A stretch of DNA of 50,954 nucleotides from assembly GCA_016927865.1 (NCBI GenBank), contig JAFGLU010000013.1, forward strand, positions 1-50,954. The letters run 5' to 3'. The first letter of the stretch is position 1. Each line of letters starts with the position of its first letter. Below the pieces are notes generated by a model. The model had not been told where the DNA came from. It saw nothing but the letters and a program-made list of their open reading frames with translations, and did no database searches. This DNA is from Anaerolineaceae bacterium (GTDB lineage: Bacteria > Chloroflexota > Anaerolineae > Anaerolineales > Anaerolineaceae). Both the position numbers and the translations under genes were made by a program. Below are positions 1 through 50,954 of this stretch, in pieces.

Positions 1-2
1 AG

Positions 3-68
3 TCCGCTCGCTCAAAGCTGAATTCCCACTATACTGCTGTCCACGAGGACAACAAGAAATTCAAGTAA
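3..68 (+). CDS. possible 3' end of a gene cut by the window edge
   Basis: Frame 3 is open from the window edge to a TAA at 66-68 and would end in HEDNKKFK. The sequence after it turns AT-rich, as an intergenic region would. Only 21 residues are visible, so no function can be given and the frame may be fortuitous; frame 2 is also open, to 137. Confidence 0.25.
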   Translation, partial: SARSKLNSHYTAVHEDNKKFK

Positions 69-124
69 ACTTAGTTTCCGATGTACTTACCCTATTATTT
101 AATCTTTTTATTATTTTTCTTGGA

Positions 125-130
125 TATAAT
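125..130 (+). promoter_or_regulatory. -10 box of the lipoprotein gene at 149
   Basis: A perfect TATAAT lies in an AT-rich stretch, 18 nt before the ATG. A purine-rich ribosome-binding site (GAAGAGGAA) sits between it and the start. No clear -35 hexamer is visible. Confidence 0.55.
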
Positions 131-148
131 TACACCTGAAGAGGAACA

Positions 149-1009
149 ATGAAGATCAATTTTATGAGAATATCCCCCTTCGTGCTTCTGGCTGCAATGC
201 TGGTTCTGTCAGCTTGCAACCTCCCCACCACCTCCGAACCATCCCCCACTGCCGACTTAGTTGGCACTGAAGTCAGCCGATTACTCACCGAGCAACCTGT
301 GGAACAACTCCCCGGTCCGGGCGACACCCCCGTGCCCATACCCTCTTCCACCACGGCCCCCGACAACACGCCTGAGCCCACACTGCCGCCCACCCCCGAA
401 CCCTCTTTCACACCCACCACCAACCCCGGCGACCCCCGCCAGGTCTATGGCGAACCCTCCTGGAACGACAGCCTGAGCAGTGACAATAATTTCTGGAAGG
501 ATGAAAACGACCACACCAAAATCGCTTCTGGCGACGGAGTCCTCTTATTGACTGGCAAGACCACGGATGGCTGGCACGGCTGGTCTCTGACTTATGCGCA
601 AAGCCCCACCAACTTCTACCTTGAGGGAAACTTCCGCACCCAAACCTGCGCCGGCAATGACCTCTACGGTCTAGTTTTCCGCGCCGGCAAAGAAAGCTCG
701 GGATATTTCTACGGCTTCACCTGCGATGGGGAATACAGAGTACGCGCCATCGACTTTAACAACGATCTCAATTCTGAGTTAGTTGAACTCAAATCCTCCC
801 CGTCGATTCTATCAGGGTCTAATCAAGCCAACCGTATTGGCGTCCTTGCCCAGGGCAACAAATTCACACTTTACGCCAATGGAGTCTTGCTCGAAGAAAT
901 CACCGACGGGACTTTCACCTCTGGCTACATCGGCGCCTTTGTGGCTGCCAACAGCACCCCCAATTTCACCGTCGAACTGGATGAAATAAGTCTTTGGAAC
1001 CTACCCTAG
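149..1009 (+). CDS. secreted lipoprotein with Pro/Thr linker and LamG/DUF1080-like domain
   Basis: A 286-aa surface lipoprotein. The N-terminus is a type II signal peptide (Lys, Arg, hydrophobic core, lipobox LSAC with Cys at about 23). A low-complexity Pro/Thr/Glu linker (about residues 25-95) follows, typical of monoderm Chloroflexota envelope proteins. The last 190 residues look like an all-beta concanavalin-type sheet (WNDSLSS, FYLEGNFRT, YGFTCDGEYRV, ELDEISLW), as in LamG or 3-keto-disaccharide-hydrolase-like (DUF1080) domains. Such domains often bind sugars, but no catalytic residues can be assigned, so binding is only a guess. The ATG at 149 has a good ribosome-binding site 6 nt upstream. 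The next gene begins 12 nt after the stop. Confidence 0.7.
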   Translation: MKINFMRISPFVLLAAMLVLSACNLPTTSEPSPTADLVGTEVSRLLTEQPVEQLPGPGDTPVPIPSSTTAPDNTPEPTLPPTPEPSFTPTTNPGDPRQVYGEPSWNDSLSSDNNFWKDENDHTKIASGDGVLLLTGKTTDGWHGWSLTYAQSPTNFYLEGNFRTQTCAGNDLYGLVFRAGKESSGYFYGFTCDGEYRVRAIDFNNDLNSELVELKSSPSILSGSNQANRIGVLAQGNKFTLYANGVLLEEITDGTFTSGYIGAFVAANSTPNFTVELDEISLWNLP

Positions 1010-1020
1010 GAACACATACG

Positions 1021-1596
1021 ATGACCAACACCCCCGCCCAAACCGCGCAACAGCGCGCCGCCGAGATCGCCAGATCGATCATTCAAAAGAGCCCGGTTTA
1101 CTTGGACACCGAGACGACCGGCTTGAACAGCACAGACGAAATCATCGAAATCTCCATCATCGATTCGGACGGCACACCCCTCGTCGAAACGCTGGTCAAA
1201 CCCAGCCGCCCCATTCCAGCCGAAGCTACCGCCATTCACGGCATCACCAACGAAGAAGTAGCCACTGCGCGCTCGTGGCCTGTTGTTTGGCCGCAGGTTC
1301 GCGGGGCCTTGTTTGGACGCATGGTGGTCATCTACAACTCAGATTACGACCTGCGTTTAATGGCCCAATCTCACGCTCGCTATAACTTACCCTGGAAAGA
1401 ACGCCTCAACACCTTCGATCTACTCAAACTCTACGCAGAATACCGCGGCGAGTGGGATCCCCGCCGCCGCGCCTATAAATACCAATCACTGGCTGCCGCT
1501 GGTCGCCAGTGCAATATTAGCCTGCCTAATGCACACCGTTCCACAGCCGACACGCTTCTCACCCGAGCCTTGCTCCACTACATGGCAGGTTTATAA
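1021..1596 (+). CDS. DnaQ-like DEDDh 3'-5' exonuclease
   Basis: A 191-aa stand-alone exonuclease of the RNase T/DnaQ fold. Exo I is YLDTETTGL (catalytic Asp and Glu). The [10 protein letters not shown] stretch and YNSDYDLRL (Exo II Asp) follow, and the C-terminal [10 protein letters not shown] supplies the His and last Asp of the DEDDh set. Family members proofread DNA or trim RNA; the isolated domain does not say which. The ATG at 1021 is preferred over an in-frame ATG at 994, which lies inside the upstream lipoprotein gene. Spacing suggests co-transcription with that gene, but no functional link is evident. The dinG-like gene at 14.7 kb carries a second, diverged copy of the same fold. Confidence 0.8.
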
Positions 1597-1657
1597 CCGG
1601 TCAGTAGATCTGTTTCGTTACGCGAATCTTCTGCCGGCCCTTTTTAGAGGTAATCTT

Positions 1658-2593
1658 ATGCGGTACAAAGTCCCCCCAATCCCTTCCTCGGAAATCACCC
1701 CCGAGCACGTCTACCTATCGCGCCGCAAATTCATGCGCGAAGCGCTGGTTCTTGCCGCGGGCTCAGCCCTGGCCGCCTGCGCACCCACCCCCAACGACAC
1801 TCCTAACAGCACACCCGGTCAAGAACCAACCCTTTTGCCCGATACGCCCAACGATTTCGAGCAAATCACCAACTACAACAACTTCTACGAATTCACCACC
1901 GATAAAGATCGCGTTGCCATCCTATCCACCGCATTCGTTACTTCGCCCTGGCAGGTGTCCGTAGAAGGGATGGTCAACAAACCCGGCATCTACGACATTG
2001 ACGCCATTCGCAGTCAATTCGCCCAAGAGGAGCGTGTTTACCGCATGCGTTGTGTCGAGGGCTGGTCAATGGTCATTCCCTGGAACGGTTTCGCCCTCAA
2101 CCAGTTACTAAAAGTGGTTGAACCCACCTCCGATGCGAAGTATGTCCGTTTCACCACGCTCTATGACCCCCAGCAAATGCCCGGACAAAAATCCAGCTAT
2201 TTTGCCTGGCCCTATGTGGAAGGTCTGCGCCTGGACGAAGCCATGCACGATCTGACCCTCATGGCCACCGGCCTCTATGGAAAAGACTTGCTGCCCCAAA
2301 ACGGCGCCCCCTTGCGCTTGGTGGTTCCTTGGAAATACGGCTTCAAGAGCATCAAGTCCATTGTCAAAATCGAGCTCACCGACCAGATGCCGGTGTCCTT
2401 ATGGATGGACGCCGCCCCCAATGAGTATGGCTTCTACGCAAACGTAAACCCCGATGTATCACACCCGCGCTGGTCACAGGCCAGTGAGCGCCGCATCGGC
2501 GAATCTGGCCGCCGTCCAACTCTCTTTATGAACGGCTACGCCGACGAAGTCGCCGGCTTGTATACCGGCATGGATCTCGCCAAGAATTATTAG
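1658..2593 (+). CDS. msrP: MsrP/YedY-like sulfite-oxidase-family molybdoenzyme, Tat-exported, putative lipoprotein
   Basis: A 311-aa member of the oxidoreductase molybdopterin-binding family (YedY/MsrP). MsrP repairs methionine sulfoxide in exported proteins using a Mo-molybdopterin cofactor. The N-terminus has a twin-arginine motif (SRRKFM), as expected for an enzyme exported folded with its cofactor, followed by a hydrophobic segment ending in LAAC. The predicted molybdenum ligand is Cys132 in [18 protein letters not shown], near the C-terminal half, is a family hallmark. The start is set at 1658 because AGAGG lies 7 nt upstream; an in-frame ATG at 1529 lies inside the exonuclease gene. No msrQ heme-membrane partner is adjacent. 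Molybdopterin genes moaC and moaDE lie 8 kb away. Confidence 0.8.
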
Positions 2594-2604
2594 AGGCGCT
2601 ATAG

Positions 2605-2715
2605 TTACACAGCCAGAAGTGGAAGAAACGCGAATTTGATGTGCTTGAGGGGCACTTCTCGTCCCTCAAGCACATCAAATTCGCGCAGTTGCAAACATTA
2701 TCCTACTCATATCCC
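2605..2715. repeat. palindromic intergenic repeat, copy A
   Basis: A perfect 23-bp inverted repeat (2629-2651 and 2663-2685, loop 11 nt, core GCGAATTTGATGTGCTTGAG). The left flank GTTACACAGCCAGAAGTGG matches the outer arms of copies C and E. It lies between the msrP stop and the rpsF promoter and could also terminate msrP transcription. Confidence 0.6.
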
Positions 2716-2723
2716 GCCGCATG

Positions 2724-2732
2724 TGGTAAAAT
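2724..2732 (+). promoter_or_regulatory. extended -10 promoter of the rpsF operon
   Basis: TGGTAAAAT fits an extended -10 (TGn plus TAAAAT). No good -35 is visible. It leaves a leader of about 80 nt before rpsF, long enough for ribosomal-protein autoregulation, although I see no defined structure. Confidence 0.4.
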
Positions 2733-2819
2733 TTTAGCTTGTTGTACCCGTTGTTACTTTCCGCCTCAAGGCGCCCACGGCGACCAAAGAGTGCAATCCC
2801 AAGGAAAGGAGGTTTCCAC

Positions 2820-3101
2820 ATGCGTAACTACGAGGTTATTTTTATCATCCATCCTGACCAGGATGAAGCTGGCGTTGAAAGCTTAATCGAGAAGGTCAAG
2901 GGTTGGATCACCGGCGCCGAAGGCACCGTTGATATCGCCGAGTTGTGGGGCAAGCGCCGTCTGGCCTACCCCATCAACAAGCAGCGCGAAGGCCAGTATG
3001 TTTATATGACCGTCGCGTTCCCCGCTTCGTTCAGCACGGAACTCGACCGCAATATGCGGTTGACCGAGCCGATCATGCGCTATATGATTACTGCCAAGTA
3101 A
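2820..3101 (+). CDS. rpsF: 30S ribosomal protein S6
   Basis: A 93-aa S6, which pairs with S18 on the platform of the 30S subunit. It starts MRNYEVIFIIHPD and contains the family core GKRRLAYPINKQREGQYV. The ATG at 2820 has a strong AAGGAAAGGAGG site; an in-frame ATG at 2739 would start upstream of this site. It is the first gene of the classic rpsF-ssb-rpsR operon. Confidence 0.95.
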   Translation: MRNYEVIFIIHPDQDEAGVESLIEKVKGWITGAEGTVDIAELWGKRRLAYPINKQREGQYVYMTVAFPASFSTELDRNMRLTEPIMRYMITAK

Positions 3102-3152
3102 TATGTTGGCAAGATCGTCAAAGAGAATTAGCGGATCTAAAGGAGCTAGCTC

Positions 3153-3563
3153 ATGAGCCGGGGTTTGAACAAAGTTATGATTATCGGCCATCTTGGCCGC
3201 GACCCAGAAATGCGGTACACCCCCTCCGGCAAACCGGTCACAACCTTTACGGTTGCTACCAGTCGCAGTTGGAATTCCGCCGATGGCGAGCGTCACACCG
3301 AAACCGAATGGTTCAACATTGTCACCTGGGGCAACCTGGCTGAAATCTGCAAGCAATACCTGGTCAAGGGCCAGCAGGTTTACATCGAAGGCCGCCTTCA
3401 AACTCGCCGGTGGGAAGATAGCGAAGGTGTCAAACATATCAGCGTCGAGATCGTCGCCACTGAAATGATGATGCTCAACGACCGCCGCGACTCCACCGCC
3501 GCTCAAAATGCCGATCTCGCTCTCTCTGAAGACGAACAACCCGAAGACGATTACCCTTTCTAA
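3153..3563 (+). CDS. ssb: single-stranded DNA-binding protein
   Basis: A 136-aa SSB. The OB fold spans about residues 1-105 (NKVMIIGHLGRDPEMRYTPSG, TEWFNIVTWG, VYIEGRLQTRRW). A short acidic tail ends EDDYPF, the usual C-terminal peptide that docks repair and replication partners. The tail is shorter and less Gln/Gly-rich than in enterobacterial SSB. It has a clear AAAGGAG ribosome-binding site and lies between rpsF and rpsR. Confidence 0.96.
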   Translation: MSRGLNKVMIIGHLGRDPEMRYTPSGKPVTTFTVATSRSWNSADGERHTETEWFNIVTWGNLAEICKQYLVKGQQVYIEGRLQTRRWEDSEGVKHISVEIVATEMMMLNDRRDSTAAQNADLALSEDEQPEDDYPF

Positions 3564-3581
3564 AACGTTGGAGAAAGACCG

Positions 3582-3854
3582 ATGAACGATGAACACTCGA
3601 TGGATAATGAGCAGCCGACCATGCGGCGTTATGTCGCCCGGCCGAAATTCTGCCAGTTCTGTGTCGACAAGAACGCTGAAATCGATTACAAAATGGTAGA
3701 TATGCTGCGCCGCTATGTAACCGAAGAGGGCAAAATCCGCCCTCGCCGCCAAACAGGCACATGTGCCAAGCACCAACGCCAAATCGCCGCCGCCGTCAAA
3801 CGCGCCCGGCAATTAGCCCTTCTGCCCTATATCGGCGGAACCGACTGGGATTAA
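3582..3854 (+). CDS. rpsR: 30S ribosomal protein S18
   Basis: A 90-aa S18 with the family signature ([35 protein letters not shown]). Cys residues in KFCQFC and TGTCAKH indicate a zinc-binding (C+) form. The first 15 acidic residues are a lineage-specific extension; a start further in is possible. The operon ends here with a terminator; rplI, which often follows, is absent. Confidence 0.94.
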
Positions 3855-3873
3855 TTCCCCGAGAACTCTCAGC

Positions 3874-3910
3874 GGGGGCAACGGGCGCCCGTTGCCCCCT
3901 TATTTTATTA
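3874..3910 (+). terminator. terminator of the rpsF-ssb-rpsR operon
   Basis: A 13-bp perfect GC-rich inverted repeat (3874-3886 and 3887-3899) is followed by a T-rich run, as expected for an intrinsic terminator. Its presence argues against the in-frame start at 3892 for the next gene. Confidence 0.7.
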
Positions 3911-3927
3911 TGTCCCGAGGTCGTCCT

Positions 3928-5247
3928 ATGGCAAAAACGCCAACCCCAAAAATCACCACCAAAAAACATATGGCCCGTCTTGAGCGCGAGCGCATCATGC
4001 GCCGGCGTGTGCTCTTCGCGGTCATTGGTCTTGTCATGGTGGTCCTCGCCCTCATTGTTTACGGAATCCTTGACCAGACGGTCTTCCGGATGAACAAAAC
4101 CGTAGCGAAAATTGGCGATCAGAAGGTCTCTCTAGGCGAATACCAGGATGAAGTTCGCTTCACCCGCTTCGTTTACATCGACCAGCTCAAAAGTATGGCT
4201 TCCAACTCCTTCTATCTTCAATTCTTTGGAGATTACTATCAACAAATCCAGAACAAACTGCAAAGCCCCACCACGTTGGGAAATGATGTTTTGGATAACC
4301 TTATCGACGACGAAATCATCGCGATGGAAGCCAAAGCTCGCGGCCTTACCGTGACTGACGAAGAAGTAGAATTAAAGAAACAGGAATACTTCGCCTTCTA
4401 TAAGAACGGCACACCCACTCCTGCGCCTACGGTTGCCATCTACGCCACCGCCACCTTAAATCCCACTCAGGAAATCTGGCTGCCTCCCACTGTCACGCCG
4501 ACAATTACAGCTACGTTAGACCCCAACACACCGACGGTAACACCCACTGCCACCGCCGCCCCCACAGCTACCCCAGACGCGAACGCCACGCCTACCATTA
4601 CCCCAACCTCCGGTCCCACGATGACGCCTTTCCCCACGGCGACGCCGTACACCGAGGAAGGCTATCAGGGTGTTTTGACGGAGTATCTGTCTGACTTGAA
4701 AGGCGTTCAATACAGCGAAGCTCAGTTCACTAGCTACTTCTATCGCCAGATTCTCCGTGAGAAGGTATTAGCTGCTGTGACTGCCGATGTTGCTCGCGAT
4801 TCCGAGTACGTCTGGGCACGCCACATTCTGGTCGCTTCGGCCGAAGAAGCCCAGGCTGTTTTAGACCGTCTCGCCGATGGTGAAGAATGGCTGAAACTTG
4901 CTTCTACATTGTCCACAGATTACTCGAATAAGGATCAGGGCGGCGATTTGGGTTGGTTCACCAAAGGCGCAATGGTTGCGGAGTTCGAGGACGCAGCCTT
5001 TGCCCTGGAAATCGGCGAGGTCAGCCAGCCAGTGCAAACATCCTTTGGCTATCACATCATTCAATTGTTGGGCCGCGAAACCCGCCCGGCAACCGATACT
5101 GAATACCAAAACAAACAAAACACAGCCTTCAGCGAATGGCTGACCGAAAAGCGCACCGAGTTAAGCGTCGAAACGTTCGATGATGTTTGGATGTCCAACA
5201 CACCCACCGATCCCGAACTTCCTGCCGAACTCATCATGACGGAATAA
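3928..5247 (+). CDS. membrane-anchored parvulin-type peptidyl-prolyl isomerase (SurA/PrsA-like)
   Basis: A 439-aa foldase likely acting outside the membrane. Residues 1-27 are basic and cytoplasmic, 28-48 form a transmembrane anchor, and 50-160 are a SurA_N-like helical region (VSLGEYQDEVRF, LIDDEIIAMEAKARGL). Residues about 161-240 are a Thr/Pro low-complexity linker, and about 293-395 a rotamase PPIC domain (ARHILVASAEEAQAVLDRL, DLGWFTKGAMVAEFEDAAF, QTSFGYHIIQLLGRE). The linker splits the chaperone part from the isomerase. The start at 3928 has GAGG 7 nt upstream; earlier in-frame ATGs overlap the terminator. A bidirectional terminator follows the stop. Confidence 0.85.
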   Translation: MAKTPTPKITTKKHMARLERERIMRRRVLFAVIGLVMVVLALIVYGILDQTVFRMNKTVAKIGDQKVSLGEYQDEVRFTRFVYIDQLKSMASNSFYLQFFGDYYQQIQNKLQSPTTLGNDVLDNLIDDEIIAMEAKARGLTVTDEEVELKKQEYFAFYKNGTPTPAPTVAIYATATLNPTQEIWLPPTVTPTITATLDPNTPTVTPTATAAPTATPDANATPTITPTSGPTMTPFPTATPYTEEGYQGVLTEYLSDLKGVQYSEAQFTSYFYRQILREKVLAAVTADVARDSEYVWARHILVASAEEAQAVLDRLADGEEWLKLASTLSTDYSNKDQGGDLGWFTKGAMVAEFEDAAFALEIGEVSQPVQTSFGYHIIQLLGRETRPATDTEYQNKQNTAFSEWLTEKRTELSVETFDDVWMSNTPTDPELPAELIMTE

Positions 5248-5266
5248 ATTTCCGGAAGCTAAAAAG

Positions 5267-5307
5267 AATCAAAAAGGGTCGATGCAAAGCACCGACCCTT
5301 TTTGATT
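5267..5307. terminator. bidirectional terminator between the PPIase and smc genes
   Basis: A perfect 15-bp inverted repeat (5267-5281 and 5293-5307) has AAAAA on the left arm and TTTTT on the right, so it works on both strands. It separates two convergent genes. Confidence 0.8.
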
Positions 5308-5321
5308 TAACTCAGTAGGAT

Positions 5322-8300
5322 TTACTTAACCATATCCTCGCTTAGTTCGTCCAACCGCAGGCTGATCATCTGGCTGGCCGAATCGCGCCCCATGGTAATC
5401 CCATAAATCACGTCCGCCGCCTGCACTGTGTTGCGATTGTGCGTCACCAGAATAAATTGCGTCTTTTGGGTCAGTTCCACCAGCAAATCGCGGAAGCGTC
5501 CCACGTTAGCCTCGTCCAGCATTGCGTCCACCTCGTCCATGACGCAAAACGGCGTAGGCGAAACGCGCAATAGCGAGAAGATCAGCGCCACTGCGGTCAA
5601 GCTGCGCTCGCCGCCCGAGAGCAGCGAAAGCCCCTGGTCGCGCCGCCCCGGCAGACGCGCCTCAATATCGATTCCCAAATCATCAGGATTCTCAGAATCA
5701 TTCAAGATCAGGCGAGCCGAACCGCCCCCGAATAAACGAGTAAACAAGCCCTTAAATTCATGCGCCACCGCGTCAAAAGTCTTACGGAACTCCCGGCGCA
5801 TAAGCTCATCCAATTCACTAATCACCTGTCGCAAATCGGAATCTGCTTTCTTCAAATCCGCTACCTGGGTAGTTAGGAATTCAAAGCGTTCTTTCACCGA
5901 TCGGTACTCGGTCTGCACCTCAGGATTAATTAACCCCATCCGGCGCAGCATTCCTCGCTGGCGTTGAATGCTATCTTCAATCTCAGCCGGCAGCTCCTCC
6001 AGGCTCGGAAACTGTTCCACCATTCCTTCCCACGGCAAAGGGGTCTGCCCAACGACATCCGGGTTGTATTCTAGCGCCACCAGGCCAAAATCCTCTTCAA
6101 TCTTCCGGCGCAGCGAATCCAGACTCTCGCGATGGCGGCTCAGTTCCAACTGCGCCTGAGTAGCGTGCCGTTCTGCCACCGTAACGGCTTGCTGAGCAGC
6201 CAACATGTTCTCTTGGGCCTGGTTATTTTGCTCTTCAAGGGCAATCAAACGCGCCTCAGCCGGCTCGATCTTCACCCGCAGCGCCTTGATCTGCTCGTTC
6301 AGTTCGCTTTCCTGCGCCAGCGCTTGGCTGCGTTCGCCTTCCAGCCGTCCCAAACCTGCTTCAGCTTCTCTCAAGCGTTCTTGCAGTGCTTCTGTCTGCC
6401 GTTTTGCCGCATTCATGCTCTCGGCATGTTCCAACTGCCGCCGGTCGGCTTCCTTAACCGCTCTCCCCGCCACCGCCTGGGTAGTATTCCAGTGCAGCAC
6501 CTCAGATTGCAGTTCATCCAGCGGCATTCCTGCCATCTGCCGGTTCAACTCGCGAATTTGCTCGTTCAACTCGCTAATCTTCGCGCTGTTCTTTTCCATC
6601 TCTTGCCGGGCCAACCCAGATTCCTGTTCTGCTTTCACAATTTGGGCTTCTAAGCTGGCTTTCTGCCTGGATTGGAATTCGTGCTTCTGGCGGGCTTGCT
6701 CTACCTCAAGGACAGCCTGCTGGCGGCTTTGATTTGCTCGGGTCACAGCTTGAGCAGCCTGCCGAACAGCGCTCTCCAAATCTTTCTCCGCAGCCTTCAG
6801 CCGATCACTTTCCGCTTGCATCTCCCGGCGCTTTTCTTCCGTGGCCTTCAACCTATCAACCGCCAACTGCAACGTTTCTTGCAGTTCCTGGCGCCGGCGC
6901 GTGCGCCCCACCAGCCCCGCCTTTTGATCCTGCCCGGCAATCACAATCCCGCTGCCCAGGAAGACTTCACCTTGCAGCGTGACCACCCGCGCCCACATCG
7001 GCAGGTCTTTCACCATGCGCCGTGCCGCCTGGCGGTTCTGCGCCACCAGCACCGGTCCCAACAGGAGCTTCACAGCCGCGCTCAATTCCGCGCTGCCTTT
7101 CACCAAATCCGCTGCCACCCCCACGCACTCCGGGTCAGCTTGTGCCTTCAGCAGTTCAGCCGGGCGTACCATCTCGGCAGGCAACAGCACCGCCCGGCCC
7201 TTATCGCCCTTTGAAAGAACTTCCAGCGCGCTGTCCAGGTCGGTACCCGGGTCCAGCAGCACGCTGTCCGCATATTCGCCCAGTGCCGCCGCCACCGCCG
7301 CCTCCAGCTCCGCTGGGACCACCAGCGCGCTGGTAAGAGTGCGGTAGGAACCTTTCAACCGCCCCGAGCGCGCCTCCTGGATCAAGAAGCGGGCCCCCTC
7401 GGCCAATCCGCTCATCGAGCGTTCAGCCTGCTCCAACACATCTAACTGTGCCGCAACCCTGGATCGTTCGCCCTCCAAACGGGCGTGATCCTCTTGTAGT
7501 TTTCGACGCTGCTCCTCAAGCGCCGCAGCTTTCTGCCGGTGCGCTTGCAGATCCGCCTCGGCTTTCTTGTGCTCCGCTTCAGCCTGCTCGAAGTTCTTTT
7601 CCCAGCTCGCCAGCCGCCCTTGTGCTCGCTGCAAATCTTCCCCTTCGCGCTGGATCGCCTGCATCAAACCTTGTTGGTTCGAGCGCAGGTTCTCCAGCCG
7701 GTTTGCCAGTTCACTCAAATGCGCTTTCAACTGCACCTGCCGGGTCTCGTCATTGACCAATAATCTGCGCGTTTCCCGCTGTTTATTTTCTAGCTGAATG
7801 CGTTCTTTCTGACGCGCCTCCAAAGCGGCCCTCGCCGCAGTCATGCGTTCCTGCGCCTCGTCCAACTCCGCTTGCAGCCGGTCGCGCTCTTCTTCAAGGT
7901 CCGCCAGCCGGTCTGCCCGCGCCCTCTGCTCTTCCTCCAGCCGGGCCAGGTCACTGCGCGTGCTGTTTTGCTGGTTTGCCAGTGCGCGTTGTCGCTCTTC
8001 CATCACCGCCAGCGCTTTGTTCACCTGCTCGCTGCGCGTATGGATCTCTGCCGATTGCCGGTGCCATTCGTTCAATTCTCCCCGCAGCGCATGTACCTGC
8101 CCACGGACGCCGGTTAGTTCTTCCTCCACCCCCGCCTGCCGCTCGCGCGTTTGCAGCAAGCGCTCCTCTTGTGATCGCACAACCTCGCGGGTATGCAGCA
8201 AATCTTGCTGCGTCCGGTGCCAGTGATACCCGTACCAATCCCGCAGTAGCACTTTCAGGTCGGCTTTCACCTGCTCATACTCCATAGCCCGTTTGGCTTG

Positions 8301-8924
8301 CCGCTCCAGACTGTGCAGGCGAGGCTCCAGTTCGGTCAAAATGTCCAGCACTCTTTCCAGGTTGCGCCGGGTGCTGTCCAGGCGGTTAATCGCTTCTTCG
8401 CGCCGCGCGCGATACAGGCCAATTCCAGCCGCCTCTTCAAAAAACTTGCGCCGCTCTTCCGGCTTAAGCGACAAAGCCGCGTCCACCAGGCCCTGCCCAA
8501 TGATCGTGTATGTGCGCTCTGCCAACCCCGATTGGGCCAGCAGCTCACTAATCTCCTTCAAGCGCACCTTCTGCCCATTAAGCAGATACTCGTTCTGTCC
8601 ATCCCGGTAAGCCCGCCGGGTAATCGTCACTTCGCTAAAGTCAATCGGCAGCCAGCCGTTCTCGTTGTCAAATGTGATCGTCGCTGAAGCCATTCCCGCT
8701 CGTGGTCGAAACTCCGATCCCGAGAAGATCATGTCTTCGGTCTTGCGCCCTCGCAGCAGGCTGTAGGATTGCTCTCCCAACACCCAGCGCAGCGCATCGG
8801 CCACGTTGGATTTACCCGAGCCATTCGGACCCACAATCGCCGTCACATTGCCAGGGAATTCAAACAATATCTTGCTGGCAAAGGTTTTATAGCCGTGTAA
8901 TTCAAGTGATTTTAACAGCGGCAT
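5322..8924 (-). CDS. smc: chromosome segregation SMC protein
   Basis: A 1200-aa condensin ATPase, usual family length. Walker A GPNGSGKSN is at about residues 33-41. Long heptad-rich coiled coils flank a hinge (about 500-680, GEYADSVLLDPGTDLDSAL to FLGSGIVIAG). The ABC signature LSGGERS starts at about 1102 and the Walker B is FCVMDEVDAML (about 1125-1135). SMC dimers with ScpA and ScpB load on DNA and organise the nucleoid. The ATG is 4 nt after the rnc stop, giving an rnc-smc pair as in many bacteria; here moaC and moaDE lie further upstream. scpA is divergent, 2 kb away. Confidence 0.97.
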   Translation of the reverse strand: MPLLKSLELHGYKTFASKILFEFPGNVTAIVGPNGSGKSNVADALRWVLGEQSYSLLRGRKTEDMIFSGSEFRPRAGMASATITFDNENGWLPIDFSEVTITRRAYRDGQNEYLLNGQKVRLKEISELLAQSGLAERTYTIIGQGLVDAALSLKPEERRKFFEEAAGIGLYRARREEAINRLDSTRRNLERVLDILTELEPRLHSLERQAKRAMEYEQVKADLKVLLRDWYGYHWHRTQQDLLHTREVVRSQEERLLQTRERQAGVEEELTGVRGQVHALRGELNEWHRQSAEIHTRSEQVNKALAVMEERQRALANQQNSTRSDLARLEEEQRARADRLADLEEERDRLQAELDEAQERMTAARAALEARQKERIQLENKQRETRRLLVNDETRQVQLKAHLSELANRLENLRSNQQGLMQAIQREGEDLQRAQGRLASWEKNFEQAEAEHKKAEADLQAHRQKAAALEEQRRKLQEDHARLEGERSRVAAQLDVLEQAERSMSGLAEGARFLIQEARSGRLKGSYRTLTSALVVPAELEAAVAAALGEYADSVLLDPGTDLDSALEVLSKGDKGRAVLLPAEMVRPAELLKAQADPECVGVAADLVKGSAELSAAVKLLLGPVLVAQNRQAARRMVKDLPMWARVVTLQGEVFLGSGIVIAGQDQKAGLVGRTRRRQELQETLQLAVDRLKATEEKRREMQAESDRLKAAEKDLESAVRQAAQAVTRANQSRQQAVLEVEQARQKHEFQSRQKASLEAQIVKAEQESGLARQEMEKNSAKISELNEQIRELNRQMAGMPLDELQSEVLHWNTTQAVAGRAVKEADRRQLEHAESMNAAKRQTEALQERLREAEAGLGRLEGERSQALAQESELNEQIKALRVKIEPAEARLIALEEQNNQAQENMLAAQQAVTVAERHATQAQLELSRHRESLDSLRRKIEEDFGLVALEYNPDVVGQTPLPWEGMVEQFPSLEELPAEIEDSIQRQRGMLRRMGLINPEVQTEYRSVKERFEFLTTQVADLKKADSDLRQVISELDELMRREFRKTFDAVAHEFKGLFTRLFGGGSARLILNDSENPDDLGIDIEARLPGRRDQGLSLLSGGERSLTAVALIFSLLRVSPTPFCVMDEVDAMLDEANVGRFRDLLVELTQKTQFILVTHNRNTVQAADVIYGITMGRDSASQMISLRLDELSEDMVK

Positions 8925-8928
8925 AGAA

Positions 8929-9804
8929 TTACACCAACCCCAGTTGCTTCAAAGCTTCCAAAGCCGCCGATTTCGCCGCCGCCTGCTTGCTCGACCCGGT
9001 CCCGGTGCCGTATACCTGCCCATTCACCAGCACATCCACTTCGAACACCTTAGAGTGATCCGGTCCAACCGAGCCTCGGGTCACATAGTACGGTGCCTGA
9101 AAACCCTGAGATTGTGCCCATTCCTGGAAGCTGCTCTTGGGGTCCTCGGTGGCCTGGTTAGCCAGCACGGTTTCCGATGCTACTTCAAGCAGCGGTGAGA
9201 TAAAGGTCCTCACGGCATCAATCGAGGAATCCAGATATATTGCCCCTATCAAAGCCTCAAAGGTATCACACAACAACGCCGAGCGATCGCGCCCGCCCGC
9301 CTGCGCCTCACCCTTTCCCAGGCGCATGGCAGATCCCAACCCGATGATTCGTCCAAAATGCGCCAGTTGTTCCGTGTATACCAACGCCGAGCGCATTCGA
9401 GTCAGATCCCCCTCCGGCATCTCTGGGTACCGATTGTACAACCACGCGCCAACGACAAAGTCCAGAATCGCATCCCCCAAAAACTCCAGACGTTCGTTAT
9501 CTTCCAGCGCTTCGCTGTGCTCGTTCAGGTAAGAACGATGCGTTAACGCCCGGCTCAACAGCGTCACGTCTTTAAAGCGCAACCCCAAGCGTTTGGCAAA
9601 ATCCTGGGGGCTTTCGACATTCCCGTTATTTGCTTCCACCATATTCTCCCGGGAACTCAGGGAGCGCAAGCCGCCCGGCTGATTGTACGTTGCCTGCGGG
9701 GTTGGTGTCCCGGCGGCTGGCGTTCCATCAGTTCCCTTAAAAAATTTTAAAAAACTAGTCACCCCTTTGTGGGTGATATTTCCCTTCGATCCATGTTTCG
9801 CCAT
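8929..9804 (-). CDS. rnc: ribonuclease III
   Basis: Double-strand-specific RNase that processes rRNA and mRNA. The RNase III signature is NERLEFLGDAILD, the catalytic region ends CDTFEALIGAIYLD, and a C-terminal dsRNA-binding domain ends SKQAAAKSAALEALKQLG. The start is uncertain. ATG at 9642 gives 237 aa, the usual length, but its GGGAG is only 3 nt away. ATG at 9804 (chosen) has AGAGG 9 nt upstream and adds about 54 Gly/Thr/Pro-rich residues, overlapping moaDE by 50 nt. ATG at 9837 is also open. Codons downstream run into smc. Confidence 0.9.
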   Translation of the reverse strand: MAKHGSKGNITHKGVTSFLKFFKGTDGTPAAGTPTPQATYNQPGGLRSLSSRENMVEANNGNVESPQDFAKRLGLRFKDVTLLSRALTHRSYLNEHSEALEDNERLEFLGDAILDFVVGAWLYNRYPEMPEGDLTRMRSALVYTEQLAHFGRIIGLGSAMRLGKGEAQAGGRDRSALLCDTFEALIGAIYLDSSIDAVRTFISPLLEVASETVLANQATEDPKSSFQEWAQSQGFQAPYYVTRGSVGPDHSKVFEVDVLVNGQVYGTGTGSSKQAAAKSAALEALKQLGLV

Positions 9805-10456
9805 CAGGGCCCACCTCTTTCTTCCACACTGGCACAATCTCCTTCAGCCGGTCAATCCCATACCGGGCTGCCTCAAACACCCCCGTGTCGCGGTGCGACG
9901 CAGTACACGCAATTAAAACGGTCGGCGTACCCGGCATCAGTCGCCCAATGCGCTGCACAATCGCAATTCCTTCCACCGCCTCCCACCGTTCGCGGATTTC
10001 ATCCGCCACCTGTCGCATCTTGGCTTCCGCCATCGGCGCATAAGCCTCATATTCCAACAAAGTCGTTTCGTGGGCTTCTCCCCGCGTGGTCTGCCCGCGC
10101 ACCATCCCGCTGAACACACACGCCGCCCCCGTGGTCGGTAGCGTGATTTGCGCCACAAGGTCATCCAGGTCAATCACCTCTTCCGTGATCCGGCAAATAA
10201 CCGGTCCGTCCCCGCCTCCGCTCACCGGCGGAAAAATCGCCACTTCCGCCCCATCTGGTACCACATCTTCATTGAACGCAAATGACTGGTCAATCGAAAC
10301 CACCGCCGCTTCCACTGCCCCGGCCAATCCGGGGTAGGTAGCGATCAGTTGCTTCTTCAATTCACTCACCGCAGATCCCGAAGGCAAGTCGATTTCTGCG
10401 CGCCCTTTTCCGGCGCGTTCCTTCAATGACGCGAAAAATAAAACCGTCACACGCAT
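9755..10456 (-). CDS. moaDE: molybdopterin synthase, MoaD-MoaE fusion
   Basis: A 233-aa single-chain molybdopterin synthase, which adds two sulfurs to precursor Z (cPMP). Residues 1-82 are MoaD (ubiquitin fold, VTVLFFASLKERAG, ending IFPPVSGG). Residues about 86-233 are MoaE (ACVFSGMVRG, EAYAPMAEAKM, ACTASHRDTGVFEA, VPVWKKEVGPDGETWIEG, with conserved His and Lys residues). MoaD must carry a C-terminal Gly-Gly thiocarboxylate, yet here the Gly-Gly is internal (SGGGDGP), so cleavage would be needed, as reported for the mycobacterial fusion MoaX. It lies 7 nt after moaC and overlaps the likely rnc start. Confidence 0.9.
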   Translation of the reverse strand: MRVTVLFFASLKERAGKGRAEIDLPSGSAVSELKKQLIATYPGLAGAVEAAVVSIDQSFAFNEDVVPDGAEVAIFPPVSGGGDGPVICRITEEVIDLDDLVAQITLPTTGAACVFSGMVRGQTTRGEAHETTLLEYEAYAPMAEAKMRQVADEIRERWEAVEGIAIVQRIGRLMPGTPTVLIACTASHRDTGVFEAARYGIDRLKEIVPVWKKEVGPDGETWIEGKYHPQRGD

Positions 10457-10463
10457 AGTTCGC

Positions 10464-10943
10464 TCACTCGTTCACAACGTCGCCACTGCGCCCGCCGTGC
10501 TTTTCTACCAGGCGTATGTTATCGATCCGGGCAGTTTTTTCCACCGCCTTGACCATATCGCATACAGTCAGCGCTGAGACTGCCACAGCCGATAAAGCTT
10601 CCATTTCAACGCCTGTTTTTCCCACAGTTCTTGCCGTCGCTGAAATCAGCACACCCGGCAGCGCGTCAGAGATCTCGAGTTCGACCTGTACCTGGGTCAA
10701 TGCCAGTGGATGGCACAGCGGGATCAACTCTGCCGTCTTCTTAGCCCCCATGATCCCAGCTACTTGGGCCACGGTCAGCACATCCCCTTTTTTCATCAAT
10801 CCCTCGCGGATCAACGCCAGCGTTTCGGGGCGCAGATGCACCTCTCCTCGCGCGATCGCGATTCGCTCGCTGTCAGGCTTGGCTCCTACATCGACCATGT
10901 GAGCGCGCCCGTTTTCATCCAGATGGGTTAATCGATCTGCCAT
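10464..10943 (-). CDS. moaC: cyclic pyranopterin monophosphate synthase MoaC
   Basis: A 159-aa enzyme of molybdenum cofactor synthesis, converting the MoaA product to cPMP. Family motifs: [28 protein letters not shown] (with the conserved His), [20 protein letters not shown] and the C-terminal KHGGRSGDV. Length is normal. It is first in a minus-strand run with moaDE, rnc and smc. A TATAAT on the minus strand 13 nt before the ATG implies a very short leader with no ribosome-binding site. MoaA and MoaB are not in the window. Confidence 0.96.
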
Positions 10944-10956
10944 ATTGAGTGCCGAA

Positions 10957-10989
10957 ATTATAACCTAATCGCCATCCTTCTGCTATAAT
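10957..10989. promoter_or_regulatory. divergent promoters for moaC and scpA
   Basis: The 53 bp between the two genes hold one TATAAT on each strand: minus-strand -10 at 10957-10962 for moaC and plus-strand TGCTATAAT (-10 at 10984-10989) for scpA. The scpA -10 is 7 nt before the GTG, so its transcript should begin at the start codon. The two promoters overlap face to face. Confidence 0.6.
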
Positions 10990-10996
10990 TCGCCCC

Positions 10997-11785
10997 GTGA
11001 GTTTTCAGGTAGCAGCGCACCAGACCGAACATTACCGGGTCAATACCCCCATCTTTGAGGGGCCATTAGACCTGCTCCTCGAGTTAATTGAGCGAGCCGA
11101 ATTGGATATTACCACTCTGGCTCTGGCACAAGTCACAGATCAATACCTGGCTTACTTGAAAAATCTAACCGAACGGGACGCTGCCGAAGTCTCTGCCTTC
11201 CTCATCATCGCCACCCGCCTGGTGCAGATCAAATCGGCGGCTCTCTTGCCGCGCCCTTCCATCGATGCCCCAATCCAGGAAGAAGATCCCGGCGAAGCCC
11301 TGGCCCGCCAGCTCATCATCTACAAACGCTTCAAAGAACTGGCCCTAAACCTCCATGAGCGTGAGTTAAACGGTTTACGCACTTACCTCCGCGTGGCTCC
11401 TCCACCCGTGAGATACGAAGCTCGCCTCGATCTCAGCGGCGTATCCTTGCCCGACCTGGTCCTCGCTGCCCGAACAGTCTTCTTCAGCCTGCCGGTGCTC
11501 CCCGATCTGAACAATGTTGTCAGTCGCCCGCGCATCACCATTCGCGAAAAAATCCACTCCATCCTGGTCACCCTGCGGGAAATTGGCCAAACAACCTTCC
11601 GATCACTGTTCCAAACCCGCCCCGACCGCGTGGAAACAATCGTCACCTTCCTGGCTATGTTGGAGTTGGTTAAACGCCGTATCATCTTCGCCCAACAAGA
11701 CGATCTCTTTGGCGATATCCAGATCCAATCTTCAAGCGATACAGAAGTCGACGAAGCCCAGGTCGAATCCGAATTCATGGAATAA
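10997..11785 (+). CDS. scpA: segregation and condensation protein A
   Basis: A 262-aa kleisin that bridges SMC heads. The N-terminal family signature is FEGPLDLLLELIERAELDI, followed by ALAQVTDQYLAYL and LVQIKSAALLPRP. The C-terminal winged helix includes RVETIVTFLAMLELVKRRIIFAQQ. The GTG start has no ribosome-binding site but sits 7 nt after TATAAT, which supports leaderless translation. No scpB follows; a terminator does. Confidence 0.93.
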   Translation: MSFQVAAHQTEHYRVNTPIFEGPLDLLLELIERAELDITTLALAQVTDQYLAYLKNLTERDAAEVSAFLIIATRLVQIKSAALLPRPSIDAPIQEEDPGEALARQLIIYKRFKELALNLHERELNGLRTYLRVAPPPVRYEARLDLSGVSLPDLVLAARTVFFSLPVLPDLNNVVSRPRITIREKIHSILVTLREIGQTTFRSLFQTRPDRVETIVTFLAMLELVKRRIIFAQQDDLFGDIQIQSSSDTEVDEAQVESEFME

Positions 11786-11817
11786 AAAAAATCCCCGCTG
11801 AGCGGGGATATTTTTTA
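11784..11817. terminator. bidirectional terminator after scpA
   Basis: Stem TCCCCGC/GCGGGGA (11792-11798 and 11802-11808) with A-run before and T-run after, so it can serve both scpA and the convergent gene at 11815-12369. Confidence 0.8.
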
Positions 11818-12369
11818 TTCTTCTTCTACGTCTTCGTCTTCTTCCAGGAACAACTCATAAGGCAGTCGGTTGCCCACCCACACCACCATTAAGCGCATAT
11901 CATAAGGCTCAAAGGTCTGCTCCGGGAATTTCGCCTGGAAGGCCGCGTCCAGCGCATCATAGGTGTCTTCTTTCGGCCAAACAACCATGAAACCCGGCAG
12001 CTTGGTGCGGTCTGCCTCGGGGGGCAGCAATTTCTCCCATTTGCGCTCTTGCAGCAGTTCATAGACCTGCCCGCGCAATTCTGGGTTCAGCTCGCTCCAT
12101 GCTTGCAGCACTTGAGCGGTAAAATCGGGGCGACGCTCAAAAGGTGTGGCAGCCCCGCGAACCTTTACGCCCACTGGTGCCTGGGCGCTGTTACGGAAAC
12201 CCGGCACCTGAACGTGCTTCTTGATCCCATTATTGATCGCCGAGCGACGTTCACCCGAGAGTTTATCCATCTGCGTGAACACAGACTGAATCACAGTTTG
12301 CCGGTATTCCGGCAACATAAATTCATTGATCGAATGAAAAGGCAAGTAACGGATTTGCTTATCGTCCAT
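11815..12369 (-). CDS. conserved hypothetical protein, acidic C-terminus
   Basis: A 184-aa soluble protein I do not recognise. It has no signal peptide or membrane segment. Visible features are an N-terminal helix (SINEFMLPEYRQTVIQSVFTQ), a basic middle (GIKKHVQVPGFRN), a helical region resembling a small all-alpha fold (VLQAWSELNPELRGQVYELL), a beta-like end (GFMVVWPKEDTYDAL, RLMVVWVGNRL) and a run of Asp/Glu at the end. Its start is backed by TATAAT 8 nt upstream (leaderless). Its position opposite scpA gives no functional clue. Confidence 0.75.
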   Translation of the reverse strand: MDDKQIRYLPFHSINEFMLPEYRQTVIQSVFTQMDKLSGERRSAINNGIKKHVQVPGFRNSAQAPVGVKVRGAATPFERRPDFTAQVLQAWSELNPELRGQVYELLQERKWEKLLPPEADRTKLPGFMVVWPKEDTYDALDAAFQAKFPEQTFEPYDMRLMVVWVGNRLPYELFLEEDEDVEEE

Positions 12370-12377
12370 AGCCGCAG

Positions 12378-12383
12378 ATTATA
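12378..12383 (-). promoter_or_regulatory. -10 box of leaderless gene at 12369
   Basis: TATAAT on the minus strand with 8 nt to the ATG and no ribosome-binding site between. Confidence 0.5.
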
Positions 12384-12393
12384 CCTCAAAGCA

Positions 12394-13338
12394 TCATAAA
12401 TCTGAGCAAACGCGATCGCTCATCTCGTCCAACTGCATCACGGCTTCATCGCTCAACCGCCAGCCGCTTGCTCCCGCGTTTTGCTCCGCCTGGAGCAGAG
12501 TCTTCGCCCCCGGAATAGGCAGCGCCCCTTTGCACATTACCCAATTCAACGCTACCTGCGAAGGCGTTTTGCTACCGTGTTCCGCCCCAATCCTTTTCAA
12601 CAATGTCAACAGCGGCTGCACCTTTTCCAGGTATTTCCGTCCAAATCGTCCGCTGCGAACACCCTGAGGCAAGTTTTCTGGTGAATATTTCCCGGTCAAC
12701 ACGCCCATCGCCAGAGGGCTATACGCAATTAACGCGGTCTCTTGCTCCTGACATTGTCGCAAAAGCCCATTCTTTTCCACTTTTCGGTTCAACAGATGAT
12801 ACTCAACCTGGTTAGAAGCCAGATGCACCCCTTCCCGTTGCAGCCGGTCTGAGGCCCGCTGCATCTGTCGCCGGTCGTAATTCGACACCCCTACGGCGCG
12901 CGTTAAGCCCGCGTTTACTGCCTCTGTTAACCCTTCCATCCAGGTTTCAATGTTCACGGGCGGCAGCGGCTGATGAATTTGATACAGATCCACCTGCTCC
13001 AGCCCCAGGCGCTTCAGTGAACTTTTCAATGCGCCCATCAAAGACTGTCGCGATAATCTCCATGGAAAAGGCATGAACTTGGTCGCCACCAGAACCGGCT
13101 CTTGCGCCTGCTTTAGGAACTGCCCCAAGATTTGCTCCGATTGCCCCTGACCGTAGATCTCCGCCGTGTCAAACAAGCGAATCCCTGCCGCAATGGATGA
13201 CTCAAAAGCTCCTCGCAAATCTCCCAAGGAATAATCACGCCCATACCCCCAGATTAAGCGCTCCCCCCACGCCCAAACCCCCACACCCATTTCAATGCCT
13301 GCCAGGATGTTTTCCTTGGCTGGTGCCGCTTCGTTCAT
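12394..13338 (-). CDS. aldo/keto reductase
   Basis: A 314-aa NAD(P)H-dependent oxidoreductase of the AKR (TIM-barrel) superfamily. Catalytic tetrad: Asp and Tyr in RLFDTAEIYGQG, Lys in VLVATKFMPF, His in VDLYQIHQPLP. The cofactor end is ALNWVMCKGALPIPGAKT. Substrate cannot be told. The start at 13338 has GGGAGG just upstream; an in-frame ATG at 13383 lies before the ribosome-binding site. The divergent neighbour is a DUF2807 lipoprotein, with palindromic repeat B between them. Confidence 0.9.
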   Translation of the reverse strand: MNEAAPAKENILAGIEMGVGVWAWGERLIWGYGRDYSLGDLRGAFESSIAAGIRLFDTAEIYGQGQSEQILGQFLKQAQEPVLVATKFMPFPWRLSRQSLMGALKSSLKRLGLEQVDLYQIHQPLPPVNIETWMEGLTEAVNAGLTRAVGVSNYDRRQMQRASDRLQREGVHLASNQVEYHLLNRKVEKNGLLRQCQEQETALIAYSPLAMGVLTGKYSPENLPQGVRSGRFGRKYLEKVQPLLTLLKRIGAEHGSKTPSQVALNWVMCKGALPIPGAKTLLQAEQNAGASGWRLSDEAVMQLDEMSDRVCSDL

Positions 13339-13354
13339 ACCTGCCTCCCAAATT

Positions 13355-13465
13355 AATACACTCTGAGCAACGAAAGTTTCCAAATTTTAGGTGTTTGTAG
13401 GGCGAGGCGCCCCACAAACACCTAAAGTTCAGACTTCTTCCGCATTTGGTTGAGTAGCAACAACT
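13355..13465. repeat. palindromic intergenic repeat, copy B
   Basis: Inner 19-bp inverted repeat with one mismatch (13386-13404 and 13408-13426, TTAGGTGTTTGT core). The outer right arm GGTTGAGTAGCAAC matches the arms of copies C and E; the left arm (ACTCTGAG) is diverged. It sits in the divergent gap between the reductase and lipoprotein genes. Confidence 0.55.
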
Positions 13466-13558
13466 TCGAACGGATGAAATGATTATAGCAAATTTGCAAC
13501 CTTTCTGTACTTATCCCCGTATACGATCATGTAAACATATTTGAAAGGAACTGCCACA

Positions 13559-14299
13559 ATGACCAAATCTCTTCTTCTCCTCACTGTCTTAGCACTTCTG
13601 GTCTTTCCCGCCTGCGGACTGACCTTCAACCTGGCTAATTCAAACCGTGTGAATGGCTCGGGGAACGCCATCTCCGAAACTCGTGATGTGTCTGGATTCA
13701 CCGAAGTGTCGCTCGAAGTGCCCAGCACCTTGTACATCGAGCAGGGCGACACCGAAAGCCTGACCATCGAAGCTGACGACAATGTCCTCGATCTGATCGA
13801 GACCGAAGTGACCGGCACCCGTCTCACGCTGGGCATCAAGCCCTCTATCAACTTGAATTTGGGCACCCGGATCAAATTCTATCTGACCGTCAAGGATCTT
13901 AACGCTGTCAGCATCAATGGCTCCGGGCGCGTGGAGATGGGCACGCTAACAAGCACTGACCTTAAACTGAGCATTTCTGGATCGGGTGATTACGTCATCG
14001 AACAACTCACCGCCGATCGTTTCGAGACCAACATTGACGGTTCTGGCAAAATCATCGTTGCCGGTCAGGTTCCCGAGCTCGATATCCACATCAGCGGCTC
14101 CGGCAACTTCAACTGCCCCGATCTGGCTTCCCAGAACGCCACCGTCCGCATCGACGGCTCTGGTTCTGTCACAATTTGGCCAAGCGACTCGCTGGATATC
14201 CGCATCAGCGGCTCAGGCACGGTGCGCTACTATGGCTCGCCCAGCATCACCCAGAGCATCTCTGGCTCCGGTTCCATCAAATCCCAGGGAGACAAATAA
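13559..14299 (+). CDS. DUF2807 (head GIN domain) lipoprotein
   Basis: A 246-aa lipoprotein. The signal peptide ends in FPAC (lipobox-like, Cys about 18). The rest is a right-handed beta-helix-like repeat rich in SGSG turns (NGSGNAISETRDVSGF, SINGSGRVEMG, SISGSGDYVI, NIDGSGKIIV, HISGSGNF, RIDGSGSVTI), the pattern of DUF2807, an auto-transporter-adhesin-like domain of unknown role. The ATG at 13559 has GAAAGGA 9 nt upstream; an in-frame ATG at 13541 precedes that site. A terminator follows. Confidence 0.85.
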   Translation: MTKSLLLLTVLALLVFPACGLTFNLANSNRVNGSGNAISETRDVSGFTEVSLEVPSTLYIEQGDTESLTIEADDNVLDLIETEVTGTRLTLGIKPSINLNLGTRIKFYLTVKDLNAVSINGSGRVEMGTLTSTDLKLSISGSGDYVIEQLTADRFETNIDGSGKIIVAGQVPELDIHISGSGNFNCPDLASQNATVRIDGSGSVTIWPSDSLDIRISGSGTVRYYGSPSITQSISGSGSIKSQGDK

Positions 14300-14323
14300 C
14301 CCCTGACTGTCTCCCCCTGCTCA

Positions 14324-14355
14324 GGCTCTCCCGTTCTCTCGGGAGAGCCTTTTTT
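14324..14355 (+). terminator. terminator of the DUF2807 gene
   Basis: GGCTCTCCC/GGGAGAGCC stem (14324-14332 and 14341-14349) followed by six T. Confidence 0.85.
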
Positions 14356-14630
14356 GTAACTACCTTGACAATGTCACTTTAAAACGCTATGGCCTTCGAA
14401 CTCAGGTGTTACCCCCACCCTACCCTCCCCCGGCCACCAGGATTCTCAATCACTTAAGTGTTTTGCCGGGGGAGGGGCGGGGGTGGGGCCACGAGCTCGA
14501 AATTTTAAAGTGACATTGTCAAGCTACTCAGGCTTTGGTAGAAAAGTCCCGAATTTGTGGTGTTGGGCGGGGCGAAGCCCCACCCAACACCACAAATTCG
14601 GCTTCTTCCCCCAATGGGCTGAGCAGTAAC
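14356..14630. repeat. palindromic intergenic repeat, copy C (interrupted)
   Basis: Inner 25-bp inverted repeat with one mismatch (14549-14573 and 14577-14601, core GAATTTGTGGTGTTGGG). The right outer arm GGCTGAGCAGTAAC ends at 14630. The left outer arm GTAACTAC...TCAGGC is split by the 160-bp element at 14364-14523: removing that element and one CTAC copy restores GTAACTACTCAGG, the same as copy E. Confidence 0.75.
14364..14523. mobile_element. 160-bp MITE-like palindromic element with 4-bp target duplication
   Basis: Perfect 21-bp terminal inverted repeats (14364-14384, CTTGACAATGTCACTTTAAA then A, and 14503-14523). The inside is also an imperfect palindrome (C-rich arm 14411-14434, G-rich arm about 14464-14487; TTCGAACTC/GAGCTCGAA). 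CTAC at 14360-14363 is repeated at 14524-14527. It has no coding capacity, so it would need a transposase supplied elsewhere. Confidence 0.7.
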
Positions 14631-14682
14631 CCTCTTTTATCAACAAAAATCGAAAATATGTTTTATTTTTCTCTCAAAATGG

Positions 14683-14688
14683 TATAAT
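14683..14688 (+). promoter_or_regulatory. -10 box of leaderless dinG-like gene
   Basis: TATAAT with 7 nt to the ATG at 14696; no ribosome-binding site between. An A/T-rich stretch lies upstream. Confidence 0.55.
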
Positions 14689-14695
14689 CCTGTTC

Positions 14696-17497
14696 ATGCC
14701 CTCAATTGTCGCTATTGATATCGAAACAACCGGTTTGGACGAATCCCGAGACGCCATTACCGAAATCGGCGCGGTGCGCTTCAACGGCCATCGCATCGAA
14801 GCCGAATGGAGCACCCTGGTCAACCCGGGCCGCCCCATTCCCCCCTTCATCACCCAATTAACCGGCATCACCAATGACATGGTGCGCAACGCCCCGCCTA
14901 TCAAGGCCGTATCCCGCGAACTGGCCGACTTCGTTGGCGACTCGCCCGTCTTAGGGCACAACGTTCGCTTCGATGTGGGCTTTTTACGGCACCAGGGAAT
15001 TCTACACTTCAACGAAACGCTCGATACCTATGATCTGGCGTCGGTGTTGCTCCCTTCTGCCAGCCGCTATAACCTCGGCGCGCTGGGTCAGGCACTCGGC
15101 ATCCTTCTTCCCGCCACCCACCGCGCCCTCGACGATGCCCGCGTCACCCATGCGGTCTTCTTGCAACTCTTCGACATGGCCCTCGAGCTACCCATCGATT
15201 TGATCGCCGAGTTTGTCCGTCTCAGTGAACCTTTCGAGTGGGGTGCGGGCTGGGTCTTCCAGCAAGCCCTGCGCGCAAAAGCGCGCCAGCCGGTTGGGGC
15301 CCGCAAAGCCCAGTCCGATGGCAGCTATGGCCCGCTGTATCCCTTTAAAGCAGAAACATTTCACGCTCCCCTCGAGCGCAACGAAAACCCACTTCCCCTG
15401 GATGTTGATGAGATTGCTGCGCTTCTCGAATACGGCGGGCCCTTCGCCCAATATTACGAAACCTACGAGTACCGCCAGCAGCAAGTGGAAATGCTTCGCG
15501 CAGTCAGCAATGCGCTCTCCACTGGCCAGCACTTGATGGTGGAGGCAGGTACGGGCACGGGCAAATCTTATGCCTACCTCGTTCCAGCCGCCCTCTTCGC
15601 CATCAACAACAACACCCGTGTAATCATTTCCACCAACACCATCAACCTCCAGGATCAGCTCATCAAGAAAGACATCCCCGATCTGCGCGACGCCCTCGGC
15701 ATCGATTTGCGCGCCACGGTGATGAAAGGTCGCTCCAATTACCTGTGCCCCCGCCGCCTGGATGCCCTCCGTCAGCGCGGACCGACCACGGTTGAAGAAA
15801 TGCGCGTCCTTGCCAAAGTCCTGGTCTGGCTAACCCAATCGGATTCTGGCGACCGCAATGAAATCAATCTCAACGGTCCCATCGAGCGCGAAACCTGGAT
15901 GCGCATCTCGGCAGAAGATGAGGGCTGCAAACCCGAGGTCTGTATGAGCCGCACAGGCGGAGCCTGCCCCTTTTATCGTGCCCGCCAGGCCGCCCAAAGC
16001 GCTCACCTGCTCATCGTGAACCACGCCCTCCTTTTAGCCGATATCGCCACCGGCAACCGGGTGCTGCCCGAGTTTGACTACCTCATCGTCGACGAAGCTC
16101 ACCACCTCGAAGCCGCCACCACCTCCGCTCTCAGCTTCAAGGTAACCCAAAACGACCTGGCTCGCCTGTTGCGTGAGATGGGCGGCTCGGCCACAGGCAT
16201 TCTTGGCCGCCTGCTGCGCATGCTCCAGGGCCTGCTGCGCCCTTCAGACCTGGCCGCCACCGAACAATCCATCAAGCGCTGCACCGATCTGCTCTTCCGC
16301 CTCGAACAAACCATCCAGGCTTTCTTCCGCAGCATCGAAGACTTCCTCGGCGAAGTCCGTGAAGGCCGCCCCGTCGGCGCCTACGGCCAACAAGAGCGCA
16401 TCCTCGAATCCACCCGCACACTGCCTGTGTGGACAGACGTCGAAGTCACTTGGGACGCCGCCCACGAGTCCATCAAACTCCTACTAAACCTCCTCTCTGA
16501 CCTATATAAAACCTGCGGAGAGCTGACTGACTCGGCCGACGAGGACTTTGAAGACACGGTAGCCAACCTGGCCAACGCCTACCGCCGTCTGTCCGAAGCC
16601 GACGCCAACCTGAACGGCCTGGTAGCCGAGGCGCAAAGCGGATTGATCTATTGGGCCGAAATTCAGGCCAACAGCAACATGCTCTCACTTCAGGTTGCCC
16701 CGCTGCAAATCGGGTCGCTCATGGAACAATTCATCTGGCATGAGAAAGCCAGTGTCATCCTCACTTCCGCCACCCTCACCGCCAACGAAGGTTTCGACTA
16801 CATCCGCAGCCGTCTCAACGCCGATGAAGCTGACGAGTTACAGCTCGGTTCTCCCTTCGACTATGAAAGCTCAGCTATGCTGTACCTGGTCAATGACATC
16901 CCCGAACCGCAAGATGCCAACGGCTATCAACGCGCTGTCGAATCGGGTCTGGTACGGCTGGCCAAGGCCACCAACGGCCGCATGCTGGCCCTGTTCACCT
17001 CCTACGCCCAACTCAAGCGCACTTCGCAAAACATCAGCGGCCCCTTGACCGAAGCGGGCGTCACCGTCTACGAACAAGGTGAGGGCGCCTCTGCCAACAC
17101 CCTCCTCGAAAATTTCCGCGACGCCGACAAAGCCGTCTTGCTCGGCACGCGCGCCTTCTGGGAAGGCGTCGATATCCCCGGTGAGGCCCTGTCTGTGCTG
17201 GTCATCGTCAAGCTTCCTTTTGACGTTCCCTCCGACCCCATCATCGCTGCCCGCTCCGAAACCTTCGAAGACGCTTTCAACGAATACCATCTGCCCGAAG
17301 CCATCCTGCGCTTCCGCCAGGGCTTTGGCCGCTTGATCCGCACCCAATCCGATCGTGGTATCGTTGCCATCTTCGACCGCCGCATCCTCACCAAGCGCTA
17401 CGGGCGTATGTTCATCGAGTCGCTGCCCACCTGCAAGGTCAAAGCCGGAACGCTCAATGACCTTCCAGCCGTGGCTGCCCGCTGGCTGAACATGTAA
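14696..17497 (+). CDS. dinG: DinG-family helicase with N-terminal DnaQ-like exonuclease
   Basis: A 933-aa fusion as in Firmicutes DinG. Residues 1-180 are a DEDDh exonuclease (AIDIETTGLDES, GHNVRFDVGFL, HRALDDARVTHAVF). The XPD-like superfamily 2 helicase has Walker A EAGTGTGKS (about 283-291), DEAH at about 466-469, and late motifs LGTRAFWEGVDIPGE and LRFRQGFGRLIRTQSDRG. Four Cys between Walker A and DEAH (YLCPRR, GCKPEVC, ACPFYRAR) match the iron-sulfur cluster of this family. The usual role is 5'-3' unwinding or nuclease action on branched nucleic acid in repair. It has a leaderless start and a terminator right after the stop. Confidence 0.92.
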   Translation: MPSIVAIDIETTGLDESRDAITEIGAVRFNGHRIEAEWSTLVNPGRPIPPFITQLTGITNDMVRNAPPIKAVSRELADFVGDSPVLGHNVRFDVGFLRHQGILHFNETLDTYDLASVLLPSASRYNLGALGQALGILLPATHRALDDARVTHAVFLQLFDMALELPIDLIAEFVRLSEPFEWGAGWVFQQALRAKARQPVGARKAQSDGSYGPLYPFKAETFHAPLERNENPLPLDVDEIAALLEYGGPFAQYYETYEYRQQQVEMLRAVSNALSTGQHLMVEAGTGTGKSYAYLVPAALFAINNNTRVIISTNTINLQDQLIKKDIPDLRDALGIDLRATVMKGRSNYLCPRRLDALRQRGPTTVEEMRVLAKVLVWLTQSDSGDRNEINLNGPIERETWMRISAEDEGCKPEVCMSRTGGACPFYRARQAAQSAHLLIVNHALLLADIATGNRVLPEFDYLIVDEAHHLEAATTSALSFKVTQNDLARLLREMGGSATGILGRLLRMLQGLLRPSDLAATEQSIKRCTDLLFRLEQTIQAFFRSIEDFLGEVREGRPVGAYGQQERILESTRTLPVWTDVEVTWDAAHESIKLLLNLLSDLYKTCGELTDSADEDFEDTVANLANAYRRLSEADANLNGLVAEAQSGLIYWAEIQANSNMLSLQVAPLQIGSLMEQFIWHEKASVILTSATLTANEGFDYIRSRLNADEADELQLGSPFDYESSAMLYLVNDIPEPQDANGYQRAVESGLVRLAKATNGRMLALFTSYAQLKRTSQNISGPLTEAGVTVYEQGEGASANTLLENFRDADKAVLLGTRAFWEGVDIPGEALSVLVIVKLPFDVPSDPIIAARSETFEDAFNEYHLPEAILRFRQGFGRLIRTQSDRGIVAIFDRRILTKRYGRMFIESLPTCKVKAGTLNDLPAVAARWLNM

Positions 17498-17513
17498 TTA
17501 CCGTTGGAAATAC

Positions 17514-17562
17514 TTTTTTGAGTCATATTGCCCGGCTTCGCCGGGCAATATGACTCAAAAAA
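17514..17562. terminator. bidirectional terminator between dinG and the URO-D-like gene
   Basis: Perfect 23-bp stem (17514-17536 and 17540-17562, core GAGTCATATTGCCCGGC) with a 3-nt loop. T-run and A-run ends make it work both ways for the convergent genes. Confidence 0.8.
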
Positions 17563-17584
17563 AACTTGTCCCGAACTCAAATAA

Positions 17585-18700
17585 TTACCCAAAAACCTCG
17601 CACATCCGCTGGCAGTAGTACTGCACGTTCTCCCACTTTGCGTCCGGCGGAATGCGGTGATCAACGCACGGGATGAATCCACCCAGTTCCACCAGTGGTT
17701 TCAATCGCTCCACCTCCGTGTTTATCGCCGCCTTGTCCTGGGCAAACACCACCTTATTCATCCCACCCACGCCCCGCAGCTCCCGCCCAAATGCTGCCCG
17801 CCAGGGCGCAATATTGGCGTTCCAGGTGCCCACTTCAATCGGGAACATCGTATTCACCCCGTTCTCAATCCAGATCGGCGCCAGCTTATCAATTTTGCCG
17901 TCACAATCCAGAGAAACAATACTAATCCCATGCTCCCGCAGCAAATCGGTAATACGCCTGTAGTGCGGTCCAATCTTCTCGGCGAAAAACCGCGGGCTCA
18001 CCAGCGGGCCGTTCTTGAAGCAAATATCTTCCCACATATGCCCATAATCAAAGCGGTCATAGCGCTCAAGGATCGCCTTCAAGCCCGTATAGCACAGATC
18101 CGCGGTAGTTCGAACCATCTCGTCCACTAATTCGGGATCATCGCTCATTAGATAGCTCAATCCCACCACTCCGGCAATGTCACGGATGCGTCCCCACAAG
18201 CTGCCGCACCACAAGCACAAGGGCCGGTCACGCTGTTCCGGCTCCGGCAAATTAGCCAGCCAGTCCCAATCCACCCGGCTTTCTTCCCATTGCAATCGCG
18301 GCAGGTAGTGCTCTTCCCACGACTTTCGATCTTTCAGTAGATGCTCCACCTCGCTGGGGATCGATCCAGCATCGTCTTTCTCCACAACCACCACGCCATC
18401 CTCGTTTAAGATCTCACGCCCGCCGCCGGGATGCGCCCGCACCAGCTTACGCTCAAAACCCGGCCGCAAGCTGCTAGACCAATAGAATCCGCCCGACCAG
18501 TTGAAATCAAACCCCAACCGGCCGCCAATGGCATCATCCACCGCGTTCCCATCAGCCCAATCCCGAGCTTCTTCACGGGAAATGTGGCCTTGCGCGGCCC
18601 AATCGTCCAGTGTTTCATGCCAAAAGCCAAAATGCACCAGCGGCAGCCGGTCATAGTGCTGGTAGTTCAGAACGGCCAAAGCCCGCTCTCGATTATTCAT
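17585..18700 (-). CDS. uroporphyrinogen decarboxylase-like methyltransferase family protein
   Basis: A 371-aa TIM-barrel protein of the URO-D superfamily, which also holds corrinoid and coenzyme M methyltransferases (MtaA, CmuA). Features: MNNRERALAVLNYQHYDRLP at the N-terminus, the DYGHMWEDICFKNGPLVSP region, ISIVSLDCDGKID and VGGMNKVVFAQDK. True HemE N-terminal signature residues are not evident and no heme genes are near, so methyl-group or unknown chemistry is more likely. Its ATG directly abuts the lysA stop (TAG-ATG), implying translational coupling in the XRE-lysA operon. Confidence 0.8.
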   Translation of the reverse strand: MNNRERALAVLNYQHYDRLPLVHFGFWHETLDDWAAQGHISREEARDWADGNAVDDAIGGRLGFDFNWSGGFYWSSSLRPGFERKLVRAHPGGGREILNEDGVVVVEKDDAGSIPSEVEHLLKDRKSWEEHYLPRLQWEESRVDWDWLANLPEPEQRDRPLCLWCGSLWGRIRDIAGVVGLSYLMSDDPELVDEMVRTTADLCYTGLKAILERYDRFDYGHMWEDICFKNGPLVSPRFFAEKIGPHYRRITDLLREHGISIVSLDCDGKIDKLAPIWIENGVNTMFPIEVGTWNANIAPWRAAFGRELRGVGGMNKVVFAQDKAAINTEVERLKPLVELGGFIPCVDHRIPPDAKWENVQYYCQRMCEVFG

Positions 18701-20023
18701 CTATTCGACCTTGGTTACAGAGGTAGACGTCCACCAGAAGCTGTCATCAACGGTCTCGCGCGGCTGCAGGATTTCAAGCCCGCCTTCTTCAAGCCATAAC
18801 ACAGCGGGGCGAGGCGCCAAATTGTAATTGGACGCCATGCTCAACTGGTATGCCCCAGACACAGGCATCGCCAGCACATCTCCGCGCTGCACAGCCGGAA
18901 GCATCACCGCCGGGATCAACTCGTCGCCTGTTTCACAGAACTTTCCCACAATGCGGACCGCTTTATCTGCCGGTTCGTCTGGCTGGTCAACCAGGCAAGC
19001 TGTGTACAGCGCATGATACAGCGCTGGGCGCGGGTTGTCCGCCATGCCCCCATCCACCGCTGCCACAAAGCCCCCATCAGCAGTCGTCTTGGTTGTACCC
19101 ACCGAGTATAAGGCCATCCCTGCCCGTGCAGCGATCCAGCGCCCCGGCTCCATAATCAACTTCGGCAGCGGCCACCCGCGCCGCCCATATTCATCCACCA
19201 CAGTCTCTGCCACCGCCGCAATCCACGGCTCGGGGTCAGATGATTCTCCATCCGGGGTATAAGGCACGCCCCACCCGCCCCCTGGGCTGATCTCTGCCGG
19301 CACGCATCCCCTGCTCTCCGCCAGCTCCAGCAGCTTCGAAATTGCTCTCCGATAAGGCTCGTCCTCGAAAATTTGCGACCCAAGGTGCATGTGCAGCCCT
19401 CGCAACTCAAGCGACTGGCTGGCGAGAACCCGATCAATGCCCTCCGCCGCCTGCCCGTCTTGCAGTGGCAGCCCAAACTTACTCGAAGCGTGCGCCGTCT
19501 GCCGGTAAGGATGCGTGTCCACCGTCAACCCTGGTGTAACCCGCAGCCACACCCGCGCACGTTTTCCTGCCTGTTTGGCAATCTGTTCAAGAAACGCCAA
19601 TTCCTCCAGGCTGTCCACCACAATCGCCTGCACATCCATCGCTACTGCCGCAGCCAGTTCTTCTTCCGATTTGTTATTGCCGTGAAGGTGGATCTTCTCA
19701 GAAGCAAACCCAGCCCGCCTGGCAATGTTCAACTCTCCCAGGCTGACCACATCCACCCCAATACCCAAATCTGCCAGCTTTCGAGCAAACCCTAACGAGA
19801 AATACGCCTTCGCCGCATACGTGATCTCTACTGTCTCCGGATAGGCCACCTGCAGGTTCTGGCGCAACCGCTCAACTTGCCTCCGAACGGTCTCACCGTC
19901 GTAAACATATAAAGGAGTGCCATACCGGCGGGCCAGGTCACCAAGTGCATGTCCAGCAACAGTCAACCGGCCGAAAGAATCGCGGCCGGTTGTCATTGGA
20001 TAAATTCGTGAGGTTCCGCTCAT
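18701..20023 (-). CDS. lysA: diaminopimelate decarboxylase
   Basis: A 440-aa PLP enzyme (fold III, Orn/DAP/Arg decarboxylase group 2) for the last step of lysine synthesis. PLP Lys72 is in TYAAKAYFS, HLHGNNKSEEE follows, the glycine-rich phosphate site is EISPGGGWGVPY, EPGR is present, and the active-site Cys lies in GKFCETGDEL. SGAYQLSMASNYN matches LysA. Because an XRE-cupin regulator precedes it, a role on another amino acid or polyamine cannot be excluded, but DAP decarboxylase fits best. Start abuts the regulator stop (TAG-ATG). Confidence 0.88.
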   Translation of the reverse strand: MSGTSRIYPMTTGRDSFGRLTVAGHALGDLARRYGTPLYVYDGETVRRQVERLRQNLQVAYPETVEITYAAKAYFSLGFARKLADLGIGVDVVSLGELNIARRAGFASEKIHLHGNNKSEEELAAAVAMDVQAIVVDSLEELAFLEQIAKQAGKRARVWLRVTPGLTVDTHPYRQTAHASSKFGLPLQDGQAAEGIDRVLASQSLELRGLHMHLGSQIFEDEPYRRAISKLLELAESRGCVPAEISPGGGWGVPYTPDGESSDPEPWIAAVAETVVDEYGRRGWPLPKLIMEPGRWIAARAGMALYSVGTTKTTADGGFVAAVDGGMADNPRPALYHALYTACLVDQPDEPADKAVRIVGKFCETGDELIPAVMLPAVQRGDVLAMPVSGAYQLSMASNYNLAPRPAVLWLEEGGLEILQPRETVDDSFWWTSTSVTKVE

Positions 20024-20695
20024 CTACACATCCAGGTCGGTCTGGGACAAAGTGCTCAATTCTTCCTCGTCTTCATCTCCACTATTGCTGCTGGCCACAA
20101 TGTGATACTCGCTCGGCCGCTCGTCATCGTCAAACGCACTGATGACAATCACGGCATTCACAACCGACAAACCAGCATTTCGCCAACGATGAGACAGATG
20201 AGACGAAAAGAGCAAGCTGTCGCCTGCTTCAAGGCGGTAACGCGCGCCATCTACATCATAATCCAGTTGTCCACGCAAACAAAAAACCATTTCATGCCCG
20301 GAGTGAATCAGTGGAGACGGACCGCTGCTGCCACCGCTTTCCAGCGTCAGCATGAACGCTTCTACGCGCCCGGCAAACATCTCGCCGCCAAGTCCCTCAA
20401 TCATCCCACGCATGAACGGAACACGCAGCCGCTCCGATGCTTTCACGAATACCACATTTTCACGAGCGGGCTCCATCCGAAAGAAAGCGGTTATCGGTAC
20501 TTGCAAAGCTGTCGCCAGCTTGGACAAGGTACTCACCGATGGCGAGGTCATACCCCGTTCAATCATGCTCAATGCATTTGCTGACAAACCGCTGTCACGA
20601 GCCAATGCGCGCATCGATATCTGACGTTCAGCCCGTAGGCTGCGCAATCGCTGCCCCACATCCACCGACTCGGCCTCTTTTCCCAACTGTTCCAT
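20024..20695 (-). CDS. XRE-family regulator with cupin sensor domain
   Basis: A 223-aa transcription factor. Residues about 14-70 are an XRE helix-turn-helix (LRSLRAERQISMRALARDSG, SANALSMIERGMTSPSVSTL). Residues about 110-190 are a cupin_2 barrel (HSGHEMVFCLRGQLDYDV, LEAGDSLLFSSHLSHRWRNAG) that usually binds a small ligand. The C-terminus is acidic. It has a GGAGG ribosome-binding site and heads the operon with lysA and the URO-D-like gene, so it probably controls that operon. Ligand and operator are unknown. Confidence 0.9.
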   Translation of the reverse strand: MEQLGKEAESVDVGQRLRSLRAERQISMRALARDSGLSANALSMIERGMTSPSVSTLSKLATALQVPITAFFRMEPARENVVFVKASERLRVPFMRGMIEGLGGEMFAGRVEAFMLTLESGGSSGPSPLIHSGHEMVFCLRGQLDYDVDGARYRLEAGDSLLFSSHLSHRWRNAGLSVVNAVIVISAFDDDERPSEYHIVASSNSGDEDEEELSTLSQTDLDV

Positions 20696-20736
20696 TGCTA
20701 CCTCCGACCTAGATGATTTAGTGCCTGGCGCAGTCG

Positions 20737-21078
20737 TTACATTGCCTTCCCGCCCTTCCGGGCCTTTCCAACCCGGAAGCGGTTCTCTTCAACCTGATCC
20801 AAAACGAATACAGGCGCATTGCCTTTACCCCAAGGAGCTAGGCCCGTGCGCCGCATCCAACGCCCCACTGCCTGGCAAGACAGTTCCTTGCCCGCTTCGC
20901 TCCAGAACGCTTCAACAGGAATGGTTACCTCAACAGGTTCGGCTTCGCCGTCAATTTCAACCAGGATTTTGTCCCATTCCTTCTTAAAATACTCGTCACG
21001 ATCAGCCGGATGGACCCGGAATCCATAACCGCTCCCATTTCGGCTGTGCGCGCCATTATTCCATGCATTTACGATCAT
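20737..21078 (-). CDS. small conserved hypothetical protein
   Basis: A 113-aa soluble protein without a recognised domain. It begins MIVNAWNNGAHSRNGSGYG and contains DRDEYFKKEWDKILVEIDG, FWSEAGKELSCQAVGRWMR and a basic Gly/Lys end. The AAGGAGG site 6 nt before the ATG is one of the strongest in the window. The XRE regulator is downstream by 41 nt; co-transcription is possible. No function is proposed. Confidence 0.75.
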   Translation of the reverse strand: MIVNAWNNGAHSRNGSGYGFRVHPADRDEYFKKEWDKILVEIDGEAEPVEVTIPVEAFWSEAGKELSCQAVGRWMRRTGLAPWGKGNAPVFVLDQVEENRFRVGKARKGGKAM

Positions 21079-21123
21079 TGTTTCCTCCTTGAAGGGAAGG
21101 TTATCCTTGAATAAAGATTTTTC

Positions 21124-21181
21124 TGTTGCTCAGCCAGAGATAGAAAAGGCCCAAATCATATCCACCAACTGAGCAGTTACT
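21124..21181. repeat. palindromic intergenic repeat, copy D (decayed)
   Basis: Left arm GTTGCTCAGCCAGAG and right arm CTGAGCAGTTACT match the outer arms of copies C and E, but the central hairpin is lost. A second weak inverted repeat (TTGAACGAGTTTGC near 21197 and GCAAACTCGCTCAA near 21247) lies before the fhs stop and may act as its terminator. Confidence 0.5.
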
Positions 21182-21266
21182 AGATTGTAACTTAAATTGA
21201 ACGAGTTTGCCAAAACCGCCCAACAGATTTACCGCTGAACTCAGCAAACTCGCTCAAAGCCTTTGG

Positions 21267-23186
21267 CTAAGATAATCCGATAATCTTTTCTGTCACCGGA
21301 TCGATATCGATCTCATAATATCCGGGACGTGTCGGCAGCCCCGGCATGGTGCTCATCTTCCCAATCAATGGATAGAGGAAACCAGCCCCCACCGAAGCGC
21401 GCACTTCCCGCACCGGCAAGCGGAACCCGGTCGGCACGCCCTTGAGCGTCGGGTCGTGGCTCAAACTCAAATGCGTCTTTGCCATGCATATCGGCAGCCG
21501 GTCAAAGCCCAGGCGGGTATAATCCGCGATTTGCTCCTCTGCCTCGGATGAATAGTCCACGCCGTCCGCGCCGTACACCTCGCGCGCGATGGTTTCGATC
21601 TTCTCTTTGATCGAAAGCTCCAACGGGTAAAGGAAGCGGAAATCGCGCGGTTTCTCAGCCGCTTTCACCACAGCCTGCGCCAGGGCCAGCGCGCCTTCTC
21701 CACCCAACGCCCAATGATCCGCCACCACGGCGTCTTCTGCGCCGCCCTCTTCGGTCGAAGCCTTGCGGATCATCTCCAATTCTGCCGGCGTGTCAGTCGA
21801 GAAACGGTTCACTGCCACCACCACCGGAATCCCAAACTTTCGCGCAATCTTGATATGATGGATCAGGTTCCCCAGTCCGTCGCGTAGCAAATCCAGGTTC
21901 TCATCGGTATAGGCCGCATCCAACGGTCGCCCAGCCACCACCTTTGGCCCGCGCCCCGAGTGCATCTTCAATGCCCGCACGGTCGCCACCAGCACCACCA
22001 CGCTGGGAGTCAGCCCCGAGGTCCGGCACTTGATGTCAAAGAACTTTTCCATGCCAATGTCCGCGCCAAAGCCCGATTCTGTCACTACAAAATCAGCCAG
22101 TTTGAGCGCAATCCGATCGGCGATAATTGAACTGTTTCCGTGAGCAATGTTGGCAAACGGCCCGGCGTGCACGAATACCGGCGTGCCCTCCAATGTTTGC
22201 ATCAAATTCGGCTTGATCGTGTCCTTCATCAGCACCGTCAAAGCACCCGCCACGCCCAAATCCTCGGCGGTCACAGCCTCTCCCTGCTTGCTCAGCCCAA
22301 TCACCATTCGCCCAATTCGCCGCCTCATATCCGCCAGGTCGGTGGTAAGCGCCAGGATCGCCATCAACTCGCTCGCCACGGCAATATCAAAACCCGTCTC
22401 GCGCTCAAACCCGGCTTCCTCCGCGCCCTTGCCCACCGTCACCCCGCGCAGGAAACGGTCGCTGGTATCCAGCACCCGCCGCCATGTGATGGTCTCAGGA
22501 TCAATATCCAGGCGGCACAGCCGGGCCTGTTCCTCGACTGTCAGCTCGTCGGGATCGCTCTTTTGAATACCCAACTTCTCCAGCCTGCCCAGCAACCCGG
22601 GGCCAAAGCGGCGCTTGCCTTTCTTGTCTGGCGGGCACAACCGTTTAAACATCTGCTCGTCGGTCGCCCCGGCTTCATGTAACATCCGCGCATCAATCGC
22701 CGCTGCCAGCAAATTATTGGCTGCGGTAATGGCGTGAATATCACCCGTCAGGTGCAGGTTGAAATCCTCCATCGGAATCACCTGGCTGTACCCGCCGCCC
22801 GCCGCCCCGCCTTTGATGCCAAACGTCGGCCCCTGGCTAGGTTGGCGGATGCAGGTCATCACCCGGTAGCCCAGGTGTGCGCCTAAAGCCTGGCTCAAGC
22901 CCACGGTCGTGGTCGTTTTGCCCTCACCCAACGGTGTCGGCGTGATAGCGGTCACGTCGATGTAATGTCCATCCGGCGCATCCTTCAACCGCTCCAGCAC
23001 GGATAGCTTAACCTTAGCCTTATAAGGCCCGTACATCTCCAGTTCTTCGGGCAGAAGCTCCAATTCATCCGCCACCTCAACAATCGGTTTGAGAGCCGCA
23101 GCCTGGGCAATCTCAAGGTCGCTTGGCACAGGAGTCAGGCGCTTCAACGGTGTCGGCTTGAAGGCTCGTTTCGGTTTGGGATTCAT
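21267..23186 (-). CDS. fhs: formate-tetrahydrofolate ligase
   Basis: A 639-aa ATP-dependent enzyme making 10-formyl-THF from formate. P-loop [13 protein letters not shown] is at about 82-94, then [20 protein letters not shown] (formate/folate region), [12 protein letters not shown], and the C-terminal [20 protein letters not shown]. It is about 80 residues longer than the common 557-aa bacterial form, resembling the ligase part of eukaryotic C1-THF synthase in length; the extra residues are largely in the middle (about 195-225, [15 protein letters not shown]) and at the N-terminus. AAAGGAG precedes the ATG. It can feed purine synthesis or a Wood-Ljungdahl methyl branch; the window does not decide. 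Confidence 0.95.
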
Positions 23187-23339
23187 ATAGGTTGGCTCCT
23201 TTTTCCGTCATAAAAAACAAATCTTGCTAATCTGGTTGTTTCGCAGACGCTTTGCAACGGTAAATAATCCGGATACGGGTCTTTTTGCTCGTGTTATTAT
23301 GAATATTATCCTTCCAAAACCGCCGGAAGGCAAGTTGAA

Positions 23340-24179
23340 TCACCGAATGTCTGACAACTCACCTAGTTCATCCGGCAACGAACGCCCCTCAATCCAGGCT
23401 GCCACCGTCTTTGCAAACACCTCCGGCGCGGTCATGGCCCAATTATGTTCGCTCGCCAGCGTCGATTTTGATCCCAGTGAGACCACCGCGCCCCGACTGT
23501 TGGGCAGCACGCCCAGCAAATCCCGTGCCGAATCCTGCATCTCCCGGTACTCCTTGTCCCCCACCACGACCAAACACGGCGCTTGCGCCCGTTCCAATCC
23601 CGCCGGCATCCGGTAATTCACCGCCGAGAGAATATTCACGAAACCACTTTCCGTCGTCTGCTGAAAGCTGCGCTTAAAATCCGCGAAATATTTATCCGGA
23701 ATTCCCGCCGAATAGCGCATGTTCAGCCGGATCCAGCCATCCCAGTTCTTAAACGGCGCAATTGCCAGCCGGTAGCTCCAGCGAGCCGCCCCCGGTGATG
23801 ACATCATCCCGGCCCCTTTGATCGGGCGCAAGATCGCCGAGCTAATCACGGCATGATCCACCACCTCCGACTGTCGTGAAAGCAGTTCCACCACCACCTG
23901 TGCCCCCTCCGACAACCCCACAACGTGCGCTTTTCCACCTGCTTGTTCCCGGATCAAATCCGCAGTCAGGTCAGCCGCCAGCTCATGGCTGAAGGGGCCG
24001 GTTCGCGTGCTATTGCCCTGCTCCGGCAAATCGACCAACAGGCAGCGGTACTGCCCTTGCAGAATCGCCGCCACCTTCCGCCACATCCATCCGGCGGCCC
24101 CGCCGCCGTGCAGAAATACGATAACAGGAGTCGTCTCCGCTCCAACCGCTTCAAAATATAGTCCACGTGTTGTTTCCAT
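23340..24179 (-). CDS. alpha/beta hydrolase
   Basis: A 279-aa hydrolase of the alpha/beta fold. The oxyanion region is VFLHGGGAAGWMW, the nucleophile elbow GLSEG has Ser90, and the likely catalytic His is His245 in SEHNW. No signal peptide. Substrate is not evident. It is transcribed away from the PadR gene. TATAAT on the minus strand (24187-24192) is 7 nt before the ATG, so it is probably leaderless; this promoter region is close enough to the PadR operator for shared control. Confidence 0.85.
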   Translation of the reverse strand: METTRGLYFEAVGAETTPVIVFLHGGGAAGWMWRKVAAILQGQYRCLLVDLPEQGNSTRTGPFSHELAADLTADLIREQAGGKAHVVGLSEGAQVVVELLSRQSEVVDHAVISSAILRPIKGAGMMSSPGAARWSYRLAIAPFKNWDGWIRLNMRYSAGIPDKYFADFKRSFQQTTESGFVNILSAVNYRMPAGLERAQAPCLVVVGDKEYREMQDSARDLLGVLPNSRGAVVSLGSKSTLASEHNWAMTAPEVFAKTVAAWIEGRSLPDELGELSDIR

Positions 24180-24186
24180 AACTCGT

Positions 24187-24192
24187 ATTATA
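24187..24192 (-). promoter_or_regulatory. -10 box of leaderless alpha/beta hydrolase gene
   Basis: TATAAT read on the minus strand, 7 nt from the ATG, with no ribosome-binding site. Confidence 0.5.
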
Positions 24193-24212
24193 TTCCAGTT
24201 CCAAAATAGCCC

Positions 24213-24270
24213 TTGACAATGACGCCGTAATTTGATATTCTATAATCAGGATGTTCTAATATTAGAATAT
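24213..24270 (+). promoter_or_regulatory. padR promoter and candidate PadR operator
   Basis: TTGACA (24213-24218) is 17 nt from TATTCT (24236-24241), with TATAAT at 24241-24246 as an alternative -10. Just downstream is a perfect palindrome TTCTAATATTAGAA (24254-24267). Outer half-sites ATATTCTA (24235-24242) and TAGAATAT (24263-24270) form a larger symmetric pair. Overlap with the promoter suggests autorepression. Confidence 0.6.
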
Positions 24271-24291
24271 AGAAAGGAGAATTATCCCACC

Positions 24292-24846
24292 TTGTCAAAC
24301 CCACCCTCAACCATCACCAACACCGAACTGGCCATCCTGGGTTTACTGGCCGAAATGCCCAAACACGGCTACCAGATCGAACAAGATATCCAATCCCGCG
24401 GAATGCGTGGCTGGGCGGATATCGGCTTCTCGTCCATCTACCACATTCTAAACAAACTAGAAGCCGCCGGCTGCCTCGAAAGCACGCAGCAGGACACCCC
24501 CGACCGTCCCACGCGAAAGGTTTACAGCCTATCCCCCCTGGGTTGGCAGACCTATTTTGCCGCTGTCCTGGCGCGACTGAAGGAACCACGACCATTTACC
24601 ACCGACTTCCCCCTGGCCCTGGCCAACCTGGGTGCGCTCCCCATCCCTGAAATTGTCATCGCGCTGCGCTCACACCATTCCGCTCTCATCGACCAAATCA
24701 CCCAACTGCAACAGAAGCAACAAGCCGATCACCAGGCCGCCCAACTCCCCTGGTTCGTCGATACCCTCTTCGAATACTCAGAGTCACAAATGCGCGCCAG
24801 CGCCGATTTCATCGGCTCGCTAATTCATAAGCTGGATAGAACGTAA
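24292..24846 (+). CDS. PadR-family transcriptional regulator
   Basis: A 184-aa regulator. The N-terminal winged helix is the PadR type (TELAILGLLAEMPKHGYQIEQ, FSSIYHILNKLEAAGCLEST, YSLSPLGWQ). The C-terminal helices serve dimerisation. The start is taken as TTG at 24292, after AAAGGAG at 24273-24279; the in-frame ATG at 24232 lies upstream of the -10 box and cannot be transcribed from this promoter. PadR proteins usually repress detoxification or efflux genes; the divergent hydrolase and the downstream GyrI-like protein are plausible targets. Confidence 0.85.
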   Translation: MSNPPSTITNTELAILGLLAEMPKHGYQIEQDIQSRGMRGWADIGFSSIYHILNKLEAAGCLESTQQDTPDRPTRKVYSLSPLGWQTYFAAVLARLKEPRPFTTDFPLALANLGALPIPEIVIALRSHHSALIDQITQLQQKQQADHQAAQLPWFVDTLFEYSESQMRASADFIGSLIHKLDRT

Positions 24847-24953
24847 CTACTCAGAGGGTGGGGAAGTTCCCTGAATTTGAGGTGTATGTGGGGTGCTTCG
24901 CACCCCACATACACCTCAAATTCAGACTTTATTCACCTCTGGCTGAGTAGTAA
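24843..24953. repeat. palindromic intergenic repeat, copy E (best preserved)
   Basis: Inner perfect 25-bp inverted repeat (24871-24895 and 24901-24925, core GAATTTGAGGTGTATGTGG). Outer arms GTAACTACTCAGAGG and GGCTGAGTAGTAAC complete a two-tier palindrome of about 111 bp. The left end overlaps the TAA of the padR gene. It probably also ends padR transcription. Confidence 0.75.
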
Positions 24954-24983
24954 CGATAGAACTACCCAAAAAGGAACAACTGT

Positions 24984-25613
24984 ATGTCTGAGCAAATAGA
25001 TCTAACCAAAGAACACAAACACCTCTACGGCCCTTCCACAAAAGAACCGGGCATCGTAGATGTGCCCCTCTTCAACTTCTTGATGTTAGATGGGCACGGC
25101 AACCCCAACACCAGTCGCGAATATGTCGAGGTGCTCGAGGCCCTCTACAGCCTGGCCTATACCCTGAAATTCGCCATAAAGAAATCCTCTGGTATCGATT
25201 TTAAGGTTATGCCCCTGGAAGGCCTGTGGTGGATTAAAGGGGCGCAATCCGATCAGGCTGAATTCGTCAAACAAGACAAAGATTCCTGGGACTGGACCAT
25301 GATGATCCTTCAGCCTCCGGTCGTCACTGCCGAATGGGTCGAGACAGCTCGCCAACAAGCTCAGGCCAAGAAGGACGCCCCCGTTCGCATTGCCCAGATC
25401 CGCCTCGAGGAATATCACGAAGGCCTCTCTGTTCAATTGATGCACCTTGGTCCTTACAGCGAAGAAGGGCCCAACATTGCTCGCATGCACGCGTTTGCCC
25501 TTGGGCAGGGCTATCACCTGGAAGGAAAGCACCACGAAATCTACCTGGGCGACCCGCGTCGCACCGCCCCCGAAAAGCTGCGTACTGTCATCCGACAACC
25601 AATAGCCAAATAA
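24984..25613 (+). CDS. GyrI-like small-molecule-binding domain protein
   Basis: A 209-aa soluble protein of the GyrI/SHS2 (BtrG-like) type: VPLFNFLMLDGHGNPNTS, YTLKFAIKKSSGIDF, PLEGLWW, VQLMHLGPYSEEGPNIARMH and YHLEGKHHEIYLGDPRRTAPEKLRT. Family members bind hydrophobic or drug-like ligands or act as gyrase inhibitors or hydrolases. No DNA-binding domain is attached. It follows the PadR regulator, but repeat E lies between them. AAAAGGA precedes the ATG. Confidence 0.8.
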   Translation: MSEQIDLTKEHKHLYGPSTKEPGIVDVPLFNFLMLDGHGNPNTSREYVEVLEALYSLAYTLKFAIKKSSGIDFKVMPLEGLWWIKGAQSDQAEFVKQDKDSWDWTMMILQPPVVTAEWVETARQQAQAKKDAPVRIAQIRLEEYHEGLSVQLMHLGPYSEEGPNIARMHAFALGQGYHLEGKHHEIYLGDPRRTAPEKLRTVIRQPIAK

Positions 25614-25907
25614 TTCTCCATATCCCCATACATTTCCCATAATCCTTGCGCGAATCCCACGATTCAGCGAGGATCCTCTCTTTAAAAACTAGAAACAGGT
25701 TTTCTTCTCCGCTCATCCACCAGGAGATTGTTAACAATTTTAAATCCGGCCTGTTTTTATCCGATTACCACACATTAAATTAGCAATCTTGCACTTCATG
25801 ATATATAATATTATTGAAATACATGTTATAGTGTTTATAAATTAGCGTCTCTGACACAGAACTCGGCCACGCCATCCCGGCATTTATCAACCGCAAAGAG
25901 GCAAACG
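25614..25907 (+). promoter_or_regulatory. AT-rich intergenic region with candidate promoter of the injection-system operon
   Basis: No gene here. An imperfect hairpin near 25641-25673 may end the previous transcript. The rest is the most AT-rich stretch near the operon. A candidate promoter is TTGAAA (25814-25819), 16 nt, TATAAA (25836-25841), about 65 nt before the first ATG; a further TATAAT lies at about 25803-25808. AGAGG precedes the first start. Confidence 0.45.
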
Positions 25908-26762
25908 ATGCTCGCTGACCTGGACGAAACGCTCCGTAACATGCTCATCGCCGAGATACCCGTGAAAAACGGAGAGGTGGAGATTAGCTTCCACCAACCT
26001 CGCCGGGAATGGAGCACACGCCTGACCCGGCCAACACTCAATCTTTTCCTATACAAGGTCGCTCAGAACGCTGCCCTCAGCCGGCACGAATGGGAAGAAC
26101 TCCCCGGTTCGCGCCAAAACGGGCAGTCGCAACGCAAGCGGTCGCCGTTGCGCGTCGATTGCTCTTACCTGCTCACCGCCTGGGCCGCCGACCCCCAGGA
26201 CGAGCACCGCCTGCTCACCCGCGCCATGATGGCCCTCTTCCGCGCCCCCATCATCCCCGAAGAACGTCTGGTCAACACCCTCAAGAACCAGCCCTACCCC
26301 ATTCAAGCCATTCTGGCCGATCATCAACCTGAGAATCCTGCCGAAATTTGGTCCGCACTAGACAATGAAATCCGCCCGGCAGTCTCCTATCGCCTGACCA
26401 TCGCCCTCGACCCCTGGCAGGTCTTCACCGGCCCATTGGTTCGCACTTTCACCTTGCGCACAGGCCAATCCGAGCAACTTCCATTACATCCCGATTTCAA
26501 AATCGATGGAATTTCTGCGGAATCTTTATTCTTTGGCGGCACCATCCGCCAGAAAGGAGGTGATCGCGCGCCTAGGCCCGCTGTGCAAGTGGCCATCAAA
26601 GGCACCGGGCTATTCACCATTACCGATAAAGACGGGCGTTTTACGTTGGGCGGCCTGCCGGCCGGCCAGTACACCCTGATCGCCTGGCCGCCAGAAGGGC
26701 GACCGGTCGAGAAGGCCATTACGGTGCCGTCCGACAAGGGCGACTACGATCTTGAGTTCTGA
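25908..26762 (+). CDS. eCIS cap protein, DUF4255 (Pvc16-like), with C-terminal carboxypeptidase-regulatory-like domain
   Basis: A 284-aa protein that opens the injection-system operon. Residues 1-190 match DUF4255 (LADLDETLRNML, PTLNLFLYKVAQNA, RVDCSYLLTAWAADPQDEHRLL, ALDPWQVFTGPLVRTFTLRT), the family of the PVC/AFP tail terminator (Pvc16) that caps tube and sheath at the distal end. Residues about 195-284 add a small beta-sandwich of the carboxypeptidase-regulatory/CNA-B type (VQVAIKGTGLFTITDKDGRF, LGGLPAGQYTLIAWP). The added domain would be displayed at the distal end, with unknown partner. The gene sits 59 nt before the sheath gene. Confidence 0.85.
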   Translation: MLADLDETLRNMLIAEIPVKNGEVEISFHQPRREWSTRLTRPTLNLFLYKVAQNAALSRHEWEELPGSRQNGQSQRKRSPLRVDCSYLLTAWAADPQDEHRLLTRAMMALFRAPIIPEERLVNTLKNQPYPIQAILADHQPENPAEIWSALDNEIRPAVSYRLTIALDPWQVFTGPLVRTFTLRTGQSEQLPLHPDFKIDGISAESLFFGGTIRQKGGDRAPRPAVQVAIKGTGLFTITDKDGRFTLGGLPAGQYTLIAWPPEGRPVEKAITVPSDKGDYDLEF

Positions 26763-26821
26763 CGACATCTCGAACCATCCGATTCTGTCCATCTAATCGA
26801 TTTCAGGAAGGAGTACAGCAC

Positions 26822-28336
26822 ATGGCAACCTCTTATGCTTCCCCCGGAGTCTATGTTGAAGAAGTAGACCGCGGGACGCGCCCCATCCAGGCCGTCGGCA
26901 CCTCCATGGCGGCTTTTGTCGGCATCACTGCCGAAGCCAGCCTCAAGGCCGTCGACCCGGCCACAGGCCAGCGACAGGCAGTCGAATCCCGCCTCAACAA
27001 AGCCACGCTCGTTACCAGCTGGACCCAATTTGTAGAGGTATTCGGCCCACTCACCCCCGGCACTTACCTCCCAGACGCGGTCTACGGCTACTTCGCCAAC
27101 GGTGGCGGACCTTGCTATGTAGTCAGCCTGCGCGCGTTGACCGAAGGCCAGGCGGCTGCCGCCCAGGCTGCCATTCCCGGCAAAGGCAAAGGCACCAGCT
27201 TCAACGTTGTAGCCAAGAGCGCTGGTGAAGGGCTAACTGTGGAAGTGCGCAGCGGCGAAAACGAAACCTTCTCCCTCACCATCGGCGGCGAGACAAAGAC
27301 CGGACTGTCGATGAAAAAAGGCGAAGGATATGTTGGCGACGCAGCCTTCTCCGGCGTCAAGATCACCGGCGTGGGCACCGTCCTTCCCGAAGACGGTCGT
27401 TATACCCTCAGCGGAGCTGGGTCCCAGCCCCTCGCCGTGGCTGATATCGTCGGCGACCCCTCCGACCGCACCGGCCTGGGCGGGCTGGAAGCCATCGAGG
27501 AAATTCGCCTCGTGGCTGTCCCCGATCTTATGGTCGGCTATGACGGCTCCCAACAAGCCAAGGAACGCATCAAGATGGTGCAAGAGGCCGTCATCGCTCA
27601 CTGCGAGCGCCTCAAATACCGCTTCGCCATCCTCGACACGCCCCCCGGATTGAATGCCCAGGCTGCCAAAGAGTGGCGCGAGTACATCAACTTCGACTCC
27701 TCCTACGCGGCCCTGTATTACCCCTGGCTGCGCGTGGCCGATTTGAGCGGCAGCGGCGCCACCACCAAGCTCGTCCCACCCAGCGGCTACATGGCCGGCG
27801 TCTTCAACCGCTCTGATGCTAACCGCGGCGTGCACAAAGCCCCCGCCAACGAAACCGTTCTTGGCGCGGTTGGCCTGGAACTGAACATCTCTCGCGGCGA
27901 GCAGGACGTCCTCAACCCCCTCAGCGTGAACTGCATCCGCTCGTTCCCCGGCCGCGGCATCGTGGTTTGGGGTGCCCGCACCCTCAGCAGCAACGGCTCC
28001 TGGCGCTATGTCAACGTCCGCCGCTTGTTCATCATGGTAGAAGCCTCCATGGACGCCGGGCTGCAATGGGTGGTCTTTGAACCCAATGACACCGCCCTGT
28101 GGGCTAAGGTTCGGCGTGATGTCACCTCCTTCCTGAGGGTCATCTGGCGCACCGGCGCGTTGTTCGGCACCACGCCCGAGCAGGCTTTCTATGTCAAATG
28201 CGATGAAGAGCTCAACCCGCTTGAAATCCGTGACCTGGGCCAGCTCATCATCGAAGTCGGCCTGGCCCCCGTCAAGCCCGCCGAGTTCGTCATCTTCCGC
28301 ATCACCCAATGGGCCGGCGCCAACGCCGCCTCCTAA
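26822..28336 (+). CDS. contractile tail sheath protein
   Basis: A 504-aa sheath subunit (phage T4 gp18/Pvc2 family). It starts YASPGVYVEEVDRG, the classic sheath N-terminus, and ends with the conserved inner domain (GIVVWGARTLSS, WRYVNVRRLFIMVEASM, VFEPNDTALWAKVRR, VGLAPVKPAEFVIFRITQ), which carries the interlocking strands that couple neighbouring subunits. The middle (about 130-230) is a variable outer domain. Only one sheath gene is present, whereas PVC and AFP have three. Strong ribosome-binding site (AGGAAGGAG). Confidence 0.95.
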   Translation: MATSYASPGVYVEEVDRGTRPIQAVGTSMAAFVGITAEASLKAVDPATGQRQAVESRLNKATLVTSWTQFVEVFGPLTPGTYLPDAVYGYFANGGGPCYVVSLRALTEGQAAAAQAAIPGKGKGTSFNVVAKSAGEGLTVEVRSGENETFSLTIGGETKTGLSMKKGEGYVGDAAFSGVKITGVGTVLPEDGRYTLSGAGSQPLAVADIVGDPSDRTGLGGLEAIEEIRLVAVPDLMVGYDGSQQAKERIKMVQEAVIAHCERLKYRFAILDTPPGLNAQAAKEWREYINFDSSYAALYYPWLRVADLSGSGATTKLVPPSGYMAGVFNRSDANRGVHKAPANETVLGAVGLELNISRGEQDVLNPLSVNCIRSFPGRGIVVWGARTLSSNGSWRYVNVRRLFIMVEASMDAGLQWVVFEPNDTALWAKVRRDVTSFLRVIWRTGALFGTTPEQAFYVKCDEELNPLEIRDLGQLIIEVGLAPVKPAEFVIFRITQWAGANAAS

Positions 28337-28357
28337 CCCTGAAGAAAGGAGCAAACC

Positions 28358-28804
28358 ATGGCTGACTCTGCAAATCCCCTGGTTGGATTTCACTTCGGCA
28401 TTGACATCGGCAACGGTGTAATCACCGGCTATTTCACCGAATGCGCGGGCCTGGGCTCGGAGCACGAAATCATCGAGCACAAAGTGGTCGACAATGCCGG
28501 CCACGAGGTCACAATGAAGATCCCCGGCCGTCTCAAATGGGAAAATATCGTTCTCAAGCGCGGTATCACCAAGAGCATGGACCTGTGGGACTGGCGCAAG
28601 AAAGTCGAGGACGGCAAGGTTGAAGATGCCCGCCGCGACGGATCGGTGATTATGTACGACAATGCCCTCAAAGAGGTTGCCCGCTGGGACTTTGAACGCG
28701 CCTGGCCGGTAAAAATCACCGGCCCGCAGCCCAAAGCCGATAGCAACGAGATTGGTATCGAAGAGATCACCATCACGCACGAGTACATCCGCCGGGTGAA
28801 GTAG
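28358..28804 (+). CDS. tail tube protein 1 (T4 gp19-like)
   Basis: A 148-aa inner-tube subunit (Pvc1-type, Hcp-like beta-barrel ring). Motifs: NPLVGFHFGIDIGNGVITGYFTE, VTMKIPGRLKWENIVLKRG, MDLWDWRKKVEDGKV and the C-terminal IGIEEITITHEYIRRV. Rings of this protein form the rigid tube that is pushed out when the sheath contracts. Gene lies 21 nt after the sheath gene with AAAGGAG. Confidence 0.93.
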   Translation: MADSANPLVGFHFGIDIGNGVITGYFTECAGLGSEHEIIEHKVVDNAGHEVTMKIPGRLKWENIVLKRGITKSMDLWDWRKKVEDGKVEDARRDGSVIMYDNALKEVARWDFERAWPVKITGPQPKADSNEIGIEEITITHEYIRRVK

Positions 28805-28823
28805 CCCAGGGGATCATCGCTTC

Positions 28824-29183
28824 ATGCAAACCGAAATTGAATTCACGCTCCCGCGCGGATACGTGGACGCCGCCGGCCAGGTGCATCGTCAGGGCGCTAT
28901 GCGCCTGGCGACAGCTTTGGACGAAATCAGCGTTCAAGCAGATGCGCGGGCGCGTGCCAACGAAGCCTATATTCCGCTGCTGCTGCTCAGCCGGGTCGTA
29001 ATCCGGCTGGGCGGCATGACAGCCATCACACCGGGCGTTCTGGAAGGAATGTTTGCCTCCGACTTCGCCTATCTTCAAGACGTGTACCTGCGTCTGAACA
29101 GCCCCGCTCCGGTCACCGTCACAGCGGCTTGCCCGCACTGCGGCGGGCAGTTCCAACTGCAGGTCGCTCCGCTGGAAGGGTAA
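28824..29183 (+). CDS. tail-assembly-like protein with C-terminal CxxC zinc-ribbon pair
   Basis: A 119-aa protein resembling the small phage tail assembly proteins found with eCIS tubes: FTLPRGYVDAAGQVHRQGAM, RLATALDEISVQ, AYIPLLLLSRVVIRLGG and GVLEGMFASDFAYLQDVYLRLN. Residues about 105-108 are CPHC in the context AACPHCGGQFQLQV, one knuckle of a zinc ribbon; a second pair is absent, so metal binding would need a dimer. I infer a chaperone or tube-length assembly role from position between tube genes. Not part of any other pathway I recognise. Confidence 0.7.
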   Translation: MQTEIEFTLPRGYVDAAGQVHRQGAMRLATALDEISVQADARARANEAYIPLLLLSRVVIRLGGMTAITPGVLEGMFASDFAYLQDVYLRLNSPAPVTVTAACPHCGGQFQLQVAPLEG

Positions 29184-29185
29184 AC

Positions 29186-29395
29186 ATGCCTGTAGAGAAC
29201 ACCGACATCCCCGGACCACGGACTCGCCCTGCGCCGGTCGATCGCGATTCAATTGCGCCTTTCCCATCTGCCCCTGAAACCCAGCCCGCGCAGGAAGGAC
29301 AGATCACCCCCGCCCTGGTCGCCGAGGTCACCGAAAAAGTTTACCGCCTGTTGCTGGCCGATTTAAGGATCGGCCGTGAACGTCGCCGCCGCTAA
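29186..29395 (+). CDS. small injection-system protein with basic C-terminal helix
   Basis: A 69-aa protein. The first 38 residues are Pro/Ala-rich and disordered. The end is a single amphipathic helix (PALVAEVTEKVYRLLLADLR followed by a basic IGRERRRR). The same helix pattern ends the 643-aa protein encoded three genes later. The ATG at 29186 follows GGAAGGG; an in-frame ATG at 29129 lies inside the previous gene. By position it may correspond to the small conserved protein found between tube genes in eCIS loci (Pvc6 place), but I see no sequence match. Confidence 0.7.
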   Translation: MPVENTDIPGPRTRPAPVDRDSIAPFPSAPETQPAQEGQITPALVAEVTEKVYRLLLADLRIGRERRRR

Positions 29396-29413
29396 AGGAA
29401 TGAGGAAAGCGCT

Positions 29414-29857
29414 ATGCCCAAGAAATCACAACTTCTCGCCCAATCTCATCCCGCTTTTCGCTTCACGGTGGATGTGGATGGCGAGCGCCAGGCTGCCTTC
29501 ACCGATTGCACCCTGCCGGGTATCGAATGGGAAGCTGAGGAGGTGAAGGAAGGTGGTCTGAACACCTTTGTTCATCTCTTGCCGGGAATGCGCAAGGCTG
29601 CCCGCTTCACCCTGAAGAACGGCGTAGGCAAAAGCGCTCTCCTGGATTGGTACATCCAATCCCTGGGCAAAACCGTCTCGCGCAAAGCCCTCACCATCAC
29701 CTTGCTAGATTCGGAAGGCGAAGCGGTCATCACCTGGCAAGTGGAGCAATCTTATCCCATCAAATGGGTCGGGCCCGAGTTGCAAACCGCCAGCACCTCG
29801 GTTGCCATTCAATCTCTGGAATTCATCTGCGGAGAGGTCACCGTTACCACCGAATGA
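29414..29857 (+). CDS. tail tube protein 2 / tube initiator (T4 gp19-like, Pvc5-type)
   Basis: A 147-aa paralogue of tube protein 1 (HPAFRFTVDVDGERQAAFTD, LPGIEWEAEEVKEGG, FTLKNGVGKSALLDWYIQ, SYPIKWVGPEL, ATTSVAIQSLEFICGEV-like end). In PVC and AFP the second tube protein forms the layer that joins the spike and baseplate to the tube. Its TGA overlaps the ATG of the next gene (ATGA), which indicates translational coupling. Confidence 0.88.
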   Translation: MPKKSQLLAQSHPAFRFTVDVDGERQAAFTDCTLPGIEWEAEEVKEGGLNTFVHLLPGMRKAARFTLKNGVGKSALLDWYIQSLGKTVSRKALTITLLDSEGEAVITWQVEQSYPIKWVGPELQTASTSVAIQSLEFICGEVTVTTE

Positions 29858-31785
29858 ACCGCCCGCCCGGACTGCCCATCCTGCGTCGTTTGCACCGAGA
29901 AAGCTCTCCACAGCCTTTCTCGTCGATGAACGCTGCCCCCCTGCCGGCGGTCCCAGCCCGCTTACTTCCACCCGAAACCGACCTGCCCGCCGCGACGATC
30001 ATTGCCTCCGTTCCCATCCAGCCCATGCTGGAACCTCAACCGGCACCGGTGATAATCCCGCCCACCCCTGCCCCGTCTCTTCCTGAGCCGATTATCTCCC
30101 AACCACCAGAGGCGCCAGACTTGCCCAAGTCGACCGAACCCGAAGAATCCTCGGGCTTCGACGAGGACACCTGGGCTCGCCTGCAAGCCATCTATTCTCG
30201 CCACGAGCAGGTCGCAGTCCAAAGGACTCCCGAGCCTGCCTCCGCCCCCACCCCGCCAGTTCCTTTACCTGATCGTGAGTCTCCCGCCAAAAGCGCACAT
30301 CCTACTCAGGTAGAAGCAGCCGACGAACTGCCGACCCAACCCCTGCCCCTCGAAAGCGTCTGGCCCGTCCAGCGCGCCCAAGAGCCCAACGAGCTCGCCG
30401 TCTCACCTCAGCCCAAGCCCACCTCCCCCGTCCAGTCTCCCACTCCCGGCGCTGAAGTAACCCGCGCCCGTGACATCCTCCAAACCATCTCCCCCGCCCA
30501 GCCAACCGATTCCCACATTGAGATCATTCACCCGCGCACGCCTCGCCCCGCACCCTCTGCCCGGCCTTCTCCTCCTCCGCCAGCCCTGCAACCTGCAGTT
30601 CAACGGGAGGCTGAAGAAAGCCCCTCTTTAGTAGATACCCCCGCCGGTCCATTGCCTGCCGACCTGTGGGGCCTGATCGGCGAGGCGCCCCCGGTTCAGC
30701 GTTCTACCCAGGTTGGTCAAACGGCCCAACCCACAGAGACCCGCCGCCGACCTGAAACCGCCCAGGCATCTGCCCGGCGAAGTTCAGCCGCTCAAGCCCC
30801 AACCAAACCACCCACGCCTGCCCCGACAGAGCCAGCCCAGCAGCAAGAAACGACCGCCACCGCCCAAACTCTACCACCTCATGAAGTTGTATCTCAAGAA
30901 ACAACTCCCGCTACCGAAAGCGCTGCTTCGCCTGCACCCGCCGCGGCGCAAGAATTGACACCTGCTGCCAGCACTCACAAACCCGTCGAGCGGCCGGCCA
31001 GCCGACAAAATCCGCAACCCGCCACCCAAAACGTCGCTCCGCCGAGCCAGGCAGAACAACAAGAGGCGCCAGCTTCAACCACGGCTAAACCCTCTCCACT
31101 TCAGAGCCATGAAACTCAACACACCGCAGCGCCCGTAGAACAACAAGCCGCGCCTGCTCCACAATCGGCCGCGGCAAACACAACCCAGGCGGGTGAGACA
31201 AACACGAACACACTGTCTGTTCCGACCGACCAGACTCGTGTTACCCAGGCACAACCCACTCCCCCCGCAGCCGAACAAACCCAACCGCAGGAAGCCACGC
31301 CGCAGGAACCTGCTGCCCAACCTTCGCCCACTTCCCAAGGCCAGGCCGAGCAGCAGGCGACAACCCAAACCACCGCCACGCCGCCCAAGCCCCGCCCATT
31401 TTCCGAGATGTCGCTGCCCGACTCGCCTGCGCCCATCGAGCAGCAGGAAACAACTGCTACCCCAACCCAGACTCAGGAACAACCAGCGCAGGCAAGACCG
31501 GCTCCTTCCTCATCATCCTCCTCCAGCACCACCACGCCACCCGCTGCCGAGCAGCAAGAAACCACCGCCGCCACTCCCTCTAGTGCCGAGTCACAGCCCA
31601 GCGCTGCCTCAAGCCAGGCCCAAGGCGAATCCCCGGCTCAGCCTAGCGAAGCCCCCGCCCCGCCCTCCGGCGAACAACAATCTCCCGCGGGGCGCATCGA
31701 CACCGATGAATTGGCCCGCCGCGTATACGCCCAACTCCGCCGCCGCCTGGCGGTGGAATGGGAACGCCTGCGCGGGCGCTTTTAG
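29854..31785 (+). CDS. 643-aa Pro/Ala/Gln/Thr-rich injection-system protein with C-terminal docking helix
   Basis: An extreme low-complexity protein: almost the whole length is Pro, Ala, Gln, Thr, Ser and Glu without aromatic residues or predicted fold. Repeated short motifs are EQQETTA and variants (about eight, spaced 20-60 residues, second half) and VQR (four, first half: AVQRTPEP, PVQRAQEP, AVQREAEE, PVQRSTQ). A short ordered stretch is near residues 100-120 (FDEDTWARLQAIYSRHEQ). The last 27 residues form a basic helix (DTDELARRVYAQLRRRLAVE) like the end of the 69-aa protein. Start at 29854 overlaps the tube-2 stop; an earlier in-frame ATG lies inside tube 2. Candidate roles: tape measure, flexible linker or cargo adaptor in the tube lumen. 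None is proven. Confidence 0.75.
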   Translation: MNRPPGLPILRRLHRESSPQPFSSMNAAPLPAVPARLLPPETDLPAATIIASVPIQPMLEPQPAPVIIPPTPAPSLPEPIISQPPEAPDLPKSTEPEESSGFDEDTWARLQAIYSRHEQVAVQRTPEPASAPTPPVPLPDRESPAKSAHPTQVEAADELPTQPLPLESVWPVQRAQEPNELAVSPQPKPTSPVQSPTPGAEVTRARDILQTISPAQPTDSHIEIIHPRTPRPAPSARPSPPPPALQPAVQREAEESPSLVDTPAGPLPADLWGLIGEAPPVQRSTQVGQTAQPTETRRRPETAQASARRSSAAQAPTKPPTPAPTEPAQQQETTATAQTLPPHEVVSQETTPATESAASPAPAAAQELTPAASTHKPVERPASRQNPQPATQNVAPPSQAEQQEAPASTTAKPSPLQSHETQHTAAPVEQQAAPAPQSAAANTTQAGETNTNTLSVPTDQTRVTQAQPTPPAAEQTQPQEATPQEPAAQPSPTSQGQAEQQATTQTTATPPKPRPFSEMSLPDSPAPIEQQETTATPTQTQEQPAQARPAPSSSSSSSTTTPPAAEQQETTAATPSSAESQPSAASSQAQGESPAQPSEAPAPPSGEQQSPAGRIDTDELARRVYAQLRRRLAVEWERLRGRF

Positions 31786-31806
31786 TCCTCTTCCAGGAGA
31801 TCAGGC

Positions 31807-32475
31807 ATGTCACCCACTCGCGGAAATCTGGTTCCCGCTCGAATATACGAAGTCGACAGCTCCGGCGCCGAAAAGAGCGGCGGCGTTTCGGTGGAGTGCA
31901 TGTTCAACCCCTTCGAGTACACCGTCACCAAGCAGAATCAATTTGAACAGAAAGCCAAGAACAACTCCAAAGTCCCCACCATCGAATTCAAGCAGTCCGG
32001 CCCCCAAACCCTTAAGATCAACCTGGTCTTCGATACCTACGAATCTGGCGAGGACGTGTCCCTGACTACCAATCTGTTGTGGAAGCTGATGGAACCTCCT
32101 GCCGGCAGCAGCAGCAAGAAAACGCCCCCACCCGAGGCCGCCTTTGAGTGGGGTGTCTTCCGCTTCGTAGCCCTCATCACGCAAATGTCACACAAGTTCA
32201 CCCTCTTCCTGCAGGACGGCACCCCCGTACGCGCCAAGGTAGAAGTGACCTTCAGCCAGCACAAAGATCTCAACGACTACCCCAACCAGAACCCCACCTC
32301 CGGGGCAGGCCCCGATGAACGCATCTGGCAGGTTATCTCCGGTGACCGCCTGGACACCATCGCTTATTCGGTGTATGGCGATGCCACCCGCTGGCGCACC
32401 ATCGCCCAGCGCAACGGCCTCACCAACCCGCTAGACCTGCAACCCGGGCAGGTGTTGATGATCCCCGAAGAATAG
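31807..32475 (+). CDS. LysM-domain baseplate adaptor (Pvc7-like)
   Basis: A 222-aa protein. Residues 1-170 match the contractile-injection-system adaptor (ECMFNPFEYTVTKQNQFEQK, PQTLKINLVFDTYESGEDV, VALITQMSHKFTLFLQDG, PVRAKVEVTFSQ). Residues about 174-222 are a LysM module (WQVISGDRLDTIAYSVYGDA, GLTNPLDLQPGQVLMIP). In PVC/AFP this protein clamps the spike-tube junction; LysM is used here as a structural module rather than for cell-wall binding. AGGAGA ribosome-binding site. Confidence 0.9.
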   Translation: MSPTRGNLVPARIYEVDSSGAEKSGGVSVECMFNPFEYTVTKQNQFEQKAKNNSKVPTIEFKQSGPQTLKINLVFDTYESGEDVSLTTNLLWKLMEPPAGSSSKKTPPPEAAFEWGVFRFVALITQMSHKFTLFLQDGTPVRAKVEVTFSQHKDLNDYPNQNPTSGAGPDERIWQVISGDRLDTIAYSVYGDATRWRTIAQRNGLTNPLDLQPGQVLMIPEE

Positions 32476-32482
32476 GACTGCC

Positions 32483-34168
32483 ATGCCAGAAAACAACGCT
32501 CTTGCCAGTCAAATCTCCATCAAGGTCGCCGGACAGCCCGTTCAGGATGATGTCCTATCCCGAATATTGGCTGTAACCGTTGACCAGCACGCTCACCTCC
32601 CCGGCATGTTCGTCATCCGCTTGACCGACTCTGATCTTAAGCTGCTCGATGAAGGACCGTTCAATCTAGCCAAAGAAATAGAAATCGCTGCCGAAAACGA
32701 AGGCGGCCAGAAAACCGTCCTCATGAAAGGCGAAATCACTGCCCTCGAGCCTGAGTTCGCCGAAGGCATGATTGCCGAACTGGTTGTGCGCGGCTATGAT
32801 CGCTCTCACCGCATGTTCCGCCAAACGCACAGCAAGGGTTTCATTAACACGAAAGACAGCGACCTCGCCCAACAAATCGCCCAAGACAACGGCTTGCAAG
32901 CCGAGGTCGAGACCACCCAAACCGTATATGAACACATCTTTCAGGACAACCAGACCGATCTCTCCTTCTTGATGGCCCGAGCCTGGCGAATTGGTTACGA
33001 ATGCTTCGTCGATGACGGCAAACTCTACTTCCGCAAGCCGCCTGGTAGCAGCGCCGAATCCATCACCCTCACCTGGGGCCAGGATTTGCAGTCCTTCTAC
33101 CCGCGCATGTCACTTGGCGAGCAAGTAGATGAAGTAATCGTCCGCGGCTGGGACCCGTCCTCCCAGCAAGCCATCGTCGGGCGCGCCTCTCGCGGCAACC
33201 TTTACCCGCAGGTAGGCGAGCAAAAAGACGGCGCTGGTTGGGCTCAGGAATTCGGTACGGGCAAGCGCGCCATCGTCAACATGGCGGTCATCAGCCAGGC
33301 CGAAGCCGACGCCCTCGCCGCCGCCCGCCTGGACGAGCTCAGCGGCGCCTTCCTCGAAGCCGAAGGCAGCGTCTTGCGCCGCCCTGAGATTAAAGCCGGG
33401 CGCGCCATCAAACTGGAGGCCCTCGGACAGCGTTTCAGCGGCACTTACTACATCACCAGCGTCACCCATCGCTACACGTCCTCCGGGCTGGTCTCCAACT
33501 TCAACGTCCGCGGCACCCGCACCGGGCTGCTCACCGAAAACCTCGTCCCGCCTCAGGAACGAGAACAACGCTGGTTCGGCGTGGTCATTGGCGTAGTCAC
33601 CAACACCGACGACCCCGAAGACATGGGCCGAGTCAAGGTCAAGTTCCCCTGGCTGTCTGAAGACGTGGAAAGCAACTGGTGCCGCGTGCTGGGAATTGGC
33701 GCGGGCAACAAAGCCGGTTTCTACGTCATGCCAGAGGTCGGCGATGAAGTCGTGGTCTCCTTCGAGCACGGCAGCATCAGCTTTCCGGTGGTACTGGGCG
33801 GCTTGTGGAACGGCAATAACCAGATTCCGCCCGAGGCATCCGGCACCCGCTCGGGCGAGCGCCCCAAAGCTCGCACCTGGCGCTCACTCACCGGTCACCG
33901 CATCACCATCCTCGACACCAGTGATAACAAAATTGAGGTCGAATCCGCTGCCGGAATGCAAATCATTCTGGACGATGCCAACAAGAGTATCACCCTAAAA
34001 AACGAGCAATCCACCATCAAAATGGAAAACAGCAAGATTGAAATCAAAACCGCTCAGGATGTCACCGTCGAGTCCAACGGAAACCTCAAGATCAAAGCCG
34101 GCGGAAACATCGACATCCAGGCCGGTGGACAGGTGACCGTCAAGGGCGCGCTGATCAACCTGAACTAG
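32483..34168 (+). CDS. VgrG-like central spike (gp27-gp5 fusion, Pvc8-like)
   Basis: A 561-aa spike subunit. Residues 1-350 are the phage late control D/gp27 hub (LPGMFVIRLTDSDLKLLDEG, ELVVRGYDRSHRMFRQ, GRASRGNLYP). Residues about 355-470 are the gp5 OB fold (WFGVVIGVVTNTDDPEDMGR, VKFPWLSEDVESNWCRVL, PEVGDEVVVSFEHGSISFPV). Residues about 485-561 are the triple-stranded beta-helix needle (ILDDANKSITLKNEQSTIKM, NLKIKAGGNIDIQAGGQVTV). The PAAR gene follows directly and would cap this needle. Confidence 0.94.
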   Translation: MPENNALASQISIKVAGQPVQDDVLSRILAVTVDQHAHLPGMFVIRLTDSDLKLLDEGPFNLAKEIEIAAENEGGQKTVLMKGEITALEPEFAEGMIAELVVRGYDRSHRMFRQTHSKGFINTKDSDLAQQIAQDNGLQAEVETTQTVYEHIFQDNQTDLSFLMARAWRIGYECFVDDGKLYFRKPPGSSAESITLTWGQDLQSFYPRMSLGEQVDEVIVRGWDPSSQQAIVGRASRGNLYPQVGEQKDGAGWAQEFGTGKRAIVNMAVISQAEADALAAARLDELSGAFLEAEGSVLRRPEIKAGRAIKLEALGQRFSGTYYITSVTHRYTSSGLVSNFNVRGTRTGLLTENLVPPQEREQRWFGVVIGVVTNTDDPEDMGRVKVKFPWLSEDVESNWCRVLGIGAGNKAGFYVMPEVGDEVVVSFEHGSISFPVVLGGLWNGNNQIPPEASGTRSGERPKARTWRSLTGHRITILDTSDNKIEVESAAGMQIILDDANKSITLKNEQSTIKMENSKIEIKTAQDVTVESNGNLKIKAGGNIDIQAGGQVTVKGALINLN

Positions 34169-34175
34169 GAGAATT

Positions 34176-34577
34176 ATGGGCCAACCCGCAGCGAAACAAG
34201 GTGACCAGGTCATAGCCATAGATATGCACATCGTGATGGTTCCCAGCCCAGGCGGCCCGGTGCCCACTCCCCTACCGCATCCTTTCAGCGGGATGTTGGA
34301 CGGCAGCCTCAGCACCGATGTGAAAATCATGGGCGTTGCCGCTGCCACAATGGGCAGCACAGCACGCAATCTTCCGCCCCACATGCCCACGCCGCCCGGA
34401 ACCACTTTTCAAATCCCGCCCCAAAACCAGGCCACCATTCTGCGCGGCAGTTCCACTGTCCTGATTAACGGCAAATCCGCGGCCCGTGCTGGCGACATGG
34501 TTCAGACCTGCGCCGACCCGGTACCCAACACCGCCGGACAAATCATCGCCGCAAGCACCGTCATGATCGGAGGCTAA
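34176..34577 (+). CDS. PAAR-type spike tip protein
   Basis: A 133-aa tip protein (Pvc10-type, PAAR/DUF4150-like). Features: AAKQGDQVIAIDMHIVMVPS, GPVPTPLPHPFSG, ATILRGSSTVLINGKSAARA, GDMVQTCADP. The His and Cys (DMHIVM, HPFSG, TCADP) are the kind of residues that bind the zinc or iron at the tip. No toxin domain is fused to it. Lies 7 nt after the spike gene. Confidence 0.9.
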   Translation: MGQPAAKQGDQVIAIDMHIVMVPSPGGPVPTPLPHPFSGMLDGSLSTDVKIMGVAAATMGSTARNLPPHMPTPPGTTFQIPPQNQATILRGSSTVLINGKSAARAGDMVQTCADPVPNTAGQIIAASTVMIGG

Positions 34578-34581
34578 CCCC

Positions 34582-34977
34582 ATGTCTCAAGATTTCACCG
34601 GACGCGGGTGGGCCTTTCCACCCAAAATTGATGCTCAGGGCGGCCTGGCCCTCACCGATGAGCGCAGCGAAATCGAACAGGCCATCCGCATCATCCTCAC
34701 CACAACCCCGGGTCAGCGCGTCATGCGCCCCACCTTCGGCTGCCGCCTGCGCGAACTTGTCTTTGCCCCCAACAACAGCGCCACCGCCGCCCAGGCTCGC
34801 CGTTTTGTCGAAGAGGCCCTCGGCATGTGGGAGCCGCGCATCATCGTCAAAAGCGTTGAAGCCCGCCCCGATGAAGCCAACCCTCACTGCATGGTGATCG
34901 AAATCACCTACCAGGTCAAGGCCACGCACGACCGCCGCAGCCTGGTGCATCCTTTCTATCTGATCCCTGAAGAGTAA
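34582..34977 (+). CDS. baseplate wedge protein gp25-like (Pvc9-type)
   Basis: A 131-aa GPW/gp25 family protein that starts sheath assembly at the baseplate. Motifs: GWAFPPKIDAQGGLALTD, EIEQAIRIILTTTPGQRVMR, PTFGCRLRELVFAPNN and ALGMWEPRIIVKSVEA, all classic for the family. GGAGG ribosome-binding site overlaps the PAAR gene end. Confidence 0.94.
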   Translation: MSQDFTGRGWAFPPKIDAQGGLALTDERSEIEQAIRIILTTTPGQRVMRPTFGCRLRELVFAPNNSATAAQARRFVEEALGMWEPRIIVKSVEARPDEANPHCMVIEITYQVKATHDRRSLVHPFYLIPEE

Positions 34978-34992
34978 GCCAAGGAGAAGCGC

Positions 34993-36996
34993 ATGTCACT
35001 GCCCGTCCCCAAGCTCGATGATCGTCACTTCCAGGACCTCGTTGACGAAGCCAAGAAGCGCATCCCTCACTACACGAAGGAATGGACCGACCACAACGTC
35101 AGCGACCCCGGCGTCACGCTGGTGGAACTGTTCGCCTTCATGACCGACGTGCTCCTCTACCGCCTCAACCAGGTGCCGGATTTGCACTACGTCCGCTTCC
35201 TCGAAATGCTCGGCGTACGCCTCAAACCGCCCCAGCCCGCTCGCGTTCCGGTCACCTTCTGGTTATCCGCCCCTCAACCCGCCCCCATCGTCATCCCCGG
35301 TGGCACGGAGGTTGCCAGCACCCAGACCGAGACCCAACCTGCCATCATCTTCACCACCGACCAGGACTTCACCGTCCACCCGCCGCAACTGGCTGGATTA
35401 TTCTCGCGCGTGCAGTCCCGCGAAAGCGACAAAAAATCACTCCGCGAGCACAACTTGCGCCGTCTCGAAGCTGGATTCGAGGGGGTAGAGGTTTTCTCCT
35501 CCGTCCCTCAGGTCGATGATGCCCTTTATCTGGGCTTTAACAACGACCTCAGCCACCACGTCCTGCGCCTGGAAGCAGACTTCGACCCCGCCGGCGGCGC
35601 CGGCGTAGACCCCACCCAACCGCCCTACCTGGTGGAAGCCTCCACCGGCAAGGAAACGGGGCACTGGCAGCCCTGCGCCATCGAGGAGGACACCACCCGT
35701 GGCATGAATGTCGCCGGCAGGCTTCAAATCCACCTTCCAGCCATGGGCAAGTATGCAGTCGGCGAACAGACCCTCTACTGGGTACGCGTGCGCGTCAAAG
35801 ACATCACCCCCGCCGAAACCCGCGAAGGTATGCAACCATACAACAAATCGCCGCGCGTCAAGAAGCTGACCGTCACTGCCATAGGCGGCACCATTCCCGC
35901 CACCCACGCCCGCACCATCCGCAGCGAGTTCCTCGGCCAGTCCGACGGCTCACCGGGCCAGCGCTTTCACCTTCAGCAGCACCCCATTCTGAGTCGCCGC
36001 AGCGGCGAAACCCTCATCGTCCAGGTTGAAAATCAGGCGCCTCAAGAGTGGATCGAGGTCGAGCATTTTGCCTACTCGCTGTCCGACGACCCCTGCTTCA
36101 CACTCGATAGCGTCTCCGGCGAGCTGCGCCTGGGGCCTGCCGTGCGCCAGCCCGATGGCGCCATGAAGTTGTACGGAGCAGTGCCCCCGCGTGGAACCAA
36201 CCTGGTCTTCAGCGCCTATCGCACCGGCGGTGGACAGGAGGGCAACGTGCAAACCGGCATCATCAACACCCTCAAAACCGCCATCCCCTTCATTTCCCGT
36301 GTCGCCAACCGTCAAACGGCCTGGGGCGGGCTGGACGCCGAAAGCCTCGAATCCGCCATGACCCGCGCGCCCGCCCTGCTGCACTCTCGCGAGCGGGCCG
36401 TCACAGAAGATGATTTCGAATTCCTGGCCCGCCAGGCTCTCCCCGTCGCCATCGGTCGAGTCAAATGCCTGCAACCCAGCCCCGACCAGGCCGGCCGGGT
36501 CATCCCTGGCCAGGTTTACCTGCTGGTCATCCCCCGCCTACCCAATCCCCAGGCCTATCTCGACCCCAACAGCCTGAACCTGGCCGAAGCCGACATGGAC
36601 GCCCTGCGCGCCTACATGGACGAGCGCCGCCTGCTCACCTGCCGCCTCGATATTCGCCCGCCCGCCTATCTGTGGACCTCCGTCCGTGCCCAGTTGCACC
36701 CCTCTCCCGATATAGAGAAATCCGTCGTTGAAGGCGAGGTGCTGGCGCGCCTATACCGCTTCCTCAACCCGCTCACGGGTGGCCCAGATGGCAAAGGCTG
36801 GCCCTTTGGCCGCACACTCTACATCTCCGACGTGTACCAGTCCCTGCAGGGGCTTCCCGGCGTGCAATTCGTCCGTTCGGTGGAAATGTACGCCACCCGC
36901 CCCGGCGGCGGTCCCGAAGGCTCCCCTGTGGAAAGCATAGAAGTCATCGCCCACGGCGTGATCGCCTCGGGCAAACACGAAGTAAAGTTCATATAG
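34993..36996 (+). CDS. baseplate assembly protein J-like (Pvc11-type)
   Basis: A 667-aa wedge protein of the putative baseplate assembly family. N-terminus: LPVPKLDDRHFQDLVDEAKK, HNVSDPGVTLVELFAFMTDV, LLYRLNQVPDLHYVRFLEML. The Baseplate_J core is near residues 420-560 (GNVQTGIINTLKTAIPFISR, ESAMTRAPALLHSRERAVTE, DDFEFLARQALPVAIGRVKC). The C-terminus is VYQSLQGLPGVQFVRSVEMY. It joins the wedge to the hub. The DUF4157 gene follows after 13 nt. Confidence 0.93.
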   Translation: MSLPVPKLDDRHFQDLVDEAKKRIPHYTKEWTDHNVSDPGVTLVELFAFMTDVLLYRLNQVPDLHYVRFLEMLGVRLKPPQPARVPVTFWLSAPQPAPIVIPGGTEVASTQTETQPAIIFTTDQDFTVHPPQLAGLFSRVQSRESDKKSLREHNLRRLEAGFEGVEVFSSVPQVDDALYLGFNNDLSHHVLRLEADFDPAGGAGVDPTQPPYLVEASTGKETGHWQPCAIEEDTTRGMNVAGRLQIHLPAMGKYAVGEQTLYWVRVRVKDITPAETREGMQPYNKSPRVKKLTVTAIGGTIPATHARTIRSEFLGQSDGSPGQRFHLQQHPILSRRSGETLIVQVENQAPQEWIEVEHFAYSLSDDPCFTLDSVSGELRLGPAVRQPDGAMKLYGAVPPRGTNLVFSAYRTGGGQEGNVQTGIINTLKTAIPFISRVANRQTAWGGLDAESLESAMTRAPALLHSRERAVTEDDFEFLARQALPVAIGRVKCLQPSPDQAGRVIPGQVYLLVIPRLPNPQAYLDPNSLNLAEADMDALRAYMDERRLLTCRLDIRPPAYLWTSVRAQLHPSPDIEKSVVEGEVLARLYRFLNPLTGGPDGKGWPFGRTLYISDVYQSLQGLPGVQFVRSVEMYATRPGGGPEGSPVESIEVIAHGVIASGKHEVKFI

Positions 36997-37009
36997 GTTG
37001 GAGGCTGTA

Positions 37010-39184
37010 ATGAACGAACCCTCAAGCAGCAAACAGACTGTCTCGAAATCTACGGCGAAAACACCAGTTTTGCGACCGGAAGTCATTCAAACCAACCCGC
37101 AAAATGACAGCTCACAATTTCCCGAGGGGATGCAAGCCGAAAACCTGATCAATTTGCCCAGTCAATCTGCCACAACCGCCCTTCGCAGAGCCGCTGTTCA
37201 AAAGTTACAACAATCACACGGAAATCAGGCAGTCCAGCGGCTCATGGATGAAGACGACAAAGATAAACAAGATGCTTCACCGACGATTGCCCTAAAAATA
37301 AAAAACAGTCTCGGTCAAGGAAAACCTCTCGATCAGAACGTTCAGAGTCAACTTGAGGAGCATCTACAAAGCGACCTTTCTTCCGTCCGCGTCCACACCG
37401 ATCCAGACGCCCATCAAATGGCCAAAGAACTGCGCGCAAAGGCCTTTACAACCGGGCAGGATATCTATTTCCGCAGCGGCACGTATGCCCCCGAATCGCC
37501 CGAAGGGGCACGGCTTTTGGCCCATGAGGCCGCGCACACCATGCAACAGAAACGCGGCCCTGTTTCCGGAACATTAACAGACGATGGGCTGCTATTAAGT
37601 CAACCCGGTGACGCGTATGAGCAACAAGCCGACCAAATCGCCAATCAATGGATAGATTCTTCAAGGGCAATGCCCGCACCCAAGGGGCTGGTTCAACGCG
37701 AAACAGAATCAGCCTCCGCCAAAGCACTGGAAGAAGCCGCGGATGAAGCACAACTCATCGATGCAGTAAAAATCGACCAAAAAATGGCAGGCATCGATAA
37801 CGTCGATGATATCAACCAGGCGAAATCCCTGCTCAACCAGGTCATCGCTGCAACGGCCACTCTGGACCCTCACATGGGAGAAAAAGGTTGGGGCGGCTAC
37901 TTAACCAACCAACACAAGGTAGATAACCAAAATGCGGCTCAAAACCTGGAACTCTATCTGACGTATGCAGGCGAAGAATCGCGCACTTCCGGGGATTTCA
38001 AAACTCGCTACACAATGGTCAAAACCCGCTTTAGCCGCCTGGATGCTATGGCAAACGAGTGGATGGCCATGTACGACACCGACATGCGCACCCCGGAAGA
38101 CTTCATCAAAACCGAGACCGGCATGGACGCCCAGGGAGCCGGAAAACAGGCCAAACAATTAGCCAATCGCAGTAAAGATGAGCCCACCGAAGCCGTGGAA
38201 GCTCGCGCTGCTCGTGATCGCATCAAGGACCTCCGCAACACAGCCGGCACGCAAATGACATTACTCAACAGCTTCGACGATCAGGCCCGCGACGCCAACT
38301 TGCGGGTGATTGGCGCAGCTAACCGTATCGAATCCACAGCTCAAGCATCAAAGGCCAAGCCCGAAGAGCCTGATTCGCCTCAAGTAGCGGATGTCAAGAA
38401 GAAAATGGCCGATGTAAAAGCCAAAATGAGCGCTGGTGTTAGCGTGGCAAAAATGATCCCTGGAGCAGGCAAGTATGTCGAAGGGGTTGAATCAGCCGCC
38501 TCGGCAACCTCCACAGCCGCCGAAGCCACCGGATTGGACATCGATCTAACCAAAGTGCCCGACATGATCCTCACAGACATCTACCGGACAGACCTGGAAA
38601 ATGCGCTCTCGGCTCAGAATACAGCCCGTGCCGCTGCCGCCACGGCTGGAAGCAGTGCCAACACGGCGGAATTGGAAGCCGCTCTGGGCGCAAAGGTTTC
38701 CGCCGCCCAGAGCCGCAAGGAAATTGCCGACCAACTGAACACTACACTGACCAGCATCCGCGAAGCCATCAACACCTTGGGCCAGATGCTGGACGAAACC
38801 TACAAAACAAAGAAGGGCGGCGGCCAGGTGGGTGGCGGCTATGAACTGATCGCGAAATTCCTGGCCGAAGCTGATACGTGTATGTACGAAGCCGACATGG
38901 CCTTGCACTCGGGCAAGCTTCAAAAGGACAGCGCCACGCAAACCGAGGGCAAGCGGAAAATCACCCTGGAAGAAAAGAACAGTCAATACCATCGCGTCGA
39001 GCCGGTGGCCGACCGCTTTGAAATCATCACCAAGCACATCGCCATCATTAGCACCGGCGAAGGCTCTTCCGGTGGTGAGGGCGGGATGAGCGAAATGGTA
39101 GAAAAAATGATCGCTGAAATCGAAGCCGGAAAGAAGATCATTGAAGCGTATAAAACCAAATTCAACCAGGCGTTAGGCCTCTAG
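37010..39184 (+). CDS. DUF4157 eCIS core-domain protein, zinc-metalloprotease-like
   Basis: A 724-aa protein. The N-terminal region has LQQSHGNQAVQRLM, the Gly-Asn-x-Ala motif common ahead of DUF4157. DUF4157 spans about residues 110-210: LSSVRVHTDPDAHQMAKELR, GQDIYFRSGTY, and HEAAH (175-179), with Glu204/Asp208 in DAYEQQADQIA as likely third ligand; all gluzincin residues are kept. Residues 230-724 are long alpha helices with a Gly/Ala-rich patch (about 480-520). DUF4157 is a marker of eCIS loci and often found on cargo. The start at 37010 follows GGAGG; TTG at 36998 is less likely. Its codon use is more A/T-rich than that of neighbours, especially at the start. Confidence 0.85.
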   Translation: MNEPSSSKQTVSKSTAKTPVLRPEVIQTNPQNDSSQFPEGMQAENLINLPSQSATTALRRAAVQKLQQSHGNQAVQRLMDEDDKDKQDASPTIALKIKNSLGQGKPLDQNVQSQLEEHLQSDLSSVRVHTDPDAHQMAKELRAKAFTTGQDIYFRSGTYAPESPEGARLLAHEAAHTMQQKRGPVSGTLTDDGLLLSQPGDAYEQQADQIANQWIDSSRAMPAPKGLVQRETESASAKALEEAADEAQLIDAVKIDQKMAGIDNVDDINQAKSLLNQVIAATATLDPHMGEKGWGGYLTNQHKVDNQNAAQNLELYLTYAGEESRTSGDFKTRYTMVKTRFSRLDAMANEWMAMYDTDMRTPEDFIKTETGMDAQGAGKQAKQLANRSKDEPTEAVEARAARDRIKDLRNTAGTQMTLLNSFDDQARDANLRVIGAANRIESTAQASKAKPEEPDSPQVADVKKKMADVKAKMSAGVSVAKMIPGAGKYVEGVESAASATSTAAEATGLDIDLTKVPDMILTDIYRTDLENALSAQNTARAAAATAGSSANTAELEAALGAKVSAAQSRKEIADQLNTTLTSIREAINTLGQMLDETYKTKKGGGQVGGGYELIAKFLAEADTCMYEADMALHSGKLQKDSATQTEGKRKITLEEKNSQYHRVEPVADRFEIITKHIAIISTGEGSSGGEGGMSEMVEKMIAEIEAGKKIIEAYKTKFNQALGL

Positions 39185-39191
39185 GTACACC

Positions 39192-40181
39192 ATGGACACC
39201 TACACCCACCGCCTCACCCTTCAAGGCCCCACCGGCCAGCGCGACATCGACCTCACCATCGGTTCACTGATCATTGGTCGTCAGGTAGGCTGTGATCTCG
39301 TCCTCGAAGACACGCTCATCTCCCGCCGACACGCCCGCCTCGATTGCTCCGCCATGGATTGCACCATCACCGACCTGAACAGTTCCAACGGCACGCGCGT
39401 CAGTGGCGAACGTCTCGTTCCCGATTTACCTCGCCTGCTGGCTCCAGGCGAAGTCATTCAAATTGGCGCCTTCTCGCTCGCCTATCAGCAAATCCCTCTC
39501 ACAGAACCCGCGCCCGAGCCGCCTCCGCCCGCGGTGGAAGATAAGCCCAAAGTAGAACCAAAACCTCAACCCGCCCCGGAACCGCCCGTCAAGCAGCCCA
39601 AGAAGACCGCCCCCGCTCGAGAGGAGCCGCCCGCCCAACCTCCGCCACCCACTAAGAAGGTCCGCCCTCAAGCCCCTCCACCTGCGCCCGGCCCCGTCCC
39701 GCCAGGCATGGAGATGCGCTCCACCCGCCTGATCCAATACCTGCCCGACATCTACCATACCGACTTCATGGCGCGCTTCTTGGGCATCTTTGAGTCCACC
39801 TCCACGCCCATTGAATGGACTATTGACAACTTCGATCTGTTCCTCTCCCCTGCCTCGGCTCCGCCCGGCTTTTTGCCCTGGCTGGCCAATTGGTTCAACA
39901 TCCCCCTGGATGCCTCCTGGACAGAAGAAAAGCGCCGCATATTGTTAGCGGAAGCCCATGAGATTTACGCTCGGCTGGGCACTCGCTGGTCATTGTGCCG
40001 CATTCTCGAAATCTACACGGGAGTCACCCCAGAAATCGACGACACCTCCAAAGACCTGGAGCCTCATTCATTTCGGATTCGCCTGCCGATCAAACCCGGC
40101 CAGGTGAACCAAACTTTGGTCGAACGGTTGATTAACACCCATAAGCCGGCATATACTACATATACGCTAGAATTTGCGTAA
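39192..40181 (+). CDS. fusion of FHA domain and phage tail protein I (baseplate wedge)
   Basis: A 329-aa fusion. Residues 1-100 are a complete FHA phosphothreonine-binding domain: Gly29-Arg30, Ser44-Arg45-x-His47 and Asn66-Gly67-Thr68 (LIIGRQVGCDLVLEDTLISR, TDLNSSNGTRVSG). Residues about 103-173 are a Pro/Lys-rich linker. Residues about 176-329 are tail protein I (TRLIQYLPDIYHTDFMARFL, PGFLPWLANWFNIPLDASW, WSLCRILEIYTGVTPEI, YTTYTLEFA), the wedge protein (Pvc12-like place) that binds baseplate J. The FHA would be displayed at the baseplate rim. A Ser/Thr kinase gene follows. Confidence 0.92.
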   Translation: MDTYTHRLTLQGPTGQRDIDLTIGSLIIGRQVGCDLVLEDTLISRRHARLDCSAMDCTITDLNSSNGTRVSGERLVPDLPRLLAPGEVIQIGAFSLAYQQIPLTEPAPEPPPPAVEDKPKVEPKPQPAPEPPVKQPKKTAPAREEPPAQPPPPTKKVRPQAPPPAPGPVPPGMEMRSTRLIQYLPDIYHTDFMARFLGIFESTSTPIEWTIDNFDLFLSPASAPPGFLPWLANWFNIPLDASWTEEKRRILLAEAHEIYARLGTRWSLCRILEIYTGVTPEIDDTSKDLEPHSFRIRLPIKPGQVNQTLVERLINTHKPAYTTYTLEFA

Positions 40182-40185
40182 CAAC

Positions 40186-40224
40186 TTAGTCAGAGGTTGA
40201 AGAGACTCGATTTACTTTTATAGA
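40186..40224 (+). promoter_or_regulatory. candidate internal promoter before the kinase gene
   Basis: TTGAAG (40197-40202), 16 nt, TATAGA (40219-40224) in the 71-nt gap, the longest gap in the operon. The segment 40186-40214 also resembles one outer-plus-inner arm of the palindromic repeat family (CTTAGTCAGAGG...CGATTT), so it may be a repeat remnant. Confidence 0.35.
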
Positions 40225-40252
40225 ACCGGTAGAGCAATAAGGGAGCAGCAGC

Positions 40253-43200
40253 ATGGCAGACATGGTCGGTAGGACAATTGGACGGTACCAACTTAATAAA
40301 CTCCTTGGCGAAGGCGGCATGGGCTCGGTCTACAAAGGCCGCGATATCACCCTTCAGCGTGACGTCGCCGTGAAAATCATGCACTCCCAGTTCGTTCGCC
40401 AGGCCGATTTCCGCGAGCGCTTTCTGCAGGAAGCTCGCACCGCTGCCCGCTTCAACCACCCCTCGGTAGTGCAGGTTTTTGATTTCGGTCAAACCCAGGA
40501 TGCGCTCTACATTGTCATGGAGTTCATCCCCGGCGACAACCTCGGCAAGCTGCTCACCGATCTTCGCGCCCAAAAGAAATGGATCCGCCTGGATGAGGCT
40601 CTGGAACTGCTCCGCCAGGTCGCCCTCGCCCTCGACTATGCGCATAAACACGGCGTCCTGCACCGCGACATCAAACCCGCCAACATCATGCTGCGCCCCG
40701 AACCCAGCGGCTCCCTCCCCTACCGCCCCGTTATCACCGACCTCGGCCTGGCCAAGCTGGTTGGACAAGCTGGCATCACCCAGGACGGCACTAGCATGGG
40801 CACCCCCGCCTACATGTCCCCCGAACAGGCCATGGGTGAAGACCTCGACGCTCGTTCCGACGTGTATTCGCTTGGCGTCTTGCTCTACGAACTGGCCACC
40901 GCCCAATTGCCCTTCCCTGCTCGGACCATTTCTGAGGCCATTCGTTACCACACCAAAGAACAGCCCCCTACGCCCTCCTCCATTCGCCCCGATCTGCCCC
41001 CTGCGCTGGAACAGTTCATCCTCAGCACCCTCTCCAAAGATCCCACCCAGCGCCCTGCCAGCGCCGCCGATCTGGCCAAAGGCCTGGAAAACCTCATCCC
41101 CAGCGCCACGCCTGTCGGCAGCGCTCCCACCGCCATCGGCCCCGCCGAGTCACTGGCTACCCAATATCAGCAATCCATGATCGACCGCGGCCCCTCGCTG
41201 ATGGGCGACCTGGGCGCACCCGAGACAGCCAACATAGATCGGGTCCAGGTCATTTTAAAAGACCAAACCTCCCGCCACGTGCCCCTGCAACCCGGCCAAA
41301 CTGTTGTTGGGCGCGACCGTGCTGCAACCATCTACCTCGACGACTCCAAAGCATCCCGCCAACACGTATCTATTGAGGGCAGCAACGGCCAGTACAAGGT
41401 TACCGATCTCAACTCGACCAACGGCACCTTCTTGGGCACCGCCCGCCTGCTGCCTGGCGTACCCGAAGCCTGGACACCCAACAAGCTGCTCCTCATCGGC
41501 GACACTTACCTGCGCCTCATTCCTGCCGTAGCATCCTCCTCAGTGCAGCGCTCATCCATCCTCCGTCGCGATGGCACCCAGGTGGAAACAGGCGACGTCC
41601 ATGCGTCCAACGGCGAAGGCCGCCTGGCGGTTTTCGTCGAAAACCCCGCCATCTCGGTCGAACCGGGCAGTTCTGTCACCCTTTCCTTCACTTTGCTCAA
41701 CCAGGGCCCTCTGGTCGATCACTTCGGCGTCACCCTGGCCGGGTTGCCCCCCACCTGGGTTCAACTCCCGGCGCCCATCCAACTGCTTCCCGGCGAACAG
41801 CGCACAGCTCAAATCACCGTGCGCCCGCCCCGTTCCTCTCAAAGCCCCAGTGGGTCCTACATCCCCAGGCTGTTGGTAACCTCCCAGGAAAACCCCGGAC
41901 AACTTGTCGAAGTCACCATCAACCTGACGGTGGGCAGTTACCAGCATTTCCGCGCCGAGCTTCGCCCACAGCGGGTAAAGTCAAAGTCGGTAGCGAAATT
42001 ACGAATCGAAAACTCCGGAAATCGCCCCGAGACTTTTGCGCTCATCTTTTCTGATCGCGCCGATGAACTCACCTTCACGCCTGCCACACGGCAGGCAAAA
42101 GTGGCCGCCGGGCAAGCCGTAGAAGTCGGCTTCACTGCACGCCCCCGCCATCGCAAATTGCTGGGCGGCGAGCAAATCCACCCCTTCACCATTCAGGTGG
42201 ATCCTCCCACGGGTGACCCACAAAGTTTATCTGGCGAATTGGTCAGCCGGGCCATCTTCCCGTTGTGGCTGCTGCCCATCCTAATGACCCTTTGCGTTTT
42301 TGCCATCGGCGCAGTTATCCTTTTGTTCACCGCCCAAAACCAGGTCAAAGCGGACCAAACCGCCACCGCTCTTGCAATGGTATCCACCGTTGAAGCCCAG
42401 GTTCGCGAGCAAGCCGCCCTGGCCACGGTTGCCGCCGCCACACTAGCCGCCCTCAACGATGACGACGGGGACGGCCTGACCAATAGCCAGGAAGCCGCCT
42501 TAGGCACCGACCCCAACAACCCCGACACCGATTTGGATGGTCTCAAAGATGGCGAAGAAGTCAATGTCTTCGGCACCCTCCCAAAGAGCAATGACAGCGA
42601 CACAGATACCCTGCCCGATGGACTGGAAGTGCACGAACTCGGAACCAGCCCCACCAACAAGGACACCGACGGTGACGGGCTCAACGACAATGTCGACGCC
42701 GACCCCGGCCAACCACCCACCGTCACGCCTTCGCCCACCCCCACACCTGGCATTCCGGGCGACGGCATCGTCATGAACTGCGCCTACCCCACAACATATC
42801 ACCGCTTCCGCCTGGAGGATCGCGGCTCTCAAGGACGATCGGTGTACGTCGACTTGTGGAAAGCAGGCGAGTGGATCACCGTCTGGTCACTTGAGGGCGG
42901 CGACCCCATGATGCGTCAAATCGAGCTGGAAGGGCTGGGCCTACATAAATTCGGCGAGTGTCACCAGTTAGTCGTGGTTCCCCTGCGCTCCTCCGGCTCC
43001 GGCGCTTACCTCGACCTCCAGGTCTTTATGTGGAATGGGACAACTATCCAGCAAGTGCTGGCTATTGGGTTGACGCAGGGAACGTGGGAGATAGCCGGCA
43101 ATTCCATCAGAACCGATCAATCCGTCTATCTCTACGGTGAACCCAATTGTTGCCCGTGCAACCGGGAAGAAAAATATTTCGACTGGAATGGCACCCAGTT

Positions 43201-43315
43201 TGTCGAGGGAGCCGTATCACTGAACCCCACTTATGTTGGCGATCCCCCGGATGAATGCAAGCCAAAATTCTTCCCGCTGCTGCCCACCATGATCTTCATC
43301 CTCCCACAACCGTAA
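40253..43315 (+). CDS. transmembrane Ser/Thr protein kinase with FHA, Ig-like and TSP3-type Ca2+ repeats
   Basis: A 1020-aa protein. Residues 13-280 are a Hanks-type kinase with all key residues: glycine loop GEGGMGSVYKG, Lys41 (VAVKIM), Glu60, HRD with Asp139, metal Asp163 (DLG in place of DFG) and MSPEQ. About 328-424 is an FHA domain (VVGRDRAATIYLDD, SRQHVS, NSTNGT). About 450-660 are two NEW3/Ig-like beta domains. About 667-690 is the only membrane span. About 733-819 hold TSP3-like DxDxDG repeats (DDDGDGLTNSQEA, DTDLDGLKDGEE, DTDGDGLNDNVD). The C-terminus (830-1020) has a Cys cluster (NCCPCNREE) and no known fold. Expected topology: kinase, FHA and Ig-like inside, repeats outside. It closes the operon and probably phosphorylates partners of the FHA-tail protein. 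Confidence 0.92.
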   Translation: MADMVGRTIGRYQLNKLLGEGGMGSVYKGRDITLQRDVAVKIMHSQFVRQADFRERFLQEARTAARFNHPSVVQVFDFGQTQDALYIVMEFIPGDNLGKLLTDLRAQKKWIRLDEALELLRQVALALDYAHKHGVLHRDIKPANIMLRPEPSGSLPYRPVITDLGLAKLVGQAGITQDGTSMGTPAYMSPEQAMGEDLDARSDVYSLGVLLYELATAQLPFPARTISEAIRYHTKEQPPTPSSIRPDLPPALEQFILSTLSKDPTQRPASAADLAKGLENLIPSATPVGSAPTAIGPAESLATQYQQSMIDRGPSLMGDLGAPETANIDRVQVILKDQTSRHVPLQPGQTVVGRDRAATIYLDDSKASRQHVSIEGSNGQYKVTDLNSTNGTFLGTARLLPGVPEAWTPNKLLLIGDTYLRLIPAVASSSVQRSSILRRDGTQVETGDVHASNGEGRLAVFVENPAISVEPGSSVTLSFTLLNQGPLVDHFGVTLAGLPPTWVQLPAPIQLLPGEQRTAQITVRPPRSSQSPSGSYIPRLLVTSQENPGQLVEVTINLTVGSYQHFRAELRPQRVKSKSVAKLRIENSGNRPETFALIFSDRADELTFTPATRQAKVAAGQAVEVGFTARPRHRKLLGGEQIHPFTIQVDPPTGDPQSLSGELVSRAIFPLWLLPILMTLCVFAIGAVILLFTAQNQVKADQTATALAMVSTVEAQVREQAALATVAAATLAALNDDDGDGLTNSQEAALGTDPNNPDTDLDGLKDGEEVNVFGTLPKSNDSDTDTLPDGLEVHELGTSPTNKDTDGDGLNDNVDADPGQPPTVTPSPTPTPGIPGDGIVMNCAYPTTYHRFRLEDRGSQGRSVYVDLWKAGEWITVWSLEGGDPMMRQIELEGLGLHKFGECHQLVVVPLRSSGSGAYLDLQVFMWNGTTIQQVLAIGLTQGTWEIAGNSIRTDQSVYLYGEPNCCPCNREEKYFDWNGTQFVEGAVSLNPTYVGDPPDECKPKFFPLLPTMIFILPQP

Positions 43316-43327
43316 ACACACCTTTTA

Positions 43328-43366
43328 AAAACCCTAAGGGTCTTCTGAGACCCTTAGGGTTTTCCT
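43328..43366 (+). terminator. terminator of the injection-system operon
   Basis: Perfect 16-bp stem (43328-43343 and 43348-43363) with a 4-nt loop; A-run before and T-run after. Located 12 nt past the kinase stop and just before the tRNA gene on the other strand. Confidence 0.85.
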
Positions 43367-43373
43367 TGGATAG

Positions 43374-43457
<84 letters not shown>

Positions 43458-43511
43458 GTGCGTAAACCTATTTTAACCCAAGCCTCCCACCCGTCAAGGG
43501 AACTTGCATAT

Positions 43512-43552
43512 TTGGCGCAAAACCAATTTAGCGGGTAGAATAATATTCTACC
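43512..43552 (+). promoter_or_regulatory. promoter overlapped by a 19-bp palindrome before the C45 peptidase gene
   Basis: TTGGCG (43512-43517), 18 nt, TAGAAT (43536-43541). The perfect palindrome GGTAGAATAATATTCTACC covers 43534-43552, over the -10 and likely start site, as an operator would. Its half-site TAGAATA resembles the half-sites at the padR promoter. The leader before the ATG (43619) is about 70 nt with no clear ribosome-binding site. This 303-nt gap also holds the terminator and tRNA. Confidence 0.5.
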
Positions 43553-43618
43553 TTTGCGCTGTATGTACCTTCCAAAACGAAACCTAAAAAGCACAACAAC
43601 CCAGCATCCGAGTACCAC

Positions 43619-44692
43619 ATGAATAACAGAGAAATACCTCTCATCCACATCCACGGTTCTCATCGCCAGATGGGCCAGCAAATCGGTGAGGCCTGCCGCG
43701 ATCAAATTCACCACAGTATAGGCAATGCCAATCAGCTCCTCGCCGATGCCTTCGAACGCCTCCAACTGACCTGGGAAGGCGCCCAAACCCAATCCCGCAA
43801 ATACATCCCCTTTGCCGAAGAGCGCTTCCCCGATTTTATCGAAGAAATGCAAGGCGTCGCCGAAGGCGCTAATGCTTCGTTCGATGATATCGCCGTAGTC
43901 AACGCAATGGAAGCTGTGACCATGGACGCGCTACACCTTACCAAGTGCACCAGCATGGCGGTCGCCCCCGAGCGCAGCGCCAACGGTCACGTCTATCTGG
44001 CCCACAACGAAGATTGGCTGCCCGAAGACGAGCCAGACTTGGTCATCCTACATGCCACGCCTGATGATGGTCCACCTTTCCTGGCGATGACATACGGCGC
44101 GCTCCTACCTAACATCGGTTTCAATGCCGAAGGGATCGCTCAGGCTTGCGATTCCGTTTACCCCATCGACTCGCGCATCGGCACCCCGCGCGTAATCGTC
44201 TCGCGCGCCACGTTGGCAGCCCGCAGCCCCGACGAGGCCATTCGCGCCGCGCTCGCCCCGCAACGTGCTGCCGGCTACAACCACCTGATCGCCCACGATA
44301 GTGGCGAACTTTACAACGTAGAAGTCTCGGCGCGCCGCTTCGCAGTGCTTGGTTCCGAAGATGGCGCAGTGACCCACACCAACAACTATCTTTCGCCGAA
44401 CATGGTTGAAATAGAAAGCGACCCAGACGAGTTGATCGCCACGCGCGTGCGTTACTTCCGCGCCAAACGACTTCTTGGCCTCACCCGATTGCACACGATC
44501 GAATCCTTGCAGGCCATCCAGCGCGATCACATTAACTTTCAGGACTCAATCTGCAATCACGCCATCGACAGCCAGCAGCCCTTTGACCGGGAAAAAACCA
44601 TCACCGCGCTGATCATGGACCTCACCGAGCGGGTCATGTATGCAACCTGGGGCAGCCCCTGCCAAAACGAGTATCACGCCTATCGGCTATAA
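43619..44692 (+). CDS. C45-family peptidase / acyl-CoA:6-APA acyltransferase-like protein
   Basis: A 357-aa Ntn-hydrolase. N-terminal region: PLIHIHGSHRQMGQQIGEAC, FPDFIEEMQGVAEGA. Cys110 in KCTSMAVAPE is the likely nucleophile exposed by self-cleavage before it. Further motifs are YLAHNEDWLP, YGALLPNIGFNAEGIAQACD and VTHTNNYLSP. Family members cleave or form amide bonds (penicillin acyltransferase, acid ceramidase-like, peptide-modifying). Substrate unknown. No signal peptide. It converges on a radical SAM gene 4 nt away. The ribosome-binding site is weak. Confidence 0.85.
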   Translation: MNNREIPLIHIHGSHRQMGQQIGEACRDQIHHSIGNANQLLADAFERLQLTWEGAQTQSRKYIPFAEERFPDFIEEMQGVAEGANASFDDIAVVNAMEAVTMDALHLTKCTSMAVAPERSANGHVYLAHNEDWLPEDEPDLVILHATPDDGPPFLAMTYGALLPNIGFNAEGIAQACDSVYPIDSRIGTPRVIVSRATLAARSPDEAIRAALAPQRAAGYNHLIAHDSGELYNVEVSARRFAVLGSEDGAVTHTNNYLSPNMVEIESDPDELIATRVRYFRAKRLLGLTRLHTIESLQAIQRDHINFQDSICNHAIDSQQPFDREKTITALIMDLTERVMYATWGSPCQNEYHAYRL

Positions 44693-44696
44693 GAAA

Positions 44697-45842
44697 TTAT
44701 CGGGCAGATCCTCGTAGTAAGCTAACCATCTTTCCCTTGGTCTGCCATCCGCTTTCTATAGCCGTCGCACCCAACACCGGGGCCATACTCGCATCTGAAA
44801 GCACCTCTTCCACGCCTCGATTCACAACCTCACCAAAGATTCGCTGATAGCTCGCACAGAAGGGATCCCGTGTCTGCCCTGCCGCCAGCGCATCATAGGG
44901 ACAACCTCCCCGGCAGATATCCAAAAAGGCGCACGCCCCGCACTCCACCTCCATGCGCTCCTGTCGCTGGGCAAGAACCTGCCACGCCAGAGAATCTTCA
45001 AGTCGGCTTTCTCCCAACACACTGCCCAGCTTGAAACCCCTCTGTCCCACAAACCGCTGGCAGGGGTAGATGCTTCCGTCTGGAGCAATCGCCAGGTATT
45101 TTCCCAGGCAGTCCCCAAATGTGCAGATTCCACCTTTTCCCGCCGCAACACTCCTGCAAATTGCGTCCAGAGTCGGAATACGCATAGTGGCAAGATTTTC
45201 CAAGTAATACACAAGCAAGTCCACCATCAACGCCCCGTATGCATCCGCAGATACGGCCCACTGAGGCTTTCCGCTTGCCACGTCAGCATCACTTAAACCA
45301 GGAGCAGCCGCATGAATCGCGAAATTCAACCCCTCGCGCCGAAAAAACTCAGCCACCTCGCGCCAGCGCGGCAAGGATTGCGCTGTGAAGGTCACAATAC
45401 AACCCACCTCCAGCCCGTGTTTTCGCGCCATCTCAATTCCTGCCATCGTTCTACGGAAATAACCCTCTCCGCGTTGTGCATCGTTGATCGCTTCCGGCCC
45501 GTCCAGGCTGGTGCCCAGCCCCACGCGATAGTCTTTGAACAACTCGCAATAGGCATCATCCAACCTCCACAGGTTTGACTGCGCTGCAAAGCCCACCGGT
45601 TTCGACCAAGCCCTCGAGATTCGCGGCATCGCCTCTTGAAAGAATTCGAACCCGGCCAGAAGCGGCTCGCCACCATGAAAGGTGACCTGCAAACAATCCT
45701 CTTGCTTCAACCCTCCCATCCATGCCGCCGTTTCCTCAACCACTTGCTTGCTCATAGACGGTTGAGGATAACGCGGGCCAAAACAATAAGAGCAGCTCGC
45801 CTGGCAAGCGGTGGTCGGAATGAGCAATAGATGGCGGGGCAT
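44697..45842 (-). CDS. radical SAM-SPASM peptide/protein-maturase-like enzyme
   Basis: A 381-aa enzyme. The radical SAM 4Fe-4S site is Cys13, Cys17, Cys20 (ACQASCSYCFG), followed by QVTFHGGEPLL. A C-terminal SPASM region with further Cys (GICTFGDCLGKYLAIAPDGS, YPCQRFVG, CGACAFLDICRGGCPYDA) holds auxiliary clusters, as in anaerobic sulfatase maturases and peptide-modifying enzymes. I set the start at 45842: TATAAT (45849-45854) lies 6 nt upstream, inside the longer in-frame ORF from 45866. No short peptide substrate gene is obvious nearby. Confidence 0.88.
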   Translation of the reverse strand: MPRHLLLIPTTACQASCSYCFGPRYPQPSMSKQVVEETAAWMGGLKQEDCLQVTFHGGEPLLAGFEFFQEAMPRISRAWSKPVGFAAQSNLWRLDDAYCELFKDYRVGLGTSLDGPEAINDAQRGEGYFRRTMAGIEMARKHGLEVGCIVTFTAQSLPRWREVAEFFRREGLNFAIHAAAPGLSDADVASGKPQWAVSADAYGALMVDLLVYYLENLATMRIPTLDAICRSVAAGKGGICTFGDCLGKYLAIAPDGSIYPCQRFVGQRGFKLGSVLGESRLEDSLAWQVLAQRQERMEVECGACAFLDICRGGCPYDALAAGQTRDPFCASYQRIFGEVVNRGVEEVLSDASMAPVLGATAIESGWQTKGKMVSLLRGSAR

Positions 45843-45848
45843 GATATG

Positions 45849-45854
45849 ATTATA
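45849..45854 (-). promoter_or_regulatory. -10 box of leaderless radical SAM gene
   Basis: TATAAT on the minus strand, 6 nt from the chosen ATG. The longer in-frame start (45866) would lie upstream of this -10 and be excluded. Confidence 0.5.
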
Positions 45855-45996
45855 GTAGATATACAATCACACGGCTCTTTCAAAATCGACAGAAGAAGCC
45901 CAGGTTTACTCCACCCACTCAGGATTGAATTTTTGGGAACTTATCTCTGGATTGTGCGTTATAAAGAGTGATCAATACAGCAAGGAGAAAGCAAGA

Positions 45997-47148
45997 ATGA
46001 AACGAACTATCTTAAATATGATTTTTTCCGGCTTAGCTGCTCTCATATTGGTAGGTTGCAATATGCCCACCAAGAGCACCTCTACCGCCGAACCAAACGC
46101 TGCCGGCACCCAGGCCGCTCAAACCCTGCAGGTCCTCATGACTCAGGTCGCCGGGGCCGCCACGGTCACCCCCGGAGCCGGTGCGCCCACCAGCACACCG
46201 CAGCCACAAGCCCCCACCGCAACCATTGTGCCACCCACCGCAACGCAAGCCCTCACCAGCACCCCCGTGCCGGTGGCTTGTGACGCAGCTCGTTTCGTGA
46301 CCGATGTCACCATTCCCGACGGCACCTCCATTGTTGCTGGAGCCAAGTTCACCAAAATTTGGCGGCTAAAGAACGTCGGCACCTGCACCTGGACCACCTC
46401 CTATTCCCTGGTCTTCACCAGTGGCAACGCAATGGGCTCACCGGCCTCAGTCGCTATGCCCACCAACGTGGCCCCCAACCAAACCATCGATGTTTCTATT
46501 GAGTTAGTCGCCCCCAACACAACCGGTGATTATCGCGGAAACTGGCTGCTGCGAAACGCCTCAGGGCAAAGCTTTGGCCTGGGAGGAAACAACGAGACGT
46601 TCTACGCCGACATCAAGGTCGTTTCTGCTCCTCCCAACTCCGGCTCTTACGATTTCGCCGCCAATTACTGCGCCGCAGAATGGTCAACCGGCGCCGGTGT
46701 CATCTCCTGCACTACACCCGATAAGGACGCCAAGGGCTTTGTCGTCTATGTTGCCAAACCCTACCTCGAATCCGGGACTCAGGACAATGAACCGGGTCTT
46801 GTGCTTGGACCGCAAAACATCAACGATAGCATTATTCGTGGCAAGTACACACCCTTCACCGTCAAAGATGGAGATCACTTCAAGGCCGTCATCGGCTGCG
46901 AGTACAACGCCAAGGACTGCAACGTAAAACTCCAACTCGATTACCAGATCGATAACGGCACAATCACCACCCTGGCCACCTGGAGCGAAACTTACGATGG
47001 CGACTTCCACCAGGTGGACGTCGACTTGAGCAGCCTGGCTGGGAAATCGGTCAAATTCATCCTAACCGTTATGGCTAACGGCTCTGCTTCCGGCGACCGT
47101 GCCCTGTGGCTCTCACCACGCATCCAAAACGTCCCCGCCACGCCCTAA
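45997..47148 (+). CDS. NBR1-Ig-like domain lipoprotein
   Basis: A 383-aa lipoprotein. Signal peptide with lipobox LVGC (Cys about 22). A Pro/Thr/Ala linker spans about residues 30-90. Residues about 95-205 are an NBR1-type Ig domain (FVTDVTIPDGTSIVAGAKFT, KIWRLKNVGTCTWTTSYSLV, GDYRGNWLLRNASGQSFG), common in Chloroflexota envelope proteins. Residues 215-383 are a second beta-rich region (FAANYCAAEWSTGAG, YTPFTVKDGDHFKAVIGCEY, FHQVDVDLSSLAGKSVKF) of unknown role. The start at 45997 follows AAGGAGAAAG; earlier in-frame ATG at 45925 lacks such a site. Confidence 0.88.
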   Translation: MKRTILNMIFSGLAALILVGCNMPTKSTSTAEPNAAGTQAAQTLQVLMTQVAGAATVTPGAGAPTSTPQPQAPTATIVPPTATQALTSTPVPVACDAARFVTDVTIPDGTSIVAGAKFTKIWRLKNVGTCTWTTSYSLVFTSGNAMGSPASVAMPTNVAPNQTIDVSIELVAPNTTGDYRGNWLLRNASGQSFGLGGNNETFYADIKVVSAPPNSGSYDFAANYCAAEWSTGAGVISCTTPDKDAKGFVVYVAKPYLESGTQDNEPGLVLGPQNINDSIIRGKYTPFTVKDGDHFKAVIGCEYNAKDCNVKLQLDYQIDNGTITTLATWSETYDGDFHQVDVDLSSLAGKSVKFILTVMANGSASGDRALWLSPRIQNVPATP

Positions 47149-47172
47149 TCTTCACCCTTCTCGGGGAGATAT

Positions 47173-47226
47173 TTCGAAAAACAGATCGATGCGGCGCGAA
47201 CGCGCCGCATCGATCTGTTTTTCGAA
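47173..47226. terminator. long bidirectional terminator palindrome
   Basis: A perfect 26-bp stem (47173-47198 and 47201-47226) with only AA between. Its TTCGAAAAA/TTTTTCGAA ends give T-runs on both strands. It separates the convergent lipoprotein and serine hydrolase genes. Confidence 0.8.
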
Positions 47227-47243
47227 GAATCTGTTCCCGCCTT

Positions 47244-48677
47244 CTATTCCGCTTTCCCTACCAACTCAGGGAACTGCTGCGGACCAAACGAAACGTTTAC
47301 TGAACCGCGCACAATCAATTCGCTGTCCGAAAAATCACATAACAGGGTGTACACAAAAGGCGTCTCATAGTGGCGGATAGTTACCTCCAACTGGCTGTAC
47401 GATCGCCATGCGCAACTGGCAGCCACCTTCTCCTGCCGGTCGCTGAACAATCCCGAAACGCCCTTCTTCCAGCTCTCCCATCCGCAATCGACAACTTCGG
47501 CCTTCGCCCCCTGCTGAACGATCATCTTACAGCCTTCGGCGAGCATTTCGAACGTTATTGCCTTGAGCTTGAAATGATTCTCGTCTAACACATACTTCTT
47601 CCCCGAGAACTTCGTAACGTTTGCTTTGATTTTCCCGTATTCTGGAGCTTCAACCTGTAAAGCCGGCAACTTATCCATTAAAGCTCGCTCCGCCACCGGG
47701 TCTTCTGGCAAAGCCTCGCGTCCCATTGCCGGGAGCAGCATCTCCCATACCAGGTTCAGCACCGCCTGCATATCGCCCACCCCGCTGTTGATAGCCAACA
47801 CCGCATCCTTTTCGGGCATCACAATACAGTACTGTCCAAAAGCGCCGTCGCCGCGATAGTTGTTATGCTTACAGCGCCAAAACTGGTAGCCGTATCCCTG
47901 CGCCCAATCACTTTGCTCGTCAGTGCCGTTCGATACTTGTTTGGAGCTAGCCTCCGCCACCCAGCTTTCCGGCAGAATCCGCTTTCCGTTCCATAATCCT
48001 TTTTGCAGATACATCTGTCCAAAGCGGGCGATGTCCTCGGTGCGCACATGCAGCCCCCACCCACCAATTTCAACCCCGCGCGGGCAGCGATCCCAACGGG
48101 GAGTCTTGATCCCCAACGGCTCGAACAACCGAGGTTTGAGATAGGCTTTCATGCCCATCCCGGTCACCTTTTTCAGAATCGCGCCCAACATGTAGGATGC
48201 GCCGCTGTTATACACAAAATGCGTACCCGGTTCGTGCTCAACCGGCAGCGCCAGGAACCCCTTCACCCAATTACCCTTCGAGCGCGTGATCATCCGCTCC
48301 GTGCTATCCTCGTGATGACCCGTGGACATTGACAGCAGGTGCCGCACCTCCATCTTTGCCAGGTTTTCATCCACCACCGCCGGCAAATCATCAGGGAAGA
48401 AAGAGATCACTTTGTCATCGACTGACAGCCGCCCCTCAGCCACAGCCAGTCCTACCGCTGTTGAAGTGAAACTCTTCGTCAGCGAGTACAAGGTGTGCGG
48501 TAAATCTGCCGCGTAGGGCCCCCACCAACCTTCCGCCACCACTCGCCCGTGGCGAAGAAGCATGAAGCCGTGCAATTCTTGAATCGTCTCTTCTGCTTTT
48601 GAAACAAAAGAAAGAATTGCTTGTGATGCAATACCCTGCTTCTCAGGGGTACTCCGAATCAACTCTCGTTTCTTCAT
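47244..48677 (-). CDS. serine hydrolase, beta-lactamase/PBP4-like (class C)
   Basis: A 477-aa protein. The N-terminal 340 residues match the beta-lactamase-related serine hydrolases: SxxK as SLTK (Ser65, Lys68), and Tyr156-x-Ser158 in FVYNSGASYML. LSMSTGHHED precedes this. The C-terminal 110 residues are a separate beta-rich domain (YVLDENHFKLKAITFEML, SYSQLEVTIRHYETPF). No signal peptide, so it probably acts inside the cell as an esterase or amidase; substrate unknown. It is last in an operon with the acyltransferase (11 nt gap) and carbohydrate kinase genes. Confidence 0.88.
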   Translation of the reverse strand: MKKRELIRSTPEKQGIASQAILSFVSKAEETIQELHGFMLLRHGRVVAEGWWGPYAADLPHTLYSLTKSFTSTAVGLAVAEGRLSVDDKVISFFPDDLPAVVDENLAKMEVRHLLSMSTGHHEDSTERMITRSKGNWVKGFLALPVEHEPGTHFVYNSGASYMLGAILKKVTGMGMKAYLKPRLFEPLGIKTPRWDRCPRGVEIGGWGLHVRTEDIARFGQMYLQKGLWNGKRILPESWVAEASSKQVSNGTDEQSDWAQGYGYQFWRCKHNNYRGDGAFGQYCIVMPEKDAVLAINSGVGDMQAVLNLVWEMLLPAMGREALPEDPVAERALMDKLPALQVEAPEYGKIKANVTKFSGKKYVLDENHFKLKAITFEMLAEGCKMIVQQGAKAEVVDCGWESWKKGVSGLFSDRQEKVAASCAWRSYSQLEVTIRHYETPFVYTLLCDFSDSELIVRGSVNVSFGPQQFPELVGKAE

Positions 48678-48688
48678 AATGCGGCTCC

Positions 48689-49960
48689 TTAGATGACCGT
48701 AAACAAACGTTTGTGACGATAGACCTGCTTTCCGTAGTCGTCCAAATCATCCATCAAATAGAACATCCCCCCGGCTCGCCAGATTTTCCCCGCCAGCAGG
48801 TAATCCAAAAACGCTCGCTGAACCGAGGTTTTACGCGGCGCCGTGGTTAAGTCAATTTTATCCTGATAGAATACAAACCCCAATCCATCTTGCGGGTCCG
48901 AGGCGTAAGGGAACAGGTACACCTCACGTATGTTCTTCACCAGGTTACTTTCCTCCGGCAGGATCTTGTCCAGCACAGGACTAAAAATCCATGACCAACA
49001 CACGAATCCCACCGCCGGCTTGTCGGGAAAATATTTCTTAAAGAACTCTCTGGCAGTCATCAGCGACTCCCGAACCGCCTCCGGAGACATCTTCCCGCCC
49101 GCCGGAATATGCATATCCAGCACCCAACACCCCGGCTCCAGAACCCGTTCCCACTCACCTAAGTTCAGCCGCAACAGCGTGTTCACCGCTCGCCCTGTGG
49201 GCAAGATTGGATTGCCGGTGACCTGACCGGGCGTTTCGTTGTACACAGAAACCCAATCTCCCTCGGCAGGCGGGACGCTCTCCACCGGCATGAACCCCTG
49301 TGCATCAAAGCGTTCTCCCTCGGCAGCCAGCGCAATCACTTCGCCGCCTTCTGGCCGCCGGAAAACCCGAATACTCTCGCCAAACGGCTTCAACCAAAAT
49401 TCCAGTCGCCCCAACCGAAAGTATGGTTCACGGGTGTAATTCCGCAGCCAGAAGAGCGTCGAGCGTGCAATTCCAATCCTGCCTACAAACATCTGGGTAT
49501 GGTTGTAGCAAAAAGCGTTCGGCTCCTGGCACGTCTCGCGAGTTACAGCTTCAGGGATGCCCCAGGCAGCGTGCAGCGCCCTCACCCGTGGAACCATAGC
49601 AATTCCCACCAGAAGGTAGAACACCCCGCACTCTTGCCCCAGGGCAGTCTCAAAATCTGGCCAGCCGTCAAAGGCTATTTCACCTTCCCCTTCGTACAAC
49701 CGCCACCAGCAGTGCCATGCCAGCCGTACCAGCGCCGGGTGCTCGCTTATAACTGCCGCGACTCGCGTCAGAACAGCTTCCACATCTTCATCGAATCCGC
49801 ACCACATCCGGTTCTCGTGGATAGATACCGGTTTCAAGAAATCTGGACCACCCACCGGGAACGTCGCCTGAGATTCCTCCCAGAAAGGCGCTACCGCCGG
49901 CAATTTCTCAACCTCGCCAATGATTTGCAACGCTGCTTCAGCCGTAAGAAAAACACCCAT
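48689..49960 (-). CDS. NAT-type N-acyltransferase domain protein
   Basis: A 423-aa protein resembling the two-domain acyltransferase family with NAT_N and GNAT-like C-terminal domains. Features: FLTAEAALQIIGEVEKLP, FETALGQECGVFYLLVGIAM, YNHTQMFVGRIGIARSTLFW, VLDMHIPAGGKMSPEAVRES, FFKKYFPDKPAVGFVCWSWI (acceptor region) and DGLGFVFYQDKIDLTTAPRK. No signal peptide. Acyl donor and acceptor are unknown. It lies 8 nt after the kinase gene and 11 nt before the hydrolase gene; the set suggests processing of a sugar- or amide-linked metabolite. Confidence 0.75.
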   Translation of the reverse strand: MGVFLTAEAALQIIGEVEKLPAVAPFWEESQATFPVGGPDFLKPVSIHENRMWCGFDEDVEAVLTRVAAVISEHPALVRLAWHCWWRLYEGEGEIAFDGWPDFETALGQECGVFYLLVGIAMVPRVRALHAAWGIPEAVTRETCQEPNAFCYNHTQMFVGRIGIARSTLFWLRNYTREPYFRLGRLEFWLKPFGESIRVFRRPEGGEVIALAAEGERFDAQGFMPVESVPPAEGDWVSVYNETPGQVTGNPILPTGRAVNTLLRLNLGEWERVLEPGCWVLDMHIPAGGKMSPEAVRESLMTAREFFKKYFPDKPAVGFVCWSWIFSPVLDKILPEESNLVKNIREVYLFPYASDPQDGLGFVFYQDKIDLTTAPRKTSVQRAFLDYLLAGKIWRAGGMFYLMDDLDDYGKQVYRHKRLFTVI

Positions 49961-49968
49961 TTATCCTC

Positions 49969-50889
49969 CTACCGCTCTGTGAGAAAAGCCTTCACTTCCT
50001 CGATCGTTGGGCAACCTGCTTGCGCCCCTCTGCGCGTGCATTTGATTGCCGCCGCTGCCGAAGCGAATCGCCCTGCTTCCTGCAAGGATTTCCCCTCCAT
50101 CCAGGCCAGCAGAAACGCCCCATGAAACACATCCCCCGCTCCGGTCGTGTCAACAGCCCGAACTGCAAAGGCAGGATTTTGGAAGACAGATTCGCCCGAA
50201 AAAGTCCACGAGCCCTTCTCTCCCAGCGTTTCCACATAAACCGCCGGCCCCTGTGACAGAATGAACTTTCCCGCATCCAGCAGATCCTTTTCTCCACTAT
50301 AAGCAGCGCCAAACCCTGCCCCGCCGAACAGAATGCTGCTCAGGGGGATCAACGATCGCATTCCCAGGTCATCACCATTTTCGGGTCTGCCTGCGTCCAA
50401 GAACACCGGTTTGCCTGCCTCTCGCATCCATTCCGCAGCCGCAATCGCCGCCTGTGGGTGAAAGCCATCCAGGTACAATCCGTCAGCGTTAATGATCGCT
50501 TCTCGATCCAACGCCTCCACAGCCAGCGGACGGTTCCGCATCCTGCCTGTTGAAGCAAATGTGCGCTCCCCACTGGTGGAATGCACAAAGACCAGTGTCA
50601 CCGCCGGTTCATCTTCCGCCAACCGCACCATCTCAGAAGTGTCCACCCCCGCTTTTGCCAGCAGCCCCACCTTCAGATCGGCAAGCGCATCATTTCCATA
50701 CACCCCGATGAAATCTGCCCGGCCTCCCAATTTAGAAAAAGCCGCCAGCGTGTTCGCCGCCATCCCCCCGCCGTCCAGGCATAAATGGTCCAGGGGCGCA
50801 CAGCCCTCCCAGCGGGGCAGCGCTTCGGTCGACGCCAAAACATCGATCGTGCTCATTCCCAATCCAACCAAGCGCGCTTCCCCTGACAT
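49969..50889 (-). CDS. PfkB-family carbohydrate kinase
   Basis: A 306-aa ribokinase-fold kinase. N-terminal substrate region: LVGLGMSTIDVLAS, LDGGGMAANTLAAFSKLGGR. Phosphate/anion hole and base: DTTGAGDVFHGAF, with the catalytic Asp253. ATP region: YVETLGEKGSW. The sugar or nucleoside substrate cannot be told from motifs alone. GAAGGA precedes the ATG. It follows a partial gene by 3 nt and is the first complete gene of the minus-strand operon. Confidence 0.92.
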   Translation of the reverse strand: MSGEARLVGLGMSTIDVLASTEALPRWEGCAPLDHLCLDGGGMAANTLAAFSKLGGRADFIGVYGNDALADLKVGLLAKAGVDTSEMVRLAEDEPAVTLVFVHSTSGERTFASTGRMRNRPLAVEALDREAIINADGLYLDGFHPQAAIAAAEWMREAGKPVFLDAGRPENGDDLGMRSLIPLSSILFGGAGFGAAYSGEKDLLDAGKFILSQGPAVYVETLGEKGSWTFSGESVFQNPAFAVRAVDTTGAGDVFHGAFLLAWMEGKSLQEAGRFASAAAAIKCTRRGAQAGCPTIEEVKAFLTER

Positions 50890-50892
50890 GTT

Positions 50893-50954
50893 CTATCCTT
50901 CAAGCAATCTAGGCTGCTCAGCCTTCGCTGCCCAATGCGCCGCCTGCCACACCA
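50893..50954 (-). CDS. 3' end of an upstream operon gene, cut by window edge
   Basis: The minus strand has an open frame from the edge to a TAG at 50893-50895 (last residues HWAAKAEQPRLLEG). The stop is 3 nt before the kinase ATG, and the kinase ribosome-binding site overlaps this end, as expected for an operon. Product unknown. Confidence 0.4.
   Translation of the reverse strand, partial: VWQAAHWAAKAEQPRLLEG

Follow-up and report, generated by a model that had tools for sequence, protein, structure and literature searches.

A putative phosphothreonine reader on a contractile injection baseplate co-varies with a neighbouring membrane kinase

In the window, by which we mean the whole stretch of 50,954 nucleotides of Anaerolineaceae DNA that was analysed, the gene cluster of a contractile injection system (CIS) ends in a pair of genes. 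The first carries an FHA domain on the tail protein I wedge subunit, and the second encodes a membrane Ser/Thr kinase with an FHA domain of its own. This arrangement, reported in an initial annotation of the DNA, is confirmed by the ORFs at 39192-40181 and 40253-43315 (Pfam, hydropathy). In related loci reader and kinase co-vary, with few independent evolutionary events behind the counts. The reader-kinase link is strong; docking of the particle at the membrane is what we infer from there on. We propose that the pair forms a phosphorylation-controlled membrane dock for a CIS assembled in the cytoplasm, a reading to which we give an even chance.

By gene content, the cluster is a contractile injection system (eCIS/cytoplasmic CIS). 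In a Pfam scan of the window ORFs it begins at 25908, brings together sheath, tube, hub, PAAR, gp25, gpJ, Cis12, Pvc16 and eCIS_core, and has the FHA-Cis12 and kinase genes at its 3' end. Upstream of this pair lie:
25908-26762, + strand: Pvc16 (Pfam)
26822-28336, + strand: sheath (Pfam)
28358-28804, + strand: tube (Pfam)
28824-29183, + strand: chaperone-like protein (PHROG tail assembly chaperone)
29414-29857, + strand: second tube protein (Pfam)
within 29647-31785, + strand: ORF without a family match in Pfam, PHROG or NCBIfam
31807-32475, + strand: LysM tube protein (Pfam)
32483-34168, + strand: hub (Pfam)
34176-34577, + strand: PAAR (Pfam)
34582-34977, + strand: gp25 (Pfam)
34993-36996, + strand: gpJ/Cis11 (Pfam)
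36998-39184, + strand: eCIS_core protein (Pfam)
The eCIS_core gene, which does not figure in the initial annotation, separates gpJ from FHA-Cis12. No AAA+ ATPase was matched among the cluster ORFs scanned, which include the ORF without a family match within 29647-31785, on a contig that ends at 50954; nor did the window ORFs scanned give a Pfam match to the TssJLM membrane complex or to a separate Fha scaffold. By its Cis12, the system may belong to lineage IId of the cytoplasmic CIS, the Streptomyces wedge 9gtp_E being the best of four solved-structure matches.

The wedge gene encodes 329 residues in the following parts:
39192-40181, + strand: FHA-Cis12, consisting of FHA, linker and Tail_P2_I wedge (Pfam, NCBIfam, PDB profile match, AlphaFold model, Foldseek)
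39225-39488, + strand: N-terminal FHA domain, residues 12-99, with R30, S44, H47, N66 and G67 present (alignment; model pLDDT ~97)
39504-39716, + strand: Pro-rich tether, residues ~105-175, predicted flexible (low pLDDT)
39723-40175, + strand: Cis12/Tail_P2_I wedge domain, residues 178-328 (Pfam, PDB profile match, model)
The Arg, Ser and Asn that we take to form the phosphothreonine-binding site of FHA domains are complete in Cis12 (R30, S44, N66) and in the kinase (R354, S368, N390), as aligned. The Cis12 FHA is canonical and a putative phosphothreonine reader. Conservation of R30, S44 and N66 in alignment A4 was discarded as evidence, all but one of its rows having been picked from intact-site loci. 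Pfam matches the FHA domain at residues 27-92 (E 2.8e-16) and Tail_P2_I at 204-320 (E 1.1e-13). In the predicted model pLDDT is mostly >90 in both domains and low over a linker of ~70 residues; the gap between the two domain matches measures 78 residues, 38% of them Pro, against a median of 72 residues in intact-site loci (n=44). We identify the wedge half as Cis12 from its profile match to the S. coelicolor baseplate chain 9gtp_E (PDB 9GTP; E 6.4e-31), the homologous Cis12 of that cytoplasmic CIS. The NCBIfam CIS12_fam match to the same half (E 1e-19) is a hint only, because it scores far below the family's curated cut-off. Since the match fills residues 22-182 of the 190-residue chain 9gtp_E, the Streptomyces protein has no room for an FHA domain. 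The FHA-Cis12 architecture is recurrent, with 75 complete genes among the fetched loci, and in other relatives the N-terminal slot of Cis12 is occupied by Ig-like beta domains.

The adjoining gene encodes a protein of 1020 residues:
40253-43315, + strand: membrane Ser/Thr kinase, ordered kinase-FHA-Ig-Ig-TM-ectodomain (Pfam, hydropathy, motifs, model)
40286-41059, + strand: kinase domain, residues 12-269, with K41, E60, D139, N144 and D163 present (Pfam, motifs; best folds PknB/PknA)
41159-41161, + strand: T303, a candidate acceptor Thr that recurs although the kinase-FHA linker around it varies (alignment)
41240-41518, + strand: the kinase's own FHA domain, residues 330-422, with R354, S368, H371, N390 and G391 present (alignment)
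41624-42247, + strand: two Ig-like domains N-terminal of the TM helix, presumably cytoplasmic, residues ~458-665 (Pfam, model)
42269-42325, + strand: single TM helix, residues 673-691 (hydropathy; model helix 673-690)
42326-43312, + strand: presumed extracytoplasmic part, with a TSP3 repeat and little conservation in its C-terminal region (Pfam, low-confidence model)
Pfam places Pkinase at residues 12-269 (E 5.4e-51), FHA at 350-403 (E 9.3e-12) and, in addition, TSP3_bac. The Lys, Glu, HRD Asp, catalytic Asn and DFG Asp of Hanks-type Ser/Thr kinases are all in place (K41, E60, D139, N144, D163), and the motifs VAVK, HRDIKPAN and DLG are intact; on these residues the kinase is catalytically complete and predicted to be active. 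D139, singled out earlier for a kinase-dead variant, is indeed the catalytic Asp of the HRDIKPAN motif. Across the kinases, median pairwise identity is 0.49 in the cytoplasmic kinase and 0.16 in the ectodomain, and this combination of a conserved kinase with a divergent ectodomain gives a sensor-like pattern. The Pfam matches of the ectodomain vary between members (TSP3, PLAT, laminin G, DUF7452); in the window its model is of low confidence, and the best 50 folds listed for the kinase model are all protein kinases. The window genome contains seven further kinase-domain matches, none with a match to the FHA-Ig-TM half; in G068 and in G382 this half is matched once. The linker motif S-[LMI]-x-T, picked post hoc, occurs in 21 of 49 complete-kinase linkers and in 0 of 16 dead-kinase linkers (2000 shuffles: mean 2.5, maximum 8); T303 is a post hoc candidate whose motif is missing from 28 of the 49.

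To relate the two genes, we surveyed 107 complete Cis12 genes from Chloroflexota and a few other groups, each with at least 5 kb of downstream sequence, and scored a kinase when it lay on the same strand within 9 kb of Cis12. By this measure, and with kinase, FHA and Ig models derived from these same loci, a kinase accompanies 45 of the 55 Cis12 genes with an N-terminal FHA domain and 0 of the 52 without one; the A3 query consisted mostly of FHA-type rows (14/19), and FHA-type loci may be over-sampled. The survey was the check proposed in the initial annotation, and the regular occurrence of FHA-bearing wedge genes without a kinase, which would have spoken against its idea, is not borne out. 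A generic neighbouring kinase exerting T6SS-like regulation is rejected by the 0/52. Among the ten FHA loci lacking a kinase, six have lost phosphate-binding residues and four retain them (L078, L172, L178, L187). The single kinase near a non-FHA Cis12 (L122) is on the opposite strand, and kinases upstream of Cis12 (L181, L198) or overlapping (L161) were counted. Eight rows truncated on the 5' side were left out (L138, L140, L176, L195, L119, L163, L192, L201), the first four being non-FHA Cis12 matches beside kinases, cut by contig ends; some kinases are cut in the same way (e.g. L081, L083, L142) with the catalytic loop visible. In 33 FHA-Cis12 loci the kinase starts between 3 bp before and 207 bp after the last Cis12 base, with a 4-bp overlap in nine.

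The state of the reader co-varies with that of the kinase. Among 52 FHA-Cis12 loci with a kinase, 35 combine an intact site (R, S, N) with a complete kinase and none combines an intact site with dead kinases only. The site is lost in the other 17, of which ten show dead kinases only and seven a kinase counted as complete; in six of these seven N66 is replaced by His, and in the seventh, L100, the kinase is doubtful. One of the ten, L193, ends 2.8 kb downstream, where relatives have a second, complete kinase. The FHA domain inside the kinase is intact in 40 of 43 complete kinases and in 8 of 17 dead ones. On a tree of 102 rows the minimum number of changes is five for FHA, six for the kinase, six for the site and, in FHA rows only, eight for kinase completeness; supported branches yield 2-5 independent pairs, below the reach of significance, and the opposite direction is almost never seen. 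Because the binding residues co-vary with catalysis, phospho-dependence is supported, and because systems with dead kinases persist, phosphorylation is dispensable in some of them. The earlier proposal of a particle tethered, recruited or gated by phosphorylation, through a reader fused to the baseplate, is partly supported: the counts favour phospho-dependence, but not a role for phosphorylation in every such system.

The initial annotation took the T6SS as its frame; closer relatives are the cytoplasmic CIS of Streptomyces and Chloroflexota (PMC12237407 for CisA). CisA is described there as a Streptomyces membrane protein encoded downstream of the baseplate, required for firing and predicted to bind Cis11 (PMC12237407), and the window kinase gene, just downstream of the baseplate genes, occupies the place of CisA. 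The N-terminus is cytoplasmic in CisA (PMC12237407) and probably so in the window kinase; the cytoplasmic part of CisA is largely unstructured (PMC12237407), unlike the kinase-FHA-Ig-Ig of the window protein, and the main text of that paper does not contain the words 'kinase' or 'FHA'. The Chloroflexota/Deinococcota CIS clade of PMC12998442 shares the window's phylum (Chloroflexota) and a similar gene set; the main text of PMC12998442 has 0 occurrences of 'kinase', 'FHA' and 'forkhead'. That paper reports particles of Roseiflexus and Deinococcota that lie free in the cytoplasm, unattached to the envelope in tomograms, describes Roseiflexus as lacking close cisA homologues, obtained contracted sheaths from Thermogemmatispora carboxidivorans DSM 45816, and treats a cytoplasmic mode of action in these relatives as a hypothesis. 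T. carboxidivorans PM5 (L053) carries the FHA-Cis12 and kinase pair as in the window. The T6SS threonine phosphorylation pathway (PpkA, Fha, TssL; PMC3953482) likewise sets a kinase and an FHA reader over a contractile machine, and in Agrobacterium Fha is reported to bind pThr14 of the membrane protein TssL (PMC3953482). Its reader is a separate Fha protein, whereas in the window the reader shares one chain with the wedge, beside a kinase that brings FHA and Ig domains of its own; the window system may work like this pathway without being one. No published description of the pair was found in the literature on CIS with FHA or kinase, a search with preprints and most subscription journals outside its scope; one paper that it brought up mentions FHA in an unrelated context.

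The mycobacterial FhaA system serves cell-envelope growth and not a contractile machine, and Rv3910 is presumably a kinase-like membrane protein. It offers a precedent for the proposed dock in pairing an FHA domain with a membrane protein: in PDB 3oun the FhaA FHA is in complex with the Rv3910 intracellular domain. Foldseek ranks this FHA twelfth for the FHA-Cis12 model, the closest FHA folds being 3po8 and 3poa.

We therefore sketch the dock as follows. An envelope signal would be sensed by the kinase ectodomain, and the kinase would phosphorylate itself or a twin molecule, with the linker region at T303 as a possible target. The phosphothreonines would be bound multivalently by six baseplate FHA arms, six because S. 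coelicolor 9gtp has six Cis12 chains, by analogy. The free particle would thus be recruited baseplate-first to the membrane and then armed or fired, the window kinase doing the job of Streptomyces CisA by different chemistry. Since tomograms of the relatives show envelope-unattached particles (PMC12998442), any docking would need to be transient or induced. Direct FHA-kinase binding, the choice of acceptor Thr and the biological outcome all belong to the proposed part of this scheme.

The co-occurrence and co-variation counts also fit a phosphorylation-gated assembly, in which the kinase has CIS or regulatory proteins as its substrates, the Cis12 FHA brings in an assembly partner once this is phosphorylated, and docking is beside the point. 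The FHA domain sits on the wedge, a core piece of the baseplate, and the T6SS offers a precedent in PpkA and Fha (PMC3953482). We nevertheless hold this unlikely, though worth serious weight: an Ig-TM membrane protein adjoins Cis12 in many relatives, kinase or not, which favours a membrane role, and the clade's particles are reported to form unattached within the cytoplasm (PMC12998442). The loci with only dead kinases (ten, L193 being unsure) invite another explanation, that the FHA domain is mainly a protein-protein clip for an FHA-Ig-TM partner and that the activity of the kinase is incidental to it or serves another purpose; FHA-Ig-TM proteins also adjoin FHA-less Cis12 in some loci, and Ig-like domains can fill the same slot. 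Yet a plain clip need not couple the fate of R, S and N to that of catalysis, and none of the 35 intact Cis12 FHA domains stands beside dead kinases only, so that we consider this explanation improbable. Mere co-regulation or co-travel of kinase and CIS, with the FHA reading another kinase's product, could draw on the other kinases of the genome, the four intact-FHA loci without a neighbouring kinase and the few events on the tree, but is very improbable given the absence of same-strand kinases within 9 kb from the 52 non-FHA loci and of the FHA-Ig-TM half from the genome's other kinase matches.

PMC12998442 raises the question of how cytoplasmic CIS lacking CisA get to the membrane and fire there. 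The FHA-Cis12 and kinase pair is a named candidate for this, with defined active-site residues and in a cultured species from which contracted sheaths have been obtained. We tentatively extend the membrane dock, below an even chance, to a Chloroflexota answer to the problem of a free machine finding and firing at the membrane. A receptor kinase would write phosphothreonines into its own cytoplasmic region for six tethered FHA arms to read, and firing, possibly self-killing, would depend on this multivalent phospho-switch. In several lineages a dead kinase and a lost phosphate site would have turned the switch into a constitutive clip, and the Cis12 N-terminus would be a swappable adaptor slot (FHA, Ig-like, empty) fitted to the membrane partner. 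If this is true, a contractile machine would use its own structural baseplate to read the phosphorylation of a receptor kinase, and lineages with a pseudokinase would be natural experiments in the loss of the switch.

The window, a complete contig (C59) of a 147-contig genome that is 84.5% complete, carries a + strand CIS cluster that begins with Pvc16 (25908) and closes with the kinase (43315). The initial annotation had ended the cluster with an FHA-bearing wedge gene followed by a membrane kinase with an FHA domain of its own, and both are found as described. The gaps here are short, the eCIS_core gene stopping at 39184 and the kinase starting at 40253.

Features of the window
29647–31785: ORF overlapping the 3' end of the second tube gene and preceding the LysM tube protein; no match in Pfam, PHROG or NCBIfam
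36998–39184, + strand: eCIS_core gene between gpJ and FHA-Cis12; most relatives compared have gpJ and then Cis12 directly
39192–40181, + strand: FHA-Cis12, an N-terminal FHA domain linked to the baseplate wedge protein
40253–43315, + strand: membrane Ser/Thr kinase (kinase-FHA-Ig-Ig-TM-ectodomain)
45925–47148: third ORF past the kinase; hydrophobic in its N-terminal part, and has an Ig domain of the NBR1 type

Modeled with AlphaFold from a 37-row alignment, FHA-Cis12 displays two confident domains joined by a low-confidence tether of ~70 residues; the pTM of 0.44 is the value expected for two domains independent of each other. The closest solved folds to the FHA domain are those of FhaA (3po8/3poa, TM of target 0.92), with 3oun (FhaA FHA with the intracellular domain of Rv3910) at rank 12 and the S. 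coelicolor baseplate (9gtp) at rank 43. The kinase is modeled as a PknA/PknB-like kinase domain, an FHA domain, two beta-rich Ig-like domains, a helix (673–690) and a low-confidence C-terminus. Across 23 aligned kinases, Pfam matches the kinase and FHA domains in all 23 and the Ig-like FixG_C in 19, while ectodomain matches differ; median pairwise identity is highest in the kinase domain (0.49) and drops stepwise over FHA (0.39) and Ig (0.28) to 0.16 in the ectodomain.

Does the reader on Cis12 travel with the kinase? A Cis12-domain profile (A3) matched 69/400 Chloroflexota genomes at E<=1e-10 and, at E<=1e-20, 40/158 genomes in the class of G166, 14/47 in the class of G068 and 93/396 in the window's class, these four samples overlapping. 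Flanking DNA was taken for 153 higher-scoring places (73 + 20 + 60), to which the window and six Deinococcales/Acidobacteria loci were added. This yielded 157 Cis12 ORFs at E<=1e-20, 149 of them uncut at the 5' end, including 107 with at least 5 kb downstream. Among these 107, a same-strand kinase lies within 9 kb at 45 FHA-Cis12 loci and is missing at 10, whereas it was found at 0/52 loci without FHA (Fisher p = 9e-21; the test assumes independent loci, an assumption that does not hold here). A tighter cut-off (E<1e-44) gives 44/10 versus 0/28 (p = 7e-14, under the same assumption). The Thermogemmatispora genus group, for example, contributes five loci, and one pair of loci shares an identical Cis12 domain.

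Relatedness was addressed on a Cis12-domain tree (102 rows, quick method, corrected labels), which calls for at least 5 changes in FHA and 6 in kinase and, among FHA rows, 6 in the phosphate site and 8 in kinase completeness. On supported branches, the two pairs differing in FHA differ in kinase the same way in 1.5 (average), the opposite way in 0 and not at all in 0.5; the three pairs differing in kinase give 1.2, 0 and 1.8 for FHA. The four pairs differing in site give 2.5, 0.1 and 1.5 for completeness, and the five differing in completeness give 2.8, 0 and 2.2 for site. Significance is beyond reach for all four sets.

Site and catalysis also tend to decay together. A kinase was scored complete when the Lys, HRD Asp, catalytic Asn and DFG Asp were all present, and an FHA site intact when its Arg, Ser and Asn were. 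Of the 52 loci that have both a complete FHA-Cis12 and a kinase, 35 are intact/complete, 7 lost/complete and 10 lost/dead-only (p = 1.2e-6); an intact site with a dead-only kinase occurs in none of them. Two dead-only rows are particular: the downstream sequence at L193 breaks off after 2.8 kb, at a place where its relatives carry a further kinase that is complete, and L168 is a kinase remnant without the N-lobe. Dropping both leaves p = 1.2e-5. Among the dead kinases, HGG, HGS or HGN stands in place of HRD at loci of the G166 class (families f25 and f61), and HWQ or HGQ in Deinococcales; the window's class has dead kinases at some loci as well. Asn is changed to His in 6/7 lost/complete loci, and in 5/6 of these a degenerate kinase sits beside the complete one. 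The seventh, L100, reads HGDITSSN and DYG and is missing the alpha-C Glu; this kinase may be dead too. Of the FHA domains carried by further proteins at these loci, 8/10 are intact where the kinase is complete, 1/7 where only dead kinases occur and 17/55 where there is no kinase.

Pseudokinases that have lost the HRD Asp adjoin an FHA-Cis12 with a degenerate phosphate site at L077, L079, L081, L083, L141 and L142 (f25/f61) and at L056 and L057 (Deinococcales). The six Chloroflexota loci encode an FHA-Ig-TM or FHA-Ig protein as well, in a gene of its own.

The wedge domain of Cis12 is constant and the N-terminus of the protein variable, the latter being a putative adaptor slot.

Putative adaptor slot of Cis12 and membrane partner across the 84 loci that could be evaluated (Cis12 at E<=1e-40 and 5 kb or more of downstream sequence; "nothing found" refers to the models of this analysis only)
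Intact FHA, 34 loci: 30 complete kinase, 2 FHA-Ig-TM without kinase, 2 nothing found
Degenerate FHA, 21 loci: 6 complete kinase, 9 dead-only, 4 FHA-Ig-TM, 2 nothing found
Ig-like beta domain with RYPGE-type motif, 16 loci: 12 FHA-Ig-TM, 2 Ig-TM, 2 nothing found; no kinase
Another Ig domain, 3 loci: 3 FHA-Ig-TM
None, 10 loci: 1 FHA-Ig-TM, 4 Ig-TM, 5 nothing found

At L080, FHA is absent from both Cis12 and the partner, which consists of Ig-like, TM and TSP3 parts. From this tally and L080, the commonest element of these loci is therefore the Ig-TM membrane partner, and the kinase and reader look like a matched add-on to it.

The RYPGE-type domain replaces FHA at L162, L185, L189, L190, L202, L206, L210, L214 and relatives; separate FHA and FHA-Ig-TM genes lie near such loci (L162, L185, L189 and others), where no kinase was found. 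A different CIS type, in the class of Thermogemmatispora (L122–L125, L129), has two small single-TM proteins right after Cis12, one of them fused and larger in L129; in gene order they occupy the place of CisA.

In the genomes searched, the Ig-TM half appears mostly tied to CIS loci. In the window's genome the kinase domain has seven further matches, none of which extends beyond query residue 351, leaving most of the FHA domain and the entire Ig half unmatched. The Ig-TM-ectodomain part has a single match each in G068 and G382; in G166, six of seven matches lie at 2,050,297–2,067,004, an apparent array just past the Cis12 gene at 2.046 Mb, and the seventh covers the TSP3 part only. Of three matches in G652, one is at its CIS and two are short. 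Of the eight in G838, four lie on its two Cis12 contigs and three are short; the eighth, a strong match to the Ig-TM half (G838:C11:11409-12581, E 1.7e-58), is an exception to this link with CIS loci, as the Cis12 domain was not found on C11. At Roseiflexaceae-type loci (f61), FHA-Cis12 is followed by tandem kinase-FHA-Ig(-TM) genes (L074 of G166, 12073–19899; G166:C1:2050297-2067004), three genes in 10 kb with more Ig-TM matches further on.

Curated models label the pieces alone (CIS12_fam, TagH-like FHA, PknB-like), all matches inspected for the two proteins except one falling under curated cut-offs. No description of FHA-Cis12 or of a CIS-linked kinase of this kind was found in the literature searched.

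Building on the observed domains, intact residues, co-occurrence and co-variation, we read the kinase as a possible counterpart of CisA, the Streptomyces membrane protein needed for CIS firing. The path would lead from sensing and autophosphorylation through binding and recruitment to firing, with T303, a recurrent Thr in the variable kinase-FHA linker chosen post hoc, as a candidate acceptor. By analogy, each baseplate would hold six FHA copies on long tethers, an arrangement well suited to being caught at several points by a membrane protein once it is phosphorylated.
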